DNA of 39,946 nt from Lysobacterales bacterium (GTDB taxonomy: Bacteria > Pseudomonadota > Gammaproteobacteria > Xanthomonadales > SZUA-36), in the NCBI GenBank assembly GCA_013042915.1, contig JABDPF010000086.1, positions 1 through 39,946 of the forward strand, written 5' to 3'. Position 1 is the stretch's first letter. Each line of letters opens with the position of its first letter. This document shows, in pieces, positions 1 through 39,946 of this stretch. The position numbers and the translations under genes were made by a program. A model generated the notes under the pieces. That model ran no database searches. It worked only from the letters and a program-made list of their open reading frames with translations, and was not told where the DNA came from.

Positions 1-1262
1 CGCTTGCGCAAAAACGGTATGACGAGAATCACCAGCACGGCAATCGCCGCATCGAAATACAAAACCGTCGCGTAATCGAAACGTTCCGCCACGACGCCCT
101 GCCAGTAGTTGCCGATGCTGATCGCCAGGTTGCTCATGCCCATGAAGGCCGTGAACTGGGTTGCCGCTACCGCTGGGTTGGTCATGCCCATGAAGATCGC
201 GTTGCGCACGCCGTAAGCCATGCCGTAGAACACGCCGTGCGCGATAATCAGGCCGTAAAACGTATCCATGGGCACCGCCTGGAGCCCCAGCTGCGTGATC
301 TGCATTCCCAGCAGGGCCGTGGGCACCGCGGTTAGGCCGTACGCCAGAGCCACCGTTCGCTTGGCGCCAAAACGGTCTCCCATCAGGCCGCCCACAACGC
401 AGCCCAACGCGGCTGCGATCGTATTGTAAACGCGCAGCTCGGCGATCCGGTTCTCGGTCAGGCCGTAATCGACCTGCAGGGTGCCCAGCGTGGCGAAGGC
501 CAGCGCCATGGCGCCGACGGGGAGAAGCGCAAACAGCACACCGACCATCGGCCCAGTGCCGGACTTCCAGAAACTCTGGTAGACCTCGACGACAAAAGCC
601 GTCATGGAAGCAACGAGGTTTTTCAGCACGTCGGTCTGGCGTTCCGCCAGGGGGTTCGCCTCCGGGTCGTACACGAACAGCAGCACGAACAGCAGGTTCA
701 GCAGCAACAGCCCGCTGATGTACGCCAGCGCAACCTCGAACCCGAACAGGCCGTAGACGAACACCGCTGCGCCCCCGCCCAGCGCGATACCGATGTACTG
801 GCCGGCGAACATGAACCCGTTGCCGCGGCCGCGTTCATTCTCCTTGAGCGTGCTCACCGCCAGTGAATCGATCGCGACGTCCTGGGTCGCGCAGAACAGG
901 TTGTTGAGCACGATCATCGCCATCAGCAGGCTGAAATGCGTTTTGAAATCCACCAGCGCGGTTACCACCAGGGTGGCGATCATCATCGTGGTGCAGAAGA
1001 TGATCCAGGCCCGGCGCCCGCCCAGCCTGTGCAGTTTGATCAGGTCGATCAGGGGCGCCCAGGCCCACTTGAACGCCCAGGGCAAAAACAGGGCGGCCAT
1101 GAAGGCCCCGATCAACTCCAGCGATACCCCTTGCTGGCGCATGAACGCGACCATCGCCACCGAGGTAAAGCCGTAGGGGATACCCTCGGAAATGTAGAGT
1201 AATGAAAAAGCGGTGAAACGCCCGTTGCGCGTCGCCAGGAGATTCTTGCGGTTCAGGGGCAC
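1..1262 (-). CDS. MFS permease, AmpG/acetyl-CoA-transporter type (3' end cut by window edge)
   Basis: About 420 residues are visible and the C-terminus lies beyond the left edge. The protein is a chain of hydrophobic helices. Early in it are a KWAWAPLID segment and an ATQDVAIDSLAV segment, which is the form the 'QD...D' signature takes in AmpG muropeptide permeases and their PAT (acetyl-CoA transporter-like) relatives. The family exports or imports a small substrate across the inner membrane; the substrate here cannot be read from sequence. I chose the GTG followed by PLNRKN as the start because it lies just before the conserved first helix; another in-frame GTG sits 54 bases upstream, and neither has a strong ribosome binding site. 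It follows the lipid operon on the same strand but after a terminator-like hairpin, so it is probably a separate unit. Confidence 0.8.
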   Translation of the reverse strand, partial: MPLNRKNLLATRNGRFTAFSLLYISEGIPYGFTSVAMVAFMRQQGVSLELIGAFMAALFLPWAFKWAWAPLIDLIKLHRLGGRRAWIIFCTTMMIATLVVTALVDFKTHFSLLMAMIVLNNLFCATQDVAIDSLAVSTLKENERGRGNGFMFAGQYIGIALGGGAAVFVYGLFGFEVALAYISGLLLLNLLFVLLFVYDPEANPLAERQTDVLKNLVASMTAFVVEVYQSFWKSGTGPMVGVLFALLPVGAMALAFATLGTLQVDYGLTENRIAELRVYNTIAAALGCVVGGLMGDRFGAKRTVALAYGLTAVPTALLGMQITQLGLQAVPMDTFYGLIIAHGVFYGMAYGVRNAIFMGMTNPAVAATQFTAFMGMSNLAISIGNYWQGVVAERFDYATVLYFDAAIAVLVILVIPFLRK

Positions 1263-1320
1263 ACGATCGCCCGCCGTGCCGCTGGCAAGAGACGCACTGC
1301 TGCACTGGCCAGGCACTGCA

Positions 1321-1379
1321 TAAAAATAAAACTAAAGATGTGGAAGCCCCCCGAATCGAACCGCGAATTTCGGCATCTT
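1321..1379 (-). terminator. Putative terminator of the lipid-modification operon
   Basis: Read on the minus strand, AAGATG (1374-1379) pairs with CATCTT (1335-1340). Inside that, CCGAA pairs with TTCGG. A T-rich stretch with two runs of four to five T follows (1321-1334). It lies just after the SOUL gene stop and before the MFS gene. The stem is interrupted, so strength is uncertain. Confidence 0.45.
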
Positions 1380-1394
1380 GCCACACAGCGCGTG

Positions 1395-2012
1395 TCAACG
1401 CAGCTGAAGCAATATCTCGTTGCGGCGCAGGAACCACGGAACGAACGGCGCGTTGTATCGGGCCCAGACCGGGTCGCCCACCGTTTCCAGACCCTCGCGT
1501 TCGACCCATCCGCGCAGTTTCGCCAGGTGATCCAGGTACCGCTCTTCAGTCCAGCGCCCCGAGTAGCGAATCGCCACCGCGCGGTGGGCGGAAACCTGCC
1601 GCAGCATGATCTCGGGGTCGTCGGGTTGCGGCACGGTCTCCATGGTAAGCGAGGATGGCATCATGAAACTCACGGCCCAGCCACCCGGCGCTTTCGCCTG
1701 GCTGACCGGCGCGGTCATATCGATCTTCTGCGAACTCTTCTGCTGCGAGACCGGTGCCGTCATCGCGATTTCCCGGCGGGCCGTGTTGTCGCCGTCGATG
1801 TAACGGAACAAAGCTCGGAACGCACGGTTGCTCGCCTCCTCGAAATCGCCCTCGACAACGGTTTCGGCGACGATGAACGGCGCATACTCGCGTATCTCGA
1901 CCTTGCCGTCCTCACGCAGTACGCGATACTCCGCCTCCTCGACGGCGCAAACCGGGGTTGCCATCGCGCCGAGCAGCACGGCGGCCAGGGTATGGATCAG
2001 GAGCCGGGCCAT
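1395..2012 (-). CDS. SOUL family haem-binding protein, exported
   Basis: A 205-residue protein with a signal peptide (MARLLIHTLAAVLLGAM, likely cut after PVCA) and then a SOUL/HEBP domain over the rest. Family hallmarks are visible: the EYRVLREDGKVEIREY opening, two MTAPVSQ repeats, and the late PVWARYNAPFVPWFLRRNE block. SOUL proteins bind haem or other tetrapyrroles; the bacterial role is not settled. The ATG at 2012 follows the upstream stop by four bases and has GAGG about 13 bases before it, so I prefer it over an ATG at 2036 that would overlap the previous gene. It is the last gene of the operon. Its pairing with a B12-type photoreceptor regulator suggests a job in tetrapyrrole or photo-oxidative stress handling; that is inference. 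Confidence 0.85.
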   Translation of the reverse strand: MARLLIHTLAAVLLGAMATPVCAVEEAEYRVLREDGKVEIREYAPFIVAETVVEGDFEEASNRAFRALFRYIDGDNTARREIAMTAPVSQQKSSQKIDMTAPVSQAKAPGGWAVSFMMPSSLTMETVPQPDDPEIMLRQVSAHRAVAIRYSGRWTEERYLDHLAKLRGWVEREGLETVGDPVWARYNAPFVPWFLRRNEILLQLR

Positions 2013-2016
2013 CTGC

Positions 2017-2523
2017 TCAGTAATTCCTCGAATCATAGGCCCAGTGTAACAAGGCCTGTCGCTGACGCGGGCGGCACATCAGGTCGCCCTTCACGCAATT
2101 CTTGCGAACCTGCCCGATGTGCCGGGTCATGGCTTTCCAACGTCCGATCTGCCGGCCGTCGTCCTCGCAACGACGCCCCATCCAATAACGGCAATACCAC
2201 TGGAACCATCCGCGCGGATCGTTATCCCATATCCAGCCCTTTTCGCGCCAGTACGAAAGCGGCTTGGAAGCGCTCACACCGAAGAAATTAAGATCCGGAT
2301 CGCTCTTTGCAGGAGAAAGCTTGGCTTCTTTGAACCAATCTGCCGGAAATTCGTCCTGGCAGTCGGTCATGTACTTGCCGCCAAACACCCCCATGCGCAG
2401 CAGATCGGCAGGGCTGAGTTCCGGCTTGAAATCCGGATCAAAGTGTTCACCCGGCGGTTCGGTCCGCTCATAGCGATAACCCGATTGCATCTGGTCGTTG
2501 ACTGTAATGGTTACCGGTTTCAT
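2017..2523 (-). CDS. Conserved hypothetical protein, Trp/Tyr-rich, cytoplasmic
   Basis: A 168-residue soluble protein with no signal peptide and no membrane helix. I do not recognise a named domain. It is rich in aromatic residues, with motifs that look conserved: GVFGGKYMTDC near residue 47, EFPADWF near 58, and WIWDNDPRGWFQWYCRYWMGRR near 97-118 (shown as separate W/Y clusters). It has five cysteines. The C-terminal half is basic. It lies 22 bases after the CFA synthase and four bases before the SOUL gene, so it is certainly co-transcribed. I recall similar uncharacterised proteins in many bacteria and some eukaryotes, but without a function. A role in the same lipid or redox pathway is a context guess only. 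Confidence 0.75.
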   Translation of the reverse strand: MKPVTITVNDQMQSGYRYERTEPPGEHFDPDFKPELSPADLLRMGVFGGKYMTDCQDEFPADWFKEAKLSPAKSDPDLNFFGVSASKPLSYWREKGWIWDNDPRGWFQWYCRYWMGRRCEDDGRQIGRWKAMTRHIGQVRKNCVKGDLMCRPRQRQALLHWAYDSRNY

Positions 2524-2545
2524 GCGCTGTCTTCTCTCTTGGTTT

Positions 2546-3802
2546 TCAAATCACACTCAAGCGGCTTTCTGGCTTGGTGAACAGGATTTGCACATCGGAA
2601 ATCGCGCGCTCGAGAAAGGCCCCCTCGCAATAGCAAAGGTAGAACTCCCACATGCGGATGAATCGCTCGGGGTAGGCCATGGCCCGAACTTCGTCGAGCC
2701 GCTTGTTGAAATTCTCGCGCCATATCTCAAGGGTGCGCGCGTAATGCAGGCCGATGTCTTCCAGGCCCAGCAGGCGAAGGTCGGTCTTTCGCGCCACCGA
2801 ATCGGCGATGACCCGAATAGACGGCAGATTGCCGCCGGGAAAAATGTAGCGCCGAATGAAATCGACTGATTTACGGTACTCATCGTAGCGCTGATCGGCG
2901 ATGGTGATGGCCTGCAGCAACATCGCGCCATGCGGTTTCAGCAGCCGGCTGCACTTATGAAAGTACGTGTCGATGAGATGGTGGTCGATGGCTTCGATCA
3001 TCTCGATCGAGACCATCTTGTCAAACTGTCCCTCGAGATCCCGGAAATCACTCTTCAGCAGGGTCACCCGGTCTTGCAGGCCGCGCTGATCGATGCGCCG
3101 GCGAGCCCGCGCATGTTGCTCTGCCGATATCGTGGTGGTGGTCACGCGACAGCCAAAATTCTCGGCAGCGTGAATGGCCAGGCCGCCCCAGCCCGTGCCG
3201 ATCTCGAGCAGGTGCTCGTCCGGCTGCAGTTGCAGTTTCCGGCATGTGTGATCGAGGCGATGCAGCTGTGCCTCGTGCAGGCCGGCTTCGCGGTGCGGAA
3301 AGATGGCGCACGAGTACATCATGGTCTCGTCCAGCCACAGGGCAAAAAAATCGTTGCCGAGGTCGTAGTGGGCCGAGATGTTGCGCCGGGAGCCTTCCCG
3401 TGTGTTTCGGTTGATACGGTGAAACAACGTTTGCAGCGGCGCGGTGATGCGCGCAAGGCCATCCTCCATGCCATCGAGTACGTCGCGGTTCTGCAGCAAC
3501 AGCCGCACCACGGCTACCAGGTCGTCGCAGGTCCAGTAACCGTGCATCCAGGCCTCACCACCGCCGATGGAACCTCCGAAGGCAATTTCACTGTAGAAAG
3601 CCGGGTCCAGCACCTCGATGCGCGCAGACAACCCCTCGCCCGATCCGAATTCGAACGTGTCCGGGCCGTCGACCAGGACCAGGCTTCCGCGATCCATTTG
3701 CCCCAGGCGCTTGAGTACCGCGGAGCGCGCCAGGCCGTCGAGCAGGCCGGGTTTGGAGGTGCCCGACAGGTGCTTGCGGGATGAGAGTGAGCTGACCTTC
3801 AT
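2546..3802 (-). CDS. cfa: Cyclopropane-fatty-acyl-phospholipid synthase
   Basis: A 418-residue enzyme that moves a methylene group from S-adenosylmethionine onto the double bond of unsaturated acyl chains in membrane phospholipid. An N-terminal lipid-binding domain fills about residues 1-135. The catalytic domain then shows NISAHYDLGNDFF (141-153), MMYSCAIF (161-168) and the SAM loop LLEIGTGWGG (198-207). Most family members have Cys where this protein has Thr (EIGCGWGG), a mild change. Length fits the family. The ATG at 3802 overlaps the DUF1365 stop as ATGA and has AGGGA upstream, so translation is coupled; a longer frame upstream is not supported. Instead of a plain cyclopropane ring, this enzyme could methylate or act with the FAD oxidoreductase on another modified acyl chain. 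Confidence 0.92.
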   Translation of the reverse strand: MKVSSLSSRKHLSGTSKPGLLDGLARSAVLKRLGQMDRGSLVLVDGPDTFEFGSGEGLSARIEVLDPAFYSEIAFGGSIGGGEAWMHGYWTCDDLVAVVRLLLQNRDVLDGMEDGLARITAPLQTLFHRINRNTREGSRRNISAHYDLGNDFFALWLDETMMYSCAIFPHREAGLHEAQLHRLDHTCRKLQLQPDEHLLEIGTGWGGLAIHAAENFGCRVTTTTISAEQHARARRRIDQRGLQDRVTLLKSDFRDLEGQFDKMVSIEMIEAIDHHLIDTYFHKCSRLLKPHGAMLLQAITIADQRYDEYRKSVDFIRRYIFPGGNLPSIRVIADSVARKTDLRLLGLEDIGLHYARTLEIWRENFNKRLDEVRAMAYPERFIRMWEFYLCYCEGAFLERAISDVQILFTKPESRLSVI

Positions 3803-4596
3803 GAAGACTTCCCTGTTGCATCGAGGCCCTTGTCGGGATGGTCGTGCACGGGCACACCCTTGAGCCAAAGCTTCAGTGCCTCCCAGTGAATCGCGAACAC
3901 CACTTTGAGCGTCATCAGAGGGAACGAGATCAGCACACGGGCCAGGGACGCCGCTTTGATTTCACGGCGATCGAGCACCAGCGTGGCATCGAATAACTTG
4001 TGACCCTCCCGCGCGTTGGCCATGTGCACTGTCAGCCTTTGAGCAGGCGGGCCAAACCGCCAGTCGTAGTCCACGTCCATTTCCATGAACGGTGAGACGT
4101 GCATGACTTTTTCTGGGAAAAAGCGGGCATGGTCGCCCTGCCCATGATTATCAGCCTGCGGCAAAACGTAGCAGTGCTGTTCACCCCAAGGCGTGTTGTT
4201 CACTTCCGCCACGATCGTCTCCACGCGTTCGTCGTCCTCGTCAAAACAATAGTAAAAACTGACCGGGTTGAAAACATGGCCGAAATAACGCAAATGGGTA
4301 AGCAGACGAATCGGCCCTTTCGGCGCCACGCCGTTTCGCTCCTCCACCAACTGCCGCACGGCCTGGTCTAGAGGGATGTCGGCGGGGCCGACGTGGTCCT
4401 CGCGGCGGAATCGTGCGATCGCCGCCCCGCGGGCCGACCACAGCCATCGGCCGTCGAACAGGCCCGGCAGTTCGGCCAGGTCGAGGTACATCATGAACAT
4501 GCGGTAACGGAACTCGTGGACCTTGGGCCGCATGCGGCGGTGCCTAACCCACCCGGCGTAGATGCCGCTGTTTACCGTTTCCGATTCCGGGTTCAT
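3799..4596 (-). CDS. DUF1365 family protein
   Basis: A 265-residue protein of the DUF1365 (COG3496) family. The family hallmarks are the opening YAGWVRHRRMRPKVHEFRYRMFM, where the His-Arg and FRYR elements are typical, then LRYFGHVFNPVSFYYCFD near residue 106-123 and NNTPWGEQHCYVL near 136. These genes nearly always travel with a COG2907-type FAD oxidoreductase and a CFA-like methyltransferase, as here. The function is unknown but is inferred to be in fatty-acid modification. The gene begins 53 bases before its upstream neighbour ends and has GGAG eight bases before the ATG. Its own stop overlaps the start of the CFA synthase. Confidence 0.92.
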   Translation of the reverse strand: MNPESETVNSGIYAGWVRHRRMRPKVHEFRYRMFMMYLDLAELPGLFDGRWLWSARGAAIARFRREDHVGPADIPLDQAVRQLVEERNGVAPKGPIRLLTHLRYFGHVFNPVSFYYCFDEDDERVETIVAEVNNTPWGEQHCYVLPQADNHGQGDHARFFPEKVMHVSPFMEMDVDYDWRFGPPAQRLTVHMANAREGHKLFDATLVLDRREIKAASLARVLISFPLMTLKVVFAIHWEALKLWLKGVPVHDHPDKGLDATGKSS

Positions 4597-5848
4597 CCAC
4601 GTGCTCCTCGAAGTGCTTCAGCGCATCGATCGCGCTGACCACGCCGTCCTCATGAAAACCATAACGCCAGTACGCTCCGCAATAATACGTAAGTCGGGCT
4701 CCGTTGATTTCGCGGCGTCGCTGTTGAGCGGCAACCGCACGTTCGGTAAAGATCGGGTGGTCGTAGCTGATCTTACGGATGACCTTGTCCGGGTCGATCG
4801 CATCAGTATTGTTCAGCGTCACGCAATACTCACGGGTCGCAGACAGGCTTTGCAGAATGTTCATATTGTAGGTCAGTGTGACTTTGCCGTCTCTCGTGCC
4901 GGGGTGTTTCGGAATAGTGTAATTCCAGGCGGCCCAGGCGCGCCGGCGTTTCGGCATCAACAACGTATCGGTATGCAATACGGCTTCATTGGTCTGGTAT
5001 TCGATTGCCCCAAGCACCTCGCGCTCTTGCGGTGTCGGATCGGCGAGCATGGCGAGCGCCTGGTCACTGTGACAGGCCAGGAATACCCGGTCGAAGCGCT
5101 CCGCCTCGTTACCCGCCGAGCGGATTTCGACGTGTCCGGGAAAGCGGCGAATGGCCGTCACCGGTGTGCCGGTGCGGATACGATCGCGGTGGCCGGCGAC
5201 GAGCTTTTCCACGTAGCGAGCCGAGCCGCCCTTGATGACGCGCCATTGCGGACGGTCATGGACGCTGAGCAAGCCGTGATTCTGGAAGAAGCGCACGAAA
5301 AATACCGCCGGCATCGCGCGCATGCGATCAGCGGTGGCCGACCAGATAGCCGAACCCATCGGCAAAATGTAGTTTTCGACGAATTGTTCGCAGTAATTGT
5401 TCAGGGCGAGGTACTCACCCAGGGTCAGCCTGAGCTCCGGCTGCGTGAGCAGAGCCGGCGCCTCCCGGTTGAAGCGGAGGATATCGGCCAACATTCGATA
5501 GAACGCCGGGCGGACCAGATTACGGCGCTGGGCGAACAGGCGGTTCAGCGACGAACCATTGTATTCCAGACCATGCCGTCCGCCGGTCACGCTGAAACTC
5601 ATGTCACTGGGCTGGCTGGCCACGCCCAACTCGTCCAGCAGTGCGATAAAGTTCGGGTAGGTGACGTCGTTGTATACGATGAAGCCGGTGTCCACCGCCA
5701 GCACGCGCCCCGCGTCCTCTACCTCCAGCGTATTGGTGTGGCCACCAACGCGAGCGCTGGCTTCGAACACGGTGATGTCGTGGTGTTGCGCCAGGCGGTA
5801 AGCAGCGTAGTTACCGGCAATCCCCGTGCCGATAATCGCGATGTTCAT
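4544..5848 (-). CDS. NAD(P)/FAD-dependent oxidoreductase, amine-oxidase fold (COG2907)
   Basis: A 434-residue flavoprotein. It opens with the dinucleotide-binding loop IGTGIAGNYAAYRL (residues 6-19) and the following VGGHTNT element of the amine oxidase/phytoene desaturase superfamily. Length and content match the COG2907 'predicted NAD/FAD-binding protein' family. Members sit beside DUF1365 and CFA-like genes and are thought to oxidise or desaturate acyl chains; in Rhodobacter furan-fatty-acid synthesis a desaturase, a CFA-like methyltransferase and a third protein (UfaD, UfaM, UfaO) act in sequence. Whether this protein plays such a part is inference. The ATG lies four bases after the lipocalin stop, with no good ribosome site, so it likely depends on coupled translation. 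The 3' end overlaps DUF1365 by 53 bases. Confidence 0.9.
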   Translation of the reverse strand: MNIAIIGTGIAGNYAAYRLAQHHDITVFEASARVGGHTNTLEVEDAGRVLAVDTGFIVYNDVTYPNFIALLDELGVASQPSDMSFSVTGGRHGLEYNGSSLNRLFAQRRNLVRPAFYRMLADILRFNREAPALLTQPELRLTLGEYLALNNYCEQFVENYILPMGSAIWSATADRMRAMPAVFFVRFFQNHGLLSVHDRPQWRVIKGGSARYVEKLVAGHRDRIRTGTPVTAIRRFPGHVEIRSAGNEAERFDRVFLACHSDQALAMLADPTPQEREVLGAIEYQTNEAVLHTDTLLMPKRRRAWAAWNYTIPKHPGTRDGKVTLTYNMNILQSLSATREYCVTLNNTDAIDPDKVIRKISYDHPIFTERAVAAQQRRREINGARLTYYCGAYWRYGFHEDGVVSAIDALKHFEEHVDEPGIGNGKQRHLRRVG

Positions 5849-5852
5849 GGAT

Positions 5853-6377
5853 TTACCATTGTTGCGGGACGCGCTGCAGGTTCTCGATGTCGTAGCCGAC
5901 GCCCTGAATGAAGTCCACCGCCTTCTGGTACTCGGCGGCAGGCATTTGGGGTTCCCTGGCCATTAACCAAACGTAGTCCCGCTTGTTGCGCCCGATAATC
6001 GTGGTCGAGTAATCCTCGTTCAGGTAGATAATCCTGTAGTCCCCTTTGAAGGGCCAGACGAACTGCATTCCCCAGAGCGCGTTGCTTTGTTCGTCCTCCA
6101 CGAAACCACGGGGCCTGTATTCCTTCTTCTGACCATCGAAGCCGCCCTTACGGAACGTGAAGGTGGTCGCAATCGTACCGTCTTCATCCAGTCGGTAAGT
6201 CTCGATCGCGTTGTGGGCGCCCTTCTCGATGAAGGTCGGGATGTTGGCAATCACGTACCAGTCACCCATGAAGCGTTCGAGGTCGACGTATTCGACCGTC
6301 TCCATCGGCGGTTGCGAGGCGCAGCCGCCCAATGCCAGGGCGCAGGATGCAGTGAGCAGTCGATTTCGAAGGGTCAT
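5853..6377 (-). CDS. blc: Lipocalin (Blc-like) outer-membrane lipoprotein
   Basis: A 174-residue lipocalin. The N-terminus MTLRNRLLTASCALALGGC ends in a lipobox with the lipidated Cys at residue 19. The family's first conserved block follows as RFMGDWYVIANIP (the G-x-W motif). The later parts, YRIIYLNEDYSTTIIGR and RDYVWLMAREP, are typical of Blc/ApoD-type bacterial lipocalins. These bind fatty acids or lysophospholipids and help membrane repair under stress. The ATG used here is preceded by GAGAGA; a longer frame starting 42 bases upstream would overlap the previous gene and bury the signal peptide. Context suggests it handles the modified or released fatty acids of this operon. Confidence 0.9.
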   Translation of the reverse strand: MTLRNRLLTASCALALGGCASQPPMETVEYVDLERFMGDWYVIANIPTFIEKGAHNAIETYRLDEDGTIATTFTFRKGGFDGQKKEYRPRGFVEDEQSNALWGMQFVWPFKGDYRIIYLNEDYSTTIIGRNKRDYVWLMAREPQMPAAEYQKAVDFIQGVGYDIENLQRVPQQW

Positions 6378-6387
6378 CGGGATTCTC

Positions 6388-7080
6388 TCAAATGGATTCG
6401 TAACGAAGGGTGCGGCCACTTTCCAGCGTGCTTTCGAGGGCCAGCCATTCGTTTTGGTCCGAATACCAGAGGTCGAGGCGCAAGTCGCCCGCTTCCAAGT
6501 GGTACCGGTAAGAGGGCATCATTTCGCCGCGTACCTCAAGGCGTTCTTGCACTGGCGACGAGACTTCAACGTCTAGGTAGCGCCCGTCCTGCGTGTTGAG
6601 CAGGCGAGCTTCCTCCAGGAACGCGGGATTCCAGTAAGCGAAGCTCATCACGCACGGCGGCAGCGCGGCATCGCCTTCGCTGGCCACCACCTGGAAACCG
6701 CCATCGAATCGCAGCCCGTGAACCGTGTAATTGTCGCCATTCGAGTCGGTACGTGAACGTACGCTCTGCAGGCAATCACCTGACCAGTTTTCCAGGTTCT
6801 CATGCTCGTATCGAAACAATGTGACGAAGAGCAGGCGGTATTCGAAATTGGCGACGCTTTTCAGCTGCCTATTCTGCCCGTCCTCGGCCAGGTAAAAATG
6901 GTGATAACCGATTTCCTTGTCGTCGAGAAACACGCGAAAACGCCACGAGTTTGAGGCATTCTGCAGCGCGGCGAAATCGTCCTGCTCGGTGCTGGCCTCG
7001 GCCTCTGGCGAAACAAACAGCACGGCCAGCAGGGCAAGGGCCGCGAAAAGCGCGTAGATATCCTTGATCCTGTTTTGCAT
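6388..7080 (-). CDS. Exported protein, DUF6134-like
   Basis: A 230-residue secreted protein. It starts with a signal peptide (basic MQNRIKD, then a hydrophobic stretch to about residue 24, likely cut near EAEA). The mature part opens WRFRVFLDDKEIGYHHFYL and is built of short beta-strand-like stretches, as in the DUF6134 family, which I match from memory with moderate confidence. No catalytic motif is visible. Three cysteines in the mature part could be structural. The start is set by a perfect GGAGG eight bases before the ATG, formed by the last codons and stop of the DUF1295 gene. It may bind a lipid or other small ligand in the periplasm; that is inference from its neighbours. Confidence 0.7.
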   Translation of the reverse strand: MQNRIKDIYALFAALALLAVLFVSPEAEASTEQDDFAALQNASNSWRFRVFLDDKEIGYHHFYLAEDGQNRQLKSVANFEYRLLFVTLFRYEHENLENWSGDCLQSVRSRTDSNGDNYTVHGLRFDGGFQVVASEGDAALPPCVMSFAYWNPAFLEEARLLNTQDGRYLDVEVSSPVQERLEVRGEMMPSYRYHLEAGDLRLDLWYSDQNEWLALESTLESGRTLRYESI

Positions 7081-7084
7081 GTCA

Positions 7085-7888
7085 TTAACCTCCGTTTTCC
7101 ACGCTGGCCGCTGCACGGGGCTTTGGCGGCGCGGGGATGAATGCGCTGGTGCGCTCGATGTAGTCCCGGTAGGCCGGGCGCCGGTCGGCAATGTCTTTTT
7201 CAAGCAGCGCCACCCCGGACACACGCACCAGCAATAGGGTCATCAGTAACGGCGAGACCACGGCCCACCAGGCCCCGGCGGCCAGTGCGAAGAGATAAAT
7301 CCCCCACCATAGCAGGGCCTCGCCAAAATAGTTGGGGTGGCGGGTATACCGCCATAGTCCCGAGTCGAGCACCGCGTTTTCAGCGCGCTTTTCCTTTTGA
7401 AAGCGCATCAGCTGCCAATCCCCGACAACTTCGAAGATCATGCCTGCCGTCCATACCAGCAGCGCAGCCAGGTCCAGCCAGCCGAGCGGCGCGGGCGATG
7501 CAGTCGCCGCAACGGCGGGCAACGATATGATCCATGCCAGGAATGCCTGCAGGCCAAACACGATATACAGGCTTTTCCACCAGAATCCGGGTTGATTGTT
7601 GCTGCGAATCTGCTGATAGCGGCGATCTTCACCTTCGCCGTGATTTCGTATGGCGATGTGGATCGACAGGCGCAACGCCCAGAGCGTCACCAGGGCCAGC
7701 AACAACGTGGCGCGTGCTCCGTTAATACCGGTAAACACCAGGTAGGCGCTCAGGCTGGCGAGGATCATCAGGGACCACAGGATGTCGACGACGCTGACGT
7801 CTCGCTTCACAACGCTGTAGCCCCACGCCACCATCGAGATCAGCGCGACAATGCCGAGGGCCGTCATGTATGAGCTCCAATCAACCAT
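7085..7888 (-). CDS. DUF1295 family membrane protein (steroid-reductase fold)
   Basis: A 267-residue inner-membrane protein with about six to seven helices. The C-terminal half has the family signature GLWRYTRHPNYFGEALLWWG near residue 179-198, shared by isoprenylcysteine methyltransferases and steroid 5-alpha reductases (COG3752, DUF1295). Upstream of it the DVSVVDILWS segment near residue 30 is also typical. The reaction is unknown; relatives bind NADPH or SAM and act on lipids inside the membrane. The ATG at 7888 overlaps the DUF2878 stop by eight bases. A second in-frame ATG at 7867 has a better GGAG site seven bases before it and could be the true start, losing seven residues. The end of the gene supplies the ribosome site of the next gene. 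Confidence 0.9.
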   Translation of the reverse strand: MVDWSSYMTALGIVALISMVAWGYSVVKRDVSVVDILWSLMILASLSAYLVFTGINGARATLLLALVTLWALRLSIHIAIRNHGEGEDRRYQQIRSNNQPGFWWKSLYIVFGLQAFLAWIISLPAVAATASPAPLGWLDLAALLVWTAGMIFEVVGDWQLMRFQKEKRAENAVLDSGLWRYTRHPNYFGEALLWWGIYLFALAAGAWWAVVSPLLMTLLLVRVSGVALLEKDIADRRPAYRDYIERTSAFIPAPPKPRAAASVENGG

Positions 7889-8450
7889 GGGTATCTGCGC
7901 GCCCCCATTCTTTCTGGATGTAGTCGGGCCGCTGGACTTGCTGGAAACCGTCGAGCCGTGAGGCCAGCCAGACCAGGAACGGCATAACCAATCCCCAGCC
8001 GACCGCCAGCGCGATCATCGCTGCAACGGGCTCGGTAAACGTCATGGCACCCAGGCGTCCACCGGCCAGGTAGCTCAGCGGGCCGCCAATGGCACCGAAT
8101 GCCGCAGCCAACCAGTAGCGACCCTTGAGCCAGCGCATGGACACATTGAGCGTGCAGGTGAACAGCACCCACAGTGACGCGATCCAGTACGGTGCGATAC
8201 CCGGCACCCACAGGCCGTTGGGGTAGGCGATCCAGCCCGTCGACAGCAACAGGGAGTCGGCCGCCAGCCCGAGGCCGAGCGCGGTCAGTACCAGGCGCAA
8301 CTCGACAGCGGGCCGCTGGGCAAACCTCAAGTGAAGGGTCAGGGCCGCCAGCGCGACGGCCGGCCCGAGCAACGGCATGCCGTTGGCGGCGCCCAGCACG
8401 GTAGTGAACCACCCGGCCTGGAATACGAGGATGTTGGCGAATACGTTCAT
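7881..8450 (-). CDS. DUF2878 family membrane protein
   Basis: A 189-residue protein with about six membrane helices and short loops. It opens MNVFANILVFQAGWFTTVLG and has the internal WIAYPNGLWVPGIAPYWI and GGPLSYLAGGRLGAM stretches that mark DUF2878. Function is unknown. Genes of this family recur in clusters that hold a CFA-like methyltransferase, DUF1295, a lipocalin and a LitR or sigma-E/ChrR-type regulator, which is the context here. The start lies three bases beyond the previous gene's stop codon, with a GGGGG-rich site 12 bases before the ATG. A longer upstream frame runs antisense-like inside the previous gene and is not supported. Confidence 0.85.
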   Translation of the reverse strand: MNVFANILVFQAGWFTTVLGAANGMPLLGPAVALAALTLHLRFAQRPAVELRLVLTALGLGLAADSLLLSTGWIAYPNGLWVPGIAPYWIASLWVLFTCTLNVSMRWLKGRYWLAAAFGAIGGPLSYLAGGRLGAMTFTEPVAAMIALAVGWGLVMPFLVWLASRLDGFQQVQRPDYIQKEWGRADTHG

Positions 8451-8452
8451 TG

Positions 8453-9532
8453 TTATTTTGCCCCCTGAGGTGCGTCTTCGGTCCGGCGGAACACGTAATG
8501 GCTCACGAACCATTCGCGGCCTGAATGCAGGCCAAAAAGCTCTGCGCAGGCCATAAAGAAAATCCGCCAGCGCTGTAACCACTGGGCGGCACGGTCGCGC
8601 CCGTAGGTCGCTTCCATGATCGGCATGATTTCGTCCCGACGCTCATCCATATTGGCTAGCCAGGCGTTGGAGGTACGCTCGTAATGAGCGCCGTTCCAGC
8701 GGAAGCGGCTTGCAAGTTGCAAGCGGCCCTGAAAGTGCAATGGCAGATCGTCGCTGGGCATGATGCCGCCGGAGAAGAAATGTCGGCTCATCCAATCGCT
8801 GTCGCCTTGGTCGAGGAACTCGTAGGGGGTGCTTCGATGGCAGAATATGTGCATAAAAAACTGCCCGCCCGGCTTCAGCCACGAATGGATCCGTGCAAAT
8901 AGCTGGCGGTAGTTCCGCATATGCTCGAACATTTCGACCGAGACGACCCGGTCGTATTGGTCCGAAGCATTGAATTCATTCATGTCGGCCGTGATCACCG
9001 AAAGGTTGTCCAACCCGCGACGCGCCGCCTCTGTCTCGATGAACTCGCGCTGTGGGGCTGAATTGGAGACGGACGTCACGTGGCAGGCGGGGTAAGTGCG
9101 CGCAATCCACAAGCTCAACGAACCCCATCCGCAACCGAGATCAAGAACGGCCATGCCGTCCCGAATGCCGGCTCGCTCGCAGCTGATCTTCAGCGCGGCG
9201 ATTTCAGCCTGTTCGAGCGTTTCAGTGTCGTCGCCCCAAAAGCAGCAGCTGTATTTCCGATGCGGCCCGAGGGCGGCGTCAAAAAAGCTTGGCGGAATTT
9301 CATAATGCTGCTCGTTGGCCAAGTCGGGAACCAACGCGATGGGCGAAGAGTTCATCATGTCCACGAATGATCCGATTCGGAGTGCCGAAGCCTCGATATC
9401 CTCCGCTTCGACATCCTTGAGACGCTGACGGCACAGCCTGCGAATGCCGGCGCGAATCATCGCGTCCGGGACTCGGCCCTGCTCGGTCCACTCCAGGATT
9501 GCCGAAGATGGAGATCTTGCTGTGGCGTTCAT
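8453..9532 (-). CDS. CFA-synthase-like SAM methyltransferase (coclaurine N-methyltransferase-like branch)
   Basis: A 359-residue member of the CFA synthase superfamily, distinct from the full-length enzyme at the other end of the operon. It has QHYEIPPSFF (75-84), KYSCCFW (93-99) and the SAM loop VLDLGCGWGS (129-138). The N-terminal domain is short (about 70 residues against about 135 in true CFA synthases). The YSCCFW motif and late WRIFFMACAELFG with GREWFVSHYVF point to the branch that includes plant coclaurine N-methyltransferase and many bacterial enzymes of unknown substrate. It is the first gene of the operon, with CGGAG nine bases before the ATG, and is divergent from the MerR/LitR regulator. 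It probably methylates an unsaturated acyl chain or a lipid headgroup. Confidence 0.88.
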   Translation of the reverse strand: MNATARSPSSAILEWTEQGRVPDAMIRAGIRRLCRQRLKDVEAEDIEASALRIGSFVDMMNSSPIALVPDLANEQHYEIPPSFFDAALGPHRKYSCCFWGDDTETLEQAEIAALKISCERAGIRDGMAVLDLGCGWGSLSLWIARTYPACHVTSVSNSAPQREFIETEAARRGLDNLSVITADMNEFNASDQYDRVVSVEMFEHMRNYRQLFARIHSWLKPGGQFFMHIFCHRSTPYEFLDQGDSDWMSRHFFSGGIMPSDDLPLHFQGRLQLASRFRWNGAHYERTSNAWLANMDERRDEIMPIMEATYGRDRAAQWLQRWRIFFMACAELFGLHSGREWFVSHYVFRRTEDAPQGAK

Positions 9533-9786
9533 TCGTTTACTCCGCTTGTGTTTTCACGTCTGACAGGTGACGTCGTTGTTGATGACGCCATTAGACAACA
9601 GCCCGGGTCAAGATCATGTGAAGATTGAAATCAATATCGGGAGCCCCGGCCATGGTTGGCTCACGGTGCCCGTCGGAGCTCGGCCTGAGGGTTGCAGCTC
9701 GGCACTTTTCAATCACCGTGCAGTGACCTCTTCAAGCCAGGTTTTGTATAGTTTTTCCGCGGCGCGCCCGTCTGGCAGCGCCGCCT

Positions 9787-9814
9787 GTGACGTGATGTAT
9801 AGATTGGGTACAAT
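9787..9814 (+). promoter_or_regulatory. Possible promoter of the LitR-type regulator gene
   Basis: GTGACG (9787-9792) as -35, 16-base spacer, and TACAAT (9809-9814) as -10. One half-site of the 11-bp repeats overlaps the -10 and the other lies in the spacer, which would suit autorepression. The leader to the ATG would be about 87 bases. The -35 matches consensus only partly. Confidence 0.35.
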
Positions 9815-9875
9815 TAATTTCGTGAAAACTTCAATATTTACGATAAGTTTGCACGATATGTACAGTTACCGTACA
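9797..9875. promoter_or_regulatory. Two pairs of GTAYA half-sites at 11-bp spacing: candidate CarH/LitR operators
   Basis: Pair 1 is GTATA at 9797 and GTACA at 9808. Pair 2 is GTACA at 9860 and GTACA at 9871. Each pair is exactly 11 bases apart, start to start. CarH of Thermus is known to bind tandem 11-bp direct repeats next to promoters, so this layout fits a CarH/LitR operator between the regulator gene and the lipid operon. A single extra GTATA occurs at 9746. The 9533-9907 gap holds no convincing gene; a minus-strand promoter for the operon must lie here but its -10 is not clear (TAAATA at 9835-9840, 18 bases from a TGTACA at 9859-9864, is one option). Confidence 0.6.
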
Positions 9876-9907
9876 CTAATCGAGTTGAATCGCTGGCGCG
9901 ACATATC

Positions 9908-10828
9908 ATGACTGAAAGAGCACAGATAATCGAATACCCCGCTGAAAAGCTGTACACGATCGGAACCGTATCAAAACTCACGGGCGTCGGAGCCATTACC
10001 CTGCGCGCGTGGGAGCGGCGCTACGGACTGGTCAAGCCCGTTCGAAAGGAGAGCGGGCATCGTTTGTATACGCGGCAGCACATCGACCAGATCAACCGCA
10101 TCACGTCCTTGACACAGCAGGGTCTGCGCATCAGCCAGATCACGCCGGAAATGCTCGAGACTGAAATGCAGGGAAGTGCAGAGGATGAGCGCCCCAACGA
10201 CGTCTGGAAAGAGTACCTTAACGGCATGATTGCAGCGCTGGTGAGCTTTGACGAGGACCGGCTCGAAGAAATCTACAATACGGCTCTCTCTCTCTACCCC
10301 ATCGGGACCGTCACCCAAAAGCTTTTGACACCTTTGCTGATTGAACTGGGCGTTCGCTGGGAGGCCGGCGACGGGGGCGTGGCCGAAGAGCACTTCTTCT
10401 CTTTCTATTTACGTAACAAGTTGGGGGCGCGTTTCCATCATCGCCCACGGGGCAACCGCGGCTCGGTATTGTTGATCGCCGGCCTGCCGGGCGAGCACCA
10501 CGAGCTCGGCCTGCTGTTGTTTGCCCTCGCGGCCCACGAGAATGGCTATCGGGTGATTCCCCTGGGTGCGAATATGCCGCTGGCCGACCTGGAATCGGTC
10601 AGCCGACAAAAGAAACCCAGCGCTATAATTCTCGCCGGCGCCATCGAGCCATCGCGGCGGACGCTGAATGACGAGCTGCCGAAGCTGGTCAGCAAAGTGA
10701 GCGTACCGGTAACGGTCGGCGGGCTGTCCTCCGTGTACGCCTGCGACGCCATCGATAAGGCCGGCGCCGTGGCGCTGGGGCGCGACATCGACATTGGCCT
10801 GCAGCGGCTTTCCAAACTCCTGTCCTGA
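9908..10828 (+). CDS. litR: MerR-family B12-dependent photoreceptor-type regulator (LitR/CarH)
   Basis: A 306-residue transcription factor. Residues 15-85 are a MerR winged helix (IGTVSKLTGVGAITLRAWERRYG, then GHRLYTRQHID). Residues about 100-175 are the four-helix cobalamin-capping domain with W151, nine residues, then E161-H162: the W-x9-EH motif that packs over adenosylcobalamin in CarH. Residues about 185-305 are the Rossmann-type B12 domain with E196-x-H198-x-x-G201, H198 being the likely lower axial ligand, and GG at 271-272. In CarH/LitR proteins a dark tetramer represses transcription and light breaks the Co-C bond to release DNA. All known ligand residues are present, so light sensing is likely, though a light-blind B12 or B12-free form cannot be excluded. 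It is divergent from the lipid operon. Confidence 0.88.
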   Translation: MTERAQIIEYPAEKLYTIGTVSKLTGVGAITLRAWERRYGLVKPVRKESGHRLYTRQHIDQINRITSLTQQGLRISQITPEMLETEMQGSAEDERPNDVWKEYLNGMIAALVSFDEDRLEEIYNTALSLYPIGTVTQKLLTPLLIELGVRWEAGDGGVAEEHFFSFYLRNKLGARFHHRPRGNRGSVLLIAGLPGEHHELGLLLFALAAHENGYRVIPLGANMPLADLESVSRQKKPSAIILAGAIEPSRRTLNDELPKLVSKVSVPVTVGGLSSVYACDAIDKAGAVALGRDIDIGLQRLSKLLS

Positions 10829-10877
10829 CGGGCGCTGGGGTAGGGGCAAGGCGGCAAGTTCTTGATACAATACCGTT

Positions 10878-11270
10878 ATGGATGAGAGAGAGAGACTCGT
10901 CCGCGCGACCGACGTGCTGACGGAGCGCGCCCTGACGGGCCTGTTTTCCCGTGCTTTTGCGCAACCGCTCAAGTTGCTGGGACAGACCGAGGCCTCGCTG
11001 TCCAGCTACGCGGTGTTCTGGTGCGTGGCCTTCAATGAAGGTAGCACTCAAGTGGAAATTGCGGGCCAGACCGGATTGTCCGCGAAAACTGTTTCGCGGG
11101 TCATCTCGCAGCTTGGCGAGGCGGCCGGCGGCCGTGGCTGGATTAAGCAATCCCATGATGCAAAGGACCGGCGGGTGCGGCGATTGACGCTCAGCCGCAA
11201 GGGGAAGTCCGTGCATCGACAACTGATGCGCGACCTCCAGCAGTTCGACTCGGAGCTGTCGCCCGGCTGA
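10878..11270 (+). CDS. MarR-like winged-helix regulator
   Basis: A 130-residue protein with a MarR-type winged helix: SYAVFWCVAFNEGSTQVEIA, then a recognition helix LSAKTVSRVISQL near residue 72-84, and a wing with KDRRVRRLTLSRKG near 96-109. The usual C-terminal dimer helix is present but short. No ligand motif is visible. It lies 49 bases after the LitR-type gene on the same strand. A TACAAT box ends seven bases before the ATG and no ribosome site is visible, so it may have its own promoter and a leaderless message. Whether it acts on the lipid operon is not known. Confidence 0.75.
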   Translation: MDERERLVRATDVLTERALTGLFSRAFAQPLKLLGQTEASLSSYAVFWCVAFNEGSTQVEIAGQTGLSAKTVSRVISQLGEAAGGRGWIKQSHDAKDRRVRRLTLSRKGKSVHRQLMRDLQQFDSELSPG

Positions 11271-11354
11271 GACGAGCCCCGGCCGGACCGGACTGCAGGT
11301 CAAGCGTTTGTCGCCAACGGTCAAGCCGCAAAGTTCATCATTGTTTAGGGTATT

Positions 11355-11393
11355 CGCTTCCTGACACGGGCGCCGCGCGGCGCCGCGGAAGCG
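11355..11393 (+). promoter_or_regulatory. Hairpin covering the ribosome site of the small membrane protein
   Basis: CGCTTCC (11355-11361) is complementary over seven bases to GGAAGCG (11387-11393). Between them lies a perfect 16-bp palindrome, GGCGCCGC followed by GCGGCGCC (11369-11384). The 3' arm contains GGAAG, the only ribosome site for the ATG at 11400. The stem would therefore hide the start of translation; it could also be a DNA site or weak terminator of the MarR gene, but no T-run follows. Confidence 0.45.
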
Positions 11394-11399
11394 TGGACC

Positions 11400-11714
11400 A
11401 TGAACACAACCGGATTGAGAGCCTGGAGAGAATCCTTGCTGGCGACCGCAGGCCTGGCGGCAGCGATCTTCGCGGCCACGCTGCTGTGGCAGTTCGGCCA
11501 TCCGCAATGGGCGTTCGCTCTATCCTTCGCCGCCGCGTGGGCGCTGATCGCGGCCGTTCTCTCCTCGGTCCAGTTCACCGAGCAGTCCGGGCTGATTCTT
11601 GCCCACATTGTCGATTCAAACTTCGAGGACCTACACGAACGCGTCGTCGCGCTCGAGGCCGCGCTTGAAAAAACGCCCAACGCCCGACCCGGGGGCATTC
11701 GAAAAGCCCCCTGA
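11400..11714 (+). CDS. Small two-helix membrane protein, hypothetical
   Basis: A 104-residue protein. Two hydrophobic helices span about residues 12-29 (LLATAGLAAAIFAATLLW) and 37-54 (WAFALSFAAAWALIAAVL). A soluble, partly helical tail follows with HERVVALEAALEK, a short coiled-coil-like stretch. I recognise no family. GGAAG lies eight bases before the ATG. Codon use and composition match the neighbours, so I think the gene is real. The reverse frame here is a shadow. Confidence 0.6.
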   Translation: MNTTGLRAWRESLLATAGLAAAIFAATLLWQFGHPQWAFALSFAAAWALIAAVLSSVQFTEQSGLILAHIVDSNFEDLHERVVALEAALEKTPNARPGGIRKAP

Positions 11715-11751
11715 TTCGCTCAGCCCGGATGCGGATCCCTGATCAGGCCGC

Positions 11752-11776
11752 AAAAAAGCCCCCATGAAGAGGGGAC
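11752..11776 (-). terminator. Intrinsic terminator, minus strand
   Basis: On the minus strand GTCCCC (11776-11771) pairs with GGGGGC (11763-11758) across a seven-base loop, followed at once by six T (11757-11752). The form is textbook. No minus-strand gene ends here, so it must terminate either an untranslated RNA made in the gap to its right or read-through. Confidence 0.7.
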
Positions 11777-12118
11777 CATGAGCCCTGCACCCGGTGCGCG
11801 AGACCACGCTGATTGTTTTCCGGCCACTTCCTTGGAAGCTCAAAGGCCATCCTGGGCCGTTACCGCGTGTTATCCCTTACGCACACCAACTCGGTGACTC
11901 CCCTCCATGGGAGCGATACAAGGCAAGGCCTACCAGGAGAGTGTAGAAAAAACCCAGGGGGAACCGGTGGGCTGCTAAAACATTGCACCGGCTGCAGAAC
12001 GTCACATCCCTGTTCGCTTTTGCTCATCCTGAGCTTTGCTTTGCGACCCCTACGCTAATCTTTCGGGTAGTTTCCGTCAAGTTATGAAAGAGTAGGCGCG
12101 GGCGACTCGGGTTTTGGG
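11752..12118 (-). ncRNA. Candidate untranslated RNA, about 365 nt
   Basis: The gap 11715-12249 has no plausible gene. Minus-strand signals in it suggest a transcript: TTGAAT (12148-12153) as -35, 17 bases, TAATAC (12125-12130) as a weak -10, then a region rich in short inverted repeats, ending at the terminator at 11752-11776. One internal hairpin is CCGGTG/CACCGG (arms around 11964-11994), followed further on by a run of six T, so a shorter product is possible. I compared it by eye with tmRNA, RNase P RNA, 6S RNA and SRP RNA and saw no match. The plus-strand content of the gap could instead be a gltB leader. Confidence 0.3.
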
Positions 12119-12196
12119 CACCAAGTATTAATAATCGGGCTCTTTCTATTCAAAATATTAAGTTTCACAATGCTTGGGCTTCCGATAGATTAAATT

Positions 12197-12223
12197 CGCG
12201 GGAGTGACGCCCCGCGCATTTTT
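12197..12223 (+). promoter_or_regulatory. Terminator-like hairpin before gltB (possible attenuator)
   Basis: CGCGGG (12197-12202) pairs with CCCGCG (12211-12216) across eight bases, and CATTTTT follows. It ends 26 bases before the gltB start codon. It could stop transcription from the AT-rich region 12120-12195 and so attenuate gltB, or fold in the leader near the ribosome site. Confidence 0.45.
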
Positions 12224-12249
12224 CCTGAATTTTCGCACAAGGAACGCCA

Positions 12250-15200
12250 TTGCCCAGAGACCTCGCCAAGCTGCACGACGCCCTTAACGATTTCCACGAC
12301 AGCTGCGGATTCGCGCTGCTGGCGCACATGGACGGCGAAAAAAGCCACTGGCTGGTCGAGACGACGCTGGAATCACTGGCCCGCCTGACCCATCGTGGCG
12401 CCGTCGCCTCGGACGGAAAATCCGGCGACGGCTGCGGCATCATGCTGCAATTTCCCGAGCCCTTCTTGCGCGAAATCGCGGCAGAGTGCGGTTTTCGACT
12501 GACCGAGCGGTTTGCTTCCGGACTGGTGTTCTTCTCGCCCGACCAGGCCCTGATCGAGCGAGGCCAGGAAATCCTCACCCGGCACCTGAGCCGTTCGGCC
12601 CTGCAGGTGGTGGGATGGCGCGAGGTTCCCACCAACCCCGACGTGGTCGGCAAGCAGGCGCTGGAAAGCATGCCGGCCATTTATCAGGTATTCGTCAACG
12701 CGCCGGCGGGTTGGCGTTCGCACGACATCGAGCGGCAGCTGTTCGCGGTCAGGCGCCTCGCCTTCGAGGAAGAAAAAGGGCTGGCGGAACCCGACCCGCT
12801 TTACTACGTCGCCACGCTGTCCAACCTGACCATGGTCTACAAGGGGCTCGTGCAGGCCGAGCACCTCGGCGATTTCTATCCTGACCTGCGCGACGAGCGC
12901 ATGACTTCGGCAATCGGCATTTGTCATCAGCGGTTTTCAACCAACACCCTGCCGCGCTGGAATTATGCACAGCCCTTCCGTTACCTGGCCCACAACGGCG
13001 AGATCAACAGCGTCAACGCCAACCGCGACTGGGCAAATGCCCGCGGCGCGATTCTGAGTTCCCCGCTGCTGCCTCGCCTGGAGGAACTTTCGCACCTGGT
13101 GAACGAAACCGGGTCCGACTCGTCTTCGCTCGACAACCTGCTGGAGGTATTCCTGGCCGGGGGCATGGACATTTATCGGGCGATGCGTCTGCTGATGCCG
13201 CCCGCCATCCGCGAGGACATGGACCCGGATCTGAAGGCCTTTCTTGAATTCAATTCGATGCACCAGGAGCCCTGGGACGGACCGGCCGGCGTGGTTGCCA
13301 CGAACGGCGACATCGCGAGCTGCAGCCTCGATCGAAACGGCCTGCGTCCGGCCCGCTACAGCCTGACGCACGACGGTGTTTTTACCATCGCCTCGGAAAC
13401 GGGTGTCTGGGACTGCCCACCGGAACGTATCAAGCGCCGCGGGCGCCTCGGGCCGGGTGAAATGATTGCGGTCGACACCTCGAGTGGCCGCCTGTGGAAG
13501 AACAACGCCATCGACGACACCCTCAAGGCGACGCACGCCTACCGCGAATGGATGACCGAGAACGTGATCCGGGTGCGCACCAACGATGAGCAGGAACGCC
13601 GCGCCGCCGAGCGTTTCATGCGGGAATCGGCCCGTGATCTGCCGGCATTTCAGAAGATGTTCGGCCTGGGCGCCGAGGAAATCGAAACGATCATCAACCC
13701 CATGGCGCTGGAAGCCCAGGAACCCGTCGGTTCGATGGGCGATGACACGCCCTCGGCCGTGCTGTCTTCTCGCAACCGTTCGATCTACGACTACTTTCGG
13801 CAATCTTTTGCACAGGTGACGAATCCGCCGATCGACCCGCTTCGGGAATCGGCCGTGATGTCGCTGGATACCTGCATCGGGCGCGAACACAACGTCTTTC
13901 ACGAGACGGCGTCGCACGCGAACCGGGTGCTGTTGCCCTGGCCCGTCCTCAATTACGTGAAATACCAGACGCTGCTGGGCCTGGACCAGCGCTATTACCG
14001 CAACGTGCACTTCAGCCTGAACTTCGACCCATCGATGACCGACCTGGAAAGCGCACTCACCAAGCTGGCCGACGACAGTGTCCGTGCCATCGAAGACGGC
14101 GCCACCATCATCGTGCTCAGCGATCGCGGAATCGCCAACGGGTTGCTGCCGATACCGGCGCCGCTGGCGGTGGGCGCAGTACACCAGGGCCTGATGCGCT
14201 GCGGACAGCGGCCCAATGCCAACATCGTCATCGAAACCGGTTCCGCGCGCGATCCCCATCAGTACGCGGTCCTACTGGGGCTCGGCGCCACGGCCATCTA
14301 CCCTTACCTGGCCTTCCAGAGCATCAATCAGCAGATACAGAGCGGCGCGCTGGAGGGTGAACCGATCGCCTTGCGCAAGAATTATCGGCGCGGAATCCGC
14401 AAGGGCCTGCTCAAGATCCTGTCGAAAATGGGCATCTGCACAATGGCCAGTTACCGCGGATCGCAACTGTTTGAAGCCGTTGGCCTGGCGCCCGAAGTCA
14501 TGGAGCTGTGTTGCCCGAAGGTGGCCTCGAAGATCCGCGGGGCGGGCTTTGCCGAATTGCAGGAAGATCTCCAGCGGGTCGCCGACCGGGCCTGGACCGA
14601 AACGACGCGGCCCTCACGCGACGGCCTCTACCGCTACATGCACGGTGGCGAGGAGCACGCCTACAACCCGGATGTCGTGATCAACCTGCAGGCCGCCGTC
14701 GCCAGCGGTGACTGGAACGATTACCGGACCTTCGCCGATGCGGTCGATCGCCGGCCACCCCTGGCGTTGCGCGACCTGCTTGCTCTGAAGCCGGCCAAGC
14801 AGCCGTTGCCGCTGAGCCGGGTGGAGCGGGAAGAACAGATATTCCCCCGCTTTGACACCGCCGCCATGTCGGTAGGCGCCCTGTCGCCCGAAGCTCACGA
14901 GTCCCTAGCGATCGCCATGAACCGCCTGGGCGGACGCTCCAACTCCGGTGAGGGCGGTGAAGACCCACACCGCTTCCGAACCGAGCGCAATTCGCGGATC
15001 AAGCAGGTGGCCTCCGGCCGTTTCGGGGTCAGCGCGCACTATCTGGTCAACGCCGATGTATTGCAAATCAAGGTCGCCCAGGGCGCCAAGCCCGGCGAGG
15101 GCGGGCAACTGCCGGGTCACAAGGTCACGGTGGAAATCGCCGCCCTGCGCTGCTCGACCCCTGGCGTGACGCTCATTTCACCCCCGCCGCACCACGATAT

Positions 15201-16740
15201 CTACTCGATCGAAGACCTGTCGCAGCTGATTTTCGATCTCAAGATGGTCAATCCGGATGCGCTCGTGTCGGTCAAGCTCGTTTCCGGCAGCGGCGTGGGC
15301 ACGATCGCCGTCGGCGTGGCCAAGGCTTATGCCGACCTGATCACGATCGCAGGCTTTGACGGTGGCACCGGTGCCAGCCCGCTCAGCTCGGTCAAGTATG
15401 CCGGCCTGCCGTGGGAAATCGGACTTGCCGACACCCACCAGGCACTGGTGGAGAACGCGTTGCGGCACAAGATTCGGCTGCAGGTGGACGGCGGGCTCAA
15501 GACCGGGCTGGATGTGGTCAAGGGCGCGATACTGGGCGCCGAGAGCTTCGGCTTCGGAACCGGCCCGATGGTCGCGCTGGGCTGCAAGTATCTGCGTATC
15601 TGCCATCTCAACAACTGCGCTACCGGGATCGCCACGCAGAATGAAAAGCTGCGTCGTGAACATTTCCACGGCCTGCCCGAACGGGTCATGAATTACTTCG
15701 GTTTCCTGGCCCGTGACGTCCGGGAAATCATGTCCGGGCTGGGCGTTGAGCGCTTCACCGACCTGATCGGGCGCAGCGACCTGCTCGAGCAGCTGCCCGG
15801 CGCGACCGCGAAGCAGCGCGCCCTAGACCTGGCGCCGATCCTGGCCTCAGCCGCCATGCGCAACGAGCACGCGCCCTTCTGCACCGAAGAGCGAAATCCG
15901 CCCTACGACACGGGCCGCCTGAATCGCGAAATCGTGGACGCCAGCGCCGCGGCCCTGGAAGCCGGCCAGAACTGGTCGGGGCATTTCGGTATCCGAAATT
16001 TCGACCGCTCCGTGGGCGCCATGCTGTCCGGCGCGGTGGCGCGAGCTCATGGTCGCGAGGGCATGGCCAACGAGCGGCTGAAGGTATACCTGACCGGAAC
16101 GGCCGGGCAGAGCCTGGGTTGCTGGAATGCGCCGGGCGTGGCCCTGCACCTCGAGGGCGATGCCAACGACTACGTCGGCAAGGGCATGTCGGGTGGGCGC
16201 ATCGTGCTCACCACGGCCGAGGTCGACCGTGATCGCGCCCGTCGCAACGTCATCTGCGGTAATGCCTGTCTTTACGGCGCAACCGGCGGCCAGCTGTTCG
16301 CCAACGGACAGGCAGGCGAGCGTTTTGCCGTCCGTAACTCGGGCGCCAGCGCCGTGATCGAGGGTGCCGGACATCACGCGTGCGAGTACATGACCGGCGG
16401 TACCGTCGTGATCATGGGGCCTGTAGGCCCGAACCTGGCCGCTGGCATGACCGGTGGAGAGCTGTTTTTCCTCGACACGTCGGGCCTTACCGAGCGCTTC
16501 CTCAACCGGGAGTTCGTGGACGTCACACGACTCGAGGAACAGTCCTTCAATGCGCCCGAACGCCGGCTCAAGGACCTGGTGGCGCGCCACGTCAGCCTGA
16601 CCGGCAGCGAGTGGGGCAAGCGGGTGCTGGATACCTGGGAGATGATGTTGCCCCACTGGGTCTATATCGCACCCAAGAATCTGGCCGCCAGCAACGAAAT
16701 TTCGCAACAGGACGTACCGTTGCGCCTGGTCAAGGCCTGA
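12250..16740 (+). CDS. gltB: Glutamate synthase (NADPH), large subunit
   Basis: A 1496-residue GOGAT alpha subunit. It releases ammonia from glutamine and adds it to 2-oxoglutarate to give glutamate, using electrons from GltD. Residues 1-18 are a propeptide, so Cys19 (CGFALLAH) becomes the N-terminal nucleophile of the class II amidotransferase domain. The central and FMN-binding synthase domains follow, with SNSGEGGEDPHRF near 900 and the 3Fe-4S ligands C1112, C1118 and C1123 in CKYLRICHLNNC. The C-terminal beta-helix GXGXG domain is complete. The start is TTG with AAGGAAC eight bases before it; an in-frame stop lies upstream and no ATG fits. gltD follows after 12 bases. Confidence 0.97.
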   Translation: MPRDLAKLHDALNDFHDSCGFALLAHMDGEKSHWLVETTLESLARLTHRGAVASDGKSGDGCGIMLQFPEPFLREIAAECGFRLTERFASGLVFFSPDQALIERGQEILTRHLSRSALQVVGWREVPTNPDVVGKQALESMPAIYQVFVNAPAGWRSHDIERQLFAVRRLAFEEEKGLAEPDPLYYVATLSNLTMVYKGLVQAEHLGDFYPDLRDERMTSAIGICHQRFSTNTLPRWNYAQPFRYLAHNGEINSVNANRDWANARGAILSSPLLPRLEELSHLVNETGSDSSSLDNLLEVFLAGGMDIYRAMRLLMPPAIREDMDPDLKAFLEFNSMHQEPWDGPAGVVATNGDIASCSLDRNGLRPARYSLTHDGVFTIASETGVWDCPPERIKRRGRLGPGEMIAVDTSSGRLWKNNAIDDTLKATHAYREWMTENVIRVRTNDEQERRAAERFMRESARDLPAFQKMFGLGAEEIETIINPMALEAQEPVGSMGDDTPSAVLSSRNRSIYDYFRQSFAQVTNPPIDPLRESAVMSLDTCIGREHNVFHETASHANRVLLPWPVLNYVKYQTLLGLDQRYYRNVHFSLNFDPSMTDLESALTKLADDSVRAIEDGATIIVLSDRGIANGLLPIPAPLAVGAVHQGLMRCGQRPNANIVIETGSARDPHQYAVLLGLGATAIYPYLAFQSINQQIQSGALEGEPIALRKNYRRGIRKGLLKILSKMGICTMASYRGSQLFEAVGLAPEVMELCCPKVASKIRGAGFAELQEDLQRVADRAWTETTRPSRDGLYRYMHGGEEHAYNPDVVINLQAAVASGDWNDYRTFADAVDRRPPLALRDLLALKPAKQPLPLSRVEREEQIFPRFDTAAMSVGALSPEAHESLAIAMNRLGGRSNSGEGGEDPHRFRTERNSRIKQVASGRFGVSAHYLVNADVLQIKVAQGAKPGEGGQLPGHKVTVEIAALRCSTPGVTLISPPPHHDIYSIEDLSQLIFDLKMVNPDALVSVKLVSGSGVGTIAVGVAKAYADLITIAGFDGGTGASPLSSVKYAGLPWEIGLADTHQALVENALRHKIRLQVDGGLKTGLDVVKGAILGAESFGFGTGPMVALGCKYLRICHLNNCATGIATQNEKLRREHFHGLPERVMNYFGFLARDVREIMSGLGVERFTDLIGRSDLLEQLPGATAKQRALDLAPILASAAMRNEHAPFCTEERNPPYDTGRLNREIVDASAAALEAGQNWSGHFGIRNFDRSVGAMLSGAVARAHGREGMANERLKVYLTGTAGQSLGCWNAPGVALHLEGDANDYVGKGMSGGRIVLTTAEVDRDRARRNVICGNACLYGATGGQLFANGQAGERFAVRNSGASAVIEGAGHHACEYMTGGTVVIMGPVGPNLAAGMTGGELFFLDTSGLTERFLNREFVDVTRLEEQSFNAPERRLKDLVARHVSLTGSEWGKRVLDTWEMMLPHWVYIAPKNLAASNEISQQDVPLRLVKA

Positions 16741-16752
16741 GGAGGACGAGGC

Positions 16753-18186
16753 ATGAGCCACAGCAAAGACGTTTTCGCCTTCCTCGAGCACGAACGCCGC
16801 GACCCCGACGTCTACCCGATCGAGATTCGGCGCACGGAATTCCGCGAAATCTACAAGCCGTTCGACCAGGAAAACGCCGCCGAACAGGCCGATCGCTGCC
16901 TCGACTGCGGCAACCCGTACTGTGAGTGGAAGTGCCCGGTTCACAATTACATCCCCAACTGGCTCAAGCTGGCCGGCGAAGGGCGCATCATGGAAGCCGC
17001 CACGCTGTGCCATGAAACCAACAGCCTCCCCGAAGTGTGCGGCCGCATCTGCCCGCAGGACCGCCTGTGCGAGCAAGCCTGTACGCTGACCACCGGTTTC
17101 GGCGCGGTCACTATCGGCGCCATCGAGCGCTACATCGTCGACGAAGCGCTCAAGCAAGGCTGGCGACCGGACCTGTCGCGGGTCAAGCCGCGCCCCTGGA
17201 GCGTCGGAATCGTCGGAGCGGGGCCAGCCGGCCTGGCTTGCGCGGACGTGTTGTCGCGTAACGGGATTGCCGCGACCGTTTACGACCGATATCCCGAAAT
17301 CGGCGGGCTGCTGACCTTTGGCATTCCGGACTTCAAGCTGGAGATGTCCGTCATGCAGCGCCGGCGCGAGGTGCTCGAGGATGCGGGCGTGCGCTTTCGC
17401 CTCGGCTGCGAGATCGGCAGCGACATACGGCCGGAGGAGTTGGAGCGCATGCACGACGCGTTGTTTTTCGGGCTGGGCACCTACCGTCCGGTGGAGGCCT
17501 CGCTGCCGGGCATGGAGAAAGGCGGCATCGTGCCCGCGCTGGAGTACCTGATTGGCCAGACCTGCAGCCTGTACGGCCTGGAATTGCCCGGCTATCCCCA
17601 CATCGACCTGGCCGGTGAAGACGTGCTGGTCCTCGGTGGCGGCGACACCGCGATGGACTGCGTGCGTACGGCCGTGCGTCAAGGCGCAGCCTCGGTCACC
17701 TGCGTTTATCGCCGCGATAAAGAGAACATGCCGGGCTCACCGCGCGAGGTGAAACACGCGATGAGCGAAGGGGTGCGGTTCGAATTCAATACCTCGCCGT
17801 TGTCATTGCGGCACGAGGGACGGCAACTGACCGGCCTGGAAGTGGTCCGTACGCGGCTGGTCGCATCCGGGGAAGGGCGCGCGCGACCCGAACCGATCGA
17901 GGGCAGCGAAGCCGTTTTGCCCGCCAGCGCGCTGATATTCGCCTTTGGCTACCGGCCCAGCCCGCCCGACTGGCTGGGTGCGCTGGGCGTGGACACCGAC
18001 GAGTGGGGACTGGTCCGGATGGAGGACCGCCTGCCCGGACAAACCAGCAACCCGGCCGTGTTCGCCGCCGGCGACATGGTGCGCGGATCCGACCTGGTCG
18101 TGACCGCGGTGGCCGACGCCCGCGAGGCCGCTTTCTCAATGGTCGAATACCTTGACGCTATGCAGGTTGCCCGGAAATCCGCCTGA
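16753..18186 (+). CDS. gltD: Glutamate synthase (NADPH), small subunit
   Basis: A 477-residue beta subunit that takes electrons from NADPH through FAD to GltB. The N-terminal part has two cysteine groups for 4Fe-4S clusters, CLDCGNPYCEWKCPVH near residue 51-66 and CGRICPQDRLCEQAC near 96-110. The FAD loop is GIVGAGPAGLACA near 154, and the NADPH loop is VLVLGGGDTAMDC near 292. The C-terminal SNPAVFAAGDMVRGSDLVVTA closes the FAD site. AGGAGG lies just before the ATG, and the gene is co-transcribed with gltB. Length and motifs are normal. Confidence 0.97.
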   Translation: MSHSKDVFAFLEHERRDPDVYPIEIRRTEFREIYKPFDQENAAEQADRCLDCGNPYCEWKCPVHNYIPNWLKLAGEGRIMEAATLCHETNSLPEVCGRICPQDRLCEQACTLTTGFGAVTIGAIERYIVDEALKQGWRPDLSRVKPRPWSVGIVGAGPAGLACADVLSRNGIAATVYDRYPEIGGLLTFGIPDFKLEMSVMQRRREVLEDAGVRFRLGCEIGSDIRPEELERMHDALFFGLGTYRPVEASLPGMEKGGIVPALEYLIGQTCSLYGLELPGYPHIDLAGEDVLVLGGGDTAMDCVRTAVRQGAASVTCVYRRDKENMPGSPREVKHAMSEGVRFEFNTSPLSLRHEGRQLTGLEVVRTRLVASGEGRARPEPIEGSEAVLPASALIFAFGYRPSPPDWLGALGVDTDEWGLVRMEDRLPGQTSNPAVFAAGDMVRGSDLVVTAVADAREAAFSMVEYLDAMQVARKSA

Positions 18187-18195
18187 AAAATACCG

Positions 18196-18215
18196 GGCGG
18201 CTCGGCCGGGCCGCC
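18196..18215 (+). terminator. GC-rich hairpin after gltD
   Basis: GGCGGC (18196-18201) pairs with GCCGCC (18210-18215). The only T-run is four T about 14 bases on, so this is at best a weak terminator. A second short inverted repeat, CGGGT/ACCCG with a four-base loop, lies at 18260-18273 before the next gene and could be an operator. Confidence 0.35.
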
Positions 18216-18328
18216 GTGCACCCACGGCTTTTCCGGTTGATGTAAGTCATTACTGAAAGCGGGTTCTTACCCGTACCATTCAGATGTCCTCATGCGAACC
18301 TGTGGATTCCTCCCGGGTGAACGGAACA

Positions 18329-18781
18329 ATGAGCAAACTGACCGCAGATAGCGCCTCGACCGAGGCATTGATTCCCCTGATGCAGGAACTGGCCGGCGCG
18401 TACCAGGCCTTCTCGCTGTACGACGCCGAAGGGCTTCGGCAATCAGGTTCCGGGCTCACGCCCTCCCAGGCGCGCGTGGTGTTCACCATCGGCGGCACCG
18501 AGGGAATGACCTGCAAGGATATCGGTGACATTACGCTGATCACCAAGGGCACGCTGACCGGCGTCATCGACCGCCTCGAAGAGAAGGGCCTGGTCGAACG
18601 CTGGGCCGTGGAGGGCGATGGCCGCAAGACCATCGTCGCACTGACCCGGCGCGGTGAACGCGTGTACGAGAAGGAATATCCCCGGCACATCGAGTTCCTC
18701 AAGCAAAAGTTCGACAGGCTTTCGGCTAGAGACCGCAAGCAGGCGATTGCCCTGTTGGCAAAGATGCGCGCGCTGTTCTGA
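18329..18781 (+). CDS. MarR family transcriptional regulator
   Basis: A 150-residue MarR protein. The winged helix runs from LTPSQARVVFTIGGTEGMTC (about residue 46-65) through the recognition helix ITKGTLTGVIDRLEEKGLVER to the wing with EGDGRKTIVALTRRGE. The C-terminal helices LKQKFDRLSARDRKQAIALLAKM form the dimer interface. I start it at the ATG of MSKLTADS; another in-frame ATG lies 45 bases upstream but has no ribosome site. No adjacent target is obvious: gltBD lies upstream and ppk2, which has its own promoter, downstream. The ligand cannot be read from sequence. Confidence 0.88.
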   Translation: MSKLTADSASTEALIPLMQELAGAYQAFSLYDAEGLRQSGSGLTPSQARVVFTIGGTEGMTCKDIGDITLITKGTLTGVIDRLEEKGLVERWAVEGDGRKTIVALTRRGERVYEKEYPRHIEFLKQKFDRLSARDRKQAIALLAKMRALF

Positions 18782-18794
18782 TTCGCCGCACGTT

Positions 18795-18822
18795 TTGAAA
18801 ACCCCCAGGCCGTTGCTATAGT
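18795..18822 (+). promoter_or_regulatory. Sigma70-like promoter of ppk2
   Basis: TTGAAA (18795-18800), 16-base spacer, TATAGT (18817-18822). The predicted leader is about 35 bases and contains the GGAAAGG ribosome site. Confidence 0.6.
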
Positions 18823-18863
18823 GAGCCGGTTGCCGCCGTGCGCGGCAAAAACGGAAAGGCCGC

Positions 18864-19799
18864 ATGGAATCCAAACAGACGTCGAATAACCGCTCCTTGG
18901 CACCCGGTGCTGCCCGTGACGGGCGCGCCGGGGAGTATGCCGCAGACGACATCTCCCGCATCCGGAAAGATCCTGAGGCGATCGGCGCCCTGTTCAAGGA
19001 AGGCGTTTATCCCTACAACGAGAAGGTTCTGCGCAGCGAGTACGAAAAAGAGAAAGCCCTGCTCCAGATCGAACTGCTGAAAGTCCAGAACTGGGTGAAG
19101 ATGAGCGGACAGAAGATCGTCATCATTTTCGAGGGTCGCGACGCCGCCGGCAAAGGCGGCACCATAAAGCGCTTCATGGAGCACCTGAACCCTCGTGCGG
19201 CCAAGGTGGTCGCGTTGGAGAAGCCCACCGACCACGAGCGGGGTCAGTGGTACTTCCAGCGCTACGCGGTGCATTTACCGACCCAAGGCGAAATCCTGTT
19301 TCTCGACCGCTCCTGGTACAACCGGGCGGGCGTGGAACGGGTGATGGGGTTCTGTGACTCGGCCGAGTACCTGGAGTTCATGCGCCAATGCCCGGAGTTC
19401 GAGCGGATGCTGGTGAATTCGGGTATCCAATTGTTCAAATACTACTTTTCGGTGACCCAGGCCGAGCAGAAGCGGCGCTTCGCGGCGCGCATGCAAGACC
19501 CGCTCAAGCAATGGAAGCTGAGCCCGGTCGACAAGGCGTCCGTCGGGCTGTGGAATGAATACACCCGGGCGAAGGAAGCAATGTTTTTCTACACCGACAC
19601 GGCGTCCTGCCCCTGGACGATCATCAAGTCCGACGACAAGAAGCGCGCGCGCCTCAACTGCATGCAGCACTTCCTGAGCAAGCTGGACTATCCGGACAAA
19701 GACCTGGACGCGGTGGGCGGCCCGGACCCGCTGATTGTCGGCTCGCCGTCGCAGGTCATCCGCAAGGACGTTCATCTCGATGCCTGGCCGCACGAATAA
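18864..19799 (+). CDS. ppk2: Polyphosphate kinase 2 (class I)
   Basis: A 311-residue PPK2, which moves phosphate between polyphosphate and nucleoside diphosphates, mainly making NTP from NDP and polyP. The Walker A loop is GRDAAGKGG (91-99). The Walker B/lid region FLDRSWYNRAGVERVMGF (146-163) is followed by the lid residues around KRRFAARMQDPLKQWKLSP. The family tail SDDKKRARLNCMQHFL is present. A single PPK2 domain of this length is typical of class I, and one Asp/Asn-rich feature is not enough to prove NDP over NMP preference. The first 30 residues look disordered. Strong ribosome site GGAAAGG. It stands alone between MarR and the ior operon. Confidence 0.94.
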   Translation: MESKQTSNNRSLAPGAARDGRAGEYAADDISRIRKDPEAIGALFKEGVYPYNEKVLRSEYEKEKALLQIELLKVQNWVKMSGQKIVIIFEGRDAAGKGGTIKRFMEHLNPRAAKVVALEKPTDHERGQWYFQRYAVHLPTQGEILFLDRSWYNRAGVERVMGFCDSAEYLEFMRQCPEFERMLVNSGIQLFKYYFSVTQAEQKRRFAARMQDPLKQWKLSPVDKASVGLWNEYTRAKEAMFFYTDTASCPWTIIKSDDKKRARLNCMQHFLSKLDYPDKDLDAVGGPDPLIVGSPSQVIRKDVHLDAWPHE

Positions 19800-19908
19800 C
19801 GCCAACCCTGCTTGAATTTCAGCCGAAAACGGCCAACTCCCGAAAACAGGCTTTCCAAGCCGGGTTGACTCTCGTCAGCGCCGAATTCGGGCCAATGGCC
19901 TAGACTTT

Positions 19909-19925
19909 ACTTGTTGCCGGCAAGT
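19909..19925. promoter_or_regulatory. Palindromic site before iorA
   Basis: ACTTG (19909-19913) and CAAGT (19921-19925) are inverted repeats seven bases apart. Overlapping them is a perfect 10-base palindrome, TTGCCGGCAA (19914-19923). It lies about 50 bases before the iorA start, where an operator is expected. No clear -10/-35 pair could be set; TTGACT at 19865-19870 is a possible -35. Confidence 0.35.
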
Positions 19926-19975
19926 ATTCAGACCTGCTTCGTCGTGAGCGATCCTTGCCGGCGGACGAGGCACAC

Positions 19976-21559
19976 ATGAACAAAGAGATTCTTCTCGGCG
20001 ACGAGGCCGTCGGCCTTGGCGCGATTCACGCCGGCCTGAGCGGGGTTTACGGCTATCCCGGCACCCCTTCAACCGAAATATTCGAATTCATTGAGCAACG
20101 CACCCGCAAGGGCGGCAACGTCCATGCCTTCTGGTCGACCAATGAAAAAGTCGCCTATGAAGAAGCCCTGGGCATGAGTTGGGCGGGTAAACGTTCCCTG
20201 GTTTGCATGAAGCACGTTGGCCTGAACGTCGCCGCCGATGCGTTCATGAATTCCGCGATCACCGGCACCAATGGCGGCCTGGTGCTCGCCGTGGCGGACG
20301 ATCCGGGCATGCACTCGTCACAGAACGAGCAGGACAGTCGGTACTTTGCGGAATTCGCACTGATTCCTTGCCTCGAACCGGGTGACCAGCAGGAATGCTA
20401 TGACATGATTTTCGACGCCTTCGAGCTCTCAGAGGCATTGCGTGTTCCGGTGATGGTGCGCCTGGTAACCCGCATCGCCCACAGCCGAACGGCGGTCGAT
20501 ACGCGCGAGCCCCGTGAACAGAACGAACTCAAACCCGACAAGCAAATCCGCAAGTGGACCCTGATCCCGGTCAACGCCCGTGTGCAGTACGCCGGCCTGA
20601 CCGAAAAGCAGCCCGAACTCGTGCAACGCGCGGAGGAAAGCCCCGCCAATGCGCTCGATTTGCGCGGCGGTACCGGTGTGATCGCCTGCGGGCTCGCTGG
20701 CAACTACCTGTTCGAGAACCTGGAACCCGACCACGATTACTCGGTGCTGACGATCCGCCAATACCCGATTCCCCCGGAAAAGGTTCGCGCGCTCCTGGAT
20801 CGCGTCGATGACCTGCTGATCCTGGAGGATGGCTATCCGCTGGTGGAGAACAGGGTGCGCGGACTGTTTGGCCTGGAGGGCGTCCACATCCGGGGCCGCA
20901 TGACCGGTGAGGTGCCGCGTACGGGTGAACTCAACCCGGACATCGTGCGCAAGGCGCTGCGCCTGGAACCACTGCCCACTGCCTGCGACGCTGCCGGCGA
21001 TTTGTCGAACCGCCCGCCGGCGCTGTGCAAGGGCTGCCCGCACACCGACAGCTTCAGGGCCCTGAACGACGCGCTGGAGGGTTTTGACGATCCACAGGTG
21101 TTCTCCGACATCGGCTGCTACGCGCTGGCCGCCCTGCCCCCCCTCGAAGCCGTGCACAGCTGCGTGGCGATGGGCGCCTCGATCGGCATGGCCGCCGGCG
21201 CAGCCCACGCCGGCTACTCGCCGGCCGTGGCCGCCATCGGCGACAGCACGTTTTCACACGGCGGCATCACCCCGCTGATGTCGGCGGTACAGCAAGGCGT
21301 CAACCTCAACGTGCTGGTCGTCGACAACAGCACGGTAGGAATGACCGGCACCCAGCGCTCGATGTCGACCGGCACGACCCTGGACAAGATCATCCTTGGA
21401 ACCGGTGTCTCCGAGGATCACTTCCGGGTCATCGAGCCGATTCCCCGCAACCACGAGCAGAACGTGGCCGTACTGCAAGAGGAGTTGGCCTTCGACGGCC
21501 CGAGCGTCGTGGTTGCCCGCCGGCCGTGTATCGAGGCCCAGAAAAAACGCGCACATTGA
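19976..21559 (+). CDS. iorA: Indolepyruvate:acceptor oxidoreductase, large (TPP) subunit without ferredoxin domain
   Basis: A 527-residue alpha subunit of a 2-oxoacid oxidoreductase. The N-terminal pyrimidine-binding domain starts MNKEILLGDEAVGLGAIHAG and has GYPGTPSTEI near residue 26. The C-terminal TPP domain has LCKGCPH (Cys351, Cys354) and GDSTFSHGG at 422 followed by VVDNSTVGMTG, the family's thiamine site. It would convert indolepyruvate or another arylpyruvate plus CoA to the acyl-CoA, CO2 and reduced carrier. Archaeal IorA is about 100 residues longer and ends in two 4Fe-4S ferredoxin clusters; here the protein stops at EAQKKRAH with no such cysteines, so the electron route must differ. 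GAGG lies before the ATG. First gene of iorA-iorB-acd. Confidence 0.88.
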   Translation: MNKEILLGDEAVGLGAIHAGLSGVYGYPGTPSTEIFEFIEQRTRKGGNVHAFWSTNEKVAYEEALGMSWAGKRSLVCMKHVGLNVAADAFMNSAITGTNGGLVLAVADDPGMHSSQNEQDSRYFAEFALIPCLEPGDQQECYDMIFDAFELSEALRVPVMVRLVTRIAHSRTAVDTREPREQNELKPDKQIRKWTLIPVNARVQYAGLTEKQPELVQRAEESPANALDLRGGTGVIACGLAGNYLFENLEPDHDYSVLTIRQYPIPPEKVRALLDRVDDLLILEDGYPLVENRVRGLFGLEGVHIRGRMTGEVPRTGELNPDIVRKALRLEPLPTACDAAGDLSNRPPALCKGCPHTDSFRALNDALEGFDDPQVFSDIGCYALAALPPLEAVHSCVAMGASIGMAAGAAHAGYSPAVAAIGDSTFSHGGITPLMSAVQQGVNLNVLVVDNSTVGMTGTQRSMSTGTTLDKIILGTGVSEDHFRVIEPIPRNHEQNVAVLQEELAFDGPSVVVARRPCIEAQKKRAH

Positions 21560-21569
21560 GGACGGATGG

Positions 21570-22337
21570 ATGGAGAAAAACATCATTCTTGCGGGCGTCG
21601 GCGGCCAGGGCATCCTGTCGATCGCCTTCGTCATCGACCACGCTGCGATGGACGCCGGTTATCACTTCAAGCAAGCGGAAGTCCACGGTATGGCCCAGCG
21701 CGGGGGCGCTGTCCAGTCCAACCTGCGGTACGCAGACCGGGAAATTTTCTCTGACCTCATCCCGGCAGGTAAAGCCGACCTGGTGCTTTCGGTCGAACCG
21801 CTAGAGGCCCTGCGCTACCGGCAGTACCTGCGGCCGGGCGGCTGGGTGGTGACCAGCACGACACCCTTCGTAAACATTCCGGACTATCCGGAATCGGATA
21901 CGCTTCTCGGCAAGCTGGCAGCCCTCGAGCACGTCATCATGGTGGACACGGCCCACCTGGCCCGTGCGGCGGGTAACCGGCGCGCGCAGAACATGGTGGC
22001 TGTCGGAGCCGCCTCACCCATGCTCGATTTCGAAGAAACCCGCTTACTGGCCTTCGTCGAGCGGCTGTTTGCCCGCAAGGGAGAGAAACTCGTTGCCGTC
22101 AACCAGCGGGCGTTTCGCCTGGGGCGCGCTGCGGGCTTGTTTTTCCGGCACTCGGTCGCGGCTGGCCTGGCGAAACTGGATTCGCTTCGACTGCTCAGGA
22201 AGTTAGACCCGGACAGCATCGATCCCGCGCAGGCCGAGGCCTGGGCCGCGGCCATCGAGGACGATGCCGCGCTGCTCGACAGGGTGCTCGGCAGCGAGGG
22301 AACGGTGGCTTGCGACGACGTACCGCTGGTCGCCTGA
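21570..22337 (+). CDS. iorB: Indolepyruvate:acceptor oxidoreductase, gamma-type subunit
   Basis: A 255-residue IorB. It has the family loop ILAGVGGQG (residues 6-14) and HGMAQRGGAV near 44-53, both typical of the POR gamma domain that contacts CoA. Usual IorB proteins are near 200 residues; this one has a C-terminal extension of about 55 residues, rich in Ala, Asp and Leu, with no cysteines to replace the missing ferredoxin domain. TGAGG lies just before the ATG, ten bases after the iorA stop. It is co-transcribed with iorA and with the acyl-CoA synthetase gene, whose ATG follows one base after this stop. Confidence 0.88.
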   Translation: MEKNIILAGVGGQGILSIAFVIDHAAMDAGYHFKQAEVHGMAQRGGAVQSNLRYADREIFSDLIPAGKADLVLSVEPLEALRYRQYLRPGGWVVTSTTPFVNIPDYPESDTLLGKLAALEHVIMVDTAHLARAAGNRRAQNMVAVGAASPMLDFEETRLLAFVERLFARKGEKLVAVNQRAFRLGRAAGLFFRHSVAAGLAKLDSLRLLRKLDPDSIDPAQAEAWAAAIEDDAALLDRVLGSEGTVACDDVPLVA

Positions 22338-22338
22338 C

Positions 22339-24720
22339 ATGACGATCGATACCGGAAGGATCTGCGAAATTCTGTCGTCCGCTCACGCTGCGGGGCGGCA
22401 CAACCTGTTCGAGCATGAGTGCTACGAGGTCCTGCAGGCCATCGGCGCCGAAGCCGCGCCGTCCAGCCTGCTGATCGCCCGCGATGAGCGGCCGACCGCA
22501 GCTGACCTCGAACGACTGAGCGGTGACAAGGTGGTGCTCAAGATCATCTCGCCCGACATCACGCACAAGACCGAGGCGCGCGGGGTGCGTATCGTTGCGC
22601 GGGAGATCGGCGCGGTCGAGGCCGCGTTTGAACTGATGCTGCGCGAGGTGCCGGAAACCTACGCGAGGTACCTGGAAAACCACCGGGGCGAAATACCCCC
22701 CGGCCTGGCCGGTCGTCGCGGCAGGAGCCTGGAGCAACACCTGGCGGGGCGCCTCACGGGCGTCCTCCTGTGCTCCTTCGTCCCGCCGGATTCCCATGGG
22801 TTCGCAACCGAGTTGTTCGTCGGTATCCGCGCCACCTCGGAATTTGGACCCATCATCTCGGCCGGGCTGGGCGGCGTCGAGACGGAGCTTCTCGCGCAAC
22901 AAACGCGCGAGGGCGCCGCGGTGGCCATTGCGCCGACCGGCACCGTAGACGGCGACGAGTTTTTCCAGCTGTTCCGCCGAACGCTGAGTTACGAGCGGCT
23001 GAGCGGTGCGATGCGCGGCTCACGGCGCCTGGTCGACGACGGCACCCTGGTGCGTTGTTTCCAGGCGTTCACCGACCTCGCCAACCACTTCTCGGTCATG
23101 GATCCGGAGACGAACTTCCATTTGCAGGAAGTAGAGGTCAATCCATTCGTGGCAACGGGCGGGCGCCTCGCGCCGCTGGACGGTGTATGCCGCTTCGAAC
23201 CGGCCGCGACACGCCCCGCCTCGCGACCGATCCACAAGCTGGAGAATCTGTTGAAGCCTGACTCGGCAGCCGTGATCGGCGTGTCCGAACACAGCCGGAA
23301 CCTGGGTCGCATCATCCTGGCCAACATGCTGTCGGCCGGCTTTCCGCCCGAGCAGGTGCACATCGTCCATCCCAAGGCCCACACGCTGGATGGCGTGAAC
23401 TGCGTCGCCACCGTGCGTGACCTGCCCAAAAAAGTCGACCTGCTGGTGGCCGCGGTCGGTGCGTACGAGATCCCCGCGTTGGTCGATGACGTCATCGAGC
23501 ACGACAAGGCGAACACGGTCATCCTGATTCCGGGCGGTATCGGCGAAAAGCAGGGTAGCGGCGCGCTGGAGAGCCGCTTGCGACGGCGTATCCGAGAGGC
23601 CCACGAACGCAGCGACGGCGGTCCCCTGGTAATGGGAGGAAACTCGCTCGGGGTCGTTTCAGAACCGGGACGCTACGACACGATGTTCATCCCGCAAAGC
23701 AAGCTTCCGAAAGCACGCACCGCACCCCCGCAGCCCCTGTGCTTCATCTCGCAGTCCGGCGCCTTTATCGTGTCCACGCTCAGCGACGAGCCCTGGCTCA
23801 ACCCGGCCTATGCGCTGTCCATCGGCAACCAGATCGATCTGACCGCCGGCGACCTGCTGGCATATCTCCACGACGACCCCGGAATCGACGTCTTTGCCGT
23901 GTACATGGAAGGATTCCGGCCTTGCGATGGTTACGCCTTCGCGGCAGCCACCGAACGGGCCGTGGCCAACGGCAAGAAAGTGGTTTTCTACAAGGCGGGG
24001 CGCACGACCGAGGGACGCTCGGCAACCGCCGGGCACACCGCGTCGGTCGCCGGTGATTACGCGGTTTGCGAGAACGCCATGCGCCAGGCCGGCGCGTTGG
24101 TGGCGAAAGATTTCGGAGAATTTTCCGACCTTCTGCGCCTGGCCTTGACGCTGGGCGACAAGGTGGTCGACGGAAACCGCATCGCGGCGGTCTCGAACGC
24201 CGGTTTCGAAGCGGTCGGCATGGCCGATTCGATCCGCCCGAACGGCGCGGAACTCGAGTTGCCGGCGTTTTCGGCGCGGACCGAGGAAGCTCTGCTCAAG
24301 ATACTGGCCGACAACCGCCTGGACGGCCTGGTCGACGTCAGGAACCCGTTGGATGTGACGCCCATGACCGGCGATACGGCCTTTGCCGACATCGTGGCGG
24401 AACTTCTCTCGGACCCCGGTATCGATGCCGCCATCGTGGGGATCGTCCCATTGACGCCATCCCTTCAAACGCTGCCCGCGGGGGAAGGCCACGCCGAGTC
24501 GATCCAGTCTCCTGACTCCATCGCCCAGCGATTGCCGCGCATCGCAGGCGCCAGCGGCAAGCCGGTGGTGGCCGTGGTCGACGCCGGCCCCCTGTTCGAC
24601 CCGTTCGCCAAGGCTCTTCGCGCCGGCGGACTACCGGTATTCCGCTCCGCCGACCGCGCCGTGCGCACCGTGTGCAAGTGGTTGGACGTGAATTCTTACG
24701 GAGCCGACCGCGGGGTCTGA
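22339..24720 (+). CDS. NDP-forming acyl-CoA synthetase, fused, ATP-grasp half first
   Basis: A 793-residue acid:CoA ligase (NDP-forming). It would release the acid from an acyl-CoA and make ATP, or run in reverse. Residues about 1-300 are the beta-type ATP-grasp part: GDKVVLKIISPDITHKTEARGV and later a TELFVGI strand and EVEVNPFVA metal site. Residues about 300-440 are the CoA-binding Rossmann domain (SAAVIGVSEHSRNLGRIIL). The ligase domains follow, with the phospho-histidine His566 in GHTASVAGDY. In most fused bacterial forms the alpha part comes first, so this order is unusual. The gene starts one base after iorB, so its substrate is likely the arylacetyl-CoA made by IorAB. Acetyl-CoA or another acyl-CoA is possible. 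Confidence 0.86.
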   Translation: MTIDTGRICEILSSAHAAGRHNLFEHECYEVLQAIGAEAAPSSLLIARDERPTAADLERLSGDKVVLKIISPDITHKTEARGVRIVAREIGAVEAAFELMLREVPETYARYLENHRGEIPPGLAGRRGRSLEQHLAGRLTGVLLCSFVPPDSHGFATELFVGIRATSEFGPIISAGLGGVETELLAQQTREGAAVAIAPTGTVDGDEFFQLFRRTLSYERLSGAMRGSRRLVDDGTLVRCFQAFTDLANHFSVMDPETNFHLQEVEVNPFVATGGRLAPLDGVCRFEPAATRPASRPIHKLENLLKPDSAAVIGVSEHSRNLGRIILANMLSAGFPPEQVHIVHPKAHTLDGVNCVATVRDLPKKVDLLVAAVGAYEIPALVDDVIEHDKANTVILIPGGIGEKQGSGALESRLRRRIREAHERSDGGPLVMGGNSLGVVSEPGRYDTMFIPQSKLPKARTAPPQPLCFISQSGAFIVSTLSDEPWLNPAYALSIGNQIDLTAGDLLAYLHDDPGIDVFAVYMEGFRPCDGYAFAAATERAVANGKKVVFYKAGRTTEGRSATAGHTASVAGDYAVCENAMRQAGALVAKDFGEFSDLLRLALTLGDKVVDGNRIAAVSNAGFEAVGMADSIRPNGAELELPAFSARTEEALLKILADNRLDGLVDVRNPLDVTPMTGDTAFADIVAELLSDPGIDAAIVGIVPLTPSLQTLPAGEGHAESIQSPDSIAQRLPRIAGASGKPVVAVVDAGPLFDPFAKALRAGGLPVFRSADRAVRTVCKWLDVNSYGADRGV

Positions 24721-24727
24721 CGCTTCG

Positions 24728-24813
24728 AACCCGGCCACGGAGTCGCACCCCTGCTCTCAGGGGATGGGCCCGAGCGTCCCCTGGAAAGGGGTATACCGCC
24801 CCGCGGCCGGGTT
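24728..24813 (+). other. Three-way-junction-like RNA element between acd and DUF456
   Basis: AACCCGGCC (24728-24736) is perfectly complementary to GGCCGGGTT (24805-24813). The closed loop holds two more hairpins: CCCCT/AGGGG (24748-24763) and CCCC/GGGG (24778-24791). TTG follows the closing helix directly, with a GGTTTTGAAAACC repeat overlapping its 3' end. It begins eight bases after the acd stop. It may be a complex terminator or RNA-stabilising 3' end of the ior operon, or a leader element of DUF456, which starts 109 bases later. Confidence 0.5.
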
Positions 24814-24922
24814 TTGAAAACCACTATCGAATCCCGGGATGGAATGACCCCTCATTGAACGGCGACCGTGCTTTTTGCGTTATCCTTCAGGCTCCTGATC
24901 GATAAATCGAAGATGCGCTGAA

Positions 24923-25420
24923 ATGGACTGGTCCGTTTTGTTGTGGATTCTTGCCGCCCTGCTGGTCGTGGCCGGCCTGGCCGGCACCGTGTTGCCTGCA
25001 TTACCCGGTGTGCCGCTGGTCTTCGTCGGTCTGTTTGTCGGCGCCTGGATCGGCAACTTCCAGGAGGTGGGTTGGGTAACCATTGGCATCCTGGGTGCGT
25101 TAGCGCTGGTCGCCTGGGTGGTCGACTTCCTGGCGGGCGCCGCCGGGGCCCGGTACCTCGGCGCATCTTCGCGCGCCTTCTGGGGCGCCACGCTGGGTGC
25201 GCTCGTGGGTATCTTCTTCGGTATACCCGGTTTGCTGCTGGGGCCTTTCTTCGGCGCCGTGATCGGCGAACTCAGCGCCGGGGCCAACCTCTACGGCTCG
25301 GGGCGCGCTGGCCTCGGCGCCTGGCTTGGCCTGGTCGTTGCGACCGCGGTCAAGCTGGCGCTGGTCTTCCTCATGATCGGGATTTTTGTTTTCGCAATTT
25401 TCGCCACAACGCCCGGCTGA
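24923..25420 (+). CDS. DUF456 family membrane protein
   Basis: A 165-residue inner-membrane protein with four or five hydrophobic helices. It starts MDWSVLLWILAALLVVAGL and has the family's glycine-rich LPGVPLVFVGLFVGAWI and GIPGLLLGPFFGAVIGEL segments, two inverted glycine-zipper-like repeats. DUF456 function is unknown. TATCCT about 45 bases upstream could be a -10; the ribosome site is weak. Its last 50 bases overlap the end of the convergent TPP enzyme gene. It is probably not part of the ior operon because of the structured element before it. Confidence 0.88.
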   Translation: MDWSVLLWILAALLVVAGLAGTVLPALPGVPLVFVGLFVGAWIGNFQEVGWVTIGILGALALVAWVVDFLAGAAGARYLGASSRAFWGATLGALVGIFFGIPGLLLGPFFGAVIGELSAGANLYGSGRAGLGAWLGLVVATAVKLALVFLMIGIFVFAIFATTPG

Positions 25421-27131
25421 CGATCCGCAACTTGTTGCGCCGATCGAAGCGCTTGATATTGGTCTTGACGGTGCCGACCGTGAATTGCGTTTTTTTCGAG
25501 TAATCGATGCGCACGTCGACCACCACCGGAAACCCGTCCGCCATCATCGCCAGCGCCCGCTCTATGCCCTCGGCGATCGCCTCGTCGTTCTCGATGGCGA
25601 CGAAGGCGCAACCCACGGACTCGGCGAACAAGCGGAAGTCGAGCGATCCCAGCGCGGTGCAGGTCGTTCGCTGGTAAGGCATCTCCTGCGCCTGCGCGAT
25701 TTGCGACAGTTCACCGTCATTGAACACGAACCAGGCGACACCCAGGCGGTGGCTGACCGCGGTGACCGCCTCCATTGCCGTCATCAAGAACGCCCCGTCA
25801 CCAACGATGCCAACCACCTGGCGTTCGGGCTGTACGAGCTTGGCGCCGATCGTGGCCGGTATGCAGTAGCCCATGCAGTTGAAGTCGGTGGGTGACAGGT
25901 AATCGCCGCCGTCGTGGATCGGCATCAGTTCCGCCGTCAAGAAGGTGTGGTTGCCGTCGTCGGCGACAATGATCGCGTCGTCTTCGAGATAGTCCCGCAG
26001 GGCCGCGAAAAACCGGCCCGGGTTGACCCGGTCACCCGAATCGTGAGCGAGCCATTCACTGCGCCAGGCAACCTTGTCGTCGGCAATTGCCTGGGCCAGT
26101 GGTTGCCAGCGCCCGTCGTCGGTATCGCCGTTGGATCTCTCGTCCGCCAGAGCGGCGGCCAGCGCCGGCACCGCATCGCGCGCATCGGCGTGAATCGCTA
26201 TAGCCGCCGGGTAGTTCCTGCCGATAGCGTCGGGGTTGATGTCGATGTGAACCAGTCGTTCGGGCGGCACGGCGCCATAACTGCCGGTACAGATCTCCGC
26301 GAATCGTGTGCCCACGGCCAGCATGACGTCACAGTCTGCAAACGCCTTTCGGGCTGCCGGCACCGCGGAAGGGCCGAAGCCCATGCCGGTATGTAACGGA
26401 TGATTGCCCGGAAAAGCGGCAAGGCCCTGCAGCGTGGTGGCAACCGGCGCGCCCAGGCGCTCGGCGATGCGCACCAGGTCGGCGGACACGTGCCGCGCGC
26501 CCCAACCGACGAACAGCCCGGGGTGTACGGCCGAACCCAGCAATCGCGCGGCTTCTTCAATGGCATCGGTATCGAGTTCCGGCCGCGGGATGCTGCGGTC
26601 AAAGTCAGGAATTGGGCCGCTTTCACCGGCGAGGAGCTGCAGGTTGGCGGGGATCTCCACGTAAACGGGGCCCGGCTCGCCCTCCAGAGCCACGCGCCAG
26701 GCCCGGTAGACCGTCGCCACCACCTCGTCGTAGCTTTCCACCCGGAAGGTGGCCTTGGTCAATGTGCGCATCAGGGCCTGCTGATCCACGTCGTGCAGCT
26801 GGAAGCCCTGCGTCATGTCGCTGCGCACGCCCCCCGAGATCACCAGCATGGGTATTCCGTCCAGGTACGCCTCTCCGACCCCGCTCATCGCGTGGGTCAG
26901 CCCGGCGGCGGGAACCACCACCAGGACACCCATTTGCCCGGAGGCCCGGTAGACGGCGTCGGCCATGAACGAGGCCCCGCCTTCGTGGGTCACGAGCAGG
27001 GGCAGTATGCTATCCGAGTCTCTGAGCTCATCGTACAACTCGATGTTGTGGACCCCCGGAATGCCGAAGGTGTAGGGAACGCCGATCTGCTCGAGCGCGT
27101 GTCGTACCAGCCAGGCAGCGGTTTTTTTCAT
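25371..27131 (-). CDS. Thiamine-pyrophosphate-dependent enzyme, acetolactate-synthase/decarboxylase fold, substrate unknown
   Basis: A 586-residue protein with the full three-domain fold. The Pyr domain carries the catalytic Glu50 (VTHEGGASFMADA). The central domain is near residues 190-330. The PP domain has GDGAF at 444 with NDG about 27 residues on, the TPP/Mg site. It lacks features that would fix it as IlvB, and no small regulatory subunit gene is near. It is best called an unassigned 2-oxoacid decarboxylase or carboligase. The last 44 residues (from about 543) hold 16 Lys/Arg, with an amphipathic WRKLRKQK end, longer and more basic than usual for the fold. It follows thrC after 19 bases, so it is the last gene of the threonine operon. 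Its end overlaps DUF456 tail to tail. Confidence 0.85.
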   Translation of the reverse strand: MKKTAAWLVRHALEQIGVPYTFGIPGVHNIELYDELRDSDSILPLLVTHEGGASFMADAVYRASGQMGVLVVVPAAGLTHAMSGVGEAYLDGIPMLVISGGVRSDMTQGFQLHDVDQQALMRTLTKATFRVESYDEVVATVYRAWRVALEGEPGPVYVEIPANLQLLAGESGPIPDFDRSIPRPELDTDAIEEAARLLGSAVHPGLFVGWGARHVSADLVRIAERLGAPVATTLQGLAAFPGNHPLHTGMGFGPSAVPAARKAFADCDVMLAVGTRFAEICTGSYGAVPPERLVHIDINPDAIGRNYPAAIAIHADARDAVPALAAALADERSNGDTDDGRWQPLAQAIADDKVAWRSEWLAHDSGDRVNPGRFFAALRDYLEDDAIIVADDGNHTFLTAELMPIHDGGDYLSPTDFNCMGYCIPATIGAKLVQPERQVVGIVGDGAFLMTAMEAVTAVSHRLGVAWFVFNDGELSQIAQAQEMPYQRTTCTALGSLDFRLFAESVGCAFVAIENDEAIAEGIERALAMMADGFPVVVDVRIDYSKKTQFTVGTVKTNIKRFDRRNKLRIVSRALWRKLRKQKSRS

Positions 27132-27150
27132 GGATTACCCTTCTCGGTTT

Positions 27151-28422
27151 TCACTCCAGCAAAGCCCCTTTCAAGGCATCCATGCGGCCGGCGATAGTGC
27201 GGGAAAGGACCGGCTTGTCCCTGACAGCCTCGAGTTCGCCGGGGAGTTCCACCTTGATGTCGAGGGTCTCCTCGATCACTTCGAGAAACTTCGCCGGGTG
27301 GGCCGTGCACAGAAATACACCTTCCTCGTCCGGTTGAAGCGAGCGGTCCAGCGCCCGCCAGGCCAGGGCGGAGTGGGGGTCGGCCAGGTAGCCGCGATCA
27401 TGCAGGGCGCGCAAGGCATCCCGCGTCTCTTCGTCACTGAGCGCCACTGAAGCGAGCAGGCCCGCCAGGTCAACGCCGTGTTCCGCCTCCAGCGCCAGCA
27501 CGCGCGGAAAGTTGTTGGGCAGCGAGATGTCCATCGCGTTGGTGATGGTCGCAACGGTGGGATTCGGGTCCCATTGCCCTGAGGCCAGGAACCTGGGCAC
27601 TGTGTCGTTAATGTTGGTGGCGGCGATGATGCGCTTGTAGGGCAGGCCAATACGGTGAGCGATCAGGCCGGCCGTGACGTTGCCGAAATTGCCGCTGGGC
27701 ACCGACAGCACCAGGCGCTCGACGTCCTCCACGGACGCCGCGGCCTCGAAGTAATAGCAGACCTGCGCCAGCAGGCGGGCGATGTTGATCGAGTTGGCCG
27801 AGTTCAGTCCCAGCCCGTGTTTCAGTTCGGGGTCCTCGAATGACTGCTTCACCAGCTGCTGGCAGGTATCGAAATCGGAATCCACCGCGATCGTGCGCAC
27901 GTTGCCCCCCAGGGTGCAGAACAGCTTTTCCTGCAGGGGCGAGATTTTGCCCTTCGGATAGAGGATGACCACGTCGATACCCGGTTGGCCATGGTAGGCG
28001 TGGGCCACGGCTGCGCCGGTGTCGCCCGAGGTGGCAGTGAGGATGGTCATCGGGCCGCCGTCGTGGAACTCGGCCAGGCAGCGCGCCATGAAACGGGCGC
28101 CGAAATCCTTGAAGGCCAGCGACGGGCCATGGAACAGCTCCAGCGCCCGCTCGTTCGGTTTCAGCGCGGGGCATTCGAGGGGGAAGTCGAACGCGGTAGA
28201 GACCATGCCCTCGAGCGCGGCGGTTTCGATTTCGTCACCGACCAGGTGGCCCAGAACGGCCGCACTGCGCTCGACGAAAGGCGCCTCCAGCAGGTCGGGT
28301 ACGTTGTCGAGCCGTTGGAATTTCTGCGGAAAAAAAAGCCCCTGGTCACGGCCCAGGCCTTGCAGCACGGCCTCGCGAAAGCCTACCTGCTCGTCAGGGT
28401 GCTTGATATTGATGAGTTTCAT
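27151..28422 (-). CDS. thrC: Threonine synthase
   Basis: A 423-residue PLP enzyme that turns O-phosphohomoserine into threonine. The PLP lysine is Lys105 in ELFHGPSLAFKDFG, followed by the substrate and phosphate sites TATSGDTGAAV near 130 and VPSGNFGNVTAG near 245. Length matches the E. coli-type enzyme. The ATG of MKLINIKHP is the start; the same frame stays open far upstream through thrB in another reading frame, and that extension is not real. It lies 16 bases after thrB. The order thrA-thrB-thrC is the classic enterobacterial one. Confidence 0.96.
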   Translation of the reverse strand: MKLINIKHPDEQVGFREAVLQGLGRDQGLFFPQKFQRLDNVPDLLEAPFVERSAAVLGHLVGDEIETAALEGMVSTAFDFPLECPALKPNERALELFHGPSLAFKDFGARFMARCLAEFHDGGPMTILTATSGDTGAAVAHAYHGQPGIDVVILYPKGKISPLQEKLFCTLGGNVRTIAVDSDFDTCQQLVKQSFEDPELKHGLGLNSANSINIARLLAQVCYYFEAAASVEDVERLVLSVPSGNFGNVTAGLIAHRIGLPYKRIIAATNINDTVPRFLASGQWDPNPTVATITNAMDISLPNNFPRVLALEAEHGVDLAGLLASVALSDEETRDALRALHDRGYLADPHSALAWRALDRSLQPDEEGVFLCTAHPAKFLEVIEETLDIKVELPGELEAVRDKPVLSRTIAGRMDALKGALLE

Positions 28423-28438
28423 GCCTTGGTCCCGTTGT

Positions 28439-29422
28439 TCAATCGATGCAGCGCGTGCCGCCAAGGTCGGCACGGCAGACGTGCACGAAACCGCGCTCAT
28501 TCTTGCGGTAATGGCGATCGAGCCAGTAGGCCACCCGGTTCGCCACGTCCCAGTCATCGACCAGCGCGAAGACCGTGGGGCCCGAGCCGGAAATGCCCAC
28601 AGCCAGTGCCCCCAGGGCCGCGAGTTCGGTTCGCGCTTCGTCGAAGCCCGGCAGCAGCGACCGGCGATAAGGTTCGGCAATGTGGTCCACCACACATTGC
28701 GCGGCGAGACCGGCATTGCCGGAATGCAAGGCGTGCACGAACTGCGCGAACTGGGCCCCGTGCCGCACCGCGGTTTTGCGGGGCACCTCTTCGGGCAACA
28801 CCGAGCGCGCCTCGCGCGTCTCCAGGCGGGTACCCGGCCAACACACGACCGCACGCCAGGCGGCCGGCCAGGGCAACGCGTATTCCTGCTGGCTGCCCGG
28901 CGGGCACAGGCGCAGCCCGCCGTAAAGGCAGGGTGCAACGTTGTCGAGATGGACTTCACCGCTGATCGAACCCTCCATGCGCGCCATCAGCGCAAACAGC
29001 TCCTGCGCGGGGAGCAGGTTGGCGTGCCAGCGATTGAGCGCCTCCAGAGCGGCCACGATGGAGCTCGCGCTGGAGCCGAGACCGCTGCCGATCGGCAGGC
29101 GCTTTTCCAGTCGCGCCCGCAGCGGGTTGAGCGTGTACCCCCGCGCTTCCGCGGCCTGCTGATAGACACGGCAGCAGGCCAGTACGATGTTGTCCTCAGC
29201 ATCGGCGGGAAGCGCATCGGCAAAGGCGCCCTCGGTTTCGAGCTCCCAGTCTTCGGCCGTGCCGGGCAGGCGCTCGAGGGTTACGACGTCGCCCAGCAGC
29301 GAGCCGTCGATGGGCGCCAGCGCCAGGCCGAGGGCATCGAAACCAACAGACATGTTGCCCACCGATGCGGGGGCGTATACCGCCAAGGGATCCTTCCTGA
29401 AATTCTGGTTCATTTCGTTCAT
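28439..29422 (-). CDS. thrB: Homoserine kinase
   Basis: A 327-residue GHMP kinase that phosphorylates homoserine for ThrC. VYAPASVGNMSVGFDALG (15-32) forms the N-terminal motif, PIGSGLGSSASS (110-121) is the phosphate loop, and GISGSGPTVFAL near 284-295 is motif 3. The last residues, GTRCID, are typical of the gammaproteobacterial form. The start could be either of two ATGs three codons apart; neither has a strong ribosome site. It lies 44 bases after thrA. Confidence 0.96.
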   Translation of the reverse strand: MNEMNQNFRKDPLAVYAPASVGNMSVGFDALGLALAPIDGSLLGDVVTLERLPGTAEDWELETEGAFADALPADAEDNIVLACCRVYQQAAEARGYTLNPLRARLEKRLPIGSGLGSSASSIVAALEALNRWHANLLPAQELFALMARMEGSISGEVHLDNVAPCLYGGLRLCPPGSQQEYALPWPAAWRAVVCWPGTRLETREARSVLPEEVPRKTAVRHGAQFAQFVHALHSGNAGLAAQCVVDHIAEPYRRSLLPGFDEARTELAALGALAVGISGSGPTVFALVDDWDVANRVAYWLDRHYRKNERGFVHVCRADLGGTRCID

Positions 29423-29466
29423 GTTTTATCTGGCGTTTGATTGTCCTGGAGTCAGTGTTCCCGGAT

Positions 29467-31938
29467 TCAGTTGTCCAGCGGCCGCCACACGGTCTTGAGC
29501 AGATCGCCGAACACGCCGGCCGCGGTAACCGCAGCCCCGGCACCGTAACCGCGCAGCACCATGGGGATGGGTTGATAGTACCGCGAGTGGATGACGAGGG
29601 CATTCTCACCGTCGCGGATGGCCCCCAGTGGGCCGTCTTGCGCCACGGCCTCGATCGACACGCGGCAGGCGCCGTCCTCGATGCGAGCCACGTAACGCAG
29701 CACCTTGCGCTCGCCTGCTGCCGCGGCGATGCGCTGTCCGAATTCGGCGTCGTGGCCCCGCAGTGCCTCGATCAGGCCCTCCTGCGCGACCTGTCCCACG
29801 GCGTCCATGGGCACCACCGGCTCCACTGCGATGTCGTCCAGCTCCAGCCGCAGACCCACCTCGCGAGCGATAATCAGCAGTTTTCGCGCAACATCCATGC
29901 CGGACAGGTCGTCGCGTGGATCGGGCTCGGTGTAGCCCAGTTCCATGGCCCGGGCGACTGCCTGCGAGAGCGGCACACCGTCCTCGAGCAGGCCGAAAAT
30001 CATCGATAAGGATCCCGACAGGATTCCCTCGAAGGTATTAAGCTCATCGCCGGACCGGATCAGGCTTTGCAGAGTATCGATAAAAGGCAGGCCCGCGGCG
30101 ACGTTGGTTTCATAGAGGAATTTTCGGAAGTTCCGTTTCTCGGCGTCCCGCATTGCCAGGTAGTACTCGTAGTCGCGGGTGTTGGCCTTCTTGTTGGCTG
30201 CAACGATGTTGTACCCGGCATCCAGGAAACGCACGTACTGGCTGGCCACCTCGCCGTCGGTCGTGCAGTCGATCAGCGTGGGGCTGAGCAGCCCCAGGCG
30301 CTTGCGAATCGCGACGATATCGTCCAGGCCGTAAGGCCGGCCCTCGCGCTCCAGCGCCTCGCGCCAATGGGCAAGGCCGATTGTGTCATCGGCCAGCAAC
30401 AGCCTGTCGCTGCTGGCGATGGCGCGCACCCGGAGGTCCATGTGGTGGGAGGCGAGCGCCTCCTCCTGGCGCTGGAACTGCGCGAGCAACTCGCCGCCCA
30501 CGTTGCCGCAGCCGAGCAACACGACGTCAAAGTGCGTCGAGCGGCCAAAAAACGCAGTGTGGCAGGAACGGGCGGCCGCCTGGGCGTCCTCGCCCATGAC
30601 CACCACGGAAATCGAAAACTCGGTAGAACCCTGCGCGATCACCTCGACATTCACCCCGGCGGTTGAAATCGCGGTCAGGAACCGCGCCGCGATGCCACGC
30701 GCGTGTTTCATCCCCTCGCCGACCAGCGAGATGACCGCCCGGTCGCTGAGCACGTTGATGTCTTCGAGCAGGTCGTGCAGCAACTCGAAATGGAATTCCT
30801 CGCGCAGCGCCCGCAGCGCCTTTTTCTCGTCCACCTGCCGCACGCACAGCGTCAGGCTGTACTCGGACGAGGAATGGACGATCAGCAAGGTAGAAACAGA
30901 AACCCCCGCCAGCGTGCCCATGACGCGCTGGGCCACACCGACGCGCCCGCGCAGAAATCCACCCTGCAAGGTGACGGTCGAAACGCCGTGCAGGTGGGAG
31001 ATGCCCCGAACCGTCTCTGCGCGTTTGGCCTCGCCGTGCACCAGGGTGCCCGGAAGTTCCGGCGCATAAGTATTGCGAACCTGGCAGGGAATGCCCTTGG
31101 CGGCGAGCGGCATCAGCGCCTTGGCCGAAATCACGTTGGCGCCGTAATAGGTGAGCTCCATCGCTTCCTCGTAACTGACTTCCTCGAGGCAGCGGGCGTT
31201 CTTGACGATGCGCGGATCGGCGGTGAAAAACCCGTCGACTTCCTTCCATATCTGGCACAGGCCGGCGCCCGAAGCCGCCGCCATGACGGCCGCGGAATAA
31301 TCGGTGCCGTTGCGGCCGAGCAACTGGATGTCGCCGTTACTGTTGCGCCCGTAAAAGCCGGGCAACACTACCACCTGGCTGTCGCCGGCCAGGCGCTCGC
31401 GAACGCGCGGCACGGCCGCGTCGATGTCGATCAGGGTGTCGAGCCAGTCGTCGTTGGCCGGCGGCAGGATGTCGGTATCGGACCACTCGGCGCGGTAACC
31501 GCGACCTTCGAGCAGGTCCACCATCAGCCGGCTGGAAAAGCCTTCGCCGGTCGCCAGGATGCGCGCTCGGGTTTCCTCAGGGCACTGGCCCAGCAGGCGA
31601 ATGCCCTCGACCATTCGCGACAGCACTTCATCCTGCTCGGAAAGGTATTTGCCGGCCCGGGGGGCGGCGATTCCTTCGGCGGCCAGGGCCTCGAGAATAG
31701 CGCGCTCCCGCCGGATGGCCTCGGCCAGGTGAACGGTGCCGTCTTCACCTTCCATCGAGGTGTCGATTGCAGCCAGCAACAGGTCGGTCACACCCTTGAC
31801 GGCCGACAACACCACGATCACGCGGTACTCGTCGGTATAACCCCCGATGACCGAGGCGCTGGCGTCAAAGCCGCGCAGGTCGGCAAGCGAGGTGCCGCCG
31901 AATTTCTGGACCAGGAGTTGTCTGGGCGTGTTGCTCAT
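29467..31938 (-). CDS. thrA: Bifunctional aspartate kinase / homoserine dehydrogenase I
   Basis: An 823-residue fusion that carries out the first and third steps from aspartate to homoserine. The kinase domain begins VQKFGGTSLADLRGF near residue 8. Two ACT regulatory domains lie about 315-465 (VTLQGGFLRGRVGVAQRVM region and VSLVGEGMKHARGIAARF type motif), which in E. coli bind threonine for feedback. The dehydrogenase begins near 470 with the NADP loop LLGCGNVGGELL (474-485) and has AANKKANT near 580. Length is close to the 820 residues of E. coli ThrA. The ATG shares its A with the asnB stop (TGATG), so the two are translationally coupled. No thr leader peptide precedes it. Confidence 0.96.
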   Translation of the reverse strand: MSNTPRQLLVQKFGGTSLADLRGFDASASVIGGYTDEYRVIVVLSAVKGVTDLLLAAIDTSMEGEDGTVHLAEAIRRERAILEALAAEGIAAPRAGKYLSEQDEVLSRMVEGIRLLGQCPEETRARILATGEGFSSRLMVDLLEGRGYRAEWSDTDILPPANDDWLDTLIDIDAAVPRVRERLAGDSQVVVLPGFYGRNSNGDIQLLGRNGTDYSAAVMAAASGAGLCQIWKEVDGFFTADPRIVKNARCLEEVSYEEAMELTYYGANVISAKALMPLAAKGIPCQVRNTYAPELPGTLVHGEAKRAETVRGISHLHGVSTVTLQGGFLRGRVGVAQRVMGTLAGVSVSTLLIVHSSSEYSLTLCVRQVDEKKALRALREEFHFELLHDLLEDINVLSDRAVISLVGEGMKHARGIAARFLTAISTAGVNVEVIAQGSTEFSISVVVMGEDAQAAARSCHTAFFGRSTHFDVVLLGCGNVGGELLAQFQRQEEALASHHMDLRVRAIASSDRLLLADDTIGLAHWREALEREGRPYGLDDIVAIRKRLGLLSPTLIDCTTDGEVASQYVRFLDAGYNIVAANKKANTRDYEYYLAMRDAEKRNFRKFLYETNVAAGLPFIDTLQSLIRSGDELNTFEGILSGSLSMIFGLLEDGVPLSQAVARAMELGYTEPDPRDDLSGMDVARKLLIIAREVGLRLELDDIAVEPVVPMDAVGQVAQEGLIEALRGHDAEFGQRIAAAAGERKVLRYVARIEDGACRVSIEAVAQDGPLGAIRDGENALVIHSRYYQPIPMVLRGYGAGAAVTAAGVFGDLLKTVWRPLDN

Positions 31939-33602
31939 CAGTAGGCATCCTTGTGAACACTGCGCATCGCGCGGCCGGACGGATCGTTCATTTCCTGCAG
32001 GGCCTTGTCCCAGAGAACGGCCTCGGGTGTGCTGCAGGCCACGGTCGGCCCGCCGGGCACGCACTGCGCCGCCGAGGCCAGCGGGAAGTGCTGTTCGAAA
32101 ACGCTGCGGAACCAGTACGCCTCCTTGGAGGCCGGCGGATTATGGGGAAACCGTCCCCCGGCCCGCGACATCTCGGCGTCGCTGACCTGCTCCTCGGTGA
32201 AATCCCGTACCGCGTCGATCCAGCCGTAGCCCACCCCGTCGGAGAACTGTTCCTTCTGACGCCAGGCGATTTCTTCGGGCAGCAGATCGCTGAACGCCTC
32301 GCGCAGCACGTGCTTCTCGATGCGGCCGTCGACGATCATTTTATCGGCCGGGTTGATGCGCATGGCGGCATCGAGAAATTCCTTGTCCAGGAACGGCACG
32401 CGCGCCTCGATGCCCCAGGCGGCCATGGCCTTGTTCGCGCGCAGGCAGTCGTAACTGTGCAGCCGCGACAGTTTGCGCACCGTCTCTTCGTGGAAGGCGC
32501 GTGCGTCCGGGGCCTTGTGGAAATACAGGTAGCCGCCGAAAATCTCGTCCGCGCCCTCGCCCGACAACACCATCTTGATGCCCATCGCGCGAATTTTGCG
32601 CGCCATCAGGAACATCGGGGTCGCGGCCCGGATGGTCGTGACATCGTAGGTTTCCAGGTGGTAGATCACCTCCTCCAGCGCATCCAGGCCCTCCTGGACG
32701 GTGAAGGTGAACCCGTGGTGGACCGTGCCGATGTGATCGGCGGCGCGCCGGGCGGCGGCCAGGTCGGGCGAGCCTTCCAGGCCGATCGCGAACGAGTGCA
32801 GCCGCGGCCACCAGGCCGGGGCTTCTTCGTGCTCCTCGACCCGCATCGCGGCGTGCCTGGCGGCCAGCGCCGCGGTGATGGACGAATCCAGCCCCCCTGA
32901 CAGCAACACGCCGTAGGGCACATCGGTCATCAGGTGGCTGACCACCGCGTCCTCGAGGGCCAGGCGCAGCGCATCGCGGTCCGTGGTGGCCTCGCGCACG
33001 TTCTCGAAATCTTCCCAGTCGCGCCGGTACCAGCGGAGAGGCGCTTCCTGGCCGCTGCACCAGTAGTGCCCCGGGGGAAACTCGTGGACCTGGTTGCAGA
33101 CCTCCATCAGGGCCTTCATCTCGGACGCCACATACAACTGGCCGTTGGCGTCGTGGCCGTAATACAACGGAATGATGCCGATCGGATCGCGCGCCATCAT
33201 CCAGAAATCGGCGTCCTCGTCGTAGAGGCAGAAGGCGTACATGCCGCTCAACTGGTCAAGAAAATCCGTACCCATCTCGCGGTACAGCGGCAGGATCACC
33301 TCGCAGTCGGATTGCGTGCGGAACGCGTAGCGGCCCTCGAAACGGTCGCGAATGGCCTGGTGGTTGTAGATTTCGCCGTTGACGGCCAGGGACTGGCGCC
33401 CGTCTTCCGACAACAGGGGCTGGGCGCCGGTATTGACATCCACGATTGACAGGCGCTCGTGCGCGAGCACCGCCGACCCGGCCACGTGCACGCCGCTCCA
33501 GTCGGGGCCTCGGTGACGCAGCAGGCGTGACTGGCGCAACGCCATCTTGCGGACCGTTTCCAGGTCCTGGCGTATTTCCAATACGCCGAAAATCGAACAC
33601 AT
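31938..33602 (-). CDS. asnB: Asparagine synthase B (glutamine-hydrolysing)
   Basis: A 554-residue enzyme, the same length as E. coli AsnB. It makes asparagine from aspartate, glutamine and ATP. Cys2 (MCSIFG) is the glutaminase nucleophile, and RHRGPDWSG and VNGEIYNH complete that domain. The synthetase domain has the PP-loop YGVLLSGGLDSS near residue 225-236 and LSGEGADEIFGGY near 340. It opens the operon asnB-thrA-thrB-thrC-TPP enzyme, which puts two aspartate-consuming branches under one promoter. AAGGAGAC lies 12 bases before the ATG. Regulation by asparagine or threonine is not visible. Confidence 0.95.
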   Translation of the reverse strand: MCSIFGVLEIRQDLETVRKMALRQSRLLRHRGPDWSGVHVAGSAVLAHERLSIVDVNTGAQPLLSEDGRQSLAVNGEIYNHQAIRDRFEGRYAFRTQSDCEVILPLYREMGTDFLDQLSGMYAFCLYDEDADFWMMARDPIGIIPLYYGHDANGQLYVASEMKALMEVCNQVHEFPPGHYWCSGQEAPLRWYRRDWEDFENVREATTDRDALRLALEDAVVSHLMTDVPYGVLLSGGLDSSITAALAARHAAMRVEEHEEAPAWWPRLHSFAIGLEGSPDLAAARRAADHIGTVHHGFTFTVQEGLDALEEVIYHLETYDVTTIRAATPMFLMARKIRAMGIKMVLSGEGADEIFGGYLYFHKAPDARAFHEETVRKLSRLHSYDCLRANKAMAAWGIEARVPFLDKEFLDAAMRINPADKMIVDGRIEKHVLREAFSDLLPEEIAWRQKEQFSDGVGYGWIDAVRDFTEEQVSDAEMSRAGGRFPHNPPASKEAYWFRSVFEQHFPLASAAQCVPGGPTVACSTPEAVLWDKALQEMNDPSGRAMRSVHKDAY

Positions 33603-33705
33603 GCGGGGTCGTCTCCTTTAATCCGGGCGGTGCATCGCGTGGTGCCCCGTTACACGCTGTACGTCCGCGGAGCGCTGCCCTCTTGAGACCGCGCCCAAAC
33701 CGCCA

Positions 33706-33734
33706 ATACTACGTGCTATGCAGGCCCCCGCCAA
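33706..33734 (-). promoter_or_regulatory. Sigma70-like promoter of the asnB-thrABC operon
   Basis: On the minus strand TTGGCG (33734-33729), 17-base spacer, TAGTAT (33711-33706). It would give a leader of about 97 bases. No obvious attenuator or leader peptide with Thr or Ile codons was seen in that leader. Confidence 0.55.
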
Positions 33735-33786
33735 GACCTCTGCAGGCGCCCCGTGCCGGGTTGCCCACCGGCGGATTTGACCTCGC

Positions 33787-36700
33787 TCAACCCGCCCCGT
33801 GCGCCCGGTACTCGAAGGCGTAATACACCACCGGGATGACGATGAGCGTGAGCAGCGTGGAAACCAGGATGCCAAAAATCAGGCTGACCGCCAAGCCGCT
33901 GAAGATCGGATCGTCCAGGATGAAAAATGCGCCCGCCATGGCGGCAATACCGGTCAGGGCGATCGGCCGGGTCCGGACCGCGCCGGCCTTGACCACCGCG
34001 TCGGCCAGGTTAGAGCCGGCGTCGACCTCCTGGCGGATGAAATCCACCAGCAGGATCGAATTGCGCACGATGATTCCGGCCAGCGCGATCATGCCGATCA
34101 TCGAGGTGGCCGTGAACTGCGCCCCCAGCAGCGCATGGCCCGGAAGGATACCGATCAGAGTCAGCGGGATGGGCGCCATGATCACCAGCGGCACCCGGTA
34201 GGAATGAAACTGCGCGACCACCAGAAGATAGATCAGGATCAGGCCGACCGCGTAGGCCAGCCCCATATCGCGAAACGTCTCGTACGTGATCTGCCACTCC
34301 CCGTCCCACTTGAGGCTGGGCAGCCACGGCTCCGGCGGCTGGCGGATGAAGAACTGCGTGATGCCGTCGGGTTCGCCGGCCTCGGGCAGGGCGCCCGCAA
34401 TGGCCGCCATGCCGTACAGCGGGCTGTCGAGGTCGCCGCTGAGATCGCCCGTCACCATCACCATCGGCAGCAGGTCCTTGTGGTAAATCGCCTGTTCACG
34501 GGTGGTCTGGCTGAACCGGGCCACCTCGGACAGCGGCACCAGTTCGCCACTGGCGTTGCGGACGCGCAGATGGGCAATCACGTCGGGATCGGCCTTTTCG
34601 CCCTCGTCCAGTTCCAGGCGTATCGGCACGGGGCGGCGGCTGGTTTCGGTGTGCAGGTAAGACACGTCCTCGCCACCGATGGCCGTGGCGATGGCGCTGG
34701 CGATATGGGACTGGCTGACGCCGAGGCGGGCGGCGCGAGCCCGGTCCACTGACACCAGCAGGCGCGGTTGCGGCGCTTCGAGCGTGTCGTCGACGTCAAC
34801 AATGTCCTCGGTGCTCTCGAACATCGCCCGAACCTGGCGCGCGGTTTGCTCGCGTTCATCGGGGGTCGCACCGTAAATCTCGGCCACCAATGGCGCGATT
34901 ACCGGCGGACCCGGCGGCACTTCGACGACCTTCACGTTGGCCCCAAAGCGCTCACCGATGGCCTGCAGGGGGGCACGGACCGCCATTGCGATCTCGTGGC
35001 TCTTGCGATCGCGCTCGGACTTATCGACCAGGTTGACCTGGATGTCACCTTGGTGCGGTTCGGAGCGCAGGTAGTACTGGCGCACGAGGCCGTTGAAATT
35101 GATGGGCGCCGAAGCTCCGGCGTAGGTCTGATAGTCGCTGACCTCCAGCACCTCGGTCAGGGCCAGCCCCAACTCGTCCAGCACCCGCTGGGTGCGTTCC
35201 ACCGGCGTGCCCTCGGGCATGTCGACAATCACCTGGAATTCAGACTTGTTGTCGAAGGGCAGCATCTTGAGCACCACCCACTGCACGCCAACCAGGGCGA
35301 TCGACAGGGTAATCAGCGCCAGCACCACGGCCAGCATGGCCAGGCGGCGGCCCCGGCCCTCGCGACCATTCAGGAAGGGCCGCAACTGCGTGTCGAACCG
35401 GCGGTAGAGCCATTGGTAGAGCCTGTCGTCCTGTTCACCATCGTGTGTAGCATCATGATTGGCCTGCCCGGCCTGGCGCTGGAACGCCCGGTAAAACAGC
35501 CAGGGTGTGAACACGAAGGCCACGAACAGGGAAATCAGCATACCCATGCTGGCGTTGATCGGGATCGGCGCCATGTAGGGACCCATCAGCCCACTGACGA
35601 AGGCCATCGGTAATAGTGCAGCGATGACCGTGAAAGTGGCCAATATCGTCGGGCCACCGACTTCGTCGACCGCGATCGGGATTGATTTGAGCAGCGGCAG
35701 CCTGGAGATGTGCATGTGCCGATGGGCGTTTTCCACCACCACGATGGCGTCGTCCACCAGGATGCCGATTGAGAAGATCAGCGCAAACAACGACACGCGG
35801 TTGAGCGTGAAACCGTAGGCCCAGGAGGCGAACAGGGTGACGGCGAGGGTGATGATCACGGCCGCGCCGACCACCGCGGCTTCGCGCCGGCCGAGCGCCA
35901 GCCAGACCAGCGCGATCACCGACAGGGTGGCGAAAATCAGCTTCTTGATCAGGGTTTTCGCCTTGTCGTCGGCGGTGGCGCCGTAATTTCGTGTAATGGT
36001 CGCATACATGCCGTCGGGGACCAGTGCGCCCTGCAACTGCTCGAAGCGGGCGATAACCGCGTCGGCCACGTCCACCGCGTTGGTGCCGGGCTTCTTGGCC
36101 ACGGCCATGGTTACGGCCGGATGGACCGTGCCGGCCGGCAGGCCGGCTTCGTTGGCCGGACCCAGCCCGAAGCTGACCCGGGATTCGGGCAGGTCGGGGC
36201 CGAGGCTGACGATTGCGACGTCGCGCAGGAAGACCGGCCGGCCCTCGTCCTTTATCCCGACGACCAGCTCCGCCACCTCCTCGGGTGTGGTCAGGAAGGT
36301 TCCGGCCTGCACCAGGATCTCCTCGTTGCCGGAGGCGAACGAGCCGGCGTCGAACGAGGCGTTGGCGCTGGCCAGCGCGCCGCGCAACTGCTGCAGGTCG
36401 ATGTCGTAACCCGATAGCTTGCCGGGATCGAGCCGCACGCTGACCACGCGGTCCGGCCCTCCAACGGTGTCGATGTCCCGCGTGCCGGGCACGCGCTGCA
36501 GCTCAGTCTCGATGGTGTGGGCGACGCGACGCAACTCGTGCGCCCCGACGGTGGGGTTCTCGCTCCACAGGGTGCCGGTCACGATAGGCACGTCATCGAT
36601 GCCGCGCGGCTTGATCAGGGCCGGCATCACGCCGATGTTCTGTGGCATCCAGTCCTGGTTGGAGTAAACGGCGTTGTACAGACGCACGATGGCCTCGTCG

Positions 36701-37044
36701 CGCGGCTCGCCGACCTCGAACTGGACGGTCAGGATGCTGTTGCCGGGGCGTGAAACCGAATAGATGTGCTCCACGCCGTCGATCTCCGAGAGAATGCGCT
36801 CCATCGGCGTGCTGACCAGCTGCTCCACCTCCGGTGCCGAAGCGCCCGGATAGGCGATGAAGACATTGGCGAAGGTCACGTCGATTTGCGGCTCTTCCTC
36901 GCGCGGAGTGACCAGCACCGCGAACAGCCCCAGCAACAGGCCGACCAGCGCCAGAAGCGGCGTAATCTCGGTCTGCAGGAATCGGCGGGCCAGCGAGCCC
37001 GAAACGCCTAGTGGCGGGCCCGAGTCCGGCTTGCGATCGCTCAT
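33787..37044 (-). CDS. RND efflux permease (AcrB/HAE-type inner-membrane pump)
   Basis: A 1085-residue RND pump driven by proton flow. The first helix is followed by VTPREEEPQIDVTFANVFIAYPGASAPEVE, split here into the conserved 'REEEPQ' and 'YPGAS' elements. TM4 has the proton-relay ISIGILVDDAIVVVEN-type motif near residue 410 (SIGILVDDAIVVVEN). There are about twelve helices in two repeats with two large periplasmic loops, and QWVVLKMLPFDNKSEFQV opens the second half. It belongs to the broad HAE-type group with 'PREEEPQI'; the substrate is unknown. I start at the ATG of MSDRKP, which has GGAG ten bases upstream; an in-frame GTG four codons earlier directly follows the adaptor stop. No outer-membrane channel gene is in the window. 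Confidence 0.93.
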   Translation of the reverse strand: MSDRKPDSGPPLGVSGSLARRFLQTEITPLLALVGLLLGLFAVLVTPREEEPQIDVTFANVFIAYPGASAPEVEQLVSTPMERILSEIDGVEHIYSVSRPGNSILTVQFEVGEPRDEAIVRLYNAVYSNQDWMPQNIGVMPALIKPRGIDDVPIVTGTLWSENPTVGAHELRRVAHTIETELQRVPGTRDIDTVGGPDRVVSVRLDPGKLSGYDIDLQQLRGALASANASFDAGSFASGNEEILVQAGTFLTTPEEVAELVVGIKDEGRPVFLRDVAIVSLGPDLPESRVSFGLGPANEAGLPAGTVHPAVTMAVAKKPGTNAVDVADAVIARFEQLQGALVPDGMYATITRNYGATADDKAKTLIKKLIFATLSVIALVWLALGRREAAVVGAAVIITLAVTLFASWAYGFTLNRVSLFALIFSIGILVDDAIVVVENAHRHMHISRLPLLKSIPIAVDEVGGPTILATFTVIAALLPMAFVSGLMGPYMAPIPINASMGMLISLFVAFVFTPWLFYRAFQRQAGQANHDATHDGEQDDRLYQWLYRRFDTQLRPFLNGREGRGRRLAMLAVVLALITLSIALVGVQWVVLKMLPFDNKSEFQVIVDMPEGTPVERTQRVLDELGLALTEVLEVSDYQTYAGASAPINFNGLVRQYYLRSEPHQGDIQVNLVDKSERDRKSHEIAMAVRAPLQAIGERFGANVKVVEVPPGPPVIAPLVAEIYGATPDEREQTARQVRAMFESTEDIVDVDDTLEAPQPRLLVSVDRARAARLGVSQSHIASAIATAIGGEDVSYLHTETSRRPVPIRLELDEGEKADPDVIAHLRVRNASGELVPLSEVARFSQTTREQAIYHKDLLPMVMVTGDLSGDLDSPLYGMAAIAGALPEAGEPDGITQFFIRQPPEPWLPSLKWDGEWQITYETFRDMGLAYAVGLILIYLLVVAQFHSYRVPLVIMAPIPLTLIGILPGHALLGAQFTATSMIGMIALAGIIVRNSILLVDFIRQEVDAGSNLADAVVKAGAVRTRPIALTGIAAMAGAFFILDDPIFSGLAVSLIFGILVSTLLTLIVIPVVYYAFEYRAHGAG

Positions 37045-37056
37045 CTTCGTCTCCAC

Positions 37057-38127
37057 TCAGCCGCGAGAACCCAAAAGGGCCCGGCGTGCCGCGTCGCCGT
37101 CGCTTACCACCTCCTCGCCCGGCTCCAGCCCGGCCAGCACCATCAGGCGTCCATCGGGCAGTTGGCGCCCCAGCCTGACCTGGCGCAAACGGGGCGTACC
37201 GTCCTCGCGCCGCACGTAGACGCCGGTCAACTCGCTGCGCCGAACGACCGCCGTTGCGGGCACCAGCAGCGCCTCTTCCTTGTCGGTCAGGAAGCGCACC
37301 TTCACCCACATGCCCGGGTAGATTCCATGCTGGCCCTCGGGCAGCCCCAGGCGCGCGCGAAAGGTGTGGGTCGTCGCCTCGGCATACGGGAAGATCCGGA
37401 TGTCCTGCGCTGCGATGCTGTCGCCATCGGGCAGGTCAATCCAGGCCTCACCGCCGCTGCGTAAGGCGCCGATGTCCTGCTGCGGCACGTCCAGCACTAT
37501 CCGCAGGTGCTCCAGCGACAGCCCGGTCATCAACGGCGTGCCCGGCGTCGCCATCTCACCGAGCTCCACGTGCCGCTCCACGACGATTCCGGCAAACGGG
37601 GCTCGCACAATCGTGTTCTCGAAACGCTCGCGCGTCCCCAGTAAGGCGCCCCCGGTGGATTCGACGCGCGCACGGGCGGACTGCAGGTCGGCTGTGGATC
37701 CGTCCATGTCAGCCTGGGAAATACGTTCCTGGCTGTGCAACTGGCGAATACGCTCGTGGTTGGCCTCAGCTTGCTCGAGTCTTGCCCGCGCTTCGCGGTC
37801 CGCCGCCTCGGCCTGCTTCAGGTCCGCCGCGGCCTGCTGATCGCGAAAGCGCACGATGAGGTCACCCCGCTCGACATAATCGTCGACGTCGAATGGAAGT
37901 TCCTCGATACGGGCCGCGACCTGCGAGGACACGGTGGAACGGCGCTCGGCTTCGACGAGGCCGTCGAAGACGCGTTCGCGCGGCACCCATTCGGTGTTGA
38001 CGGTCAGGGTGGAAAGATCACTGGCACAGGCTCCGCCGGCCACGAAGACCGCGATCCAAACCAGCACGAACGACGCCCTCACCACCGGACGGCGGTGATC
38101 AGACGCTGAAAAGCTGCCGTTGCGCAT
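37057..38127 (-). CDS. RND efflux periplasmic adaptor (membrane fusion protein)
   Basis: A 356-residue adaptor. The N-terminus has a long basic leader (MRNGSFSASDHRRPVVR) and a hydrophobic helix to about residue 36, likely a signal peptide ending near GGACA. The barrel and lipoyl halves flank an alpha-hairpin of about residues 90-170 (QAEAADREARARLEQAEANH ... STADLQSARARVEST). The lipoyl return segment is ENTIVRAPFAGIVVERHV. It links the RND pump to an outer-membrane channel. The ATG used has GGGAG eight bases before it; a longer frame upstream lacks one. Its stop is followed at once by the permease gene, so the two are coupled. Confidence 0.92.
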   Translation of the reverse strand: MRNGSFSASDHRRPVVRASFVLVWIAVFVAGGACASDLSTLTVNTEWVPRERVFDGLVEAERRSTVSSQVAARIEELPFDVDDYVERGDLIVRFRDQQAAADLKQAEAADREARARLEQAEANHERIRQLHSQERISQADMDGSTADLQSARARVESTGGALLGTRERFENTIVRAPFAGIVVERHVELGEMATPGTPLMTGLSLEHLRIVLDVPQQDIGALRSGGEAWIDLPDGDSIAAQDIRIFPYAEATTHTFRARLGLPEGQHGIYPGMWVKVRFLTDKEEALLVPATAVVRRSELTGVYVRREDGTPRLRQVRLGRQLPDGRLMVLAGLEPGEEVVSDGDAARRALLGSRG

Positions 38128-38203
38128 AGCGCTCCCATTCTTGCTCGAAAACTTACATGAATCCATCATCGGAGAGTCAGGCTGAATGAACCGAGCCCAC
38201 AGA

Positions 38204-38219
38204 ATTAGAACATTCTAAT
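38204..38219. promoter_or_regulatory. 16-bp palindromic operator before the RND operon
   Basis: ATTAGAA and TTCTAAT are perfect seven-base inverted repeats around a CA centre. They overlap the -10 box of the RND promoter. The form suits a TetR- or MarR-type dimer repressor. No such regulator gene lies next to it; the nearest in this window are MarR proteins more than 19 kb away. Confidence 0.55.
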
Positions 38220-38241
38220 ATATGTGGGCCCGGGCGAACAA
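38212..38241 (-). promoter_or_regulatory. Promoter of the RND adaptor-permease operon
   Basis: On the minus strand TTGTTC (38241-38236), 18-base spacer, TAGAAT (38217-38212). Transcription would start about 80 bases before the adaptor ATG. Confidence 0.5.
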
Positions 38242-38298
38242 GCATTGCCCGCGATCATGGGGCAAAGGGGAGTCGCTGGCGAACGTGTGATCCGAACC

Positions 38299-38973
38299 CT
38301 ACTGCTTGGATTCGTCCAGGGCGTCACGCAGCGTTTCTGCCCATCTTCTCAGGATACGTTTAGAGGCGGCCGCGTTGGAAGCCGGGTTGGACCACATGAA
38401 CATGTGCGATGACGACCCATCGCTCTGTCGATCCAGCGCCTTCGCGATCAGGTCGCCGGTAAGGGAATCGTAGAGCTCTATGTACAGCGACATAGCGCCC
38501 GCAGATTGCGTGTAGGTCTGGGTGTTACTGGGCGTGGAGATATCCGGCGCATTGGGATCGAGGTCGATGATGGCCGGCCTGACCAGCAATACGCTTTCGC
38601 CCGTATCCTCGGTGACCTGGTAACCGCCGTCCGTGAGCACCTGGGAGAAAACGGCTCCGAACTCCTTGGCCATCTTGGTTTTCATCCTCTCGATGTCCCG
38701 TTTTTTCACACTCATCGACAGTGAAGAGGCAGAGCGACGCTGATCTCTCGCCCAGTTCTTCTTGAAGGCAACGTAGGGTTCCATCAGATTGACGCTGTCG
38801 TAGACCGACAGGTCAGCGCCGGGTTCTGCATACACGATGGCCAGCTTGGAATCTTTTACCCGCTGCAACCCCTCCACGGTAACCTCGGGAAGCGTTTCGG
38901 TTTTGGCGAGCGCGCTCGTTGCACCCACGCAAGCGATTAAAGTGAGGACGATAAGCCTGAATGTTGTTTTCAT
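38299..38973 (-). CDS. DUF3313 family exported protein
   Basis: A 224-residue periplasmic or membrane-attached protein. The signal peptide is MKTTFRLIVLTLIACVGATSALA; no lipobox Cys follows, unlike many DUF3313 lipoproteins. The mature part has the family's AIVYAEPGADLSVYDSVNLM near residue 45, and later SAGAMSLYIELYDSLTGDLIAKALD, a strand pair common to this fold. Function is unknown. I start at the second ATG, which has GGAG nine bases before it; an ATG five codons earlier is two bases after the DUF481 stop. It lies directly downstream of the DUF481-like gene and is co-transcribed with it. Confidence 0.8.
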   Translation of the reverse strand: MKTTFRLIVLTLIACVGATSALAKTETLPEVTVEGLQRVKDSKLAIVYAEPGADLSVYDSVNLMEPYVAFKKNWARDQRRSASSLSMSVKKRDIERMKTKMAKEFGAVFSQVLTDGGYQVTEDTGESVLLVRPAIIDLDPNAPDISTPSNTQTYTQSAGAMSLYIELYDSLTGDLIAKALDRQSDGSSSHMFMWSNPASNAAASKRILRRWAETLRDALDESKQ

Positions 38974-38990
38974 CTTCGAATGCTCCATGG

Positions 38991-39946
38991 TTAAAACTTG
39001 TAGGCGACGGATGAATTGATACCGTAGTCGATCGACTCGGCATCATCGGTCACCGGTTCGCTGTCGTAACTTGTGTAAAACTCGAGGTCCCAGAAAAAAT
39101 CATTGACGATCTCGATATCGAAATTGGTGTTGAATTCGGCCCGGACTCGTCCGGATTCTGACAGACTAGGATAAACCACCAGGTCGCTGGTTAACGACTT
39201 CTTGGGTGTCGGGTACTTGAAGTACTCATAGGTCGCACCGATCACGCCCTCGAGATTAGAAGCCTCCCTGCCGTCCACTGGCCGCTCCCGGTTTACCGCC
39301 AACCCGACCATCGTCGAGAACCAGGTTCGATTCGTTCTCACCGGGATCCATCCGTAACCCAGTCCCAACAGTGTTCTGAGTTGCAGTCCCAGTGCCTCGT
39401 TGTGGTCGAAATTGCCGAAGTAAGTCCTGAACCGCCGCTGTTCATTAAACACCAGGTGGCTGAGGTTCGCCGACGCGCGTGTTGTTGTACTGCGGCTTGA
39501 TTGGGTGGTGAATTCGGCCGATGCCCCCGCCCGGCTAATGAAATCAGGGTGACGGTAAACGGCGTCCACCCCCAGGTTGTACTTACCCACGTCACTGGAC
39601 TTGTCCCAGTTGAAGCCCACCTTGAAACTCACGTCGACCCGCTCCCACCAGGTCGCTTTCACCGGGTACATGTTCGTGACATCCGTCACCGACAGCCCGA
39701 CCGGGCCCTTCTCGGTTGACACCACCATCATGTCCGAGGTGTCCGGTTTCTCCAGCGGGCCGTAGAACCGCTGGCCGTTGGTGAGTTCGACCGATTGGCC
39801 TGTGTCGCTGGCGATCCGCTGGATATCCTCCCAATCGATCAACAAGGTGCCCATGTGATCGGTTTTGAACTCGAGGCGGCCCCGGAACAGGGATTTGATT
39901 TCGCCCGTCACCCGGTCGCCGTTGCGTAAATGCACGACATCGGTTT
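38991..39946 (-). CDS. DUF481-like outer-membrane beta-barrel protein (5' end cut by window edge)
   Basis: About 318 residues are visible; the start and any signal peptide lie beyond the right edge. The visible N-terminus (VVHLRNGDRVTGEIKSLFRGRLEF) is a small beta domain that often precedes DUF481 barrels. From about residue 100 the sequence alternates polar and hydrophobic residues in beta-strand style (WERVDVSFKVGFNWDKSS, GVDAVYRHPDFISR) and ends in YGINSSVAYKF, with the C-terminal Phe typical of barrels inserted by BamA. This matches the DUF481 family of putative outer-membrane proteins, salt-stress related in some species. The substrate or role is unknown. Confidence 0.82.
   Translation of the reverse strand, partial: TDVVHLRNGDRVTGEIKSLFRGRLEFKTDHMGTLLIDWEDIQRIASDTGQSVELTNGQRFYGPLEKPDTSDMMVVSTEKGPVGLSVTDVTNMYPVKATWWERVDVSFKVGFNWDKSSDVGKYNLGVDAVYRHPDFISRAGASAEFTTQSSRSTTTRASANLSHLVFNEQRRFRTYFGNFDHNEALGLQLRTLLGLGYGWIPVRTNRTWFSTMVGLAVNRERPVDGREASNLEGVIGATYEYFKYPTPKKSLTSDLVVYPSLSESGRVRAEFNTNFDIEIVNDFFWDLEFYTSYDSEPVTDDAESIDYGINSSVAYKF

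Follow-up and report, generated by a model that had tools for sequence, protein, structure and literature searches.

A candidate adenosylcobalamin-type LitR divergent from a predicted furan fatty acid operon in a Lysobacterales bacterium

Class I LitR/CarH regulators, among them T. thermophilus CarH (TtCarH), Bacillus CarH and CtMerR, carry an adenosylcobalamin (AdoCbl) light signature described as GxxW, EH, GxxH and GxxxP (PMC11796333), and CarH operators are reported to be tandem 11-bp TnnACA repeats (PMC9304148). The class II LitR of Pseudomonas, as described in PMC9758184, keeps one of the two B12-binding domains (the four-helix B12-binding_2), has a LOV partner and uses TGTACA half-sites spaced by N12 (an 18-bp register); the LitR/LOV regulon comprises light-inducible UfaM, an FAD oxidoreductase, photolyase and folX/folE/folM. 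In the furan fatty acid pathway of R. sphaeroides and R. palustris, according to PMC7380195, UfaM is a SAM-dependent fatty acyl methylase, UfaD an FAD desaturase and UfaO a furan-forming DUF1365 protein, the dimethyl furan is made by FufM, and ChrR is the regulator. A CFA synthase gene of V. cholerae is reported to be induced by blue light (PMC5241685). Control of furan genes by class II LitR or by sigma-E/ChrR is already known; our literature search found no description of a B12 light sensor paired with a furan-lipid operon, each half being known separately.

Here we analyse a stretch of 39,946 nt from a Lysobacterales bacterium (GCA_013042915.1, contig JABDPF010000086.1, positions 1 to 39,946, forward strand), referred to as the window. 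A regulator gene on the plus strand (9908-10828) diverges from ten close-set minus-strand genes running from 9532 to 1395, all at the positions given in the initial annotation, whose family assignments (two CMAS, DUF2878, DUF1295, Lipocalin_2, Amino_oxidase/NAD_binding_8, DUF1365 and SOUL) were borne out by Pfam. The features are as follows.

10878..11270, plus strand: small MarR-like regulator gene directly 3' of the LitR gene, kept in two relative loci (L035, L036)
9908..10828, plus strand: candidate class I LitR/CarH regulator, 306 aa, with MerR HTH, four-helix B12-binding_2 and B12-binding domains (Pfam)
9837..9880, plus strand: candidate operator B, LitR-proximal, four in-register 11-bp repeats (TTTACG, TTTGCA, TGTACA, CGTACA)
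9796..9817, plus strand: candidate operator A, operon-proximal, two 11-bp repeats (TGTATA, GGTACA)
9533..9907, no strand: divergent promoter region common to both sides, 375 bp
8453..9532, minus strand: CMAS1, coclaurine N-methyltransferase-type SAM methyltransferase (PDB sequence matches), candidate FufM
7881..8450, minus strand: DUF2878 protein (Pfam E 5.5e-42; start picked by eye)
7085..7888, minus strand: DUF1295 protein (Pfam E 3.6e-67; also weak Steroid_dh, ICMT and PEMT matches)
6388..7080, minus strand: DUF6134 protein (Pfam E 3.1e-44; start by eye)
5853..6377, minus strand: Blc-type lipocalin (Pfam Lipocalin_2; lipoprotein signal by eye)
4544..5848, minus strand: FAD amine-oxidase-like oxidoreductase (Pfam Amino_oxidase/NAD_binding_8), putative UfaD-like desaturase
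3799..4596, minus strand: DUF1365 protein (Pfam E 1.3e-86, 290.6 bits), putative UfaO-like furan-forming oxygenase
2546..3802, minus strand: CMAS2, CFA-like fatty acyl methylase (Pfam CMAS; best PDB matches are CFA synthases), putatively UfaM-like
2017..2523, minus strand: conserved 168-aa protein, no Pfam or NCBIfam family
1395..2036, minus strand: SOUL heme-binding protein (Pfam E 1.7e-46), final gene of the packed run

Because the junctions within the run span only -53 to +22 bp, the ten genes are likely to form a single operon; the junction script took 3808 as the start of CMAS2, while its conserved N-terminal residues start from the ATG at 3802. A gene at 3-1316, MFS-like by eye, was rejected as an eleventh member, with a gap of 78 bp and a match in 0 of 14 relative loci. 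On the other side, the MarR-like gene is perhaps co-transcribed with the LitR gene.

For this locus we infer, at a probability of about two in three, that AdoCbl-bound LitR represses itself and the operon in the dark, that light releases both, and that the operon yields furan fatty acids. In the dark, a LitR oligomer with bound AdoCbl would occupy the 11-bp repeats of the gap and keep both the LitR gene and the operon silent; light would cleave the Co–C bond, the oligomer would disassemble or lose affinity for DNA, and the operon would be transcribed. The substrate would be phospholipid-bound cis-vaccenate, which CMAS2 (UfaM-like) would methylate, the FAD protein (UfaD-like) would desaturate and the DUF1365 protein (UfaO-like) would provide with oxygen from O2, with CMAS1 (FufM-like) probably putting on a second methyl group. 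The lipocalin, SOUL, DUF1295, DUF2878 and DUF6134 proteins would be accessory, perhaps in lipid or tetrapyrrole handling, and the furan lipid products would scavenge singlet oxygen in the membrane.

The initial annotation spoke of a lipid-modification operon with CFA-type enzymes; the lipid-modification genes are there, and we narrow the reading to enzymes of UfaM, UfaD, UfaO and FufM-like furan types. This predicted likeness rests on domains, adjacency, homologous triplets and the PDB matches of CMAS1. PMC10940516 gives the accessions Q6NBA4 for R. palustris FufM, Q3J4I7 for UfaM, Q3IYV7 for UfaD and Q3IYV8 for UfaO. In R. palustris the UfaD, UfaO and UfaM homologues are likewise adjacent (RPA2571-2569) and fufM is said to lie apart (RPA0924; PMC7380195), whereas in the window all four types belong to a single run together with six others, beside a B12-type LitR instead of ChrR. 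The FAD protein is 47% and 54% identical to the FAD proteins adjoining DUF1365 and CMAS genes in Pseudoalteromonas and Salinivibrio, respectively. CMAS1 has coclaurine N-methyltransferase as its best PDB match (E 2.9e-74 over 11-350), against E 5.5e-33 for the best CFA synthase, and is 48% identical to a Shinella protein adjoining DUF1295 and near DUF1365 and ChrR. Arabidopsis LIME1 is presumably a coclaurine-methyltransferase-like protein. FufM is reported to be 38% identical to LIME1 (PMC10940516), and FufM probably resembles plant coclaurine-type N-methyltransferases, as CMAS1 does.

An unlikely alternative is that LitR controls the operon by light while the products are cyclopropane or branched (methylated) chains, with the FAD and DUF1365 proteins serving another lipid. 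Both CMAS proteins do fall in PF02353, and CMAS2, with CFA synthases as its best PDB matches, shares 39% identity with E. coli Cfa; however, it is nearer (44% and 47%) to two methylases of FAD–DUF1365–CMAS triplets, and the furan-forming UfaO tested in PMC7380195 is itself a DUF1365 protein. Moreover, the triplet order is kept in all eight relative loci that reach far enough (L001, L003, L035, L036, L038, L042, L129 and L130, with DUF1365 split in L001; judged by contig features, L001 and L002 are apparently the same as G153 and G152). Furan fatty acid synthesis, as opposed to generic cyclopropanation, is the most likely chemistry predicted for the operon. The 168-aa protein is 70-79% identical in six relative loci, and a seventh shows 52% identity over a stretch of 40 residues; a PDB sequence search gave a best E of only 0.98, and an AlphaFold model from three sequences has a mean pLDDT of 45.6. 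Its gene adjoins LitR in G042 and G117.

DUF1365 and LitR tend to occur together: of the 18 family genomes that have LitR, 16 encode DUF1365, as against 8 of the 21 that lack it (Fisher p 0.0024, uncorrected for relatedness), and the two share a contig in 12 of the 16 family genomes having both. At 40 further gammaproteobacterial LitR places (42 listed minus G526 and a G316 fragment; two of the 40 share genome G206), the fetched stretch contains DUF1365 in 14 cases and all three ufa-type genes in 12; no ufa gene lies in the stretches examined around LitR in G127, G117 and G056. The initial annotation mentioned similar but shorter sets with LitR or with sigma-E/ChrR in other bacteria; similar sets do lie near a ChrR or MerR protein in Pseudoalteromonas, Salinivibrio and Shinella. 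The photo-oxidative clusters of Pseudoalteromonas (RpoE–ChrR) and Salinivibrio (MerR) share with the window the FAD oxidoreductase–DUF1365–CMAS–DUF2878 block; such gammaproteobacterial clusters additionally hold SDR, NTF2-like, DUF3833 and photolyase genes.

The regulator is best read as a class I, AdoCbl-type LitR/CarH, and B12 binding is predicted. It aligns with Thermus CarH at a phmmer E of 6e-31 and 31% identity; its B12-binding domain, aligned over residues 189-274, scores 25.5 bits against a Pfam cut-off of 32.1. Domain order, light signature and 11-bp repeats are as in the class I proteins described above. The signature is complete (GxxW at 148-151, EH at 161-162, GxxH at 195-198, GxxxP at 220-224), as it is in 15 of 16 aligned sequences (the window, 14 family sequences, with L003 and L037 entered once as a single contig, and Caballeronia), the exception being L041b, in which D replaces the first G of GxxH, and in 29 of the 40 further homologues. 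By contrast, the Salinivibrio MerR protein, which stands outside these 16, lacks the B12 residues. The window's genome also encodes a PduO-type cobalamin adenosyltransferase. A class II identity was considered and rejected, given that both B12 domains and the residues are present and that N12-type sites are poor: the best matches in the gap carry four mismatches over two hexamers, and the sole two-mismatch match nearby begins within the regulator gene.

The shared gap instead favours an 11-bp spacing. Pairs spaced by 11 bp (at least 10/12) number six against a mean of 0.08 in shuffled sequences, none of 1000 shuffles reaching six, and 32 against 0.83 for the window with six close loci. In the close loci, a spacing of 9 nearly equals one of 11 at this looser threshold (29 versus 32) and falls behind at the stricter one (5 versus 17), while in two locus sets a spacing of 18 gives 10 and 14 versus 32 and 25 (looser) and 0 and 1 versus 17 and 12 (stricter). 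The operator B repeats match 3, 3, 4 and 3 of the four TnnACA positions, so that one repeat is strict and the others are near-matches, with equivalent repeats in relatives; a weaker third repeat of operator A is present in six relatives and degenerate in the window. Judged from their pattern, the two clusters are putative sites of the operator type of B12-dependent CarH. No sigma-70 site turned up on the strand of the operon when the gap was scanned for promoters, and where six relatives have a TTGNAN-N17-TACAYT pair over operator A, the window has CGAAAT-N17-TACATC; control on the operon side may therefore be weaker, or the operon promoter may lie elsewhere.

According to the initial annotation, the regulator keeps every known cobalamin residue. 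This holds for W151, E161, H162 and H198, which align with W131, E141, H142 and H177 of TtCarH, and fails for His132. This residue, which serves TtCarH as the upper ligand in its bis-His light state, lies outside the published signature and corresponds to Glu152 here. None of the 16 aligned sequences (the window and 15 class I relatives) and none of the 40 further homologues has a histidine at this position. Because this ligand is absent, the light state of the regulator is probably water- or hydroxo-ligated and not bis-histidine. One might argue that the protein binds B12 and senses B12 status or redox, or that it lost light switching with His132, as in one study the illuminated H132A variant of TtCarH remained largely tetrameric, an earlier one having seen disassembly (PMC10442372). 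We consider this distinctly unlikely: CtMerR, with Arg at this position and the full signature, is described as photoactive and monomerises (PMC11796333), and photolyase-like genes, found in the fetched stretches of 20 of the 40 homologous LitR places and, as a photolyase or photolyase-related protein, beside the same cluster in two family relatives, point to light as the signal. Very improbable is a further reading in which singlet oxygen is the main inducer of the ufa operon, by way of a sigma-E/ChrR-type factor, and LitR plays a minor part. In its favour, related sets adjoin sigma/ChrR genes in Pseudoalteromonas and Shinella, a chrR mutation is reported to raise furan lipids in R. sphaeroides (PMC7380195), and a two-cupin ChrR-like protein is encoded elsewhere in the genome; but that protein (234 aa) has cupin-type matches only and sits on another contig, and the LitR repeats lie within the operon's own promoter gap.

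Under the preferred reading of a light-released, AdoCbl-dependent LitR, it is pertinent where else its repeats occur. Exact repeat pairs number 65 in 11 family genomes against 19 with the reversed pattern; for the genome of the window the two counts are 4 and 0, and there pairs allowing one mismatch are not enriched (20 versus 15) and 2 of the 15 one-mismatch regions outside the gap look meaningful. In this genome repeats also lie near UbiG-like/DUF3429, glutathione peroxidase and fasciclin genes, two of these genes being oxidative-stress-like. Among 17 regions outside the LitR gap, selected from the repeat pairs of seven relatives (neighbours assigned partly by eye, 10 proteins by Pfam and others by similarity), a photo-stress-like gene adjoins nine (four with folX/folE, two with fasciclin, and one each with UbiG-like, photolyase/DPRP and glutathione peroxidase genes), and eight have none. 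Repeats accompany folX/folE-type genes in four relatives (two by eye; Pfam and similarity), and folE/folX adjoin the cluster itself in some. With CarH-type repeats at oxidative-stress-like genes, and with the photolyase or photolyase-related protein beside the cluster in two relatives, the earlier proposal of a system dedicated to membrane remodelling finds no support; its companion claim, that the window holds no photolyase or carotenoid gene, stands for the 14 window ORFs scanned with Pfam. The genome has one photolyase-domain protein on another contig, with no repeat pair of at least 11/12 in 19000-29892 of that contig. A carotenoid link was rejected, there being no such pair in the stretch around the genome's one SQS_PSY gene, also on another contig; tblastn with two phytoene/squalene-synthase-type queries gave no match in 56 stretches (40 class-wide, 16 from the family or the window), a weak negative since neither query finds the other.

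TtCarH adjoins photolyase and phytoene/squalene synthase genes, whereas the window regulator faces a lipid operon. It is tempting to speculate, at a little under even odds, that one furan-lipid module has come to stand next to no fewer than three kinds of light or singlet-oxygen sensor (B12-LitR, LOV/class II LitR and sigma-E/ChrR), so that sensor exchange is the rule, and that in Gammaproteobacteria LitR chiefly switches furan-lipid and photolyase genes instead of carotenoid genes, without a bis-His state. With His132 missing from all gammaproteobacterial homologues aligned, whether that state is general or a Thermus speciality can now be asked directly. The locus would unite four proposed furan enzyme types and six other genes in a unit that is probably light-switchable and could be transferred to a host, and a B12 photoreceptor beyond carotenoid control would thereby gain a testable physiological output in furan fatty acids.

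The regulator, a class I (adenosylcobalamin-type) LitR, lies opposite ten minus-strand genes across a 375-bp gap, and gene positions and packing (junctions of -53 to +22 bp) agree with the divergent ten-gene operon proposed in the initial annotation. The window is contig 31 of its source assembly (2.69 Mb, 96% complete).

9908-10828 (+): LitR regulator
9837-9880: putative operator B, four repeats, one a strict TnnACA
9796-9817: putative operator A, two repeats
9532 down to 1395 (-): operon, in transcription order CMAS1, DUF2878, DUF1295, DUF6134, lipocalin, FAD oxidoreductase, DUF1365, CMAS2, a 168-aa protein (ninth, with no family assigned), SOUL

Furan fatty acid synthesis has been attributed to UfaM (a SAM-dependent acyl methylase), UfaD (an FAD desaturase) and UfaO (a DUF1365 protein), with the dimethyl furan product additionally assigned to FufM (Lemke et al., PMC7380195). 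The genes for the FAD protein, DUF1365 and CMAS2 follow one another directly in the operon, and identity to their counterparts in the adjacent FAD-DUF1365-CMAS triplets of Pseudoalteromonas and Salinivibrio is 47% and 54% for the FAD protein, 33% and 38% for DUF1365, and 44% and 47% for CMAS2, which is 39% identical to E. coli Cfa and has CFA synthases as its top PDB matches. CMAS1 is 27% identical to CMAS2 and thus a different methylase; its best PDB match is coclaurine N-methyltransferase (E 2.9e-74), with the best CFA synthase at only E 5.5e-33. The coclaurine-type family presumably includes Arabidopsis LIME1. FufM is reported to be 38% identical to LIME1 (PMC10940516) and 26% identical to UfaM (PMC7380195). 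Because CMAS1 is closest to coclaurine N-methyltransferase and FufM is LIME1-like, we predict from sequence that CMAS1 is likely FufM, at odds a little better than even. We infer all functions assigned to the regulator and the operon.

The published light signature of B12 photoreceptors, GxxW, EH, GxxH and GxxxP (PMC11796333), is whole in the window regulator, which is 31% identical to Thermus thermophilus CarH (TtCarH) across 273 aligned positions. The earlier claim that every known cobalamin residue is kept holds for this signature but not for His132, the light-state ligand in TtCarH (PMC10442372), which is replaced by Glu152. Histidine occurs at this position in 0/16 sequences of a family alignment (the window, 14 sequences from 12 family genomes and one from Caballeronia, with TtCarH and Salinivibrio MerR left out), 15 of which have the whole signature, and in 0/40 further gammaproteobacterial homologues, among which 29 have the whole signature, five differ at the first G of GxxH only and six lack several residues. 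CtMerR, a class I-type photoreceptor with Arg at the His132 position, is converted by light from a tetramer into a monomer (PMC11796333), and the missing His132 is therefore compatible with light sensing. One study found that illuminated TtCarH H132A remained largely tetrameric, contrary to an earlier report (both in PMC10442372). The window's own genome encodes a PduO-type adenosyltransferase, and a search of it for a CobA-type enzyme found none. The six homologues lacking several B12 residues (L181, L182, L184, L189, L190 and L191), some of them in similar neighbourhoods, suggest repeated loss of B12 sensing among LitR homologues or, possibly, misalignment.

CarH operators are tandem 11-bp repeats, nnnnTnnACAn (PMC9304148), and class II LitR sites have the form TGTACA-N12-TGTACA (PMC9758184). 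Using a motif picked after inspection of the present sequences and published LitR sites, we scanned for TGTAYA-like pairs (score at least 10 of 12, both strands counted) against dinucleotide shuffles. The window gap contains six pairs at 11-bp spacing versus a shuffle mean of 0.08, and 0/1000 shuffles reach six. The window plus six close loci gave 32 pairs versus 0.83 in shuffles and eight more distant upstream regions 25 versus 1.27; these pooled counts come from related sequences and overstate independence, a weakness of which the single-window test is free. In the close set, spacing 9 gives 29 pairs, near the 32 at spacing 11, when 10 of 12 suffices, and 5 versus 17 at 11 of 12. Upstream of the 40 class-wide homologues, an 11-bp pair scoring at least 11 of 12 is present in 14 regions, and at that threshold the pooled regions hold 23 pairs at spacing 11 and 9 at the next best spacing.

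Operator A of six close relatives includes a weaker third repeat (TGCAA in four, TACAA in one and TTCAA in one) and is overlain on the operon strand by TTGNAN-N17-TACAYT, hexamers that overlap the repeats in part and are therefore no proof of a promoter. This pair is degenerate in the window, where a promoter scan of the gap listed two plus-strand sites and no operon-strand site; the operon-side promoter is the weakest link of operon control. In four relatives with the divergent layout, the operon is led by a DUF4397-type gene (by Pfam for one) that lies within the gap; neither the window nor the locus L001 has this gene.

Family relatives retain the operon together with LitR, with protein identities of about 47-79%. 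Among 39 family genomes, LitR is present in 18, DUF1365 in 24 and both in 16, with LitR alone in two and DUF1365 alone in eight (Fisher p 0.0024, which ignores relatedness); in 12 of those 16 genomes both lie on one contig, a count that includes a single case based on a LitR fragment. The stretches examined at the LitR loci of genomes G127, G117 and G056 contain no ufa genes. The cluster is adjoined by photolyase and DPRP in G137 and G082, and in G042 its neighbours are folE/folX, glutathione peroxidase and SOUL. DUF1365 is split across two frames at L001:5231-5967 and likewise in G153, by sequencing error or as a broken gene. At L041 (G042) and L132 (G117), LitR heads a LitR-168-aa protein-lipocalin set divergent from DUF4397, with fasciclin next to DUF4397 in G117 and an additional, operon-linked LitR 6 kb off in G042.

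In a class-wide draw, the regulator was found at E 1e-40 or better in 41/369 genomes, the window's own among them. We fetched 40/42 further LitR places (up to about 20 kb, shorter at contig ends); as raw counts without a random-place baseline, they held photolyase-like genes in 20, DUF1365 in 14, all three ufa-type genes in 12, CMAS1 in 8, DUF1365 or photolyase in 31 and both in 3.

Repeat pairs elsewhere point to a possible regulon. Exact pairs number 4 versus 0 for the reversed pattern in the window's own genome, and across 11 family genomes the count is 65 versus 19, each palindromic pair being entered twice; one-mismatch pairs in the own genome (20 versus 15) show no clear excess. The four exact own-genome sites comprise two in this gap, one inside another gene and one (L064:5568-5584, contig 5) between a UbiG-like methyltransferase and DUF3429, where it falls inside the longest DUF3429 reading frame just before its likely ATG; G049 also has a UbiG-like gene with a repeat pair. 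Two of 15 one-mismatch own-genome sites examined precede plausible genes, namely a glutathione peroxidase followed by SDR- and then lipocalin-like genes (L112:2998-3014) and a fasciclin protein (L115:3000-3016). In relatives, the pairs have meaningful neighbours in 9/17 fetched regions and none in the other 8; folX-folE types account for four genomes and fasciclin for two, and the remaining neighbours are a UbiG-like gene, glutathione peroxidase and a photolyase/DPRP pair. A light-responsive LitR region of Pseudomonas mendocina likewise contains folX/folE/folM (PMC9758184). Contig 69 of the own genome encodes a 786-aa protein in which a photolyase domain with a weak score is fused to an FAD amine-oxidase-like domain (L067:6835-9195); no LitR-type repeat pair was found near it. 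The same contig encodes a 234-aa protein (L067:5122-5826) that has two ChrR-type cupins and gives cupin-type matches only.

The operon's 168-aa protein (2017-2523) belongs to a family without a Pfam entry that is found at about 60-67% identity on rhizobial plasmids (50 plasmid records altogether). In R. etli and Mesorhizobium its gene follows TspO with a fasciclin gene near, and in Mesorhizobium sigma and anti-sigma factor genes are also near; the TspO-first arrangement is absent from Phaeobacter.

Light-inducible UfaM is already known from class II LitR regulons of Pseudomonas (PMC9758184), as are ChrR-linked furan lipids from R. sphaeroides (PMC7380195). In Shinella, DUF1295, a CMAS1-like gene and DUF1365 stand behind sigma/ChrR genes, bearing out the earlier statement that similar sets occur beside ChrR; the MerR adjoining the Salinivibrio triplet, unlike the window LitR, lacks the B12 residues. 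We found no description of a class I LitR joined with furan fatty acids in the open-licence literature, which leaves out most subscription journals. Against that literature the pairing is therefore new, while its kind, furan genes under class II LitR or ChrR, is already known.
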